The notes under the pieces were generated by a model. It did no database searches, was not told the DNA's origin, and saw only the letters and a program-made list of their open reading frames with translations. DNA of 64,000 bases, from the NCBI GenBank assembly GCA_029717555.1, contig JAMDHS010000040.1:62001-126000 (forward strand), read 5' to 3'. The first letter of the stretch is position 1. Each line of letters starts with the position of its first letter. Shown here piece by piece: positions 1 to 64,000 of the stretch. This DNA is from Peribolospora baueri. Lineage: Eukaryota > Basidiomycota > Peribolosporomycetes > Peribolosporales > Peribolosporaceae. A program made the translations under genes and the position numbers.

Positions 1-1
1 C

Positions 2-1807
2 ATGGGGCTTTCTCCCGCCGATATGTGTCAGTCGTTGTGCCAGCTCGCTCGCATGGCACGCGAGATCGGAGCAACCGTAGAGGTGCGCCGCGTCATTCAG
101 GTCAGGAGGGAGACCATAGACGAGGTGGCCAAGGCGCCTGCTAGTAACATCAAAGCCCCCACGGACATGGCGGCGCCTACCGTTGCGGCCAGGTCGAAGG
201 ATGAACGCGACCCTGACGCAGGAATTATGCGGGTAACAGCTAGTTCCAGGGTGCTCGGGCCGGTCCACATTTCTCCGGACACGACTACCGAGCTCATCTC
301 GTTGTCGGATGCAGAGGCGAGGTCGTTGCTTTTCGACGCGAGTACATCCCCCGCGTCTGCCGCTCCGTTCAGCATACATCTCGGCCTGCCGACTCCTTGC
401 GAAGCAGACCGAAGCGACCCTCTAATACAACAAACGGATGGTGAAGACGTTTCGATCTTTTCGCGCTACCTTGCCAGTCGCGAGTCGACGCACACGGATG
501 ACGGCTTGTCAGACAGCCAACCCCATCCTTCTTCTGACGACGAACTGGGCAATTTCGGCATGGACATAAGTATGGATGTGGGCATATATTCTCCACCAGA
601 CACGGCAGCCTCAGCAGGTGATACACCCGTGTCCGTATCTCTCTCGATGTCGACGGCCTTCGATCCTTCTCGTTCCGGTGTCACCACCCGGGTATCGCAT
701 GGCTTTACCTCTCCCAGCGCCCCGACGCCCGACCTCGGCCTCTCTCCAGTCCTCACTCCCACTCCCACTCCTTCTCCAACCCCGGACGCTCGGCTATCAT
801 CCGTATACGTACCCGCACACGTGCTTGCATCCGACGTCGCCGCTTTGACCGTCTCCGCCAGTACGCGGAAGAGTGTCCCTATCCCCGACGGTGATCTGGG
901 CGACGAGTGGTCGGAGGAAGCCAGCGGCAGTGTTTTCGGAGAGTACTTTGACGGTTTTGATTGGGAGGGGTACATGGCTTTTACTTTGGGCTCCAGCGGT
1001 AGAGACGGCGTTGAGGGCAAGATGGGGCGTAGGAGCAGGAGGAAAGGCAAGGGGGCTAACAGAAAGTCCACATCCGGTCTGGGAACGGCCATGGGAGCGA
1101 CGTTTGCTCCTGGACTACCGAGCGGCGAACAAGGCAATCGCGAGGAGAGCTCGTTCACCGGCTTCCAGCGACGTTCCCTTGATGGGGATGACGCCAAGGA
1201 CGACGGCCATGGCCGTCTTGCACCTGGACGCCGCCAGGGTAGTGACTCGGATTCTGTCAGACTCTCCCGCCGTGCCGCCTCTCGTCGACGACGCAGGGAC
1301 GCTCAGCGAGGACTTCGGGAGCAGATGGAGGCGCAAGAGCGGGAGAAGGCACATTTGGCTTTGCACGCCTATTTCCGACACCCCACTTCCCTCGATGCTG
1401 GTACACGCGCTCCCGCGGCGGACGAGGCTGACCGGTTCCCAAGGACGGTTGCTCATACCTCTGACAAATTGTCAGCATCGACGTTGTCGGATGAGGTGGC
1501 GGAGGCGGCGAGAAGAGCATTGGAGGATGCGAAGGAGGCCAAAGAGAGGAAAAAGAGAGAGAAGGAGGTGAGGAAGAGGTTGAAGTTAGCCATGGAGTTG
1601 GACGGCTATCTCGGCAGACAAGTTCGAGGGACGACTGGCAGGGAGTCTCAGGCCGTGGAAGCCGGCACGGACACTGGCAGCGACGGTCAAATCCCTTTCC
1701 CAAGCAGGCAGCCCGTCCGGTTGATCGTCGAGGCCTTCGTGATGCGCGATCTAGCGGGAGAGGAGACGTTTCTCGATTTTGGCAGGTTGGATGAGGGCTC
1801 AAGGTGA
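2..1807 (+). CDS. GTPBP1/2-like protein, 3' part (5' end outside window)
   Basis: Open frame of 601 codons entering from the left edge and ending in TGA at 1807. The first residues (GLSPADMCQSLCQLARMARE, then IGATVEV) match the segment just before the GTPase domain in GTPBP1/2-type translational GTPases. In many basidiomycetes this module occurs in a protein that lacks the GTPase. The middle (residues 40-520) is Ser/Pro/Asp-rich and low complexity, with a basic stretch (RRRRRDAQR) and a Lys/Glu-rich coiled-coil-like stretch near 500-530. The last 30 residues (VEAFVMRDLAGEETFLDFG) resemble the conserved tail of those fungal proteins. No G1-G4 GTP-binding motifs are seen in the part inside the window. 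The internal ATG at 3 is not necessarily the start. Family assignment is inference from two short conserved blocks; the function is unknown. Confidence 0.5.
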   Translation: MGLSPADMCQSLCQLARMAREIGATVEVRRVIQVRRETIDEVAKAPASNIKAPTDMAAPTVAARSKDERDPDAGIMRVTASSRVLGPVHISPDTTTELISLSDAEARSLLFDASTSPASAAPFSIHLGLPTPCEADRSDPLIQQTDGEDVSIFSRYLASRESTHTDDGLSDSQPHPSSDDELGNFGMDISMDVGIYSPPDTAASAGDTPVSVSLSMSTAFDPSRSGVTTRVSHGFTSPSAPTPDLGLSPVLTPTPTPSPTPDARLSSVYVPAHVLASDVAALTVSASTRKSVPIPDGDLGDEWSEEASGSVFGEYFDGFDWEGYMAFTLGSSGRDGVEGKMGRRSRRKGKGANRKSTSGLGTAMGATFAPGLPSGEQGNREESSFTGFQRRSLDGDDAKDDGHGRLAPGRRQGSDSDSVRLSRRAASRRRRRDAQRGLREQMEAQEREKAHLALHAYFRHPTSLDAGTRAPAADEADRFPRTVAHTSDKLSASTLSDEVAEAARRALEDAKEAKERKKREKEVRKRLKLAMELDGYLGRQVRGTTGRESQAVEAGTDTGSDGQIPFPSRQPVRLIVEAFVMRDLAGEETFLDFGRLDEGSR

Positions 1808-2510
1808 ATGATCGAAGAGATGAGCGGGTGCGGTGGAAAGGCGTCCCGAGACGGAGGCGGAGATGGAGTTGAGCGTACGAGGGGTTCATTGACCTTTCGA
1901 AGTCCTCGAGCACTTGTGACCCATTCCGTCATCACTTGCTGACTGCAGCCCATAAGCGGCAAGAACCCGAGAGTTCTGAGAGTTCACTGAAGCATCCGTC
2001 CTCGTTGCATTGTCTGTATGTACACGTACTCTCCGTTATCGTTTCTCCTTTTGCATGCATCATGTTCAGAGACTCTGGAGCAAACAGGAATGTTTTTTCT
2101 GCCGTTTCTCGAGCCTGCAGCGTTCTGTTCAGTGTCGCTGTGGGAAGATGGTGGGACAGTAGGTGGCCATGCAGAAAGCGCTCGGGATATACCGTCAAGG
2201 ATGCACATAATGAGTGCGCGCCCTCCACAACCCGCCGTCCTGACCGTCTCAAGGTTCCAAAGCACTGACGTCAGGCCCGCGGCTGGCTCAGAACGTCCTT
2301 TTCCTCTCTCCTCTTTCTCCTCCTCGCAGAGAGCTAGACATCTTTGCTGCCCAGCTCACTTTTCCGCTATTCCTGCCAGGTATCTCATTCGAACGCCGAC
2401 CCCCGATCTCGCGCTCGTACGTACTAAACGTTTAGGACGTCGGATTCCGGAACCGCCACAGAAAGTAAGCCGATCGATTCGCACAGACAGATCAGACCCG
2501 GCTGGGGAGA
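1808..2510. other. convergent intergenic region, no gene seen
   Basis: About 700 bp between the stop codons of two convergent genes. Short open frames occur on both strands but show no recognisable motif and no plausible splice structure. It probably holds the two 3' untranslated regions and their polyadenylation signals. Confidence 0.6.
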
Positions 2511-5500
2511 TCAATTCTTGGCAAAACCCGGGCCTCCGGCCCCGGTCCCGGCGGCACTCCTGCTGACGGGCGAGACCAAGCTCTTCATGAACGTCCTCAA
2601 CACGCGTCCCGCCTCGATGCCCCACTCGCCGCAGCTGACCTCGTCGCAGCACCGTTCGAACTCTGCCGTAGCGGCTACTGCGGGCCAGTTATCGTCTATA
2701 CACGGAAAAGAGGGGGGGGGGTTCGTAAAGGGAAGAAGGGAAGAGGCATGATGAGCGTGGGAGGCAGAGAAGCATCAGTATGTCATCAGTCGACGAACGA
2801 GCCCCGCCCAGCTCCCTGGCCTGGTTACGGGACCCGGCCGCGGCCTGACACACACCCCCTTCTTCCTTCCCGGCCGTTCTCCACACTCACAGACATAACC
2901 CTTAACAGCCGTATGGAGCTCCTCCCAAAGCCATGTGCTAAGCATAAGCGGGAAAGCGGTGCTGGGCGTCAAGTTCTCCACGAGGTGAGCGAGCGCCAGC
3001 CCGGCCAGGTCGGGAAGCTCATATCTGTGCGCGAGGCGGTAGATGGAGAGCGCGCTCGCTGACCGTGGGAGCGGAGCTGGGTGCGGATGAGGGTCCGGGG
3101 GGGAAGTGGGCGAGGAGGTGGGCCGGTCTTGTTGCTGCGCTTGTTGCGGCGGAGTCGGATGCTGGTGCTGGTGTTGGTACGGATGTTGATGCTGCTGCGA
3201 AGAGTGTTGGAGATGCTCGTGGTAACCCACTCCGTAAGGAGGATGACGGGGGTAAGGCGGCGCCGTCGCGGCGGTAGGGCTGTGCAACGATTGCTGGTGG
3301 GCCGAGGCAGCGTCGCTGGACGTAGACGCGTCACGAGGGTGGCTGGAACGCTGCCGCTCAGACAGAGAGAGAGAAGACGTGGACGTGGAGAGGCGAGGGT
3401 CGTAACTCGCTTCGAGACTGTGCTGTTTATGGCGTTGTTGGTGACCTTCCTCCTCCTCTTGGCCGACCACCTTCCAATCCCAGGACTGAGGGTCGCCTCG
3501 AGCGTCCGCACGTGTCTCCGAAGCGGCGGCCGAAGACGTCCATGAGTCGTCCAACATCGTCGACCTAACGTCCTCGTAGTCGGCGAACGTGATCCGGTCC
3601 GTGTACAACCACCGGCAGAGCTGCAAAGGTCGTCCGCACGGGTAAGCCCGTGCCGATCGGACAGGGGAAGACGGCAGACGACGGACGGGCAACCGACCGA
3701 CTCAACTCACCCAGTACACGTTGGCATAATCAAAGTCGCCGACGTCAATCTTGTGCACCAGACGACCGCACATCGGCTCTGCCCTGCCTTCATCGAACGC
3801 CAGAGAACCGAGCATGGTGGCAAAGTACTCGCTCCGTTGACGAAGCAAGCCAGAGTGAGCCCAGATGAAACGCGGCCGGACGACGGTCGCGGGCTCGAGG
3901 ACCGACGCGTCCTGCGTCGCGGCGTCTCCGCCGCCTTCCTGAGTCGGGCGTTCTTGCTCCACGTCCGACGGCTTGTCCACCGCCGCCCGCCCGTCGGAAC
4001 CTAGCTGCTGGGGCAGGGTGCCTCGTTCGCGCACGAGAATCCGAACATCGCCCGTGTTCGCGTCGTCCAACAGGCTCTCGATCCCTTTCGCCAAACTCGG
4101 CGGCACCATGGACACGCCGGGCAGCTGGAAGGGTGCCTTGCTTGGCGGTGGGTGAGAAGTGCCGGCTTGAAGCGACGACGTCGACCCGGGCAAGGGAGGG
4201 ATGGAGGGAAGATTGGAGCCGGTGATCACTTGCACCGTCAAGGCGAGGCCGTCATGCGCGGCGATGACCGGATGAAGCAGGAGGGACGACAAAGTGGGTA
4301 GCTGACGGCATTCTACAAAGGATGGAGAGCGAGAAAGAAGAAGAAGAAAAAAAAATCCTCAGCTGACCAGGTACGTGGTGAGGCGAAGCGAGGTGATCCA
4401 TGCGCCTACCGTAGAGCTCCCTCTCCCGTTTGAAGCACCACGCGTCCCACGTCCGCCACACACAGCCATCCTCGCCGGTGTCGAGGGCCTTGCTCCGACC
4501 TGGCTGCTCCCGCAGCGGCTTGATCCCGACCATGATGATGGCCGGCAGCTCAAAGTCCGCAGGAGCGTAATCGAGCACGATGGAGGTAAGAAAGACGGAG
4601 AGGACGGTGGTGTGCGTCGCCGTCGTTGGAGGAGGAGAAGTTTGTTCAGCGCCCGTAGTGGACGGCGTCGGGGACATTGGAGGAGAGCCCGATGCCGAGG
4701 GCGTGGAAGGCGCTGCCATCGGCGTGTTAACCGTGGACGGACCTGAAGTGCGGACTGTATGCGTGACATGCGACAGACGAGCAGACGACGTTTCAGCATG
4801 AGCATTCATTCGTATGACTGAGAGAGTTGCGCTCCATGTTCAGAGCCAAGGACGAGGCGAGTCGATCGGCCCGGGCCGACTCACCGAGCTCGAGCCTCCA
4901 CTTCCCATCTCCGAACGTGAACGGCTGGCGGTTCCAGATCTCGTTCGTTCCAGCACCGGTAGACACGCTACGCCCGCCCTCGGACGGAAGGGGCGAATCT
5001 TCCACCTCTTCCCGGAGGCACATGAGCGATCTGACGGGCCAGGTGAAAGACTGCGAGATGGATATGATATGAACGACGGCCGGCGTATCCCATGAGCGAC
5101 ACGGCGTTATCGGCGAACAAGACGCACGATGATGATCGAAGAGAACGTGATATGGTTTGTTCACTCACGACGACGCTCGTTTCTTCGCAGACGTCCACGC
5201 CAGGCCGGCCGTTGGCCATGCTCAGCCCTGCGGCCTGCCCGGAGAGGAGGCCAGAGTCCCACACGCTGCTCGCGCTTCCGTGGGACCAAGCGCCCGTACC
5301 CGGGTTCCACTGAGGCGCCGGGGAGGAGGTCGAAGAGACGGGGCCTCGGTGCCAGCCTGCGGAAGAGAGAGAGGAGGGGATGGTGCCCGAGGCGGACACG
5401 GTGGAGGGGGTTGGGGTGGATAGGTGGCGCGCGGCGGAAGGCAGGAAACCTTGTGGAAGAGAGGAGCGATGAGACGACGACGACGAAGGCAGCTGTGCGG

Positions 5501-6257
5501 GCGATGCGGTGCTCGACTGGGTCGTGGCGCTTCCTGCTGCTCCGCCCCCGGGAAAGGTGCCTCTCCAGGAGCTAGAGCTGGCCAAGGTGGCCTGGCTCGA
5601 CCCGGCGGCACTAGATCCGCTGGCGCCAGGCAAGCTGGGGATGGCGCTGGGGATGTGAGAATAGTAGCTTGCATAAGCCGCGCTAGGAGACGTGCTCGTC
5701 GTGGGTTGGGCGAGCGAGGCGGCGAATGTGTTGGGCACGGGCGTGTAGGTCGACCTGCGAGAGACGGCACCAGAGCTGGCGCTGTTGGTGCTGCTTGGAG
5801 GAGGCGTGCCGAGGGAGCGACGCTGGGGAGCGGTGGTGGTGCCACTGGTGGTGCTGCTGCCGAGAGAGGTCACAGGGCGTGGGTAAGGAGCGGAGGCGCT
5901 GGAAGGCAAAGAGGTAGCCGAGGAGGCACCGCGAGAGGAGAGAGAGGCGCCGGCAGACGTCGAAGGAGGCGGCGGGTCTCGCGACGTGGACGTGCCGGCC
6001 GGCTCTGACGACGACGAAGATGCAGAGGGGTTAGCCATGTCGGTCGAGGAGGGCAGAGGAGCTGGTCGTCCGAGGGGCGTGCGCGAGTAGGCGGCCGTGC
6101 CGGGTGATTGGGAGTTGGGGGCAGAGGTGGACTGGGAATTGGACATGGACGCCGGGCGTGCTGTGGACGAGCGCGGAGAGCCCAAGACGGGCGCCGCCGC
6201 CGTCGAGGGCTGGTTGTTGAGAGCGCTGGATGAGATGGAGGCGTTGGACCTAGCCAT
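2511..6257 (-). CDS. BTB/POZ domain protein with MATH-like region
   Basis: Six exons fit splice signals and phase: 6257-5169, 5050-4885, 4754 (or 4742)-4375, 4301-3711, 3620-2891 and 2695-2511, giving about 1,046 residues. The start MARSNASISS is the first ATG of the frame that leads straight into the Ser/Thr/Pro-rich N-terminal 340 residues. Exons 2-3 carry a MATH/TRAF-like beta region (FTFGDGKWRLELG; later YAPADFELPAIIMVG). Exons 4-5 carry a BTB/POZ fold (FIWAHSGLLRQRSEYFATML, then LCRWLYTDRITFADYEDV). A His/Gln/Pro-rich insert of about 100 residues splits the BTB-type region, and the C-terminus (FERCCDEVSCGEWG) matches the conserved tail of basidiomycete BTB proteins. BTB proteins of this kind often act as Cul3 substrate adaptors; that role is inferred. 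Exon 3 has two in-frame acceptors. Confidence 0.8.
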
Positions 6258-6798
6258 GAAGACGGAGGAGTGATAAGTGCGTGCTGGGCCACGCTCTGCC
6301 CTTCTCTTTCTGCGCGCGGTGAGCTGAGCTGGGAGGTGGAGGAGGCCAAGTTGCGACGGCCGAGGAGAGGCGTGCAAGATAACTGCAATCAGTCCAGTCG
6401 GACTCGGTCGTGGTCGCATTAAGTTGGGAGGCGGGCGGATTAGATAAGCAGGATAATGGATCCAACTCGCCAGTAGCAAGCTCTAATAATAATCAGGTCT
6501 AATCAGGTCTAATCGAGGCCAACGCGGTCCGGGAAGCCGTCGTCGCCCGTCGGTTGACGTTTGTTCTACGTCGCAAGGGGACATGACATGTATGCTTACG
6601 CTTGCAATTACTTTACTTTTACGTCTGCATTAGCATTTGCATTTCCCATTTACACCCCCCTCAGCGAAAGGGGCTCCTGCTGCGGCACGCCTCGAGACGC
6701 GACGCGGGCTCCGCTCGATCGGCCTCCTATTCCTATTCTATCCCGCCGACCCGACCGAGCTCCGGCGGCCGCTCTTTGCCCCTCCCTACCATCCCGTG
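6258..6798. promoter_or_regulatory. divergent promoter region, BTB protein / IQGAP
   Basis: 540 bp separating two start codons that face away from each other, so both promoters must lie here or overlap. A short direct repeat (AATCAGGTCT twice, then AATCGAGG) sits at about 6490-6515. No TATA box is obvious. No gene is seen. Confidence 0.5.
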
Positions 6799-9700
6799 AT
6801 GGACCCACCTCCGACGCCTTCTCGAATCCGCGATTGGCCGCCGCCATCGCCTTCGTCGCCCGCGTCGCCCGCCTCTGCACGAACATCCTCCCAGTTCGGC
6901 TACCAGACCAAGCTCCTCGAGCGCTCCTCCTCCCGCGCCTCCACCCTTTCCCTCCACAAGCCGACCCACTCCGTGCCCAATGGCCCCGCCAGCGCTGGAG
7001 CGCTAGGCTCTGTCAGCGGCTCGGTTCGCCGCGCATATCCTCGTCCCCTCTCTCATCGGCCTACGTCCAGTATCGACGCCAGCAAGTACTCCTTCGCTAC
7101 CGGCGGCATTGGCGCCGGCGACAGGTCGAATGGGGCCGCTCCAGGCATTCGGAGTCCCGGCAGCGCAGGAATCTACACCGGCGGTCACTCCAACGGCGCT
7201 CGCAGCGGTCCCTCGAGTCCCAGCTTCAGCCTCTCCAGTTCGCCACCTCGAGACTGGGGCGCTCGTGCGGGAGCCGAAGTTAGGCACGATGCTGGCCCCG
7301 CTCACACGCCCGGTACGCCCGCCTTCACGCCTGTCACGCCCGTCACGCCCATCACTCCCACTCGGACTCGTCGTTCTCGGACCTTTGGACAGCCGAGCGA
7401 TGCTTTCAACGCAGCCGTCCTTGGTCCGGCGGGCGACGCTCTTAGCGCCGCCATACCCGACGGCACTCCCTCGTCCGTGCAGGGCATGCATGGCCGGGTC
7501 CGGCTTTCTCGCCAGGGAGCTCCGACGGCAGCCACGTCGTCCGTCACCTCCTCCCTGCCCTTCTCCTCATCCTCACGATGGATGGACAAGCAGCGCCATC
7601 TCCTCCAGGCGTACGAATACCTTTGTCACGTCGGGGAGGCCAAGCAATGGATGGAGCTCTGTCTCAAGGAGGAGATTGGTGCCGGCGTCGTCGAGATGGA
7701 GGAGAGCATGCGCGACGGCGTCGCGCTCGCCAAGCTGGCTAGGGAGTTTGAGCCGGATTGCGTGCCGAGGATCTTTGTGGTAAGTCAGACATTCGTTCAC
7801 GCTCTGTCCCTCATTACTTGTGGATATCGTCCGACACGTATCGCATATTTCACCGGCCTTTTGGTAGCACCCGAAACTCCAATTTCGGCACTCCGACAAC
7901 ATCAACTACTTTTTCATCTTCATCGTCAAGGTCGGCCTCCCCGAATTCTTCCGCTTCGAGCTGACAGACCTTTACGAGAAGAAAAACTTCCCCAAAGTCA
8001 TCTACTGCATCCACGCGCTTAGCCATCTGATGGCCCGGAGAGGCCTCACAGAGAGGATCGGCAACCTGCTCGGCAAGCTCGAGTTCTCTGGTACGTATAG
8101 GAAGGCTTCTCTGATGATCTGCGGGTGCTCTCGTCGATGCTGATCGTCCTTTTCAAAATGTTCCCTTTTATGTTCATTTTATATTCGTTTTCGGTTTCGT
8201 TTCTGATTTTCCTGATCACAAGACGATCAGCTGCAGGCAACCCAGCGAGGCCTCGATGCATCGGGCGTGGCCATGCCCAACTTTGGTGGCGTCGGCCGAG
8301 CTCTGGCAAAGGAGATAAACGAGGAACCTGAGCCCGAGCCAGAACCGGAAGAGTCGGAAGAGGAGCGTAGAGCGATGATGGAGGAATGGGCCACGACGCT
8401 GCAGGCGGCTGCGCGAGGTTCCTTACAGCGTAGGACTTGGAGGGAGCTCGCTCGAGGAGTGCGGGAGTCGGCTTCGGTGGCCACAAAAATCCAAGCGCAG
8501 GCGCGAGGCTGCCTGGCTCGCCGGCGTTATGAGCGACTCCACGCCCACCTCGGAGCGTGCGAGCGCAGCGTTGTGTCCGTCCAGTCTCTCGCGCGTGCGG
8601 TCCTCGCTAGGCGTGCTCATCACGGAGCGCTCAAGCAGCTCGAGGAGGTGTCTTCGAACGACGGTCTCCTGGAGTTGCAGTCGCGGATACGAGGCGCGCT
8701 CCAGCGACGACGCTTCTTCGCCCCTATCAACGCCCTGGACGAGCACGAGTCCAGCGTTGCCGTCTTCCAAGCCCACGTCCGAGGCTACCTCGCCCGAATG
8801 GCATACCAGGATCTCCTGTTCGAGCTTGCGGACTGCACCGAGTCGGTCATCAGGACGCAGGCGGTGTTGCGCACCGCGCTCGTCAAGAGGCGGCTCCTCA
8901 GCCGTATCCGTGGCTTGCAGAGCTCCGCCCCGTCGATCGCCGCTCTCCAGGCGCACATGCGCGGCGCCCTTGTGCGGAGAAGATTCATGGCGTTGCGGGG
9001 AAGCTTGGTCAAGGCCGAGGTCAGCAGGTCCGTCGGCGGTCTGCAGGCGTTCGCCAAGGCCGCTTTGACGAGGAGGAGGCACATGGAGCAGAAGAAGCAG
9101 CTTGACTTTGTCGTTCCCGACGTCGTAGGCCTCCAGACTGCTTGCCGGGCGTACCTGGCGCGAAGAGACTTTGACCGATGGCGACAGCACCTTGAGAACA
9201 GTCAGTCGGAAGCGACCTTTTTCCAGGCTCTGGTGCGTGGCTTCCTGGGCAGGCGTCGATTCCGTCAGAAGATGGCCCATTACCGACACAACCTCGACAA
9301 GGTCGTCAAGGTGCAGAGCATCTTCCGAGCACGTCAGCAAGGAGAGCAGTACCGCCGGCTGGCGATGGGCAAGAACGTGCCCGTGTCGACGATCAAAAAC
9401 TTTGGCCACCTGCTCAACGATTCGGACCACGATTTTGAGGACGAGATCAAGGTGGAGCGCCTGCGCAAACTTGTCGTTCAAAGTATCCGCCAGAACCAGG
9501 TTCTGGACTCGGAGCGAGAGGATCTGGACGTGAAGATTGCGCTGCTGGTCAAGAACAAGATTGGTATCGAGGAGCTCGTCAAGGCCAAGAAGGCCAAGGG
9601 GCTCATCGGCAGCATCGGAGACACAGGTGCCCAGTTCCAGCGACGGAACAGCGTCCTGGCCGCCGCCGGCGACCCATTCAGCGACCAAACACTGGACCGG

Positions 9701-12451
9701 GCGACGAAACGCAAACTCGAACTGTACCAGGAGCTCTTCTATGTCCTGCAAACACGACCCGACTACCTGGCCCGTCTCTTCAGCCGGATCGCCCGCATTG
9801 ATATGTCCGAGAAGCAGACAAAGACGGTGGAGCGGATCACGCTCACCCTCTTTGGCTACGCTCAAAAGGCACGCGAGGAGTTCCTCCTTCTCAAAGTCTT
9901 CCAGCGCTCCATCCAGGAGGAGTTGTCGCACGTGCATACGATCCAAGAGTTTGTCAAGGGGAACGCTCAGTACATCAAACTCGTCGTCCAGTACAACCGC
10001 GGGGCCAAGGAGCGCAAGTATCTCCGCGAGCTCTTGGGCCCGCTCGTGAAGGAGGTGATGGAGGATGACAAGCTAGACCTCGAGACCGATCCTTGCACAG
10101 TGAGTTCGGACTGAGTCTGTCGGTCTCCGTCGGCCGCGTATGCGTTCCCGCCATCTCACTCCTCGCCTCGCCCGGCTGGCCGTTTCCACGTGACCGAATC
10201 CCTTGCAGATCTATCGCAGCACGATCAACGACGAGGAGAGGAGTACGGGCCGACCGAGTCGGAGGCCGCTGCAGGTCAACTTTACCGAGGCGCTGGCGGA
10301 TCCGCAAGCTCGCACTTTGTTCATCCGGCGTGAGTGGCCGCCTCCCAGCCTCCCAGAGTGCCGGAAATCGCAGGTGTCCTCTGACCTTCGCCTTTGTTCC
10401 ATATTTCGCAGACCTGCAACACCTTCGGGCGGCGACAGAGATGTTCTTGAACGCGATCCTGGCGTCGACGAAAAAGATGCCGTACGGAATCCGGTACATC
10501 GCCAGGGAGGTGTTCCGCGCTCTTCAAGTGAAATTCCCAAACGAGCCGGAGGATGCGCTGTTCAAAGTGGTGGGCCATTTGGTCTACTACCGTTACCTCA
10601 ACCCGGCCATTGTCGCACCGGAAGGGTTCGACGTGATCGAGAACATTGTCGGTCCGATGCAGAGGAAGAACTTGGCCGAGGTGTCCAAGATGCTCACTCA
10701 GATCTCCGTAGGCAAGCTGTTCAACGACGAGAATCCCTATTTGCAGCCGCTCAACGAGTACGTCGGTCAGGCGTCCCAGAAGTTTTCGAATTGGCTAAGA
10801 ATGGGTATGTGGCCGGCTCTCGGCGTAGGCTGGCATCGCGTTGGCGACGTAACATGCTGACTGACCGCCGAGGTTCGGTGCGCTTTCGCCCTTGGCTCTC
10901 TGCCACATGACAGTGATCGACGTCGTGGAGGCCGAGCAGCAGTTTGCGGTGGACGAGTTCATCGACCACAACGTGGTCGAGAAGCCCGTCATCTACATCT
11001 CGCCCAACGAGATCTACTCGCTGCACTCGCTTCTGCTCGAGCAACTCGGTCATCTTGTGAGTTGAGCCGTCGGAAAGTCGGCGATAACTGAGACGGGGTG
11101 CTCACGATCTCGGGTAAACCTCGCGCAGGCTCCGAACAAGGACGACCCGCTGCGCGTGATCCTGCTCGAACTGGGTGGCGCTCCGGTCGGCGGATCGAGC
11201 GAGCTGAACAACGCTCGGTCTGGCGAGATCACTCTAGAGCTGGCCAACAGGCTCACGAACCTGAACGGCCCAGAGGCGGAGATCAAGGCGCTTTGGGTGG
11301 AGACGAAGCGACTGATCCTGTCTGTGCTCAAGGTGCAGACAGGTCCTAGCCTCATGGACGTGCTCATTCAGCCTGTGACGGAGGAGGAGGAGGTGATTTG
11401 GGAGGAGGTCATGAGCGTCGAGCTGGCCGCGGACCAAGAGCAGAGGAAACGGACGAAGAGCGAGCTTCCGCCGTTGCCCGTGGCTGGCGAACCGGTGCAT
11501 CTGGAGGACGTGAGAAGGTGAGTGGAGCGGGGCGAAACGAGGGGTAACGTGGGACCGGAAGTAGGGACTGACGGGGGTTCGTCATTGCGTGACGGGGGAC
11601 AGACTGCCATTCGTGCGAATCAAGGAGCACCTGCTGGAGAACATGTTGCAGCTGGAGCGACTTGGCAAGGTGTCGCGGGAGAACCACTTCCAAGACGTGT
11701 TGGACGCGATCGCGGTGGACATCCGGAACAAACACCGGAAGCGGATCCAACGGCAGACGGAGAAGGCTTCGATGAACGCGACGCTGGCGAACCTGGCGGA
11801 GAAGAAGGCTTATCTTGATGAGCAGATCTCGACATATCATGGGTATATTGATCAGGCAATGCTGACGATGCAGAAGAAGGGGTGAGTAGGAGGGGAAGGA
11901 GGTGGACGTGGGGAGATGGATGGAGGTGACGCTGACCGCGCGCGCTGGCGTTCGTTCACGGTTGGGTGGGTGGTCAGGAGCAAGAAACGGTTCGTGCTCC
12001 CGTTCACTCAGCAGTACTTCCACCTGCGCGAACTCAAGGCGTCGGGCAAGGTGCCCCAGTTTGGGTCGTACAAGTACACGGCGGAGCGACTGTACAAGGA
12101 AGGAGTGTTGCTGTCGATCGACCAAGTATCGCCACGGCAGTTTGATAAGCTCTCGCTGACCATCTCTTCCGACGAAGCGGGGCTGTTCACGATCGAGACG
12201 TCGTTCGCGGGCCTTGCGGGGGAGATGATGGATCTGAGGATTGAGGATTTGTTGGAGGCGCAGTTCAACAACGTCCAGAGCATGAGTCTGTTCGACGGGG
12301 CTGCCAAGGTCAATCTGAATCTGCTCATCCATCTGATCAACCGCAAGTGAGTGAGGCCGATGATGATGGATTTCCAGCGTGGTGACCGCACCGGCTGACG
12401 TTTCGCTCCCTCCCCTCCCTTAATTCACTCACTGCCAGGTTCTACGCATGA
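6799..12451 (+). CDS. IQGAP scaffold protein (Rng2/Iqg1 family)
   Basis: Ten exons: 6799-7779, 7868-8090, 8223-10099, 10209-10329, 10412-10804, 10914-11056, 11129-11517, 11603-11881, 11978-12346 and 12439-12451. All phases agree, giving 1,595 residues. IQGAPs organise the cytokinetic actomyosin ring. Domains in order: Ser/Pro-rich tail 1-260 with a TPVTPVTPITPT repeat; calponin-homology domain about 262-400; at least ten IQ-type calmodulin/light-chain sites in about 430-800 (for example ATKIQAQARGCLARRRYERL); RasGAP-related domain about 860-1230 (KMPYGIRYIAREV, then YYRYLNPAIVAPEGF, the IQGAP form that replaces FLRF); RasGAP-C domain to the end. The last exon is only 13 bp and restores the family C-terminus (LINRKF). 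A TGA immediately after the exon 9 donor would give an almost identical shorter end. Like other IQGAPs it is probably not an active RasGAP. Confidence 0.95.
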
Positions 12452-13375
12452 ATAGACTGATTTCCCCCGCGTCGTTGCGACGACGCGGCGTCTCGTCTCA
12501 TCTATCTCATCTTATCTGATCTCATCCCACCGGCACCATCTCATCCCGTCTACTTTCTTCCTTCCTTCCTTCCTTCCGTCCGTCTTTGCGTCCCTCCGTC
12601 CGTCCGTCTTCGTCGTCGCTCGTGTACTTTGTTGAGACTGCCGCTGGTCGATGACGCGTCGCCATCCATATCCGCCCATATCCTCCTCCCATCCATATCA
12701 TCCCCCGGTTCCTCATCCATCCGTCCATCCCTCTCTCTATTCGAGTCGTATTCGTCGTCCGGCCGACTGACTGTATCTCCTCGCACGTTTTCCTTCTTTC
12801 CTTTCTGTTCCTTTTTTCCCTTGCCCGTCGCATCTGCCTCTCCTTCGCTTCGCTTTCGTGCTGTCCCGCTGTCTGTCTCGCTTTCCTTTTTCGTCGATCT
12901 GGAGTGGGGCCAGGAAGATATAGTAGGGTTATCTGCCGCAGCGTGATCTGATCCGATCGATCGGAGGAACGTTGCACAGCCACGGCGGAGTGATTGGAGC
13001 GGCGTGTGAATGAGGCGAGGCAACAGACAATCGAGCGGCTACAGCCGACGACGAACAAGGCGGATGCGGAGATGGGCGGAGTGGCTGTTGATTGGGTGGT
13101 TGTGTGGTTAAGGCAAGGGTTAAATTGTTGGGAGCTTGGCATCGCTTCTCTCTCTCCTCTTCTCGTCGCTTCTCTCTCTGCCGATCGCATCTCACCTCAT
13201 CCGTCTCAAATATATTATATTAAGTACCGCCACCGAGTCGACGTCGCTCCTTCGCTTCCGACCACTCGCTCCCATCCACTCCACCTCACTCCTCCCTCCA
13301 TCGCTCGCCTCGTCGTCGACGCCCCCTCTTCTCCCAACCAGACAAGCAAAGAAAGCGAAGGCCAACACCAACACA
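12452..13375. other. intergenic region upstream of small gene, pyrimidine-rich
   Basis: About 920 bp between IQGAP and the next gene on the same strand. It is strongly C/T-rich on the plus strand over 12,480-12,900, and a short TATATTATATT stretch at about 13,210 could act as a core promoter for the gene at 13,376. The long minus-strand open frames here are low-complexity Arg/Lys/Glu translations of the pyrimidine tract and are not taken as genes. Confidence 0.5.
12551..12620. repeat. CTTC/CGTC microsatellite
   Basis: A run of (CTTC)n passing into (CGTC)n tetranucleotides, beginning with repeated TTCC units at about 12,556 and ending with repeated GTCC units near 12,610. It lies in the IQGAP downstream region. 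Confidence 0.8.
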
Positions 13376-14021
13376 ATGTCCGTCTTTGCTGACTCGGATT
13401 CGGTGAGCACCACCGGCGAACCCCTTTCTTTCTCCTTCACGCTCACCCCCTTCCCCTTCACGTGCTCGCCAGACCCATGACCCCCTCCAGGTCATGCACG
13501 ACTACAACCTCCAGGTGAGCGAGCCCTTGTCCATCTCTCCTCCCTGTCCACATCGCCCTCGCCCTCGCCCTCGAACGCTAACCCCCACCCCGTCTCTCCT
13601 TTTGCCCTCGCCGCCACGCGCAGAACGACCCGGACCTGGATGTCTCCGTTTCCACCGACGATGATCTCCTCCAGTTTCTCAAGCGCGAGAGAAATACAAA
13701 GTGGGGCGTCCAGCTGCGCACCAAGATCGAGGCCGATGGTCGTGAGTATTGCATGCGTTTTGGATGTCCTCTCGTCATCCGTCCGTCCCTCTCGCCACTC
13801 CCACTCACACCGCCACCGCAAACCCGCTTCTTCTTCTGGTAGACTCCATCGCTTCCTCCGGATGTTCCTCCTGCTCATGGAACAACTCCCCGACCGACAC
13901 GTTCGCCTCGGACGCCTCCAATAACTCTTCCTTCACCAGCCCCACAAGTACCACTGGATCGTACACGCATCACAACGCCGCCAACGAAGTCGAGTACGGC
14001 CATGAGGGCAAGGGCAAGTGA
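13376..14021 (+). CDS. small protein of unknown function, 121 residues
   Basis: Four small exons fit in phase: 13376-13402, 13473-13514, 13624-13741 and 13843-14021. The N-terminus (MSVFADSDS|THDPLQVMHDYNLQ) leads to an acidic/hydrophobic block (DDDLLQFLKRERNTKWGVQL) and a Ser/Thr/Asn-rich tail with two Cys, ending HEGKGK. There is no signal peptide, membrane segment or CaaX box. I do not recognise a family. The precise intron phase, conventional donors (GTGAGC, GTGAGT) and pyrimidine-rich upstream region support a real, probably well-expressed gene. The central block is the likeliest conserved part. Start chosen because it is the only ATG that stays in phase through the first 27-bp exon. Confidence 0.65.
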
Positions 14022-14459
14022 ATCGGGACCCGACGTGGGGGACGCGGCACACGACGACGAGGATTAGACGTTTCGTGACCATGCCTCCCTCGCTCCCGGC
14101 GTAGCTTCTCGCCCCGGTGTTGTGGTCCGGCCCACCCACGCTCCAGTCATCCGTCGCAGCTGTGTCGGGTACGCTTCCGTTCCCCGCCTCACTTTCCGTC
14201 ACCACCATGTTCAACCCCCTTCCCCTCTCTCGGTCCGGTTCGCTCTTTCTGGGACAGCTCGCTTCCGTCCATGGTGCTCCATCCATGTATCTCTTCCTCG
14301 TGATGTACTTGCCGTGTACCACCTATGTATACCCCCCCTCAGCCATAATAATTCCATCCATTCCATTCCGTTTCCAGGCTCCATTCCATGCTCAGAGTGA
14401 GTTCTTTCCTTCGTTTCCAGCCTCCCACCGACCGGCCCATCCATCCGACGCCATCCAAA
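14022..14459. other. convergent intergenic region, no gene seen
   Basis: About 440 bp between two stop codons. It is C/T-rich and contains one AATAATA-like stretch at about 14,346 that could serve polyadenylation. No coding signal is recognised. Confidence 0.5.
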
Positions 14460-17257
14460 CTAAAGCTCGTCCCTCAGCCTCTGCGCCTCCCGGTCCAGAT
14501 CGACGGCGGCACGACGAGGGAAGCAGACGGCCGGCGTGGACACCTTCATATTGTAGATGCACTTTTCTGCCTCGAAGACGTTTAGCAGTGCGTTTTCTGT
14601 TCCGCACACCAGGTCGACCTGTTTTTTTTTGAAGGAAGAAGGGCACGAATAAGCGAATGGGCCACGTCCCCCTTTCTTCCTCTTCTTCTTGCTCTTCCTC
14701 CCCTCCAGCTCACCTCCACACTCCGTTCCGGGCCGTTCCAGCACTTTGTGCCACGATCGTAGCGCGCATGGGTGTAGTAGTCGTCCGAGTCGGGCGTCGC
14801 GTTTGTGTTCCAGCTCGAAAAGGTTCTTAGGAATGCAACCAAAGAGTGAGTGCACGAAGGGGATCAGCGCGATTCGAAAAGAAGAAAAAAAAAGAAAGAA
14901 AGAAAGAAAGAAAGACGCACCCAAGAGAGGTGGGAGCCCCGCGCCGGGGCTTCTGCAACGCCTTGCCAAACCAGCACAGCTCGTACACGTACTCCCCCGC
15001 CTCCTTGCTCACGCACTCGCCCTCTAACGCCTTGAACTCGGCCTCGAAGCCGTACATCTCCGCCATGCTCGCTAGCTCGTCGCGCTTGGATGAGAGGGAG
15101 TGCGAGACATCCGAAAGCGCCTTCGATGCCGTCGCGTGCGCCGCTCGCGCTTCGCTTACGTCTAAGCGGGCGCGGGCGCGGGCGTGGGGCGAACGGAAGA
15201 AAGGGACGCAGGGAAAGATGGGGATGAGTTGGCTCCCTCGATCCAGTTCCAGTTTACGTACGACGGCCGTCGCCGACGCAGACAAGAAAAGACAAAAAAA
15301 ACTCACGAGGCGACTCCTCCGCACTCGCGCCCCCCGCACCAGCCCTCCGGATCCTCGTCACACCCTGCACGACGTGCGCCTTGACGAGCCACTCGAGCAA
15401 CATGTCCACGAGCTTGTCAAAGACCGGTAGCACAAACTCCGGGAGGTATTCGTGAATCCGATACACTGACCGATCCGATCACAGGCAGATTTGTGATCAA
15501 GTTCCCAGCGAGGAGGTGGGGACGGGAAAAACGATGAGCGAGCGCTGAACGAGGGCGTAGTGAAAGCGACCGAGAAATTCGGACTGCGTATACTCACGCG
15601 TATTCTCCGCCTCGGCCTTGCCCCTCGCCGCCCCATCGTCGTGCATGCCCATCAGGACCTCCAGCGGGTCCCTATCGACGAGTGTCTTCACTGCCTCCTC
15701 GTTCCACTCCTCCGGCTCGTCCTGTGGCAACAAGTACTCCACCTCGTCCCCCGCCAACGCGTCCTCGCCACCTCCCTCAACGCCACTTCCACCCTTCTTC
15801 CACCCCTTAAATCCGACCACGGCGGCCTTGACGGCCATATCCTGGTAGTTGGGGTTGTATCCGCGCGCCAAGTCATCCAGGATGGACGTCAGCATGCGAA
15901 GCTCCGCCTTGAGCTGCGCGTTGCGCCCCGACAGGAAACGGAGAGCGGACTGATGGGTTTGGAGCGTGGCATAGACCGCTGAAATGAGAGAGGAAGCGGA
16001 GGGCGAACCAGCATCACGCGCGTCAGTGTCACGCCCGGACGTCGGGCCATGGCCGGGCACCGCGATCCCACTCACGAGAAGCCTTCTTCCTTTCCATCTC
16101 CTCCTTGCCAACGCTCTCCGCCTCTTCCAAAACAGCTGGTAGTGGTGGGGCGGAAAATTTTCGACGCGCAATGAGCGTTCATGCTCGTCCGTGCCTCCCT
16201 TCACACACAACGCGCGGACTCACCTTGAAGCCTGGCCTCCTCCGCCCACTTCACCCCTTCCTCCACCTCCAACGTAGCGATCTCCGCCTTAAGCCTCTCC
16301 CTCTCCTTCTCCGCCTTGGCGATGTAGCTCGCCCGGATCTTCGCACCCGCCCTGCGCGTGTTCTCCTCCTGCGCCAGGCGCTTCCGGTGCTCCGCTCCGA
16401 CCTTCTTGCACACGTTCGGACACGCCCCCGTCAGGTATTCGTCCGAGCCGTCGCAGCATTCCGGGTCTGGGCGAGTAAACAGGCGCGGGAAAGCCAGCGG
16501 TGGTGCCAACGTCAATCAAGACATCTCCTCGGTAAGCTCCATGGCGAACGGACACAGCGGGTCACAGTGGTCCTCCGGTCCCGTCCAAGTGCAGCTTGAC
16601 TCACCGCAAACGCCATCGTTGACGCGAGAAGACAGGACGTAGCCTGGAATGTGGCCCTCATTGTCGCAGTAGAAGCGGGAGTTGGGGCATGCGGACGTTC
16701 CTGTTGGAAGGGGGCGAGAAGAACCAGAGAATGCATAATTCCGGAAGTACATTAAGTCAGTGACTGGCCCGCTACACGGGCCATGGAAGACGTCGAATGT
16801 CGAGACATGTGCGAGGAAGAAGAGGATATCGGCACGCCGAGTTCCAATTAAATCAGAGATGACCCTCACCAGGCTCATCCGACCCATCCTCACAATCGCA
16901 ATAGTCATCGTTCACGGCAGCAAAGGGTATCTCTTTCGATCCGTCCAGACAGCGAAAGGTGTTTTGAGCAGAGGGAGCGTAGAATTGGGCCCCTGTCCGT
17001 GGGTCGGCCGCGCGAGGAGAACGGGCAACAGAATCGCAAGGAAAATGTCTAGGTCAGCCCGTAAATACGTCCACCATCATCCTCGTCTCACACTCACTCG
17101 CCGAACCGACGCCACGAGGCCGCTGCTGAGCGAGAGCGATGCCCACACCCAGACCGGACGGGCCGAGGCCGAGGAGGAGGGCGAGGGGCAGGGCGAGGAG
17201 GGAAGTGGTGAGGAGCAGATGCTTTCCCGTCCGGGGCTCGATCCCTGCGAGCCGCAT
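14460..17257 (-). CDS. GTB1: glucosidase II beta subunit (PRKCSH/Gtb1 family)
   Basis: Ten exons: 17257-17098, 16992-16870, 16700-16605, 16466-16224, 16135-16076, 15978-15598, 15465-15307, 15161-14921, 14825-14714 and 14618-14460, all in phase, 577 residues. It is the regulatory subunit of the ER enzyme that trims glucose from N-glycans. An N-terminal hydrophobic signal ([18 protein letters not shown]) is followed by paired LDLa-type Cys motifs ([32 protein letters not shown]), a Glu/Lys-rich coiled coil over about 145-225, an acidic region, and a C-terminal MRH lectin domain ([14 protein letters not shown], then [14 protein letters not shown]). The protein ends in RDEL, an ER-retrieval-type tetrapeptide where animal and fission-yeast homologues have HDEL. 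It shares a 325-bp divergent promoter with bL31m. Confidence 0.95.
14884..14916. repeat. A-run and (GAAA)n microsatellite in an intron
   Basis: An A-rich run followed by about six GAAA units. It lies wholly inside the intron between exons 8 and 9 of the glucosidase II beta gene, where on the coding strand it forms a long polypyrimidine tract. Confidence 0.85.
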
Positions 17258-17582
17258 CTTGGACGATGGCGCTGTCTGTCAAGTCGTTTTGTTCAGCCTG
17301 AGGTGAGAGGGAGTGGGGGGATGGAGTGGGCCGTTGGCGGCCACGTAGCGCATGTAGGCGTGAGTGATCGAAGGCGTGCTGCGGCTGAAGCGGCGAAAAG
17401 AAAGCGTTGCTTGTCGTCGTCGTTCAATCCTTCGCGACGACGACGACGACGTCGTGACAACACCCACAAGTGAGCCATTCGTCTCTCTTGTAGCACACCT
17501 CTCGGTCTGAGCAAGACAGATGGACGGCGTACTGAACCCCTGCACCTTTCCGCGACTAAATCCCTCCATTTGATTTTGTAGC
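17258..17582. promoter_or_regulatory. divergent promoter, GTB1 / bL31m
   Basis: 325 bp between the two divergent start codons. It includes a (GAC)n-like run at about 17,439-17,453. No further gene is seen. Confidence 0.5.
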
Positions 17583-18077
17583 ATGCTCGCGCGAACAGCA
17601 CCCGTCGGCCTTCGCTGCTGCACCTGCCTCGCTCGCCCTCCGTCGACAGTGGCCTCGTCCCGTCTCGCCTCGACGAGCTCGCGGCGCCCATCCGCTGCGC
17701 TCCCACGAGCGGTGCCGACCTTCCCGGCTACCTACCTCCTCTCCGACGGCTCCTCCATCACCCTCAACTCCACCTCTCCCAAGACGTTCGTGAAGCTCAC
17801 CAGGGACACCACCAACCACCCGCTGTGGAACCCGTCGATGGCGCGCTCGAGGGGAGAGAGCGACGACGAATCAGGGAGGTTGGGAAGGTTTGCAAGGAGA
17901 TTCGGCGCTGGCGGCGACGGATCTCGCTCGCCTGCTTCTGCGCCTGCGCCTGGCACAGGCGCCGAGGAGGCCGTGCAGGACGGTGGGTTCACGGAGGACG
18001 ACTTCGCGTGGATGACTGGCGGTACGGAAGTCACTGCTAGCAAACAGCCGGTGGGAGCTAAGAAGGGCAAGAAATAG
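17583..18077 (+). CDS. mitochondrial large-subunit ribosomal protein bL31m
   Basis: A single exon of 164 codons. The N-terminal 45 residues are rich in Arg, Ser and Ala without acidic residues (MLARTAPVGLRCCTCLARPP), as expected of a mitochondrial import presequence. The segment FPATYLLSDGSSITLNSTSP followed by RDTTNHPLWNPS is the conserved L31 core found in fungal mitochondrial bL31 (yeast Mrpl36 family). The acidic, Gly/Ala-rich extension and Lys-rich end (KKGKK) are typical of the lengthened mitochondrial forms. It has divergent spacing with GTB1 upstream and is convergent with coatomer zeta downstream. Confidence 0.82.
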   Translation: MLARTAPVGLRCCTCLARPPSTVASSRLASTSSRRPSAALPRAVPTFPATYLLSDGSSITLNSTSPKTFVKLTRDTTNHPLWNPSMARSRGESDDESGRLGRFARRFGAGGDGSRSPASAPAPGTGAEEAVQDGGFTEDDFAWMTGGTEVTASKQPVGAKKGKK

Positions 18078-18525
18078 GTTGTCGGCATGTGGGGTGGGGA
18101 TGGCCGGTCTTCTATCGTGCACATGCAGGAATTAGATCTTACGCACTCTTCGGCTGTTCCTCATTCCCTAACCCGAGCCATGGACGCACGTGCCAAGTTC
18201 GAAACGCTCGTTTTCAGCTCTCGCTTCAATCTCAGCTACTCTTAGAACGTACCAGCTGGTGGGACTCTTCGTGTAAGGCCGGCTAACAAGCGCACCACCT
18301 TAGTCGAGACGGGCGCCGCGCTGGCTGAAAGCTCGGGCGTCGTGAGCCACTAGAGATGCCACTGTATTCCTGGCCGTCTTTGTCGAGATGGATAAAGATG
18401 CACAATCTCCGAGCAGGCGAGCATAGACTCGAAGATGGGTGAAGGGTAACGGGGTCTGAAATTGACCTGCGTATATACAAATCCAGCCAATGCATCTCAA
18501 CGCGACATCGATCGTCCATATCTCC
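18078..18525. other. convergent intergenic region, no gene seen
   Basis: About 450 bp between the stop codons of bL31m and coatomer zeta. No coding signal, repeat or RNA gene is recognised. Confidence 0.5.
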
Positions 18526-19714
18526 CTAGAGGGCGCCCTGCAATATCCTGACAAGTGCAAAAGGACGGGGCGAGACAATCGAAGACGACGGTTAGTCTGG
18601 TAATCAGCGCCCGTCGCCGGCGTTGTCGAAGGACGGACAAGGCTACCGCCTGCCCCCATCCATCCAACCAAAATACCAGCTTTTGGTAAAATGATCGATG
18701 CCAAGGACTTGTCGCATTACTCACCTCTGGGTCATCCTTTCCTTGAACGTCGTGTAGGCGTTCATGATCATCTGCTCGTTGATCTGAAGCTCGGTCGCGT
18801 CTGGCTTGGGTCGAGACACGCGGGATGCGATCGTAGTCGAGTCGGTTTCGAGGATGACACTGGAGAAAATGGAAAGTGAAACGTAAAAGCATCGATCAGA
18901 ATGGAAAGGCATCTACTTGACTGGCTCGTGACGAGGAAGAGACGCTAGAGGCCGACCCGCTCAGGCGATCACAATACACAACCACGCTCACCCGTCATCG
19001 ATCGTCTCATCCAGGCACAGTGTCACCAGATCCAAGTTCTCCAAGATCGCCCTCTTTTCCACCGAATGCCGAAGGAGCATGCTTGTAGCGTCGTAGAAGC
19101 TCTGCAACGCGCCCGACAGCATCAGCTCATTCTCGCCCTGCGGGCCGATCACGTAGAAGATGACATCGAGGGAGGACTTGTAGAGTACTAGGTGCCCGTC
19201 CAGAAGAAGGATGTCGCCTGCGGAGAGGGAGAGTGGAAGACGAAGGTGCACAAACGTCGAAGCGCGCCATCTATGAGCCATGCGATGATCCGAGTCGCAC
19301 CTGGAACCCTCCACCGCCCCTCTCTCTCTAGGTTTTACTCGACTCCGAGAGCACGACTCACCACTCGCCCTCCTCGTCTTCTCCCAAACGTTCTTCTCGA
19401 AAGCGCGTTGCTCCTTGTGAGTCTGAAAAGGGTTCTTGGCGCTCAACTGCGCCGGTCCGCCGGCGACGTTCGACCGCTTTCCAGGAGCGACTGAAGACGG
19501 TCCATTTCCGATATCGGCGTGGTGAGGTTGGTAGTATTTTGCAAGTATACGATTGCCATCCGAGTCGAGGATCAGGACGCACGTCGTTGTATAAAGAGTG
19601 AGGTTGGACTGGAGCACCAAGATCACGGAGCGGCCGGTCAGCCGTCCAACGTCAGCACGAGCTGCCATAGAAGACGACCACGGCAGAGAGCTCGGCGGCG
19701 CCCCTACTCACCAT
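18526..19714 (-). CDS. RET3: coatomer subunit zeta (COPI)
   Basis: Best model has five exons: 19714-19712 (the ATG alone), 19608-19362, 19217-18992, 18859-18725 and 18547-18526, 210 residues. The spliced N-terminus reads MSNLTLYTTTCVLILDSDGN, the exact form expected of zeta-COP (longin fold), followed by RILAKYY. Exon 3 carries GDILLLDGHLVLYKSSLDV and exon 4 carries ETDSTTIASRVSRPK. The subunit belongs to the adaptor-like F subcomplex of COPI coats that retrieve proteins from Golgi to ER. Exon 1 is odd: the start codon is followed at once by a GTGAGT donor. The alternative start at 19,668 would add a non-conserved leader across the presumed intron and is disfavoured. Divergent from NDUFB9 with 269 bp between starts. 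Confidence 0.9.
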
Positions 19715-19983
19715 TGTGGCGAGATGAACCGCGCCGGAGACGCGAACGGTGAGACGTGTCTAAGGACGTGAAGGTGCGAAGCTGGACGAACGACATCCCA
19801 GCTTGGGCTACAGCACGAAGCAGCCAGCCAACGCAACCACGGCCCGAGCCGTATCTGCCGCAGCACGAGGGAGAAGCTAGGGTTACTGGAAGGGCGACGT
19901 CGGAGCGACACGGGAGCTGCGATCGAACGGCACACTTCGCACTTCCCTCCCATCACCACGACCTCGCCTCGTCTCGCCTCGCC

Positions 19984-20853
19984 ATGGCTCCCCCTTCGCC
20001 CTTCACGGCGGCCCACCGCGCCTATGTGAGCTCTCTCTACCGCCGCTACCTCAAGAACAGCCTCGACTGGGCCGTCCGGCGCGACCTCTGGCGCGACGAG
20101 GCCATCGAGATCCGGGCCGAGTTCGAGCGCAACCGCAACATTACCAACCCGAGAGAGCTTGCGAGCGTGCTCGAGGCAGCTGAGAAGAGGTTGCAGGCTG
20201 TTGCCCATCCTGACCCGTACAGACGTGAGTCCTCGGAAACGTATAGGCGTTTAAGCATGAACGTAGCATACCAAGTGCGAGCAAGAGCCGTGCTCAAGGC
20301 TCTCTGCTCTCTGTCCCGGCCTACTTCGTTTAAACCTCGGTGTTCACACCTATTGGACATGCTCCTATTTATTTCCTTGCCCCAACAGCCCCCCTATTCC
20401 CCGACGGCACGAAATGGTACGTTTCAAAGGCTTGTCATCATACCATAGCTGCGACTGCGGGTTGCCGAAGTTGTTCGAAGACTGGGCGTGCGGATAGTCC
20501 ATCGACTGGGACGCACGTGAAGAAAAGGCATAGATACGAGACATGTTCTACGGTCCCATTCATGGTCTTCACCTTCGTCAACGCCGGAGGCGGAAGGGCC
20601 ACGGGCTGCTGGTTTCGCTGACCTGTCGTGATTGCTTGCTTGTTTTGTGCTCGCCTCTTCTTTCTCTGCCTTCAGGGAACGCAACCGGCCAGTGAGTGTC
20701 TTCCCTCTTCCCATCCGACGGCGTGGCCTTCATATGTTGTATCCTCTCTTTGCACTGAGGACTGAATGCCTTCTCTTTCTTTACCAACCATGCTTGCAGC
20801 CCCGTATGTTCTCCGAGGAGGAGAAGCGCGCCGCCCTGTCCGCTCATCACTGA
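19984..20853 (+). CDS. NADH dehydrogenase (complex I) subunit NDUFB9/B22, LYR family
   Basis: Four exons: 19984-20224, 20389-20416, 20676-20691 and 20800-20853, 112 residues. The N-terminal half carries the LYR motif (SSLYRRYLKNSLDWAVRRD) and the DEAIEIRAEFERNRN helix typical of NDUFB9. The spliced C-terminal half reads HPDPYRPPLFPDGTKWERNR, then PPRMF-like residues and a short acidic/basic tail. It is an accessory subunit of the membrane arm of mitochondrial complex I that binds an acyl-carrier protein through its LYR motif (family knowledge). Exon 3 is only 16 bp. Confidence 0.93.
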
Positions 20854-21107
20854 GGCGTCATGGACAAATCTCGCTCTCTCCGCCCGACTTTCTTCTGTTG
20901 CTTCCGTCTTGAGCATAGGTGTGGACCTGTCTTCTACACGTCAATCCGCGTTGGAAAGAACTAGAACGCACGCTTGCTAGAACAGCCAACGAACTGGTAG
21001 CGGAAGGCGCAGATAGACGACGATTGCATTCTTCGTCCATGGGCGAGGAGGGGCAGAGCAGAAAGCAACGGTGGGCGAGAAAGGTGGAAAAGGACAATTG
21101 GACGAGG

Positions 21108-24100
21108 TTACGTCGGCCTACTGCTCGACCTATGCACAGCGTAATGGTCGTTGTAGGTCAATCGAATGTAAAGGAACTTTACGTCCGCGTCAGGATGACG
21201 CTGCAGCGCAGCCAACAGTCCCAGGACGCTTTCGCGAAAAGAGCCCGCAAAGGACTGAATGCGGCCCCTAATCGCTTCCAATCGATCCGGCCCTCCGCCA
21301 CCGAAGCGGGGTTGGTTACGCGACGACGGTGGATTTTCAAGGCCTTGTCGCTCCAGGTCATGTTGCATGTCTCGATCTGCCATCTCTTTGAGCATCCAAT
21401 CGTAGAGATCGTCCTGAGGGAGCGAAAAGAAGGATATTTTAGTAAGCTCATTTAAAGAAAATGGACTGCACCTGAAGGCCCACGGCTACTCACGAGGGAT
21501 TCTCGGTAATCTAGGATGATCTGCAAGACTGTTCGGAGTTGGTCGAGGAGGACATACTGAGACGATTGAAAGAGCTTATCAGCCAACCTCTGTCGAAGAT
21601 TCTTCCCGAACGTTTCGCGGCGAATTCGAATTAACGACCTAAGTGGGGGTTTCAAGCTCACCTCCTCCCCTTTCTTCCTCCCAAGCAGAAGCGCCTTGCT
21701 GACCAGCCTCCGAACATACGCCTTGTGCTGCTTGATCAAAGCGTCGAGGTCGAAACCTGCTGACCGCTGCGTAATGGACTGTACGAGATCTTGCCAGGAG
21801 CACTCAATCACTTCCAGTTGACAGTACGCTTGCACTTGGCGCACGAAGTGGATCATCTCCGACAGTACTAGGCGAGGTTGGCGCCATTCTGCCTCAAGAC
21901 TTTGCACCCAGTCCTTTTCGAAGCCTGATAACAATGAGAAGCCAGGAGGAAACGCCTGTCTGCATGGAGATCTCACCACAGCCATTGACGCTGCTGGAGG
22001 AGTACGTCAACTGCAGGCGAACTCACGAGCAACGACTTGAATCGCATTCCTCACGCCATTGATGGCCCTTTTCCAAGCCTCTCCAAGGGCAATTTCAACG
22101 CGTTTGAGCCTCCAAAGATGCGTGAACATCTTCTGGTAGTCGGCCATGTTATCCTCATCTAGGATGGTATTGATCGGAGAATCCACCTTGTACTCGAGCG
22201 TGAAAACCCCCCAGCCAATTTCGCCTTGCTGGTACTCGAGCATACGTGCGTCCAAACGGCGCAACACGTCCGGGCTGTCATGCTGTGCGTTGGAGCCTCG
22301 GATCGCCTCGGTGAGAGTGGCCGTCAGGTTATGCCGGTAAAGCGAATTGGCGGGCCGAGACAGGCTTGGTCTAAAAGAAGGAGGTCAGAGAGAGAAAGAG
22401 AGCAATCGTAAGCGCGTGTGTGCATATGCCAGAAGCACTGACCGCCAAACCAAACGACTGACAGACTCACGCTAGCGAGGACATTAGGATATCGACGAAA
22501 TCGCCCATTCCCAGCATGAAATACTGCTTGAGCGCGCGCAAATGGTCCAGGAGTTTGAATTTGTCAAGGAAAATGTCGAGCAACCGCTGGCTGGCGATCG
22601 AATAGGCCGCGTCAATCGTTCGTTCCAAACCGGCTATGTCGCTGTACTTCAGGACTGCAGCGAGGAAATACTCGGGATGCCTTAGCATGTGAATCCCTCG
22701 AACGCGACTGCCGACCCGGCAAGCACTCACCTTTGCCAGCGCTATCCAACGTCGTCCGCGTAGCCACCCAGTCGCTATCCCCGCAGCTATATCGAATGAA
22801 GTTCAAGCTCTTTCCGGTGGAAAAGATCTGAGTGAGACACAACACGCGAAGGAAAAAAGAACGGTTCAAACAAAGTCTTTCGTCCGTTGAGATAACGTCA
22901 AGGCCGTTTACCTTTCGTCCGAATTCCTCTCCCACGAACGCCGGTAGCATGTCTTTGTTGAATTGGTACTTGCTCTGCCAAAGTAAGGCTGCGTCCTCAT
23001 CCTCCTTGTTGTTCCACGCCTCAAATCCGAGCGCGTCGTCGTCTCCGCCTCCGTGCCCGGGACCAGCCACAGCCGGCCCCACGAAAGGACGCGAGGAAAG
23101 CTGGTCCGCGAGCTCGGGATTGACCTGGACAAAAAACTCCTTGAACGGGTCGTGCAATTCGCCCTCGTAGATCCATTGGGACAGGGAGTGGAAGAAAGGC
23201 TTGGACACCTCCTCTAGCAGTTGATCCGTAAAACGACGAATGAACGGGTCGCCGTGGTCCGTGTAAGAGTGTATCAAGGAAACTAGGGCGCCCCCGTGTG
23301 AGTCTACCGATGACAAGACCCTTGGTCAGCAGCCGAGCAGAGAAACACATTTGACACGCTCACATAGGTCGAGTGTTGGTACACAGAGATCAACTCACCC
23401 GCACAACCCTCGGCAAGTGCACTCATCATCCTCATCCTCAACCTGCACTCCTCTGTCCATACTACCAACCTCTTCAGCGTCAAACCCGTTCTCGAGTCAA
23501 AATCCAACTCCTGCACCGTGTTGAGCCCCGCTGAAGGCGTCCCTGCACGGTCTTGTTCGTCGCGCTCGCTTCCTTTTGGGTCGATCTGTTGGTTGCTAAC
23601 GGCGCTCACGCGGGCCATTTGTGATTCGAGAATGGCGATGAGACGATAGTAGTCGGTGAGCTCGTTGGTGAGGAAATGACAAAGACTCTATAGACAGTAG
23701 CGATGGTAGAAAAAATTCACTTGAATTACCGTTCCAAGGAAAGCGTATTTAAGAGACGTATAAACGGACGAACGTACCTGCTCAATCATTCCCGTCTGCT
23801 CCTTCGCCTTATGCTTGGAGAACGTCTCTACTTTTCGATACAGCCAGCCAAGCTCCGCCAGTCGATGTATTAGGTCTCGTCTCGGACGAGGAATACAACA
23901 CTGAGGTGTAGGAAAGCAAGGATAAATACGGCATCCGAGCAATGGACCAAAGCAAACAGAGCAGAAAGCCGTTCGACCCTTACCTCGTCCTCCTCTACGA
24001 AAATCAGCCGGCCCAACCCTTCGTCAATAGCAGGCCCATCTGCTACATTCGCCGCGGGCACCCGCACTGTACGTCGGTCGTCGAATCGAATGTAGCGGCC

Positions 24101-24418
24101 GTTGATGCCTTGCAAGATGAAAATTATGTCGCGCAACAGGTCTGCCTCTGCAACCTCTGGTCGCCCTGGAAGAAGAGCAACATCATCAACGGTAGTAAGC
24201 ATGGGCACATATACGTGTCCTTTACAAAACCAACCAGGGGCACACATACCGATCGACTGCCTCCAGCGCTGCAGCAATGCCCTCTTGGACACCTTCCTCG
24301 TCGTCGGCGCCCTTTGCGCATGCGCAACCAAGCGCTCGTCCTCCGGCGTCTCCCTCGCCTTTCCCTTAAACGAGGAGCTGGACGGTCTGGAGCGCATAGA
24401 CTGGCGACTCGCGGACAT
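21108..24418 (-). CDS. gamma-tubulin complex component 3 (GCP3/Spc98/Alp6)
   Basis: About eleven exons, approximately 24418-24250, 24165-23984, 23903-23778, 23687-23399, 23310-22915, 22828-22734, 22656-22474, 22378-22026, 21926-21663, 21557-21495 and 21415-21108. The gene encodes a microtubule-nucleating gamma-tubulin complex subunit of the spindle pole body. Conserved blocks in order: DLLRDIIFILQGINGRYI; LCHFLTNELTDYYRLIAILE; LTLKRLVVWTEECRLRMRMM; SLIHSYTDHGDPFIRRF and QWIYEGELHDPFKEFFV; STGKSLNFIRYSCGD; LRALKQYFMLGMGDFVDILM; VLRRLDARMLEYQQGEIGW; then NHLWR-like FTHLWRLKRVE. The blocks around the paired grip1/grip2 regions match GCP3 better than GCP2. The start follows from MSASRQSMRSRP in a basic, Ser-rich N-terminus. 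It shares a 252-bp divergent promoter with Cns1. Confidence 0.9.
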
Positions 24419-24670
24419 GGCTTGACGACACAGGTAGGGACGTCTGCAGGTGACGGTCGACGAGTTTGCCAGGTGGTTTCGAGATCCGACTCGTCGCGCT
24501 CCGACGGCGTAGATGACCGTCGTGACGCGCTGCGCGTCCACCTCGTGACGGACGTTTGCCGCTTCTCGCCGCCCATCTCCGCCCACTTGTCCGATCACAT
24601 TTTGTTTCTAGGTCTTCGGGACTCGACCCGGTCTTCGTCTTGTCCAAGCCCCACCTGCCCCGGTATCGAC
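24419..24670. promoter_or_regulatory. compact divergent promoter, GCP3 / Cns1
   Basis: 252 bp between the two divergent start codons, the shortest such spacer in the block. No TATA box is obvious, and several CGTCGTGACG-like palindromic stretches occur around 24,510-24,560. Confidence 0.45.
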
Positions 24671-26205
24671 ATGGCAGTCATCACATCATGGGAGGACGCC
24701 CCCAAGCGGGTGCAGGGTCCCGCTCCCAGGAAGACGTTTGAGGAGACGTTGTCCGAGTTCGACGACGTGCCGCTCTTTATGAGGTCTCTTCCTAACGAGG
24801 TTGAGAAGAACGAGGCACTGAGCGCTTTGCAGACCTTGGCTCATGATGGAACGCCTGACGGTTAGTGGTGCTGGCTCCGTGAGCCATAGGACGTCTGAGG
24901 TGTTGTCCAAGGACCGCACACCGTACTGAGTTTTCCCACTCTCCGCTCCCCGTGCGCCTACTGTCCTTCAGAGGTTGCAGCCAATTTTAAGTCTCAGGGC
25001 AACGACTACTTCATGGGCAAGCGATATCGGGAGGCCGCCGACTTCTTCACGCAGGCACTGGACGCGAAACCGGAGGACAAGGTGTTAAAGGAGTCAATCC
25101 TGAACAACAGGGCGGCGTGCAACCTAGAGCTAAGTGCGCTGGTTCCTTGATGTACTACTGGCAACGATGAGCATTATGCCGGACGGTGAGCTCGCTCATG
25201 CTGTCTTCTTATTCAACGATTGTCTATAGCAGAAAATTACGGACGGGTCCTGGCCGATTGTAAAGCGGCGCTCCTGCTCAACCCGTCCTCTCAAAAAGCA
25301 TTTTACCGTTCCGCACGAGCTCTACTCCTCTTGGACAAAGTTGACGAGGCTTTAGACTGCTGCGGGCGAGCATTAAAAAATGACCCCGGCAACGGTCCGA
25401 TGAAGGTCGTGCAGCAGAAGGCGAGGGAGCGAAGGGAGGGGAAGTGGCGGGGTGATGCGGAGAAGACGGAGCGCGAACGACGAGATCGAGAGACAAAAAA
25501 GGCTCTAAGCCAGGCTTTCCTCGTGAGTTGTGTTCACGTCGAGAAGCAGGAGTGTGCCCCATTTTCTCGTGCACCTTATCAATCGAAATCTTGACAATGC
25601 ACCTCTTTCAGGCTCGTGGCCTAATCGTCGAAAACTCGCCTCGGCCGCCGGACAACCCTCATCCGCCGGTCTTCGACCCAGCCTCCCTCCCGCCCTCCTC
25701 CTCAGCCTCTCTGCCTCTCGTCCCCGCACACCTTAACTCAACATCACTACCAGAGCCTCCAACATGGACCGCTCCGGATCCGATCCGAACGCCGGTGGCC
25801 TTCCCGGTCTTCCTCCTCTATCCACAACACTCTCAGTCCGACTTTGTAAGCGAGTTCCACGAAGACACGAGACTCGGCGATCAACTCGACGTCATGTTCC
25901 CACCAGAGTCGAGGGGTAGCTTGCCCTGGGATGCCAAGGGAGAGTACGTAAGCTCCAATTTGGTACTTTACGCAACGACAAAGGGCAAGAAGATCTTCAA
26001 GGCGGGGAAGAAGCTCACGCTGCGCGAGCTGATGGACAAGGCCGCCGATCTGGGCGGTGCGGATCCAAACCAGAGGGATGGCATGGTCATCAAGGACGGG
26101 TGTCTTAGTATCGTCATTGTTCCCAAGGGAGAAGCGGAGAAGGATTGGGTGGAGGCGTTTAAGAAGGATCGCGAGAAGGGTGGGGATGGCAAACTGACGT
26201 GGTGA
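24671..26205 (+). CDS. CNS1: Hsp90 co-chaperone Cns1 / TTC4
   Basis: Four exons: 24671-24860, 24972-25133, 25233-25522 and 25612-26205, 411 residues. Cns1/TTC4 links Hsp90 and Hsp70 through three TPR repeats and ends in a C-terminal wheel domain. The TPR block begins at VAANFKSQGNDYFMGKRYRE and has the carboxylate-clamp residues expected for binding the EEVD tail: K and N in FKSQGNDYF, N in NNRAACNLEL, K and R in KAFYRSARAL. A charged helix (RERREGKWRGDAEKTERERR) leads to the wheel domain (VAFPVFLLYPQHSQSDFV; SSNLVLYATTKGKKIFKAGK; DGCLSIVIVPKGE). The N-terminal PLFMRSLP motif is also characteristic. No unusual features. Confidence 0.95.
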
Positions 26206-26415
26206 AGAACTTTGTAGCATTGACATTAGCCCCTTTTTTTTGGCACGTTCTGGGTGAGATTTGAGTGAATATGGAGATGTCAGGACGTGCGCGTCTCTCG
26301 TCGATGTCACCCAGCCATTCTCTCGACCTCGGTAATCCTAGTGATGCAACTTAATAGAACTAAAAGTCCGGAAGGAAAATACAAGATGTACCTTGCAATT
26401 AAGCATGCTGTACCG

Positions 26416-29207
26416 CTAGGATGTATGTGATGACGTATCTATGCCTTCATTTTCTCGGGAAGAAATGATGTCCACGGTCTGAAGCTGTTCAGACCATTCC
26501 ACGACTCGCGGATCCACAGTCACTTTGCTGTGCGCATGAGGATAAGTCCGCAAGTGATACATATTTAGCGAATGAGGCGATGAGAGTGGCGGTGATGCCG
26601 AACAATGATTTCGTGCTCACCTAGGATCAAAGTTGTCAACTTGTAGACCCTGCAAAGACGTTGCCCTGCTGAGAGCAACGTACGCTTGACCTGTACAGAA
26701 AGAAATTTGGCGGTGAATACGACACGGGAAGCCAGGGCGTTTCAAACAAACGCGTCGGTTCACGCACCCGTCGCGAATGCCTTTCCAAGGTCGATCTTCA
26801 CTCTGTCCAATGTCTGCCCTTGGCTCTGTTCATGCGAAAGGAGACGGTCAGAAAAATCTGAACTGAGCCGCACAGGCTCAACAATCAACGACAGTCTTAC
26901 CTTATGAATGCTGATAGACCAGGCCAAGATCAATGGAATCTGGAAAAGGTGCACAGAATCCACGCACCCTTCAGCACCTTCCTTTCCTGTGAAAGCTCCG
27001 CAATCTAACCCACCTGCGTTCTCTTCGCCTGTGTTTTACCCTTCGCGTCCTGCACCTCGAACGTGACTGGCGGGATGATGAGCATCTGACCAGTCGTAAA
27101 TCGAACGATGGGCCATGTCGCCTCGGCCTTCTCCACCTCGGCTCCTCCGCTCGTCTCTTGCTTTCCCACCGGCCAAGCAACCCTAGCGACTCTCAAGATG
27201 TCCTCGTTCACCCGGCCCTCCACCACTCGTTCCGTCTCAAAGTCCCAAAAACCGACCACGATCCCCAGACTCCCGTTGACGAGCCGTTCCAGTTCCATAT
27301 TCTGTATGAGCATGACGCTGGCTCCCAACTTGAGCTCGAGAGAGGTTTGGGCGAGTGTGCAGAGTTCCAGGTACCGTCTGGCGTTCCTCAGGTACTCTTG
27401 TCGCCGTTTCTCCGACTTTTCGCGGTGGAAGGGATAGCGCTGGCTGTAATCAACCGCCGGGTAGATATGAGGCGGTGACGGTAGAGAGGCCAACCTCGCC
27501 CTGTTGGCGGCAGAGACCTGAGCACGCAATGGATAGCTGAGCGACAAGTAGACGCGTCAACGCCCACGTACGCGCCCCGCTAACGCAGCATTCAGAGCTC
27601 GGCCTAGAAGGTCAGAACACGTACAGTTCCACTGCCGGGATGTCGTCGTCGTATTCCACGTTTCGAGACAGTGACTCAAAAACGCTTATCGTCTTTGGAG
27701 TGAGCTTTCCATGACGAACCTCATTCAACATCTTGACAAACTCTGGCCGAGGGAAGGACAACAGAACGTGCGAGTTAGTCACGGATGAAAGAGAGTCACG
27801 CCTAGGTTAAGGCTCACCCGGGTCCTCCTGACGGAAGACCGTCTGGAGCATTAGCACATCCTGTACGCAATCCGTCCAAGTCTTGGCGTCGAACACAAAG
27901 CGCGAACGATATCCCGCCGCCTGATCTTCGGGCGCAAGACCCATGGACTCAAGCATGTATCCCTCTATGAGCTCTTCGTAGCTCAGTAAGGGCTCCTCGT
28001 TCGTCCTCAAAACCGGAGGGAGCTGGTAGAAGTCGCCTGATAGGATGAGTTGAATGCCACCGAAGGGCCGAGGGTCCCCGCGAAGTTTGCGGGCAAGGTA
28101 TTCCAACTTGTCGAACAGGACGGCGTCCAGCATGGAGACTAGAGAGCAGAAGCACGCGCCAGCAAAGCCCAACGTCAGCCATGCACCTTGTTACAACCAC
28201 TGCAAAAATTGAAGCCTGCCCTTACCTTCATCGATGATCAGCACTCGAACTTCCCTCCACTTCTTTATCCGTCTCTTCTTTTTCAGCAAAACCTCAAGCT
28301 CCTCTTTGGATCCCTTTCCAATGCCAATACCTTCGAGCATGAACGCAGACGTAGCAGTACGGATTCGTGAGCTCTCGACAGCCCTCGCTTCCTCACTGAC
28401 GGGGATAGAGACGAACCAGCCCAGGTATGAAGCGTTCCACCTCCGATCATATTTGCGGCGATTCCCGTGGTGGCAGTAACGGCCACGGCCGCTTTGCCGT
28501 GAATGCGACGTAGATCCTCGATGATCTTGCGGAGCAAGACCGATTTTCCCGCGCCTGACAAAAAAAGAGGAGGAGAAACGGAGACGCTGCTATGGGTAAG
28601 CACGAAGATGTTCTGAATGAAAGGTGAATGAACTTACCGGCACATCCCGTGAAGAAGATGCTCCTGCCGTCCTGAACAACCTTTTGTCGCACCGCCTCCT
28701 GCTCCTTGGAAAGGCTGATATTTGGAGGCGATAATTTAGCGGCAGCCTTTCCCTTCCATATCAATCCCCCCTTGGACTTGGGGGCCAGAAATGCGGCAAG
28801 CGTCGATGGTTGATCTGGATCTAGGGAAAAACATGCACATTTTGAACCGAAGTGGCGAAGCCGGGTTGGTGAGTTTCTCGCTTCGAGGATCGGACATGCG
28901 CAACGGAATGCTCACCTGGCGCACCCAGTAAATTAAGACGAATGTACTTCTCCGCCTCCTCCGTTGATATAAACCCCCTGGCTCTGCAACCTTTATATCC
29001 CCGAGTGTGCTCTTTCACATCGGCCCTGTGATTAAAACAGCGCCGTCGTATTCAGTCCTCGGCCTGGTGCGCGCTCGGTGCGACATCGGATATGCAAGGC
29101 ACAAGGCGCACACACCATGTTTCATAGACCCTGGCGCCATGTCTTCCGTTGAGAGTAGCGTAGCAAGAGAAGCGCTGCCGGGCGAGGGCGATCAGCGACC
29201 GTTGCAT
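26416..29207 (-). CDS. PIF1-family DNA helicase with N-terminal RNase H1-like hybrid-binding domain
   Basis: Twelve exons; the first six are 29207-29116, 29025-28916, 28820-28638, 28554-28417, 28330-28226 and 28138-27818. The rest lie at about 27750-27590, 27541-27017, 26939-26902, 26828-26771, 26692-26625 and 26531-26416. Residues 1-20 ([20 protein letters not shown]) look like a mitochondrial presequence. Residues about 24-59 ([19 protein letters not shown], then [11 protein letters not shown]) match the RNase H1/viroplasmin RNA-DNA hybrid-binding fold. Helicase motifs follow: Walker [11 protein letters not shown] at about 127-136, Walker [16 protein letters not shown], a UvrD-like C-terminal block (LNGS-type [47 protein letters not shown]). 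PIF1 helicases unwind G-quadruplexes, R-loops and forked DNA in nucleus and mitochondria. The exon 4 donor is GTTCGT, a weak site. Divergent from EMC6. Confidence 0.93.
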
Positions 29208-29540
29208 TGGTTGGCGAGATGGGCGGCAAAGGTGCTAGGACCTCCTACAACCGGGGCCCGTTCCTTGGCAAAAGATTGTAAGCTGGTGTCTAGCACTCTT
29301 TGGTTTCGCCTTCTCCTTCACGAAAAAGCGCCTCCTCACGACAAACGTGGTCGTCGTGGGCGCTTAGCAGAGCATTGGATGAAAGGAAGATCGAAGGAGA
29401 GCTGAACGGGCGCCGGCAACTATTTAGAGCTGCGGCGTCGGCTGCGGTGCCGATCATCACGCTTGCCTCCCCACCCGACGTCTTCTTGCGGTGGGACGAT
29501 CACCAACCTCAAAACCGTCGAGCCGCCTGGGCAGCCCGGA
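29208..29540. promoter_or_regulatory. divergent promoter, PIF1 / EMC6
   Basis: 333 bp between two divergent start codons. Open frames running through on the plus strand from about 29,139 have no recognisable content and overlap the PIF1 first exon, so they are not called. Confidence 0.45.
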
Positions 29541-30118
29541 ATGTCGGCGCAACCGTCAGAGCAGCCCACAGGGCAGGAGCAAACGTACTACGCCGAGAAC
29601 GTACTACACAACGCGAAGCAGACGTACTAGTGAGTGCGACACGGATCCTCACCGCACCGGCTGCTTGCTGGCTGGTGCTGGCGAAACGAACATCAGCTCA
29701 CCTCCTCGCCTCGTGTGCTCTTCTCCGTCCGTCCTCCTCAGCGTCCGATCCACCGTCGCCTCCGTTTCCGGCTCGGTAGCGGGCATTTTGGGGCTTACAA
29801 ACTTGAAGGGCTTTTATTTCTATCTTGTCTCCTCCTTTCTCTCCACCCTCGCCATCCTCCTCGTCAATTGCAAGGGCCGTCCGAGCCGGTACATCCCCTC
29901 CTCGTCGGGACTGTCCTCTTCTCTCCCCGTGACAATCTTCAAGCTCATGACCGAGGGACTTCAGGACAACCTGTTCAGCTTCGTTCTATGGTGGACGTTC
30001 TGGTTTGGCATTATTCACGGTAAGTGTTCAAATCGCTATGCTCATGTTGCTGCCAGCGTGTCCGGAGCGTGTTGGAGCGTTACCTGACTTGCCACATCAC
30101 TTCTCAGTCTACGATTGA
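29541..30118 (+). CDS. EMC6: ER membrane protein complex subunit 6
   Basis: Three exons: 29541-29629, 29742-30019 and 30108-30118, 125 residues. EMC6 is a core subunit of the ER membrane insertase for tail-anchored and multipass proteins. The spliced N-terminus reads YYAENVLHNAKQTYYVRSTV, followed by the hydrophobic segments SGSVAGILGLTNLKGFYFYL and LSTLAILLVNCKGRPSRY, and the C-terminal signature TEGLQDNLFSFVLWWTFWFG, IIHVYD. The final exon adds only VYD, as conserved in the family. Length is near the usual 110 residues, with a Ser-rich insert before the last helix. Confidence 0.95.
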
Positions 30119-30308
30119 TCAGAAGGCCCCCCCTTCGCTTTGCACCATGAGAGAGGATATACTCGGCAGACATTCATTACACGTGCTTGTACTCTATTGC
30201 CCATAGAATACCAATCCCCCACCTACAGTAACTTACAGACGATGGGCAAGTACCGAATCGCTTCATTCAAAAAAAAATGGCAGGAACATGGTATGGGTAC
30301 TACAGAGA

Positions 30309-32083
30309 TCATCGCAAACGTTGCGCACGGCGGTTGCGGCTGCGCAGCAAAGGGAGGGGAAGCGGGCGCGTGAGTGACTCTGTCCGATTAAAAATCACCG
30401 AGCGCGAAAAAGGCGGGGTACTCACCGGCCGTCACGATCTCTGTCCCTCTCGCGTTTGATCAGCTCCTCCTCGCTGAGAACCTCGAGGCTCGGACCAAAC
30501 TCCGTCTGCCTCGTCCACTCCCTCCACACGCCCCGGAGCCTCTCCGCTCCTTTTCCTTCCTGCCCTCCCCACCCTGTTCCGGCGGAAGCTCCCGTGCCGT
30601 CTTGTCCGAGGACACCGATTTCGAGCGCCGTGCGCTTGTGTCGCAGGAGCTCGTCGTGCAGGGCGTGTGCGATCAAGGGTAGCGACTCGCCTGAAAGACC
30701 GAGGTCTCGGCAGAGCAGGGCTGCGAACGCCTCGGGTGTGAGTGGGGACGTCAAGTCCCATTCGATACGGTCCCTAAGATGGTAGTTTTGGATTTGAAGA
30801 TCGAGCTGTCGCGAATGGGTCGGTCGAGACAGCACATGAGAGGGGCGCGCGAAAGACGGGAAAGGAACGATGACGACACGCAGCAGCGAAGACGCGTCGA
30901 GGAAGCACAACTCACGTCGACGTAGACTCTCAAATCATCCTCCTCGTGGCCGCCATTGGCCTCTTCGATCCTCACATCCACCCTCTCAACATCCAAAGCC
31001 TGATTTCCGCTCTGGCCCACCTTCGTCTTCCACTCTTCGTCCGCCCAGATCTCCTCCCAAGTCCGCTGTAGCCCGTGGTCCCACCCCTCATCCTCCCTCG
31101 CGCCGCCCGCCGTGGTCAGTTGCATCTCCGCTACGCTGGAATACCGTTGCAGCTGATCCCGGATGGATGCTTCGATCTGCTCCGCGTACGGCGTCTGCGG
31201 GATGTCCAGGTCGGCGCAGAAGATTCGCGCAAAGGCCGATGGAGATATGAGTTTTTCTAGATCAAGTCGAAAGATCCGTCAGTACGCTGCTGTACACGCT
31301 ACATCGCGGGGGGGAATAGCGGGCTCACCGTTGACGTTCCACATGAAGACGTCTCGTATGCGAAGCGAGTCCGTGTTGAACTCTATGCGAATGGGAACGA
31401 GGACCTCTCGATTTCCCGCGTACCGGGTGAGGTCGTAATCGGGGCTGCTCCGCATGAGGAAATGCGTAAGACGAGTCAAGAGAAGAGCAGAAAAGACGAT
31501 GGAACGCAATCCAAGGCTCTACTCACAAATACACGTGTCTTGTCTTCTGAGCCTCCTTTAGGAACACCTGATTTCCAGGCGCAGGTAGGCCAAGATAGCA
31601 TCGTTCCTCCTCCTCCTCCGGCGCCGGAGTCTCGTCCACGTTCGGCGTGCCCTTGCCTCCCCGACCGGTACCCCCATCGTCGCTGCTCTCGAACAGCCAG
31701 TCGTCGTCCGAATTCCCCTCCCCATAGTTGACAATGCCCGCCGCCGCTCTACGTCTCGTATCCCCTCTCCGTGGTCGACCACCCGGTGTCGCGCCATCCG
31801 CGAAACCCGGTTCGCCGCGCTGGTCGGGGGGAAGCGGCTGGACAAGCGCGGTCGTACCGGCGCGTAGCCGCGAAGGATAGGTGGTGCACTTTGCCTGCGC
31901 GCGCGAAAGCGGAGTGAAAGGCGGTATAGGTGCCGAGGTGCTCCCCAGTGGCTGTGGTGCCGGGGCGACAGGCTGAACGAGGCCGGGATAGGCATTCAGG
32001 GCTCCTGGCTGTGGGTAAGCTGGCGCAGGCGAGGCGCCCAGCGAGGACGAGCCGCGCGGGTTACGCCGTGGTCTACCGGCCAT
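30309..32083 (-). CDS. SNF5/SMARCB1 chromatin-remodelling subunit (Snf5 or Sfh1)
   Basis: Five exons: 32083-31527, 31444-31329, 31256-30916, 30805-30426 and 30339-30309, in phase, 474 residues. Two SNF5 repeats are visible: VLVPIRIEFNTDSLRIRDVF with ISPSAFARIFCADLDIPQ, and LDLQIQNYHLRDRIEWDLTS with TPEAFAALLCRDLGLSGESL. The N-terminal region has TTYPSRLRAGTTALVQPL and GIVNYGEG, a combination seen in the short Sfh1-type members of the RSC complex, while large glutamine-rich Snf5 extensions are absent. The subunit contacts the nucleosome acidic patch and anchors the remodeller (family knowledge). The basic C-terminus (RDRDGRRNRRAQRLR) comes from a 31-bp last exon. Choosing Sfh1 over Snf5 is inference. 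Confidence 0.88.
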
Positions 32084-32423
32084 AATGAGAGGTCAGCGAT
32101 GGTAAGCCAGAGAGGAGAGCGACGCTTGTAAAAGGCTGAGAAGGGAGAGGTAAGCCAGTGGTCGTATTGACGACCAAGTCGGACGGCGAAGGAAGAAAGA
32201 AAGCAAAGCAAGTGGCATCGGCCGCGTCGCGTTGCATTGCATCGACGATGCCGCAGCTCGATCAGATCAGATCCGCCCCTGTTGTTGTCTGCAAGCGTGG
32301 ATGCGATCATGAGACTTCGCCGTCTGCTTGAATGAGCTCGCGCGGTTCCCGTATCGCTCTTTCGGAGCAAAGAGAGCAAGCGGTCAGCCCAGTACGGCTG
32401 CGGAGAGCCTTTGTCCTTGAACG
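32084..32423. promoter_or_regulatory. divergent promoter, SNF5 / second PIF1
   Basis: 340 bp between divergent start codons. GATCAGATCAGATC-like direct repeats lie at about 32,257-32,272. No gene is seen. Confidence 0.45.
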
Positions 32424-35400
32424 ATGGTGCGCTATCCGGCCGCCACGTGCGAAGATTCGTGCGGCCTGTCGTGCCGACGCTCACGAGTGAATCCTGATAT
32501 TGTATTCCAGCCAAAGGACTACGACCGGAGTGTCAATGCCAAGCCCGCTCGAGGCGGCCCTCCCATCGTCACCACTGGCAGCTCAAAGTCGGTCGCTCTC
32601 AGTTCGTTGCCGCTGTCATCCTTCTCTTCGCCTCCTCGCACCGCCCGATCCGCAGAGTCCCGCTCGCCGGGCTCTCCGACAAGGCTAAGTTCTTCGCCAC
32701 CTCCCTCACCTTCCGATCGTGTTGGCGGACGACCCGGGTCTTCGAGCCTAAGATGCCTTTCGTCGCCCACGAGCAAAGGCAAAAAGACTGGCCGGTACTC
32801 CCAGCATCAGTTGTCGTCACCACACGCATTCCACATACAGGAACCCCGTCCCGTTCCTGAGCCGACGACGTCCGGTAAGATCCCGCCTGAAGGCCACGGA
32901 TCAGGTCTCTTCCGGCATGAACCTTCTTTCAGCGCAACACAATACTCCGATCGGATGGAGTCGTCATCGTCACCATCGCAAGCTTCGATGGGCCAGCGCT
33001 GCTTCGTCGACATGAACGAATCCAGCTCACCCATGGCGGTGACGGAGGACCTAGACGACGCCGCGCAGCTGCAAGATCTCGGGATTGGATCTCTAATCGA
33101 AACCACGTTCGCTTCACCTTCAACCGTATCTCCACCAGGCTTGCCGGCAGAGTCACGAACTCTGAATGAGCATGGAGTGCAGATCCAGCTGTCGGATGAG
33201 CAGGAGCGGCTGAGACGCAAGATTGTAGACGAGGGAAAGTCCATCTTCTTCACGGGATCTGCGGGTGAGCGTACGATCCATTTCTCTATCGATTTGCCCT
33301 CGTCCTTGTGTGCACAGGTACTCGGCGAGGCGACGTCATGGCGTTCTTACCATCTCGCATGCATTTTGTAGGGACGGGCAAGTCAGTCCTTCTTCGACGG
33401 ATTATAGCTGACCTCTGGGACAAGTATGGCAAAGAGGCCGTAGCGGTGTGAGCCCCGTTTAACTTTACGCGGTAGAGACGTCGACGCTCAGATTTTGTCG
33501 GACTGCATCCTTGATAGAACCGCTACGACGGGCATCGCTGCAGTGAACATTGGCGGCACAACTTTGCACTCTTGGGCGGGTGAGCCTTGAAAATCACGAG
33601 GCCTCGCTTTCGCATGCTGTCGAACTCGCACTGATCTGTATGCGTTACAGGTATTGGGCTCGGCAGAACTCCCGTTCTTGAACTCCGCCGCCAAGTTTAC
33701 TTCACTCCTCACAAGGGGGTTCGACAACGTTGGCTCGGCACGAAGGTGCTGGTCGTGGACGAGAGTGTGTGTCTGATCGTCTCCGATTCATCTCGTGCTC
33801 AATATCTGGCCTGCTCACCGTACCGGCCGTTCATCCTCCAGTTTCCATGCTTGACGCCATTGTCTTCGATAAATTGGACCATATCGGCGGTTACGTGCGC
33901 GCCATGGACAATTTGGGGCATTTGCAGGACGTGGATGAAATCCCCCCAGAGAACTTTACTCCTTTCGGAGGAATTCAGCTCGTGCTGTGCGGTGAGTCTT
34001 ATGGTGCATCATAGCTTGAAAGGGACGCTCCTTCGTCAAGGTTTCGAGATCTTCACTCGATCCTTAAAGGTTGTTCTTCCATTAGGCGACTTCTTCCAGC
34101 TCCCACCTGTGATCAGCGATGGCGACTCTGTTCGACTTACTCTTGAAGAACAACGACTGAAGAAAACAGACGGAGTAAGGGCTTGGGAGGGCAAGCGAGC
34201 CTTTATGGACGAGCGAGATCGTTATCACCCCACCCGCTTCGTATTTGATGCTCACGGATGGAGAAGATGCGTTCAAGAGATACATGTGCTCAAGAAGGTA
34301 TGGAGGCAGAAAGATGAAAGTGGGTAACGGGTGTTCCTTTGATTAGCAAGCGCATACGATCCCCCCTCTCAGTGCTCCACGTGTTCCCGCTCTAGCCTTC
34401 GTAAAACTTCTTAATCAAGTCCGGTTCGCCAAAATGACCCAAGAAACGGTTGAAGTGTTCCGGACTTTGGAGAGGGAGATTCCGTCGTCGGCCGCGGGGG
34501 ATGTCACAGAACTGTGAGCTCGCAGCTTTCCACGTCCGCTCGCACTGGTACTCAACCTCCTTTTGGCTCGGTGAAACAGGTACCCGACACGAGAGGAAGT
34601 CGGCAGGGTCAACCAGAAGAGACTGGTCGTTCTACCGGGATCGACACGTACCTTCTTCTCCAGAGACCTTGCCCCCCCTTGGGTCGAGTTCCCGGGCAAC
34701 TGGGAGCCATCCAAGAAGGAAGGATACGTTAGGAGGAAGCTCGAGCACAACGTGATGGCGCCGCAAAAGCTCGATCTCAAGGTTGGCGCGACAGTGATGC
34801 TAATCAAGAATCTCGCGCAAGACGGGTTGGTCAACGGCAGCACAGGCAGGGTCATCGGGTTTCGGAGGCTAATGCACGTCGAATCTGCTCAGCAGCAAAA
34901 GTCTCAGGAGACGAGCATGACGAAATTATCAGACGGAGGAGAGGCGTCGGCAGAAGAGGCGACGTTGCAACACGTCGGTATTGCGCGCCCGGCTGACGAA
35001 AGGAAAGTCGACGGCGCGCTGGCGATGATCCAAGCGGAACGACAGCGGATCGATGCTCGACGAATGGAGGAGGCTTCCAGCGCCGGAAGACTAGTCAACG
35101 ACGCTGCGTTGCCGAAGAAATTGGCCTATCTTGGGACACAAACAAACTCTGCATCGCCGCCCATGTCCTCTTCCAGAAACGCCAAGAAAGTGAACATAGG
35201 CTCGGGCAGAACGGGCATGGGAAGCGAGTTCGATGCGATCCCCGACATCCCATGGCCGGTGGTGCAGTTCTCGTCGGGTCAAACGCTCATCATTCCGGAG
35301 ATGTCATTCGAGGTGCAGGATGCGGTGGGCAATGTCGAGGTGGTGCGGAAACAGGTTGGATCCCTATTTTTCCTTGTCCTCAAGCCCCACGCACCGGTTA

Positions 35401-36163
35401 TTGAAATAAGCTTTTACGATGTTTGCGGGGGTCTGTAGGTGCCTCTTCTGCATGGATGGGCGCTGAGGTGAGTTTGATGGAAATCTCGGAAGAAGTATTT
35501 GGTGTGAATTCCGATTCTAACTGCCCATCCGCGTTCTAGCATTCACAAGTCTCAGGGACAGACGCTCGACCGGGTGAAAATTGATCTTGGACGGACGTTC
35601 GCACCTGGTAGGTGGTAGACGTGCGTGGCCTTTGACGCATTCGACGACGGCTCGCTTCATGAACCGCTTGTTCCGGTACTTTCTACCACACTCCAGGTCA
35701 AGCCTACGTCGCCTTGAGCAGAGCCACGTCGCTGGCCGGCCTTCAAGTGCTCAATTTTCGGGCCGAGTGAGTAGACTTTGTGGCCTGATCTTTACGGTCA
35801 TTGACGTGCCGTGCCGTCTTTCCTCATCCACTCTTTTCTTCTTGCTGCCTTCGGAATGGCCGATCCAGAAAGGTGCGAGTAGACGCTCGCGTCCTCCAGT
35901 GGGTTCAGACGATCGAGGGAGCGCCGTGTGCACCACTCCCCCTTCCGCCTTTTGAGCGCCGCCGACAGCCACAACCCAGCGGTCGCGGCAGGTTTCACAA
36001 CGGGCGCGGGAAAGGAGCGGGCGGGAGGGGCGGCGGCAGAGGTCGGGGAGAGAGCGTGCGGATCCGTGGGCCTTTGGACGACGACGACGAGGAGTTGTTC
36101 GGAGACATGACGGCAGAGGACGAGCAGGCTATCATCGCCACGATGGAAGAGGCCGGCTTCTAA
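32424..36163 (+). CDS. PIF1-family DNA helicase with Ser-rich N-terminus and RGG-type tail
   Basis: Twelve exons in phase: 32424-33264, 33372-33447, 33518-33579, 33651-33764, 33842-33991, 34086-34319, 34396-34513, 34580-35354, 35439-35467, 35540-35607, 35697-35766 and 35869-36163, giving 943 residues. The helicase core has Walker [37 protein letters not shown], the GD-FFQLPPV motif, [33 protein letters not shown] and [17 protein letters not shown]. The 270-residue N-terminus is disordered, Ser/Pro-rich, and has no hybrid-binding domain. A polar insert of about 120 residues interrupts domain 2B. The tail has an RGG-rich segment ([17 protein letters not shown]) and an acidic end. It is a paralogue of the PIF1 gene at 26-29 kb and lacks a mitochondrial-type leader, which suggests a mainly nuclear form. 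The start is the first ATG of the frame. Confidence 0.92.
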
Positions 36164-36753
36164 TAATGACATCCATCTTCGCCTGATTCGAATTCGTGCG
36201 GCGGTGCCCTTTCGCTCGCCGTGAAAAAAAAATAAAAATAAAAATAAAAAGATGTCCGTCGACCGCGTCGCGCTTTATCTTGTCGGCGACCCCCCCACCC
36301 CCGGCCCGGGCAAAATCGTAAAATCGAGGGGGAAGCGAGAGGAGTGCGACGGGACCGACTTTTGATGTGCTACGCAGACCATGCCATGCATACCTCATTT
36401 CTACCTTACATCGAGATTCAAGAACAAACGAAAGGAGGACCGTGCCACACATCCACGCATCTGAGAGGCGGATCGTTAGACCGAACAAAAAAATAACAAA
36501 AACAAGAATAAAAACGAAAGAAGGAGGAGACGGATGGCCGATCCAAAGAGGTACTTAATCCGATTGTCCAATCCCACGCACGTAGACACTGCAAACTCCA
36601 TCACTGCCCCGCCCCGGCCACCGCCACCGCCACTGCTTCCGCCCGCTTCCGCTTCTCTGGACGCTAGCTCCTCTTCACGCTCTTAAGCCCTTCACAACAA
36701 CGACCAGCTGGCTGGCACAAAGGTCAACTGTTCAGCGATTCAGCGACGGCCTT
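36164..36753. other. convergent intergenic region
   Basis: 590 bp between two stop codons. It contains an AAAAATAAAAATAAAAA run at about 36,223-36,251, probably part of a 3' end signal, and a C-rich stretch. No gene is recognised. Confidence 0.5.
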
Positions 36754-38640
36754 CTAAGCGCCACCGACGGCCATACCACCGCCGATAGTGATGCCGATGA
36801 GGACAACAAGGAGGGCGACGGCGACGTTGGAGCTGGCGCGAGGCATCTCCGAGGACGCGGCGGCGTTCTTGTCGTGCGATGAGGCTTTGGGCCCGCTCGC
36901 TGAGCCACTCGAGGCGGGGCTCGTGACGGCCAGTTGGGCCCAGGGGTAGGTCACGCCGGAGCTGGGAGGAGAAAGCGGTACGAGGGTAAGAGGAGCGATT
37001 GCAATGCTATTGTCCGCATGCTCTTGGGAGCAGACGACTCACGGAGTGGGAGACGAAACCGTCTGGCAGTTGCTGCTCGCGGGAGGAGCGACGGGGAGAG
37101 GTGTGGGGGTCATGCCTTGGGTGAAAGTGTAGCTCTGACGACCGGTGGGCGTAAAGTGAGGACGGACGGACAGAACGACGGTGATGGTCAGTCGTCTCAT
37201 CGTATGAAAAAAAAAAGGTCAAAGAAAGGCAAGCAAGCTCACAGAGTTGTACACGCCCACGGGGAGGCCCTGATCAGCGTCGCAGTTGGTGAAACCGGGC
37301 GTGTCGTCTTGAAGGCGAGAGACGATGAGAAATAGGACGCTCTCAGGACGGCGTGCATTGGTCCAAGATGGCTATGCGGCGACGAAAGTGTACACTCACA
37401 GTCACCAGGCTGCACCCAGAGGCAGCCCATGAGGTCGAAGCGATTGTTGCCTACGATCGTTGGGATGAAACCGAACGGAAACGTGAGGCCAGCGCGTCAG
37501 CACCGGTCGAACCAAGACAAAGCCAAGCCGAACCGGAGAAGCGCCAAAAAAGGATTGTTGACGACTCACAGTAAGGCAGGCTCTGACCGCCAGTGCAGGT
37601 CCTGAGGCAGAAGGTGCCGTCGCCGGGAATGTCTTGGAAGGGCAAGCGACATTGAGGAAAGACAAAGAGAATGAAGCGCAAGCGACATTGAGCAAAGACA
37701 AAGAGAATGGACGGCCGCCCTTGACGCTCCTCTCACTCACCGCAACCTCCGATGAATTGGGTAAAGTTGGTACCCTGGGTGACCGCCGCTCCCACCGGGT
37801 TTCCGACGTTCTGGGCACCGTGAGAGTCTTGAGCACGAGAAGAAGAGGACGACGAAGGAAGGAAAGAGATGAGGAAGAAGCGAGGAAGGGGCACGATGAA
37901 GAAGAAAGACGTGGAAGGGGAAAAGGAAAGGAAAGGAAGGGCTCACCATACTCGCCGCCGCAATCGCTCGGATTGAAGTTCATCTTCGTCCAGTCGAACG
38001 TGCCGGAGACCTGGACTGGAGGCGGGAAACGGGCGGCGGGGTCAGTACGCTCGGCCCTTGTTCGAAGCGTCCGGGCCTCTCGACGTGGACGCACCATAGT
38101 TGGACGTCCTCCTAAAGTGTGCGGTCTTAATGAACCCGTCAGGCATAGGACGGGTATCATTGAAGGGGTGGACGCAGTAGGCCACCGCGTCCGCCTCGGC
38201 GTCCACGAGGTTTTCTTTCGTCGGGTCGGGAGGCATAAAGAGGCAGAAGCTGGGAGGGGCACGAAGGACGAAGGACAGCGAGTGAGCCATGAGCACCTAG
38301 CCGCCCGGCTCGTCGGCGGTTCTTTTGTTCTGGCCGTTCCTTTCCCCCTTCCACACACACCAACGACTCGCTGCCTCGTCCGACACGGCACTCACTCATT
38401 AGCGCTGTTGATATAAGCCTGCCTGCCCATGCCGGCCATGCTCGGCGGGGGAAGGCCGGCACCGGGGCCGGAGGCGGGGGCGACGGGGGTCCAGGTGCCG
38501 GCGTGGGCGGAGGCGGTGACGGTGGGGGGACGGGGGCCGTCGCCGGAGATGAGGGGAATGGTGGTTGTGGGCGCCTGTGCGGTGACGGGGGGGATGGAGA
38601 GGGAGAGGGAGGCGACGAGAAGGAAGGCGGGCGCCAACAT
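36754..38640 (-). CDS. secreted surface glycoprotein, macrophage-activating-glycoprotein-like
   Basis: Nine exons run from 38640-38396 to a last exon ending at 36754, with intermediate exons near 38250-38094, 38015-37947, 37824-37741, 37630-37571, 37449-37400, 37306-37242, 37135-37042 and 36960. The signal peptide (MLAPAFLLVASLSLSIPPVT) starts the mature extracellular protein. Paired Cys motifs follow: FCLFMPPDP with AVAYCVHPFNDTRPMPDG, SGTFDWTKMNFNPSDCGGEY, DSHGAQNVGNPVG, FCLRTCTGG, MGCLWVQPGDYDTPGFTNC and VGVYNSSYTF. This order matches the basidiomycete glycoproteins annotated as macrophage-activating glycoprotein. A Ser-rich stalk and hydrophobic C-terminus (VAVALLVVLIGITIGGGM) indicate a GPI signal or membrane anchor. 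NFT and NSS sequons are present. Biochemical function is unknown; a wall or surface location is inferred. Confidence 0.82.
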
Positions 38641-39469
38641 GATCTTTTGCTTTGGGGTGAAGGGAGCAAGGTGGGAAGGGAGTGGGACGGCGATGGGGAT
38701 GAGTTTGATGAAGTGATGTAACAACGAACTTGCTATCTTCTTCTCCTCTCCTTCTCCCCTTGCTTCTCTTCCCCTCGTACGACCCCGGATCGTCCGGGCC
38801 GGCGCAACCGCGCTCGTACGCCCGCCGGCTGTTGAACACGGCGACCATACACCGGCCAGAGCTGCCCGTGGACACTCAGTCAAGTCAAGTAAGTGCAAGT
38901 GGCGCTGATGGCCAACGACAACGAAGGCCCTTCTCGGTGGCTCAGGGAGTGGAGTAAGTGAAGTAGAGGACAGAAGGGGAAGATGAAAATGAAATGAAAT
39001 CGCTTCCGCGATCATCGGCAACCCAGCCGGCGTCCCCCTCCCCCTTTGCCGTCGACCGCCACGTCTTAGCAGCGAGCGTCAGAGTCGAGCGTCGACGCCG
39101 ACGAAATCCACTCCACACCGTTCAGCGGGACCGTCCTGTCCTTCTTCGACACTCGCTCGCCCACCCTCTTCCCTGCTCATCTCGCCGCACAGATCCTTAT
39201 CGTGGACGGCCGACAAAGGTCCCCAAATTAGGCACAGCAAGGCACAGCCTCCGTCCTGCCCCGCCCCCTCAGGTCGCTGACAATGACGAAGAGCTATGGA
39301 GCGATAGCAAGATGAGGTAGGTATATATGGATGGATCGCAAGGGGCACACAGAACTGGTCACGAAGACGGCAGCGGCCCAAATCCAACCTTTCCCGCTTC
39401 CACGACTTTTCTAACGAAATGTGAATGGAAAGAATCAAACCCGAACTTGGACTCGGACTCGGCCACCCC
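38641..39469. promoter_or_regulatory. upstream region of the surface glycoprotein gene
   Basis: 830 bp between two genes transcribed leftwards, so it holds the glycoprotein promoter and the CLPTM1 3' end. Direct CAAGT repeats occur at about 38,880-38,898 (AGTCAAGTCAAGTAAGTGC). A TATATATGG stretch occurs at about 39,322. Open frames crossing it show no family signature. Confidence 0.4.
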
Positions 39470-42400
39470 TCACTTGTCCTTCTTCGATTCTTCCTTCTCC
39501 TCTCCTTTCTCCCCCTCGCCCTCGCCTTCGATCGCCTTCTTCTCCTTCTCCACCGGCTCGGACACCTGTCCAAACTCGTTGACGCGCGTCTTGTCGATCC
39601 GGTAGATCCAACGTTGGTCTGTGTGGCGCCGGGACGACACGCCACCGGAGGGAACGAGGGGGGTCGTCGTCAGCATCGAGCCCCGTCTCGGAGAGGAGCC
39701 GTGGAGGGAAGGCACGCTGCGCTTCTCACAAAGGAAGATGAAGAAAACAATGTCGTCTCGGAAACAAGCCAGACGGTGCAGCGTCGGCATCTTGATACAA
39801 AACGCAAACAGATCCTGCACAGCCAGCCAACCAACGTCCAACAACCGACGGCGATGATACCTAGTCAATCCGACGGACGACCCGCAGGCGAGGAAGAACG
39901 AAAATCACTCACGTCGACAAAAGTGCCCAGGATCTTGTAGACCATGGCCTTGGTGTTGATGTGCGCCACGGACTGCGCGAACGAACGAACGGCGAACGAT
40001 CGTCTCAGCGGGCGGAACAGACACTTCGACTGACCATGACCAACAATTCTGCTTGGCCAACCAGCTCACGCACCTTGAGCTTGTAATTGACGATGAGCTG
40101 AGGTATGAGTGACACGAATCCGAAAGCGTAGACATAGCTCGTCAAGGTGGAGATGACAAACGAGTACCATCCGCTGCAAAGGAAATCACGGACGAGGTCT
40201 TCTTAAGCCTCCGTTCTCGAAACAAACGTCGTCTTCCCTTCCCTCCCCTCCCCGTCCACTCACCGATGCGTTTTGTACAGCGCCGAGTAGATCGAATACG
40301 CTCCCAGCAAAGGCACGGCCACCCAGGAGACGTACTTGAATGCCAGCCGGTCGTACTCCTGCGTCTTCTTCTCCTCCTCCGACAGCACGTGCTTGTCCTT
40401 AATCTCGACCCAGTACGGTAGCCGCGAGCCTGCTGGGGTGGGGATGACGCGGATCGTAACTGCTTTTGTGATCTTCCAAGCTATGGAGAGAAATGAAGTG
40501 GGGAGCGAAAAAATGTTCATCAACTATCAAACTGCTAAAGCCCAGGCGCATCGACGATGCCATCGAGACTACGCACCTTCGATGAGCAGGCCAATGCCTT
40601 GTCCGGCCAAGATCATCCAGCTCGTGTTATCGTTGTTGTCCAAGAGATCTGTGCGTGGATCCCATCATCCAGACAGAATCGCAACACAATTCCATCAGTT
40701 CCGCGGCTCTGCACAGTTTCAAACCCTACCTCGGCCGACCCCCGAGCAACCCTCGCAAACTTACAGAGCAGGATGATGAGTTGAACAAAGACGTTGGTGA
40801 CGATCGTCCACACGCTCACGCCCACCAGGTCCTCCTTCTTCCTCCAGTGGCTCACGTCGCTAGAGAAGGCGAGGAACTCGAACAATGAGTGGAGAATGGA
40901 GACGACGATGGTTAGGCCGAGGAACCATGGCTGTGAAAGGAGGTTCAGGCCAGATGAGGCGATGGAATGGTCCGTCAGCAACTGTGGCCACCTGAAGGCA
41001 ATAAAGGCCCAAAGAGAAAGAATTACGCCTATCGCTCACATTCGTGTTCGCCAACATGTCCTTCAGCATGTCCATTTCAGAGCCCGCCATGCCCGCGCTG
41101 GCACCGCCGTTGCCGGCCGCCTGCTTGTCGAACGCGTCGTTCATCGAGGCGAAAATCTGGAACTTGAAGAAAGAGATTGGGGCAAAGCTGACATGAAGCG
41201 GGAGCTCTCTGCGGATGAAGATGGAGGAAATGCATGTGGGACATGTAAACAAGATGAGCTCACAAGGCGGCAGCAAAAAATGGGTAGTTGACTGAAGAGA
41301 CTTACTTCAGCGTGTCATTCACCTGTGAAATCACCAATCGGAAAATTTCAACAATTCTGTCCAGTCAATACCATGGGCAGCGAGCACAGCCTTGAAAGCT
41401 GACAAGCCAACTCACAGGATACATGTCTCCACGGAGCTGCCAAAAGTCATTAGGAAAGACGACCGGGTAGTGGTACACGTGCTCGCCGGTGGGATCACGC
41501 TTCTCATTCTTTTCCAGCTGAACGACTGTAGGAACCAAGAAAGTCAGCCATTCATATTCCTCGCGCGGAGCATCGAGAGAGGAAGATGGCCCCATGACCC
41601 TTCGAGATTAACTCACAACGCCGGATCGGCGGTGGAAGTTTTCCGATAGGAAGAATGGCGCTAGTGTCGGAGACGACAGCCAAAGTGAGGTTGTTGTGCC
41701 AATGAGGGTAGCCGGCAGAGTAGTCGATCTCCTCGTCCGGCTCCTCGTTCGCCTTCTCCTTGTTGAAGAGGTTCTTCTCTGCCCGGATCTTCTTTCTGGG
41801 AAGAAACTTTGTGAGGACTAGAAGCGTAGTGAAGGGTATAGATCAACAAAGCATTCCGCCGTCGTGTCTTCATCGCGTCACATTCGGATAACGGAAGACT
41901 CACGTTTTCGAGAATGACCGACAACTTCCACGTCCGCACCCGACTGCCCTGCAGCCGGACTCATCTGACTAGGCGTCACAAAGACGTCTGCCCAGACGCT
42001 CGTGTTACCGTTCGCAATCTCGTCCGTGACCTTGAGAGTGACATCAATCTCGGCGCCCTGCTGCCAGTCGCCCCACTGGATGCCCTCGAAGCGCGCCCAA
42101 GGCAAGCCCTTCGAAGTGGCCGAGGCGGTGACGCCGCCCTTTCCATTCGAGACAACGTCGGCACTTGAGGTGGAGTACTTTTCAAAGGGGAAGGTGGAGT
42201 GCTCTACGTTTTCCTCGGTGTTGAGGAAGACCCAGAGGTCGAGCAACGAGCCTGGGGCGTACATGCAGGTCGCTGTCTGTGGACCTCCCAGCTGGGCTGC
42301 ATTGGCATCATTTCCCGAAGAAGCTGTGGAGCTGCCAGGCACTTGAGAAGACGATGGGACGGCCTGGTTGGAAGATTTGCTGGTCCCCATCCACTTAGCA

Positions 42401-42730
42401 ACAAGGCCACTCTCTGCAAGAACCAGACGACGTGTTGAACAGAGATGAGCATGAGTACGACAATGCACAGACGAGAACCGACTGATCATCTACTCACGGC
42501 CAAACACCATTTGGGACACCATATAGATCATGCTGTTTACCATTGAAAACAGTGTCCAATCAGCAGTCCGGCCCTCGACCAATATCATACGGCAGGGGTA
42601 CGCATTAGGACGGCATAACGCTCACTCACAAGCCTCTGGTAACGATATTGAAAATCTTTTTGAAGCCTCCTTCATCCTCCTGCTGCTGTCCGGCCCCAGC
42701 TGCCGCCGCGACAGCTTGGCGGGGTGGCAT
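39470..42730 (-). CDS. CLPTM1 family multipass membrane protein
   Basis: About fourteen exons; those best placed are 42730-42630, 42532-42498, 42413-41904, 41818-41618, 41525-41416, 41332-41316, 41211-41041, 40988-40766, 40652-40579, 40481-40262, 40176-40081, 39977-39916, 39815-39735 and 39619-39470, roughly 640 residues. The N-terminus (MPPRQAVAAAAGAGQQQ) leads into a large lumenal domain (YAPGSLLDLWVFLNTEENV; EEIDYSAGYPHWHNNLTLAV; PVVFPNDFWQLRGDMYP), then membrane segments (FLGLTIVVSILHSLFEFLAF; GVSVWTIVTNVFVQLIILL) and the family motif DNNDNTSWMI. The C-terminus (DLFAFCIKMPTLHRLACFRD, then QRWIYRIDKTRVNEFG) is diagnostic. In animals the family acts in the ER on receptor trafficking and lipid scrambling; the fungal role is unclear. 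One exon is about 17 bp. The tail is acidic and Lys-rich. Confidence 0.92.
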
Positions 42731-43056
42731 GGTTCTAGGGAACGAGCGTGGTGGTGTAGCTGAGGGAGCAGAAGTCCTTCGCCGTCATTCCGGCCCGAAG
42801 AAAGTCCCAATTACGACGGACCTTATCACTGCCTTGGAGCGACACGTGCGCATGCAATGGTATTCCACGTGATCGTGGGAAGCGATCGAGCTGACGCGGC
42901 CGAAGGCGAGGCTCGATCACGTCGAGAAGCCAGACAAGCCAAGAGAGGCCATCGTCCATCGTTCATCGTCCATCGTCCACCGCGGTGTTCTTCGCAGCAC
43001 ATCCTCCAACTCGCGCACCCTTCTCGCCTCTTTTTATACACTTTCAGTCTGCCAGC
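42731..43056. promoter_or_regulatory. divergent promoter, CLPTM1 / proteasome alpha-2
   Basis: 326 bp between divergent start codons. Two imperfect copies of CATCGTCCATCGTTC-type sequence lie at about 42,950-42,980, and a TTTTTATACA element sits at 43,031, 25 bp before the proteasome ATG. No gene is seen. Confidence 0.5.
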
Positions 43057-44382
43057 ATGAGCGCAGGAGCGAGCGAGGGCGCCTACAGGTGAGCTCGAGA
43101 CTGTCTTCTGCGTTCGTCTCTCAATGCTGAGCTCATTCCTGTTCTTTGCCGCCTCGCAGCTTCTCTCTTACCACCTTTTCCCCGTCAGGCAAGGTATGTT
43201 TCAGAAGAAGAGGAACTAGGGCCGCTTCCGAGCCTTACGCTTTGTGGTTGCTTCTTCCCCGCCTTTTGATCTCACCAGCTCGTGCAAATTGAGCATGCCT
43301 TGGCGGCGGTAGCGGGAGGGACTACGAGTTTGGGTATCAAGGGTGGGTTCAAATTCCTCACTAGGAGAAGATGATAAGGACTCAGTTGTGGATATGGCTT
43401 GCTCACGTTATTGCCTGCTCGCCCTTCATACACCAGCTTCCAACGCCATCGTGATCGCGACGGAGAAGAAGTCCCCCTCCCCTTTGGTAGATGACAGCAT
43501 GATCGAGAAAGTGTCCATCATTTGCCCCAACATTGGCATAGTTTATAGTGGCATGGGCCCAGACTTCCGCGTCCTTGTTGCCAAGGCTCGAAAATCCGCT
43601 CAAGCTTACTGGAAAACGTTCGGCGAGTATCCTAGCACAAGGGTGCTAGTTCAGGAGATCGCGACTGTGATGCAGGAGGCGACGCAGAGCGGGTGAGTGC
43701 TACGTCACGGGCAGATTGAGGCTAACGTCTCGATCGGAAAATGATTACCGTGCAACGTCTGCAGCCATGATGTCACCGTTCGCTGATATATTACTCCTTG
43801 TCCTCTCAGTGGTGTGCGACCTTTCGGCGTGTCCCTTCTTGTGGCCGGATACGACAAGCAACGAGGGCCGTCTCTGTACCAGGTCGACCCGTCCGGCTCG
43901 TATTGGGCGTGGAAGGCTAGCGCGATTGGAAAGAACATGGTCAACGCCAAGACGTTCTTGGAGAAGCGGTGCGTACCCATATCTAGCTGTCGGCCGACGC
44001 CATCGTTCCGCTTCTCGTTCTCCAACTCTCCCCTATCTCATGGTGCTAACTCGCTGGTCTCTCTTCTGTTCTTCTTGTGACGCAGGTATAATGATGACCT
44101 TTCCCTTGAAGATGCCATCCACACGGCGCTCCTGACGCTCAAGGAGGGATTCGAAGGGCAGATGACGGAGAAGACGCTCGAAATTGGCATCATTGGCACG
44201 TCGACTGCCACTGCCGTCGGCTCCGTAGAAGGTCAGACGATACCCGTGTTCCGGAAGCTGGCCCAAGCGGAGATCAAGGACTAGTGAGCTACCCGTTCCA
44301 TCATTGATCTTGTGATATGGACGAGCTAATGATCTGACCATTTCTTCTCCGACTACCGTCGACTTACAGCCTTGCCTTGTGA
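43057..44382 (+). CDS. PRE8: 20S proteasome subunit alpha-2
   Basis: Seven exons: 43057-43088, 43160-43193, 43279-43342, 43437-43692, 43810-43968, 44086-44283 and 44370-44382, 251 residues, close to the yeast Pre8 length. The N-terminus carries the alpha-subunit signature ([20 protein letters not shown]), followed by [80 protein letters not shown] and [15 protein letters not shown]. It forms part of the outer ring that gates entry to the proteolytic chamber. The last exon is 13 bp and adds the final residues after a split Tyr codon. Confidence 0.96.
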
Positions 44383-45290
44383 GCTGATTCAGAGCGTTGA
44401 TGTATGCATCTCGTGTCGGTATGTGGTAGTGCAACGAGTGCCCATCCTTGTACGATTTCGACAGCGTGAGAGGGAAAGGACAAGATCATATGACAGCATG
44501 AATCAAATGCGGGCCCGAAATGCGTTTCAGATGGCCACGTCGTAATCGTGTCCTCCATACAGAGTGGATATTGGGCGATGAGCTGGTCATGATGGGACAC
44601 AAAGGAACCCATGGCAAGGTGCTGTGCAGACTTGCCCTAACCTCACGACTGATGGGGTCGACTAGGCGACGAATAAAGTCTTCCGTCTCAGAGAGCCTCC
44701 ACTCTCTCTAGCGACGGCGATCACAGGCACAATCGTCTCCATATGAATGTCGACCTGGGCGTGCCCTCTCTCGTTTCCTCCGCTCTGGCCCCCAATAACC
44801 TCTCGACCTATCTTTATAACTTCTAGACTCCGAACCAGGCCTCATGAGCATCGCACCCCCCGTCCCTTCATACCACGTTCTCCAGCTGCGTCTACGTCTG
44901 TTCGCTCTCCGTTCCAACCTCCGTCTTTCTTTCTTCGTTCCACTCAGTGCCCTCCGGCGTGGGCTCGCGCCGAACATGGGTTTCCATCCCGCTGTTCACG
45001 TCGATCGCGATGATCCGGCTGGCCCTATACCACGCTCGCGCTGGAAATGACGGCCGACGTGAAGACCCCTTCTTCATGCCGTACCATGTACGAATGTTGT
45101 GTTAAGTGTGTAAGAAATGCCTTGATAAGAGAGAAGGGAGCCATATGGTTGTCCAGCTAGATCGGATTCTCTGGCTGCGGCAGGAGTATGGTTGCCCGGC
45201 GATCATGGACTCTCTCCAGCTCCCTCTCGTTCGCCGTCGCCTCCAGAAGTAAGCAGCCCAACGACCTTGTTGAGCACACACAGCGAACGC
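44383..45290. other. intergenic region between proteasome alpha-2 and the E2-variant gene
   Basis: About 900 bp between two genes on the plus strand. It must contain the promoter of the downstream gene and possibly a 5' untranslated exon. Several short open frames exist (for example 44,742-44,825 and 44,842-45,050) but none has a recognisable motif. An ATG at about 45,205 followed by a GTAAGC donor would need an intron of only 35 bp to join the downstream gene, which seems too short. Confidence 0.4.
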
Positions 45291-46531
45291 ATGCCCGGTA
45301 TCGACCTGCAAAGAGAGCTGCTCAAGCAGCAGCTGACGATCGAATAGTGAGTCTTCGCAGTGCTCCAGCGAGACGCTGATCTGATCGTTCCGCTGCCTTT
45401 TCGTGTGACCGGCACGGCACGGAAGGACGAACGAAGAGGGCTGACAGCTTTCCCCATCCGTTTCGTCAAACCGCGAATTCCAGTGCCGCTCTTCGCAGTC
45501 CTGGAACTGCTCCCTATGGAGTGTACGTCTTGCCGGACGAGCAAGACATTTTGAGTGAGTGGTGTGCCCCATTCGACGCGGTCAAGAGTCTAGGACGACA
45601 GGTCTGTGCTGAACTCGAGCCGTCTTCTTGTCGCCCACGACGTCGCCGTTTTGTTTCTTTGCGCAGCCTGGCATGGTGTCATATTTCTCCATCGCGGCCC
45701 CTACGCGGGCGGCATCTTCCGCTTCCGTCTCCGCTTCGTCCACTACCCCACCTCGACGCCAGAGCTCTACCTACCGCGAACGCTTCTCCACCCGCTCGTA
45801 GACCCGCACACCGGCAAATTTCACACCGAGCACCGGTTTCCAGACTGGAAACCGAGGAGGGATTACGTGTTCCATTTGCTCCACTACCTCAAGGCTTGCT
45901 TTAAGAGAGACGGGCTTGAGCAGATCGCGAACAGAGGGGAGCATGGGTCGGTCAACAAGGAGGTGTACATGATGTGAGTCAACCGGGACGCGCTCGTAGA
46001 GGTGGCCGGGGGCAGTTGATCCGGCATCGTGGCTGCCTGTGTTAGTGCTCATCCTGCCGGTTTTCTCTGATTCGCATGCTCCGTCCTCGTCGTCCTGCTC
46101 CGCTTTCGACCTCGCCCTTTTCTCAGGTATCGAGACAACGTGAGTGCCAGAGATCCTTACTTTGCATCGACTCGAGCCTCCATTTGCGAGGATTTGCGCG
46201 CTCATTCCTCCCTCTATAATTCCGTCGTCGTCGTCCTTTCTCATCTCTCTCCCATGCACAGCCGGCGCTCTTCGCCAAACTGGCGTCCCAGTCCGTCTCC
46301 CACTCCGCCTCCTCCACCGCCCTCTTCGACTCCGCCTCCCCGTCCCTCCCCGGCTCCTCATCTCCGGACTCGGATTCGCACATCCGGTTCTCGATGCTGG
46401 ATCCAGTACGGGAGAGCAAGCTGAGAGATATGATTTACGGCAGGGCGCTGAGGGAGAGGGAGGAAGCGGAGGAGAGTAGGGAGGAAGAGAGCGACGTGGA
46501 GAGGAAGCTCGAGCGCGAACGATCGGTATGA
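45291..46531 (+). CDS. inactive ubiquitin E2 variant of the AKTIP/FTS type
   Basis: Five exons: 45291-45346, 45484-45554, 45667-45973, 46127-46139 and 46262-46531, 238 residues. The fold is that of a ubiquitin-conjugating enzyme: LLKQQLTIEYAALRSPGTAP, YGVYVLPDEQDIL, WHGVIFLHRGPYAGGIFRFR, then TLLHPLVDPHTGKFH and YVFHLLHYLKACF. No Cys follows the HPL segment where active E2s have their catalytic Cys, so it is a UEV. Members such as animal AKTIP (FTS) join Hook proteins and FHIP to link early endosomes to dynein, and the basidiomycete/ascomycete relatives serve the same complex (family knowledge). The C-terminal third is Ser-rich and then a charged helix (EREEAEESREEESDVERKLE). Start chosen at MPGIDLQREL; upstream coding sequence cannot be excluded. 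Confidence 0.85.
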
Positions 46532-47774
46532 AAGAAGGGCAGGCTGGTGTGCGATGGGTGGGTGGTGAAGTAGAGATGCAAGTCCCCCTCGGTGGGCGGA
46601 GGACTGATCGCCCCTTATACCGTACTTAGTAGCGGCACGACGTGTGCGACGGAATTGATACCCTTCTTCTCATGGCTCCAACCCCGGATCACAGCTGAGA
46701 TCAGCTCCTTCGCGTGGCAGCGAATATATCGTCCCGGCCAAAGAAGTGTTATGTGCGATTATGAGAGAAGGAAGGAAAGAACTATGACGGGGCAAACCCG
46801 CCGGAAGAAGAGGGAGTCAGAGCCAGGACCCTAAGGGCAGAAAGGGGAGTAGGAACGGGTGCTATGTTACACGGAGCCATCGACAAGGGGAGATGAGCGG
46901 ATGGATGGACGAAGTGCGCTCACTGACTGGCTCCCTCGCCTCAGGTGCCTGCAGAGGCCACGATATGACTTGTCATCATACCCTAGATGAGCCTAAGATG
47001 TTAGGAGAGATGTGAAGGACGGAAAAGCAGCGGAGGGGGAGGCAAGGTGGCGGGCGCGCGGAACGTAGGGACCGAGACGGGGGAGCATGCGGCGAGGAAA
47101 GAGAGGCATGGAAAGGGAACGGGAAGGGAAGAGATCGAATCTGCGGAGCGACGCAGGATCGGACAAGGAAAGCGAGGTGCGCACAGAGGAAGACCGGAAG
47201 GGAAGTGTGAAGAGGTAAAAGTTACGAACAGGTCATGGCTGCAGACCATCGCCGGCCGGTGCCCAAAGAGGCAGGGCGGTAGGTGATCGAGTCGCAGCTA
47301 CGAATAGGACAACGGGTGGAAAGACGAGAAACAGAGAGAGAAGAGTGTGGATGAGGAAAAGCGCACGATTGTGTCTCCGAATCCACCAAAAGGTGACAGT
47401 GAGACCGGATCCTTCATTCTACGCGACATTTGCTTGCTTTCTTGCTTGTTGATCACCTCCAACTTGCTACGTGCTTGTCTGACTGCGTCACTCCGTGCTA
47501 GGTGGCCATACCTGGCCAAGTTGAGAAGAGGTTGGGATGGGAAGAACCGAGCGAGCGTCCGGCGAGCTCCTCAAACACATGTCGAGTCGATCGTCGAGTA
47601 GAAGGCACGGCTGAGCCTAGGGTACCAGCGCCACCGCCATTCTCCCACTCGAATCTCTCCCCTTTCCCCTCCACCTTCTCTCCCCCGCGGCAGCGCATCC
47701 GTCCACCTACAACTGGCCCTCCCAACCTAGCCGCCAAACACCGCACGAGCCTTGCCGCAGGAACCATCAACGTC
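46532..47774. other. convergent intergenic region, no gene seen
   Basis: 1.24 kb between two stop codons, unusually long for this block. The region is purine-rich on the plus strand over 46,740-47,400. Short open frames on both strands are low complexity (Gly/Arg/Lys) and show no family signature. It could contain an unrecognised non-coding RNA or long 3' ends. Confidence 0.4.
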
Positions 47775-49070
47775 TCACATAACCTGGCACTTGCTCGGCT
47801 CCGGCTGACCATGTCCTGCTGCGTTCTTCTCGATTTCACCCAGAGTGAGCTCGAAGACCTTGGCTGCATGCGCACGACAGAAAACGACCAAAGTGCAGAC
47901 AACTTTGGTGAGCACTCGAGGACCGGACGACAAGACATCTTTGCACGAGCACTCCTCGACCCAACGCATGCACTCACCGATATTCTCGTTATGCCGAGCG
48001 CTCGTTTCCGTCCAAGCGGATTTGAGCTTTGCTGCCTGTGCCCTGCCTTCCTCTTCGGAGACTTGTCTACCAGACGTGTTCGTGTGATGTATTCGAAGAA
48101 GAGAAACGGAAATGCAATCCACGTCAGCGTTCCACAAGCCAACTTCTAGACGAGTAAAGCGATCGTGCAATGTGCCGCCGTTCTAATCGGGGAAAGGATC
48201 GGACGAGTCCTCACCTCTGGAGCTGCAGGTCGCACTTCTGTCCTACGATGACGCACGGCACTTCCTCCGTGCCGGTATAGCCGAGAATCTTGTCGTGGAT
48301 GATCTGCACCATCTCGAAGCTGGAACGGGAGGCGATGGAATAGACGAGGACAAAGGCGTGGATTCCGATCGCATGGCGGGAGTTAAGGATGCTGTACTCG
48401 TCCTGGCCGTGCAGGGGGGTCGAAATAGAGGGATGATGAGAGCGGTCGAGCGATGGCAGGAGATCGCAGGTAATGACAAAGGTGGAACAGATGGATCGGA
48501 GCACCACGTCCAAGAGAAGGGAAAAAAAAGAAAAAGTCGAAAGCACAGATACGAATGTGATGAGATAGTTGACCAAGGCGTTGGAGAGAACGGATGGATG
48601 CTCACCTGGCCAGCAGTGTCGATGATGTCGCATTCGTACGTCTGGCCCTTATACTTGACGGGCTTGTTGAAAACGTTCTCGATCGTGGGGTAGTACGAGT
48701 CGACGAAAGCGTCCTCGACAAAGCGGACGACGAGCGAGGACTTGCCTAAAAGAGTGGGGAGCGGAACCAATGGAGGCAGACAGGATGGGAAAGAAGACGA
48801 AGAGGCCGGTCAGTAGCCGTCATCCGTCGGCGGTCTCCCTGCCCATACAGCGCGTCAATCGGCTCATGAAGGCGAATAAGCTGCTCTCAGAGGCGACGAC
48901 GATGGGACTGGGCTTGGCTTTCGAAGGGAGAGAGACAGACAGGCATGGATAGAAAAAAGAGAGCGGGTGAAGGCGAAATGTGACGCACCGACGCTACGGC
49001 TTCCGAGCACGGCAATCTTCCGCTTCTTGGCATCCAATGGGGGTTTGGTAATGGCGGCGGAAGTAGCCAT
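47775..49070 (-). CDS. RHB1: Rheb GTPase (TOR pathway)
   Basis: Five exons: 49070-48989, 48745-48606, 48402-48215, 48066-47979 and 47873-47775, 198 residues. Rheb is the small GTPase that activates TORC1. The P-loop reads GSRSVGKSSLVVRF, with the Rheb-type Arg where Ras has Gly12. Switch I is DSYYPTIEN and switch II is DTAGQ. GQKCDL is the NKxD-type base-recognition motif in its Rheb-like form, and TSARHNEN is the G5 region. The protein ends in CQVM, a farnesylation-type CaaX box. The N-terminal extension (MATSAAITKPPLDAKKRK) is longer than usual and basic. The long plus-strand frame over the same place is an antisense shadow. Confidence 0.95.
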
Positions 49071-49447
49071 TTCGGGAGGGGAGGACGATCAACGATCAGA
49101 TGAGGAAAAGGAAGGGAGGAGTGAAGCGAGGGTGCGATCGACGAGGCCGGGCCGCAAGGACCGGATGAGCCGTCCAATGTGTCAGACCGACGACGAATAG
49201 GGCGAGGGGCGCGAGAGAAGGCGAGAGAGGAAGAAACAGGGAGAGGGCGACGTGAGGAAAAGACGGAGGAGGGAAGGCAGGCGACGTGGTGGGGAGAGGA
49301 AAGGGGGTGAGGGAAGGCGGTGAAAAGAACGACGGCGACGAAACTGAAACTGACGGCTGACCGCGTCGGCGACTTGTTTGTACACTGGGGAGCTGCGGCA
49401 GGTCTCCCTAGGGCTTAGATGGTCATCCGCGCCGCAGATCTCATCGC
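49071..49447. promoter_or_regulatory. Rheb upstream region next to a tRNA gene
   Basis: 377 bp between the Rheb start and a tRNA on the opposite strand. It is purine-rich on the plus strand. The Rheb promoter must lie here. No gene is seen. Confidence 0.45.
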
Positions 49448-49547
49448 GGGGTAATGGTCTAGAGGCATGATACCTCCTTCGGGTTGTTCCGAATCGATTC
49501 GATTCACAGATTGGAGGTGGTCCCGGGTTCGACTCCCGGTTACCCCC
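49448..49547 (+). tRNA. tRNA-Pro, anticodon CGG, with a 28-nt intron
   Basis: The acceptor arms GGGGTAA and TTACCCC pair fully, followed by discriminator C. The D arm is TGGTCTAGAGGCATGATA. The anticodon stem CCTCC pairs with GGAGG and encloses the loop TTCGGGT. A 28-nt intron (49,484-49,511) interrupts the loop just after position 37. The T arm CCGGG TTCGACT CCCGG is perfect. Removing the intron gives exactly 72 nt. Anticodon CGG lies at 49,480-49,482. The internal A and B boxes are the promoter. Confidence 0.93.
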
Positions 49548-49551
49548 CTCG

Positions 49552-49568
49552 TTTTTTGGCGGTTTTTT
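49552..49568 (+). terminator. RNA polymerase III terminator for tRNA-Pro
   Basis: Two runs of six T (49,552-49,557 and 49,563-49,568) start 5 bp after the tRNA end, the usual Pol III termination signal with a backup. Confidence 0.85.
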
Positions 49569-50819
49569 GCGCCACGGTAGCGTGCTTTTCATTTTACATC
49601 CCGCTGGCTCGATTGTTTTGTTGCTCGCATCAGTCCACTGGTTAGGGCTTTATTAGAAATCCTGCTCACAACTAATTTGCTCCACCGTACAATTTCCACG
49701 GGGCCCGGCAGCATTAGTACTGTGACGTCCCTCAAACCGCGCGCGCCTCCCGTCCGGTTGCCAACCCTTTGAGTATGGGTTCATTGGGTTGGCTTTCTGT
49801 TTTTCTGCCCCTTCCTGGCTCACAATCTGTCCTCGCAATTGCCTTGTCCTTGCGGGCGCTGAGCGTGCTTGCTCGGGCTCGCGATCCTTCGTTGCGGTCA
49901 GGTTTCCTGGCCACGGCGATGATCGTTCGCTTGACATCCAATAGGAACAGAATTAGACGAAGGAATGCACGACGGTCGACGAGCGAGCCTTGCTCTCCTC
50001 AACGCCATGCGTATGTGTGAAGGATAGTCGTGACGGAGCAAGTCACAAACCGTCGATCGCATCCCTAGGCCGTTCTGTAAAAAACGAGCGAACCGCTGCG
50101 AAGGGCGGATTGCCGGGGATGACCTTGCGCGTATTCCGTTCAGCCGTCTCAAAATCTCTTCATACCAGGCCCGTGCGCGGAACCAGGAACCGGCCCGCGG
50201 GTACTGCGGGGCGCTCCGATGCAGGGGTCAGGTGGTGCACAGCGGGGTATGGCGCAGAGGTGGCCATGACCGCATATTACCACCTATTGCCGCACCCATG
50301 CAATAACGTGAATGAGGCCAATCACTCGTTGCACTCTCACCGTCGTATCCGCGTCGCTCCCTCTACCTGCATATGCTTTATGCCGGCGCCTCTTTCCTAT
50401 TCTTACCGTGATTCATGTCTGCTTCTGGTTCTCTGGGCATTTCGTTTTATTCGATAGTGAGCACTTAGCAGGTCGAGATCCGCGGTTGGACACAAGCCCA
50501 AGCGCGACAGGGAGCGCTGGCTTCCCTGACACGTAACGGTGAAATGTTACATACGGAGTCCGGACCTCAACCTGGAGATCCGGAATGCCCGGCGGAAGTC
50601 GTTCGACGCCGTGAGTGGTGGATCAAGCCGATATCTGGGGTGAGATCCCTCTCATCCTGCTGCCCTGGTGAACGATCAATCATCGCTTAAAGCTGATTGA
50701 CCCATCCTTTCGCTATGTGAAGAGATATCCGAAATGCCCAGAGGCATTCTGGCAGCAGCTCAGTGATAAATTGAGCTCTAGTGATCGATCGTTGGGAATC
50801 CCCGGCCGACATTAGCTAC
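49569..50819. other. non-coding zone between tRNA and retroelement fossil
   Basis: 1.25 kb without a recognisable gene on either strand. Base composition is more even than in the flanking genes, and the region is followed directly by a retroelement fragment, so decayed mobile-element DNA is plausible but I cannot show it. Confidence 0.4.
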
Positions 50820-51215
50820 CTCGTACCGCCCAGTTCACCAGTTCGTGACACTACGTGAAGAGGTCAAGGACAAGCTCGCTAAGCTCGATAACCCTGAAAC
50901 ACTAGATAACAGGCTCTTGGCCAGGAGGCCAGAGAGGAAGGAAGCGGTATGCATGATACCCGGAACAAGAATAAGTATGGCAGCAGTAAAGTCCTCGGAG
51001 CAGGCAGCCATGTCTAGGGCCCAGAACCAGAACTCGTCGAAGGTCGCGACTTTGACGAACATGAACACGGCACACAAGCCCCGCTCCAAGTTGATGGAAG
51101 CGCAAAGGGCCGAGTACAAGGCAAGGGCAAGTGCTTTTACTGCGCGGAGACGGGACACATGTTTAGCAAATGTCCCGAGAGAAATAAGAACCCGACGGCC
51201 TCAGCGAACATGGTG
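50820..51215 (+). mobile_element. fossil LTR-retrotransposon gag fragment (Ty3/Gypsy-like)
   Basis: A broken relic of a capsid-bearing retroelement. Translation shows a helix-rich capsid-type segment followed by a basic stretch and a CCHC zinc knuckle of gag type (CFYCAETGHMFSKCP at about 51,130-51,175). The fragment is clearly incomplete: no protease, reverse transcriptase or integrase region and no paired terminal repeats were found. Family placement as Ty3/Gypsy is inferred from the capsid-plus-knuckle layout. The eroded state suggests an old insertion. It probably extends some distance to the left, but the edge cannot be set. Confidence 0.6.
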
Positions 51216-51543
51216 TGTACAGTAACCCCTCTTCCATGGAATCCAACTCCGTTTCCCAAGGCGGAGCAGGCGAGTGGGGCAACGTGCCACTCTATGAAGA
51301 GGCGTGATCGGAGCATGTCTACACCTGGCAATGACCTTTTTTCCTTGTCTGTACTGTACCTGCCGTCCTCCGAGGCAGTTCCACATGCCCGACATGGCAC
51401 GCACGATCCCTGGCTCAGAGATTTCCCGGGGCAATTGCGTCTCACAATAGCGGCGAGACGGCGAGGAGGCGTGGCTCCTGGCCCGGCCTAAATTAACATG
51501 AGTACAGTGAAGCGGGGCCCGCCCAGAGTCAATATAGAGGAGC

Positions 51544-51680
51544 GTCAATATGGAGTCGACAGGAGACACGGAAACGAGAGTCGATATAGAATCGAGAGTC
51601 GATATGGAATCGAGAGTCGATATGAAAAAGAAAGTCAATATGGAATCGAGAGTCGATATGAAAAAAGAAAGTCAATATGC
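51544..51680. repeat. 18-bp tandem repeat abutting the PKS 3' end
   Basis: About six to seven imperfect copies of an 18-bp unit of the form GTCGATATGGAATCGAGA, with variants GTCAATATGGAATCGAGA and GTCGATATGAAAAAGAAA. Units alternate between the two types, so an 18-bp and a 36-bp period are both visible. The array ends only a few bases from the stop codon of the PKS-like gene at 51,683 and therefore lies in its 3' untranslated region or terminator. Confidence 0.85.
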
Positions 51681-51682
51681 AG

Positions 51683-54600
51683 TCAAAGAGCAAGGTAAGA
51701 GGCGATCTTGCCCATCAGCCCCTCGTCGACGACGGGGCACGTCTGCAGGGCTTGCGAGCATGCGGCCGTCTCCTCCACAGACAAAAGAGCCGCCCCGCCG
51801 ACAATTTCCTGCTCGTCCTCATTCTCGAGTTGCCTTTCGAACCAAGGAAGGAGGTTGGTCGCATCGTACTCAATGCTCGACGACGAAAGCTGCTTGAGGA
51901 GGGCGACATAGTCGCGAAAGTTGGTCGGTCTGACCTTGATGCCCCACGCCTTGGCGGCCGCGGTGCAAATGTCGGCCCATTCCGTCCGGTGCGGGTTGGC
52001 CACATGGTAGAACAGGTTCCCCGATCGCTGCTGTCCCACAATCTCCACCATGCTCCTGGCAGCGACGTCGACCGGGACCCAGTTCGTCGCGACCAGGTCG
52101 TAGGGGACGATGCCGTTCAGAGCGCGCATGGTCGTCAGGACCCGTGGAGCCCATTCGCCTCTGCGCCACCGGCCTCGCTCGAGGTCGCCGCAGACCTGGC
52201 CCAGGCGGACAATGTGCAAAGGATCGCAGCCGACGTCTGCGGAAAACGAGGAAGAGCACGATCGACACAGCGCCGACAAAATGTGTTCGGCCAAGAGCTT
52301 GGACATGCCGTAGCCCTTTCGATGCGCGATCAATCGCAAATGTCAGCACATCGAGTCGCGCCGAAACAAGCGCCGTCGTGCCCACCCAGCCTTCGCGCGG
52401 ACCATCAAATGCTCACCTGGTAGATTGCCATCGCCGGATCAAGCTGCACGGGCTCCTCGGGAACAGTCTCCTGCGGGGACCCGATGCACGACGCGATGGA
52501 CGAAATGAAAAAGAGGTCGATCGGCCTCTCTCGGTGGAAACACAGTTCGGCGAGATTGCGCAACCCTGTAGCGCACGGGAACAGACTTCCTGTTAGAAAC
52601 GCGCCTGCAGCCCTGGAAAGAAGTGTGCGGCTGCTCACCGCCAAGCGAGGGCTCGTAGTGTTTCAGACTCCGGTTGAAATCGACCTGCCAGCCGATGTGC
52701 ACCGCGCCCGTGACGTCGCCGAGGGAAGCGTAGTCGGCTTCGCTGAGGCCCATATGAGCAGCGGCGAGGTCCGTCGACGAAAGCGCCTGCAACTCGCCAG
52801 CTTGATGCTTTTGCAACAGGAGCACGTCGTCGAGACCCCATGCTTTGCATGCGCCAGAGATGCGCTCGAACCCGCCGTTACGGACGATAGCAGTGACTCG
52901 CGTGCGCGTCGTGGCCAGCAACTGAGAGAGAAAAAATGCGCCGACAAAGCCGGTAGCGCCCGTCAGTAAGAGGTGCGGGGGCACGGTTCCGCATGGTTCG
53001 TGAGGCCGGTCCCTGCGCAGGGTCGTCGCAGTGAACGGCGCTGCGTAACGGGACAGCATGTCGAGCATCTCCTCGCGATGCAATATATGGCCCGTCGGCG
53101 TCGAACAACTTCCTGACAGGTACCTCGCGAGCGCTCGTGCGTCGGGACAGTCGTAGATGGCGCGGGTCGACACATCCATGCCCAGACGGTTAAGCTCCCG
53201 TCTGAGATGGGTCGTCCCCAACGAGTCGAGGCCGAGCTCGACAAATGGCGTGCACGGCTCTATAGATTTCGTGTTCGCGTCCACGGGCAGGACGCGTCCG
53301 AGGGCCGATAAGACGGCCATCTCCAAGCTGTTGAGACTGTAGACGGAACGTTGGAACAGGTCCAATGTCAACCCTCGTGCCAGGAATCGCTCATACACAG
53401 ACCGGGTCTTCCCTTACCTTTGTCGATCTGGGGATAGCGGCGTCGGCGGGAAAACCTCGGACGTAGGCCGAAGGGGATATGGCGGTGACTTGATCAAGGG
53501 AAGCTCGGCACTGTGTCGGGCTTGCGACCTTCTTCGCAGTGGAGAGAATGTGGGAGACGGCCACAGGAACTGCCGGTCGAACGGATACGTGGGAGTTTTG
53601 TGCAACTTGCGGGCCACCGAAGCCGTGTCGCGGTGGAAAGCTGCCCAGTCGAGATCGGCGCCTCGGTTATACATCGTGCTCAACGCGAAAGTGACATCCT
53701 TGCTCGTGTTCGCTGGCTGCAGTGAGGGTACGACAGACAGACTCGTCGTTCTCAACAGGAGTTTGGTGAGCTCGGGCTCCGGGCCGATCTCCAAAGCGAG
53801 CGCCTCTTTGGGCAACGCGCTGCTGCAGATGGCTTGGAAGAACCGCACGGGCTGACAAGCCTGTCGCATCCAGTGTGCGGCATCTGTTCGGTCCACCACG
53901 TCGCCGGTGAGCGAAGACACCCATCGAATGGTGGGCCGCTTAAACGCGTAGGACGATTCGAGAGACGTGAGGAACGTCGCGAAACGGCCGCTGATGAGAG
54001 GCTCCTCCAGTTCCTGGACGTGGAACGGTTGCTTGCTGCGAAGACCACGAAGTGACAAGCGCTTCAGCGTGGCAAGTTGGGCGAATTTCTGTAGGGCCAC
54101 CTCGGAGCCGGACACCACTTGACGGTCCGCCGCATTGTACGCGGCGATGACGGCGCCGCTGTCTTCCGCTAGGGGGAGAACCTCCTCGGCGCTGGCGGCG
54201 ACCGAAATCATGCCTCCGGAAACACGACTCGAGGCCATTTGCATGGCCCTTCCGCGGTAGCACACGAGTTCCAGACCCTGCTCCAACGTCAGACTGCGCG
54301 ATACGATCGCAGCCGAGTATTCGCCGAGCGAATGCCCCACTACGACGCCGGGAGTGACGCCCCACGTTTCCCATGCGGCGGAGAGACAGAGTTGGAAGGC
54401 CACCAGCAGAGGCTGCAGGACGACGGTGTCGTCCGGCTCGTAGACGTCCGCGCCGTCCTCGAAAGTCGGATCGTCGGCGTCCACCAACGCTTGAAGATCG
54501 AGGCCGATAGCGCGTCGCACGACTTTGGCACACCTTTCCCACGTTTGCCGAAAGGCATAAGACTGCTCCAGTAGCGCTGGAATCTGGGATAGGACGGCCA

Positions 54601-57600
54601 CCGCGGACGATTGGCCGGTGAAGACAAAGACGATCGGTGCACGCCGCGTAGCCACGGAGGAGGACCCGGCCAAAAGCGAAGCAAACCCGTCGAGGTCCTG
54701 GAGCATTTGGCGTCGGCAGGAGACAGGTATAGCGATGCGATGTGAAAAATGCTCTCGCCCAATGTTGGAAGTATAGCAGAGGTCGGAAAGACCGGGGAGT
54801 GATCCGGCAATATAGTCCCGCCACTCGCGCACGCTGTTGAGTAGCGAAGTCGTCGTCTTTGCCGAGATGGTCAAAACAGGCAGTTTGACACAAGAGGAGG
54901 CACGCCTCGGCGGGGGAGGCTCTTTGAGGACCAGCTGGCCAATCGTTCCAGAGAAGCCGAGCGAGGTGAGCATGATCCTCCGTGGACGCGCCGTACGCTC
55001 GTAGGGAACGTGCTCCAGGGGCACGACCATCTCGCAGGGTTGCAATCGCAGGTCGGAGCGCACTCTTCGGATGTTCTGCCCAGGCAGCAGGTTGTTCTCA
55101 AACGAGGCCACGGCACGAGCGATGCCTACGGACGGTGATAGGCAACGCGGCAAGCAGGGACGTCAGGCACGGCCGGCCTTCAGACATAGGCGGCAGCGCT
55201 CACCTGCAAGGCCAGCAGCTTCTTCCAAATGGCCTACAACGGACTTGACCGACGACACGAACAGGGGGTCTTTGCGCTCCTGAGAAAAGGTCGCCTTGAG
55301 CGCTTCCATCTCTGTCGCAGAAAAGAGGAGCTGAGCATAAGGGGACCTGCTCGCTTGGCAGCGCCTCCTCGAGCGCGCCCTCAAACTCGGTCACCATTGT
55401 TGCTCACCGAGTGCATCCCCGAGCCTTGTCCCTGTGCCGTGAGCTTCGACGGCGTCAATGTCCTCCGGGCGCAATCTCGCCGATTTTAGGACGTTCTGCG
55501 CAAGCCTTATCTGCGCTGCCGCATTGGGCGCCATTAGACCGATGGACTTTCCATCGCTTCCGATGGACGTGCCTTCGATGATGCCGAGGACGGGATCTTG
55601 AGCGGACACGGCGTCATTTAGCCGCTTCAACACGCAGAAGAAGGCCCCTTCCGAGGGGAGGTACCCATCTGCCTCCTCGCTAAATGCCGCGCTGTGTCCG
55701 CACGCCGAACCGAGGCCTGCCCTCGACATAAACGCAAAGTTGCTGGGGTCGAGGTGCGTTGTGGTGGCGCCCACGAGGGCCAGCTGAGTGGTTCCAGCTC
55801 TCAAGTCCTGACATGCGAGGTGAATGGCGGTCAAACTGCTCGAGCAAGACGTTTCCACGGTCATTGCAGGCCCGTGCGTGTCAAGGAAATAGGCCAGCCG
55901 CCCGGAGACCATGGCGTTGGATTGGCCCGGTCCCCAGAACAGATCGTGCGCTGCTTAAACGGAAGGATCGGCGCCGGACAGATCTTAGTTGGAGACCGCG
56001 ACCAATGGAGAGCCGACTGTTCGATAGCAAAGTTGGGGGACTCACCGTCGTTGCCCTTCCCTTCCGTCACCTTCCGAAAGCCCTCGTCATCGACCGCGGC
56101 CACGTAGATGGACGTGTCTGTATCTTTCAAGGTCGACGGAGGGACACAAGCGCTCTCCAACGCTTGCCAGGCGAGCTCGAGCGTCAGCCGCGCGCTGGGC
56201 CGCATGGCTTCGCCTTCGGCCGCCGAGAGGCCGAAAAATGCCGCGTCCATCTCTTCGACGCCCTGCACGCCTAGCCAGCGGCCAGGAGGAAGCTCCAACC
56301 CCGTTTGGCGTTCATATTCTGCAAAGGCGGTACGGCGCGGTGGCGCCGGTGACGCTGGAGAAAGGCCGCCCTGAACGATGGCTTGCCAGAACTGGTCCAG
56401 CGTGTGAACGTCGTCTGGCAGGCGACACGACATGCCGATCACCGCGATGGCCCCGTCGGAAGAGGTAGGACGCTGGGGGAACCCGGCGGAGGAGTCGGGA
56501 TCGACCTCCGCTTTGATGGTTTGCGCTACGCGCGGTTTCTCTGCGCGGACGATGCCAGCAATGCTGCCTCTTGTAATGACTTGGGCAGCGGTAATGTCAA
56601 GGCCGACCTCGCGACGCAGGGCGGTGGCGATACGGCTGGCGTCGAGGGAGCTCATTCCGAGGTCCGTGAGGCTGTCCTCATCGCCGAAGGAGAACTCGCC
56701 CTTCGCGGGCCCGAGGAGCATGTTTTCCACGACCCGCCTGACGTTGGCCATGACCTCAGGATCAAGGCGCTGTAGGCTCGGGTCATCGCCGCCTTGGAGG
56801 CGACGATCAGGCTCATCGTCAGATAGACCGAGGACGCGGAGCACTTGCTCCGCGCGAGCGTCGATCAAGGAGCGATAAGCGCCCCACACCTCCTTGGTGC
56901 TGACGGTACCCTTTCGAGTGAGCGGGATGGCCTTTGACGGTGGGAGGACAATTAGTTGTCGAGGGCTGATGCGCGCAAACGGCGGCAAAACACGATTTGC
57001 ATGAAGGAGGCTGCCGTAAATGTAGTCGAGGCGGGCCTCGCCGGAAGCAGAGGGTGAAGTGTCCGGGTTCTCCACCACCGCCAACAAAAAGTCGCTCAGC
57101 CCGTGTTGACTTGGAACCCCCGCATAAAAAAGGAAGCGTCACGTCAAGAGACAGACACAGAGGTGCTCGATGCATAGCAAGGCACTGCCACGCACCTGTT
57201 CCCGATTACACAAGCTCTGCCAAAACCGCCCTTGTCTCGAAGCACCCTCTCCACCTCGAGCGAGTTGCATTTCTCGCCCGTCTTGAAAATGATGTAGTCA
57301 GCGATCCTATCTCCGCCTACAAACCCGGAGGTCGTCCTCTTGAAGACGCAGCCTGTGCGGAAGACGCCTTTGCCCTGGTCGTCCAAGCCCTGCAACGCCG
57401 GATCAGACCGTCCGATATATGCCGCCGGAATGCCCTTGGACTTGATGACAAGCTCGCCAACGTCGCGCTCGTCAAAGCCGGGCACGGTCTCGACAACATG
57501 CTCGAAAGTGGGGATCGGGAGAAGCGTCTCGGTCGAACTGCCGGGCGGACAGTCTGCGGCGGCGCGGCTGAACATGATGGCACCTGCGACCGAGAGGGCG

Positions 57601-58847
57601 GGGTGAACGTCCAACGGCGCCTGGGGACATGGGATTCTTGGCAACGTCGGCACTTACCGGCAGCCTCCGTACTTCCGAATCCGTTCACCATTCGAAGCCT
57701 CTGCGCGTCCGCCCAATCCCTCACTTCCGGCGGGATGGGCGCGCCTCCGACAAGGATGACGTCCAATGCGGATAGGCAGTCGTCGTCGTCCGCCGATCTG
57801 CACTGTTGCCACGCGGACACGACGACTGGCGTGCTGGTGAACGAGGTGACCCCATTTTCCTTGATCAGGCAGAGGAGATCCTTGGCTCCCTCCATTGTGG
57901 TGATCGGGGCGATTTTGGGCAAAAAGTTATAAGTGCCGCCGGTCGCGACGCAGATCGCCATCCACTCGGCGCAAAGGCTGCGAGCGTGCAACGGTCAAGT
58001 TGAGAAAAATGGGGAGAAATGGGGGAAGGATGGACAGAGCGTGGCCGACTTACGCAAGGATGTGGTTCAGCGGCATCACCGCTAGCAATTGCTGTGGCCT
58101 CTCCCTGACACGATCGTGCAAGAGCGCGTGGACACCGCGCACGCTTTGGAGCAGAGCATAGCCGGTCAAAGGGACGCCCTTGATGGAGGCGACCGACACC
58201 GCCGTCGTGGTGAACATGAGCAAGGCGGGCTTGCGAAAGTAGTGATCCTCGTCCAGAGCAGCCGCCCGGTCAGAAAGGCGTGAAGAAAAAGACGCGGAGG
58301 ATCGAGGCAGCTCGTTGTCGGATCGCTTGGTTGGTGCCGCAAGTGCAACTCGAACCACTTCGGCGAGGCACTGCCACTCTAAGCCGTCCTGCGAACACAC
58401 CTCCTTCACGATGCTTTCCACACTCTGGGAGCAGAAGCAGCAAACGCACTTGGAAAGGGACAGCATGCCGGCGAGAATATCGGAGCTGACGCCGTGGGGC
58501 ACAAGGGACACCGTGCATCCCAGGAGCCATCCAGCGAGCATGACCAGCAGGAATTCTGGCGAATTGTCCGCTACGATGGCGAAGGTGTCGCCCGGCCGTA
58601 GACAGTACCTCTTGGAGAGGTGGCGAGCGATGTCGTCGACATAGACCAGCGCCTCTCTGTAGCTAAAGGCGGCGGGGAGGTCTGCTCCAGACGCAGGCGA
58701 CGGGCTCCTGCTCGCACCGTTGTTCCCATCCGCGGCGCCCAGACGACGAAGAAAGACGGCATCCGGGTTGACGTGGGTAGCGGACGCATGAAAGAACAAG
58801 TAGGGGTCGCTTTCGCTCTCCGAGGGTATGAGGACGCTGTCGTGCAT
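51683..58847 (-). CDS. hybrid acyl-adenylating PKS: AL-ACP-KS-AT-ACP-thioester reductase
   Basis: Ten exons: 58847-58054, 57977-57658, 57583-57196, 57109-56046, 55950-55408, 55311-55204, 55125-53418, 53336-52639, 52568-52423 and 52312-51683. All are in phase, 2,132 residues. Adenylation-type domain about 10-600 (NGFGSTEAAG; A10-like LTRKGTVSTK). Carrier 1 has LGMSSL, Ser about 655. Ketosynthase about 720-1140 has active Cys about 891 (VETSCSSSL), His 1026 (VEAHGTGT) and His 1064 (VVGHLEEAAG). Acyltransferase about 1235-1560 has Ser 1338 (GHSLGEYSAA). Carrier 2 has LGLDSL, Ser about 1680. The reductase has TGATGFVGAF at about 1767 and YGMSK (Tyr 1925, Lys 1929). KR, DH, ER, methyltransferase and condensation domains are absent. 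The order recalls hispidin synthase, but a reductive release domain ends the protein. It is divergent from a PAL gene. The start could also be the upstream ATG at 58,967. Confidence 0.9.
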
Positions 58848-60101
58848 CTTCGGCGGCGGCTCATTGCATCGTGGGATGACGGCTCTCAAAGACGTAGAAT
58901 GTCTTATAGTCCGTGCACAGACGCCCTCCCGCCCGGCCTGTGCAAGGGTGGAGCCGTCCGCCAGCACCGCCCCTACAAGCCAAGCGATAGCCGAGCCAGC
59001 CCATGGCTTTGAAGGGATGTGTCCTCGCCGACCTCATCACATAGTGAATCGGCCGTCCGACCGCTGGGCAAGCTTCTGTTTTGCACCCGCTCGCTCAGTC
59101 AGTCGTCCGGCTCCAGCCCCAGCAGGCTCAGCTTCATCCGGCCACACCGTTCGATCCGAAATGGGGCCGCTGTAGGCGTCTGCTGCGTGCCTGTTGCACG
59201 CCGCCAGCACGTTTCTTTGTCTTGATGTTGTCTCGGTACGTTGGCCTGGCGAACGCCGCGGAGATGCGGCTCTTTCTACGACTGGCATGTGTAGTGCGGC
59301 TGAAGCGATTGTTCGATCGCCAAGCTGCTTGCCGCCGGAGGTTGACAGAGGTCGCTTTCGCGCTGGAGTTACACCCGTCTAATGGTTAGGGCGCAGGCTA
59401 AAATAGTGTCGAGAGCCGCTCTGGATCCACGTAAGGTCGATCTTGGCTGCGGACGCCCCCTCCGCTCCACCCGTTCTCAACGTCGTCACACCACAAAACG
59501 TCGCGGATGAAGCCGACAGCCACGCTCGCACTGACGGACACACGCCACGTCGCAGGGACGAGGGAGCTGTCCGGCTCGTTTCAAGGCCAGCCGTGCGCGA
59601 TGGATTTAGGGCCGGTCTGGCTTGGGCGTAGCGACGAACTACTGCAATCGGTGTCGGCGGCCGTCGAGCCGAGTCTCATGCTGCGTCTTGGTTCAAAGCC
59701 GTCCTGGAGCTTCAAGGCAGTGCCGTTGGTGACGAGACGATAGAGAACTGTTGTCCTGTGCCGCTCAAGCTGCTCGCCGGCCGCCTCACGGGATGCGAGG
59801 TTGCGGAGGTCCGAATTCGCTCGCGCATTCCAAGGCGATGGCACCAGAACGTGAGGAGCTTCCGTCTCTCGCTCAGTCACCAGTTTCTGGCGCACAAGGC
59901 AAGGTCTTTTCCGCCGTGGTTGGTGACCCTCACATCGCTCTCTCGGGAGCTCATCTGCTTAGGGTCGTGCCCCCACGTCGGCGCTCGTTTGGATCGGCAC
60001 TCGAGGAACCTGGACGCTGGCAGCAGCAGCTCTCCGTTGCGTGGCCACGGCATCACAGACGTTTAACTTGCCCAGAGTGCGACAGGTCCCTATCTATTTA
60101 G
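58848..60101. promoter_or_regulatory. long divergent spacer between PKS and PAL
   Basis: 1.25 kb between two divergent start codons, the longest promoter spacer in the window. Short open frames (for example 59,507-59,743 and 59,751-60,101 on the plus strand) lack any recognised motif and usual splice structure. It is the natural place for a shared, inducible control region; a decayed gene cannot be excluded. Confidence 0.5.
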
Positions 60102-63100
60102 ATGCCATCTGCCATCTGCGCCGACAAGCATTCCTCCCCCGAAACGGCTGAGCCCTCTATCCGCTCCTTCTCAGTCAACATGAGCCCCGCTCGTCACTTT
60201 GCGTCTCATGCTGTGGCGCCTTCTGACCCCGTCGGTCCTCTGGCCGCCGAGTGCGTCGCCTCATGGCAGCGCCTTCAAGCTTTGAGGAGCCACAGCTCGC
60301 CATCGGCGACGACGCCAGCTCTTCTCCAGGTGGACGGGCAGACAATGAGCATCGCGGACGTGGTTGGCGTAGCGCGGTGAGTGATGCCGACCGAGTTGCC
60401 CATGCGACCAGGGTGCCGAGCGCAAAGGCAGGACCCGTTTCTTCGTCGTCTTCGTTCTTCGCGGCCCCGGAAAGAGGTTAGGAGCTCAGAAGGAAAAAAA
60501 GAACCGCGAGGACGTCATAACAAACAAAACAACATTAGTAGGCCACAGACGGAAACGGCTCATCCTGACTGATGCTCTTTCCCTTTCTCGCCGTCCAATC
60601 CCCCGGTCCCACTCGCTCGGCACCGTTGCGGCATTTCGACCCCCCAGCTACCATGTCGTCCCGCAACTGAGCGACTCGTCCGTGGTTCGCTCTAAGGTCG
60701 ACGCGGCTGTGACGTGTTTGGTCGCCAAGCTCGAGGCCGGCGAAAGCCTGTACGGTATCTCGACCGGGTTCGGAGGCAGCGCTGACAGCAGGACGGGCGC
60801 GCTGCACGCACTTCAGGTACGTGGCCTCGGAAATGTTTTGTCATGCCGCACAGGAGACAAGCAAAAGGGGTAATTCCGTCATGCCGTCGAGACGTGTGCG
60901 GCCGTTCGTCGCCATTGGCGAGTGAGATTTTGACAACGGCTTCCTGCCTTGCTGTCGCTCCCAATCGTTCCTTCCCCTGGCGTCGTTTCCTATCCCCCCA
61001 CCGCCAAATTCCCAGCTTGCCCTTCTCCAGCACCAACAAGCCGGCATCCTGCCAGTACCCGCAAAGCTTGATGGAAACATCGGTCTGCAGCACCGTTTGC
61101 CCGACGGAGATGCCCGCCAGAACGGGACCGGGCACCAGCAGGGAGCCCTGAAGAAGAAGCCGCTCGGCTTATCAGACGAATTGGCCAGTCTGTCCATGCC
61201 CGAGAGTTTCGTGCGTGGCGCCATCCTCGTTCGGATCAATTCGTTGCTCAGAGGCCATTCTGGTGTGAGGTGCGCAAGGGCATGACCCACGAGCGGCCGT
61301 TCTAACTCGGGCAATGCCACTCGCTGCTCACGCGTGCGAACACATGTTCATCCTTCTTCTGTCGCCACTTCGTTTCCGCCTTTTCATCGACGGCCTTCTT
61401 ATGGGCATCGTTTCCAATCGTCGCGTCGACGCTAGGTGGAAAGTCATAGAGGCGATGCAAACGTTCTTTTTCGCCTCCCCGCTGGGCCCCGTCACCCCGT
61501 TGGTGCCCTTGCGCTCATGTGAGTCGGCCTCGATGGCTTCCAGTGGGAGTGCTCATAAACTCGATCGTCGCTGACTGGCGATGTTATTTCTAATTGGATC
61601 CGTACCCTTACTGCAGCCATCAGCGCCTCTGGCGACCTCTCTCCCCTCTCCTATGTAGCTGGAGCACTCACAGGTCACCCTGGCTTGCGTGTCTGGCAGA
61701 ACCGGTGAGCATTGATTTTTTTTTTCCGCTAGAGTTGTCGAGGCCGAGATGCGCCGATGCCGCTTCGGACTGCCGGTCCCTTTTGTTGAAGTGGTCCGCA
61801 CTCCTTGCTGCGCTCGTAGGGCGGACGGAGCTCGGGAACTCGTTTCCTCCGACGACGCGCTCAAGGTCCACAGCATCGAGCCGATCACTTATGAACCCAA
61901 GGAGGCACTCGGCATGGTCAACGGTGAGCCGCGCGGCAGCCGGGACTGCTGATCGCCGTAACCGGGCCTCTTCTCATCGTGTTTCACCCGGTCTCACATC
62001 CCGTCTGTCTTCGGCTCCACAATGCGCCAATCCAAAGGCACGGCGTTCTCGACCTCGGTCGGCGCCCAAGCCGTCCATGACGCTAGCTTCCTGGCCCTGC
62101 TGACAGAGTTCACGACGGCCATGGCTGTGGAGGCGCTCTGTGGTACAGATGGATCTTTCATCCCGTGAGCCGCCTTTGCGCTTTGATGACATTTTGCTCA
62201 TTTGCCACAGGATCTGGGCCATGGTCTAGGGCGGTGCTGATGTGCATGCTCTCCTCAGCTTCATTCACGACGTCGCTCGGCCCCATCCTGGCCAAGTGGA
62301 GAGCGCAGCGACTCTTATGAGCCTCCTGGACGGCTCATCGCTTGCAACGCATGTCGCCGACGAAAAGGCGACGCTACTCGGAGAGGACGATGGACACCTC
62401 AGGCAGGACCGCTACTCTTTGCGTACGTTCTAGGCACGAGGTTGCCGAAGCCCGCTCATCGCTCATTGCAGGCATCTAAGCTGCTGTTGCCGCCACCGCT
62501 CCCACCCCGTCTCTGCGACAAACTTGTAGGCACCGCTGCTCAGTGGATTGGCCCACAGATAGAGGACATCAGGGCGGCGCGTCGGGCCCTGGAGATTGAG
62601 ATGAACAGCACGACGGACAATCCGCTCATTGATGCCGAGAGCAACCACTGCGCTCACGGCGGCAACTTTCAGGTAAGAGGAGCGAGGCCCCGGCGGAGGG
62701 CGACCAAACTACGAAGTGGGATAGCGGAAGGATGTCAAAGAAAAGGAATCTGAAAATTCGGACGATCCGCTCGGCCGTGGTCCTACGCAGGCCATGTCCG
62801 TGACCAACGCCATGGAAAAGGTCAGGTTGGCCCTAGTCCACCTAGGTAAGTCGCGACATAGAGGCGCTCCTTTCGATTCATCTAGCTAAGCCCCTCGCTC
62901 CACCGCCGATGACTCGATAGGCAAGCTTACCTTTGCTCAGCTCACGGAACTGATCAATCCGAGCATGAATCGCGGGCTCGCCCCCAACGTGAGCACATGT
63001 CGAGTGGGGCTGACCACGGTTGTCCGGCTGACTCTGCGATGCTCCTGATCGACGGAAACCATCCCTCCTGCTATAGCTGGCTGCCACCGATCCGTCGCTC

Positions 63101-64000
63101 AACTATCATGGCAAGGGCGTGGACATTGCCATCGCCGCCGTGACTGCCGAGCGTGAGTGGACCAGTTGTCCGTCTTGGCTAGGAAGGGGGAGACCGCGGG
63201 CTGAACCGGCGGTCGTGTCACTTCGATGCTTTCAGTCGGCTTCCTCGGATCGCCTGTGTCCACTCACGTCCAGAGTGCCGAGATGCATAATCAGGCCGTC
63301 AACTCTCTGGCCCTTATCTCAGCCCGCAAGACAGTCGAAGCCGTCGAGGCGCTTTCAATGGTACGTTTCGCACTTTGAGGATGGCCTGGGTGCGTCTATG
63401 GTCCGCTGACTATCTGCCGACTTTCTCGCACCGTAGATGCTTTCCTGGGCGCTTTACCTGCTTTGCCAAGCCGTTGACCTGCGTGCGCTACAAAAAAGGG
63501 TCTCGACCCAGTTGGAGAGGTACGTGGTCGACTCGGTCAAAGCCCGCTTCGGCGACCTATGGGGCCCGGCCGAAGCCGCCATTGCGGCCGCGAAGGTTTA
63601 CCATCGCCTCGCGAAGCGTCTCGCGGAGACGACCACAATGGACCTCAAGGAGAGAATGGCAGACTCGTGCGCATTCGCGAGCTACGAGCTCTTGGAGAGG
63701 TGAGTTTGGAGCTCTGTCTAGCTGCATTTTCCCCATCGCGCAATGTCCGCTGAAGGTTTGGTCGTCGTGACAGGTGTGAGCAGGGTGCCAAGGCGGGCGC
63801 CAGCGACGCATGGGACGCTGTGACGGCCGCCTTTGCTTGCCGCGACGAGTGGGCCGCGTACGGGGAGCGACTCTTCCTGTCCGAGACAGAGGCTTTGCTC
63901 TCCTCCCCGTGCTCTTGTCACGCTGCGCCGCTGCTCGGCCGCACGCGCACAGTGTACGAGTACGTGCGCAAGGAGCTTGGCGTGCCCGTGCACGGCATGG
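60102..64000 (+). CDS. PAL: phenylalanine/tyrosine ammonia-lyase (3' end beyond window)
   Basis: At least fifteen exons, starting 60102-60376, 60648-60816, 61016-61269, 61436-61518, 61617-61704, 61733-61923, 62038-62164, 62259-62422, 62530-62672, 62791-62845, 62921-62988, 63077-63152, 63236-63360, 63437-63699 and 63774 onward. About 769 residues are visible. The MIO-forming triad is Ala264-Ser265-Gly266 ([18 protein letters not shown]). The catalytic Tyr is 127 ([17 protein letters not shown]). Further hallmarks: [36 protein letters not shown] and [15 protein letters not shown]. The substrate-selectivity pair is His154-Gln155 ([11 protein letters not shown]), as in yeast-type enzymes that accept both Phe and Tyr. 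It removes ammonia to give trans-cinnamate or p-coumarate. About 45 more residues are expected beyond the edge. The N-terminus is somewhat longer than in Rhodotorula PAL. Confidence 0.95.

Follow-up and report, generated by a model that had tools for sequence, protein, structure and literature searches.

Several described systems share parts of their organization with the locus considered here. SwnK, a hybrid synthase of the swainsonine pathway, is described as terminating in a reductase and having the domain order A-T-KS-AT-KR-ACP-R (PMC8403587), and hispidin synthase (HispS) as comprising AMP-binding, ACP, KS, AT, and ACP domains (PMC9866795). FnsA, the naringenin synthase of Pestalotiopsis fici, is reported as an A-T-PKS hybrid that loads p-coumarate; the same report places the proposed chlorflavonin hybrid in Aspergillus campestris and counts 502 fungal NRPS-PKS hybrids, only five of which have a known function (PMC9606254). 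An initial annotation of the locus had cited "Pestalotiopsis CfoA / fungal FnsA" hybrids, a muddled attribution, since it is FnsA that comes from P. fici. In the strobilurin cluster, a phenylalanine ammonia-lyase (PAL; Str11) is reported to supply the starter of the polyketide synthase PKS1, and a separate CoA ligase (Str10) is present (PMC6158276). The reductase domain of the Neurospora crassa carboxylic acid reductase NcCAR (structure 8aep) is reported to convert thioesters to aldehydes and, in addition, some aldehydes to alcohols (PMC10168641).

In the window, by which we mean the whole 64,000-nucleotide stretch of Peribolospora baueri DNA analyzed here, a hybrid synthase gene on the minus strand (51683 to 58847) lies next to a PAL gene on the plus strand (60102 to 64000, with its 3′ end beyond position 64000). 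Both genes were rebuilt from the sequence, and the head-to-head arrangement that had been proposed for them was borne out. The two form a genuine pair with a probable biosynthetic role. We tentatively read it as a divergent two-gene unit at the edge of a probable fungal cluster, in which the lyase would make a starter, the synthase would extend it, and the product would be released reductively; we place this reading somewhat short of probable. The synthase model comprises 10 exons (58847-58054, 57977-57658, 57583-57196, 57109-56046, 55950-55408, 55311-55204, 55125-53418, 53336-52639, 52565-52417, and 52315-51683, minus strand) separated by nine introns of 73 to 101 nt, all of them GT-AG, and it encodes 2,134 amino acids in a single open frame without a stop. 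Pfam matches and motifs on the spliced product gave the order AMP-binding (AL), ACP, KS, AT, ACP, and reductase (R). The AL-ACP-KS-AT-ACP-R order given by the initial annotation therefore held, and its length of 2,132 residues was corrected to that of the rebuilt model. An N-terminal AMP-binding domain and carrier followed by KS-AT is also the layout of fungal NRPS-PKS (A-T-KS) hybrids. An array of an 18-nt tandem unit, GAGAGTCGATATGGAATC (6.7 copies over 51540-51660; array 51540-51679), abuts the stop-codon end of the synthase gene.

The KS and AT domains (residues 721 to 1551; 53690 to 56451, minus strand) were recognized from Pfam, from motifs, and from a match to the CurL KS-AT, the closest solved structure (E = 7e-129). 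The catalytic motifs of the KS (residues 721 to 1088) were intact, with the Cys in VETSCSSSL and the His in EAHGTGT and GHLEEAAG, as was the GHSLGE motif of the AT (residues 1238 to 1551). Pfam found two carrier-protein stretches, both with intact motifs: LGMSSL in the first ACP (residues 651 to 656; 56644 to 56661, minus strand) and LGLDSL in the second. The second ACP starts about 100 residues after the end of the AT and forms, together with the terminal reductase, the segment from residue 1650 to the end (51683 to 53314, minus strand). The reductase matched NAD_binding_4 (PF07993; residues 1766 to 2013; E = 1.5e-21) and kept the TGATGFVG motif, the Ser, and the Tyr/Lys set (GYGMSK), in agreement with the terminal reductase that had been claimed. 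In NCBIfam searches with single exons, TIGR01746 matched exons 8 and 10, below its curated cut-off. Among solved structures, 8aep matched the domain best (E = 1e-26), in an alignment that took in the SSI and GYG.SK regions, and MxaA came second (E = 3.2e-17). No KR, DH, or ER was found in the synthase by Pfam at an E value of 0.001, so keto groups should survive. Outside the active site, the KS differs from that of CurL (MRPSAR for LDPQQR and GTIGQ for GTNAH, within 53690-56451, minus strand); given these departures beyond the catalytic motifs, the whole synthase seems divergent.

These features both align the synthase with the described systems and set it apart from them. SwnK has A-T loading, KS-AT, a second carrier, and a terminal thioester reductase in the same order; however, by its description it contains a KR and its starter is an amino acid (pipecolate), whereas no KR was detected here and the complete A-T-KS-AT-KR-ACP-R order was therefore absent. 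Set against that description, the AL resembles acyl/aryl-CoA ligases and has degenerate ATP motifs, and a PAL adjoins the gene. The first five domains match those of HispS, and neither enzyme has a KR or DH, but HispS ends at its C-terminal ACP without a reductase and makes the pyrone hispidin from caffeate, whereas the synthase ends in a reductase as judged by Pfam. FnsA (A-T-KS-AT-DH-KR-ACP-TE) likewise has an N-terminal A-T that feeds KS-AT, and it accepts p-coumarate; it differs in having DH, KR, and TE domains and a proposed release by cyclization rather than reduction, and its neighbors were judged unrelated by its authors. The strobilurin cluster, also from a basidiomycete, resembles the locus in that a PAL, there the source of the starter, is clustered with a PKS but differs in its highly reducing PKS1, its separate CoA ligase, and its benzoyl starter. 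In NcCAR (A, carrier, R), the reductase domain is the solved structure nearest to the R domain; in the synthase, KS-AT-ACP lies between the first carrier and R.

Reductive release is already known for such hybrids from SwnK (PMC8403587). The initial annotation had not recognized the combination of starter supply and reductive release in a two-gene locus; each is known singly, from the strobilurin cluster and SwnK, respectively, and the combination was not seen in the literature searched. No A-T-KS-AT-T-R synthase beside a PAL was among the literature matches listed, in a search that mostly excluded subscription papers. The architecture string, in six spellings, occurred in no paper text, a weak negative because figures and supplements lay outside the search. 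As the comparison did not extend to the 502 hybrids in the FnsA report, this architecture may have been recorded before. Two nonfungal sequence collections were scanned in a way that finds close relatives only. The viral collection (viral_contigs) contained no synthase relatives, and the genome collection (genome_contigs) gave 19 pattern matches with one confirmed, in a Poribacteria MAG, which covered residues 860 to 1537 (KS-AT) only, at 29% identity. Being a KS-AT match only, this locus was set aside as uninformative on fungal architecture. The lyase-synthase pair had no relative in either nonfungal collection.

The AL domain and its C-terminal subdomain span residues 60 to 585 (exons 1 to 4; 56857 to 58670, minus strand), with matches to AMP-binding (PF00501; residues 60 to 424; E = 6e-36) and AMP-binding_C_3 (PF23562; residues 467 to 585; E = 6.3e-12). 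Its ATP-binding motifs are not those of an intact adenylation domain. The A3/P-loop, FTTTAVSVASIK (58179 to 58214, minus strand), is degenerate: other residues stand in place of both glycines, although the lysine is retained, and the A7 motif reads RTGC instead of RTGD (57348 to 57359, minus strand), an exchange of Asp for Cys. As comparators, we used AMP-binding loci from three bacterial genomes (54 distinct open frames of at least 420 residues), of which 17 matched the AL by phmmer at an E value of ≤1e-3; all 17 were aligned. The P-loop glycines and the A7 TGD were present in 17 of these 17 sequences and missing from the AL, although the comparators are bacterial rather than fungal and are not fully independent, as two of them (L012 and L029) look like one gene. 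The AL stretch aligned to the comparator P-loops was TTAVSVASIK, and the P-loop mismatch was also seen in two alignments with oxalate/oxalyl-CoA ligases. The AMP-binding signature PS00455, in what we take to be its pattern, had no match anywhere in the synthase protein. Since its strict form occurred in only 12 of the 17 comparators, this absence alone is weak, and the joint loss of the glycines and the aspartate is the stronger observation. A missed intron or a frameshift is unlikely to have caused the odd P-loop and A7; other frames restored no standard motif. With the glycines and the aspartate lost, it is doubtful that the synthase itself activates a phenylpropanoid acid, which weakens the original proposal of acid loading by the PKS.

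Among solved structures, the AL was closest to 4-chlorobenzoate CoA ligases (E = 1e-12), then to a luciferase and a fatty-acyl-CoA synthetase, with 4-coumarate CoA ligase (E = 6.9e-9) and then feruloyl-CoA synthetase further down; NRPS A domains matched at E = 6.1e-5 or weaker. Single AL exons matched mostly fatty-acyl-CoA synthetase models in NCBIfam, with amino acid adenylation weaker and all matches far below the curated cut-offs. By these comparisons, the AL appears closer to aryl/acyl-CoA ligases than to amino acid A domains, which fits an acid starter without naming one. The term "phenylpropanoid-type" used for the synthase at first is weakly supported: 4-coumarate CoA ligase and feruloyl-CoA synthetase are among the AL relatives, but the 4-chlorobenzoate ligases matched best and the NCBIfam matches were mostly fatty-acyl.

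It is conceivable, if somewhat unlikely, that the AL is a nonadenylating relic or has a structural role. The synthase would then be an ACP-KS-AT-ACP-R enzyme primed by an acyl-CoA, or by malonyl or acetyl units via its own AT. Any use of the lyase product would then require another enzyme, a CoA ligase encoded outside the window, to activate it. In favor of this reading, the AL has lost both P-loop glycines and the aspartate of RTGD, whereas the motifs of the KS, AT, ACP, and R domains are preserved, and a separate CoA ligase does operate in the strobilurin pathway (PMC6158276). The AL nevertheless retains A5 (GFGSTE), the A8 arginine and aspartate, and a histidine at A4, and the motif of the first ACP is intact. 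The A10 region points both ways: a TRKGT stretch lies near A10, but its lysine is out of line with the A10 lysine of the comparators. Some divergent ANL enzymes may also tolerate changes of the P-loop and A7 type, which again argues against a relic.

By its sequence, the plus-strand gene is a fungal-type phenylalanine ammonia-lyase. It has 15 exons, encoding 740 amino acids in the window, and 14 introns of 74 to 271 nt. The density of introns is in keeping with a basidiomycete. The PAL motif set was found throughout, with the MIO triad Ala-Ser-Gly (61625 to 61633, plus strand), the Tyr loop, the His-Gln selectivity pair (61031 to 61036, plus strand; seen as a motif, in ALLQHQ, and in the alignment), QDRY, DNPLI, and HGGNF, and the protein matched PF00221 (E = 9.8e-138). 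The best solved relative was the PAL chain 1y2m (E = 2.2e-155), which we take to be the Rhodotorula enzyme; identity was 44.2% in the first aligned block (95 positions) and 53.2% in the second (404 positions, counted without its less similar C-terminal columns). Exon 15 reaches base 64000, and the alignment stops 40 residues before the end of the 716-residue Rhodotorula PAL chain. The MIO triad, the HQ pair, and PF00221 thus confirm the PAL-like lyase announced by the initial annotation, but the gene is cut by the window end and calling it complete was wrong.

The region between the two start codons (58848 to 60101; 1,254 bp) contained no segment scored as coding. With codon usage trained on both genes, 0 segments were scored in 58851-60101 versus 92 above the cut-off in the window, a weak negative because the same cut-off caught no more than about 3 of the 15 exons of the PAL gene, so that a gene with short exons could be missed. 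A raw count gave six CGG..CCG pairs in this sequence, which has a GC content of 61.5%, and was set aside. On the PKS side, 20 of the 78 scored segments starting below 51,600 were searched with Pfam. Half of these 20 had a match above the family cut-off (IQ/RasGAP, gamma-tubulin complex N-terminal, Ras, Pif1 2B domain [2 segments], CLPTM1, Cns1 wheel, ubiquitin-conjugating enzyme, EMC6, and clathrin adaptor). Of the others, 6 were without any match and 4 matched only below the cut-off, to a CH domain, to CLPTM1 in a second segment, and to two unlikely families. No tailoring genes were recognized among these 20 of 78 segments. That the recognized genes are of the housekeeping or helicase kind suggests that the cluster ends on the PKS side; further cluster genes, if any, would then lie beyond position 64000. 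Rfam (gathering threshold) and tRNA scans of the window gave no matches. Elsewhere in the window, a long open segment at 8222-10090 (plus strand) carries IQ motifs as well as the beginning of a RasGAP domain, and the weak CH domain lies ahead of it at 6718-7815; together they form an IQGAP-like gene. The two Pif1 helicase 2B segments have opposite orientations (27041-27553, minus strand; 34593-35420, plus strand) and occur with an 81-nt inverted repeat (28633-28713 and 33189-33269; 73% complementary), and they are perhaps what is left of a mobile element.

Many fungi have PAL, and the two genes could be chance neighbors, with a lyase that serves general phenylalanine catabolism and a synthase that makes an unrelated product from another starter. 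We consider this unlikely. The active site and HQ pair of the lyase match the Rhodotorula PAL at the identities given above, the recognized PKS-side genes are of the housekeeping kind, and nothing links the AL specifically to phenylpropanoid ligases, all of which speaks for chance; it is, however, improbable on general grounds that a PKS should come to lie head to head with one of few PAL genes by chance. A decaying megasynthase on its way to becoming a pseudogene, suggested by the degenerate AL motifs and the KS departures from CurL (MRPSAR and GTIGQ), is very improbable, as the 10 exons run without a stop or frameshift, the introns are regular, and the catalytic motifs of the non-AL domains are intact.

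In our tentative reading of a lyase-fed two-gene unit, the lyase would convert phenylalanine to cinnamate, and possibly to some p-coumarate. The first ACP of the synthase would hold the acyl starter, malonyl units would be added to it by the KS and AT with the keto groups left unreduced, and the terminal reductase would release the chain, as an aldehyde, from the second ACP. One extension would yield a β-keto aldehyde such as 3-oxo-5-phenylpent-4-enal, and the released aldehyde might be over-reduced to an alcohol or cyclized. Family membership provides good evidence for the predicted lyase step and reductive release; we infer that the lyase product is the starter, as we do the extender, the number of extensions, and the product. 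The route of the starter to the first ACP is in doubt because of the degenerate ATP-binding motifs of the AL, which may still work weakly, or the starter may be fed by a separate CoA ligase. A more specific proposal, which we regard as quite improbable, is that a KR-less, reductively releasing synthase has a loading domain without ATP-dependent adenylation and receives a cinnamoyl-type starter by another route, with a dedicated lyase.

With a lyase-linked hybrid that releases its product reductively, β-keto aldehydes would become accessible through a tractable route of two genes, and the gene pair may make a new aldehyde-type metabolite. The degenerate AL poses the testable question of whether the synthase starts without adenylating its acid. 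If true, nonadenylating loading, a dedicated lyase, and reductive release would constitute a new start-and-stop logic for fungal polyketides.
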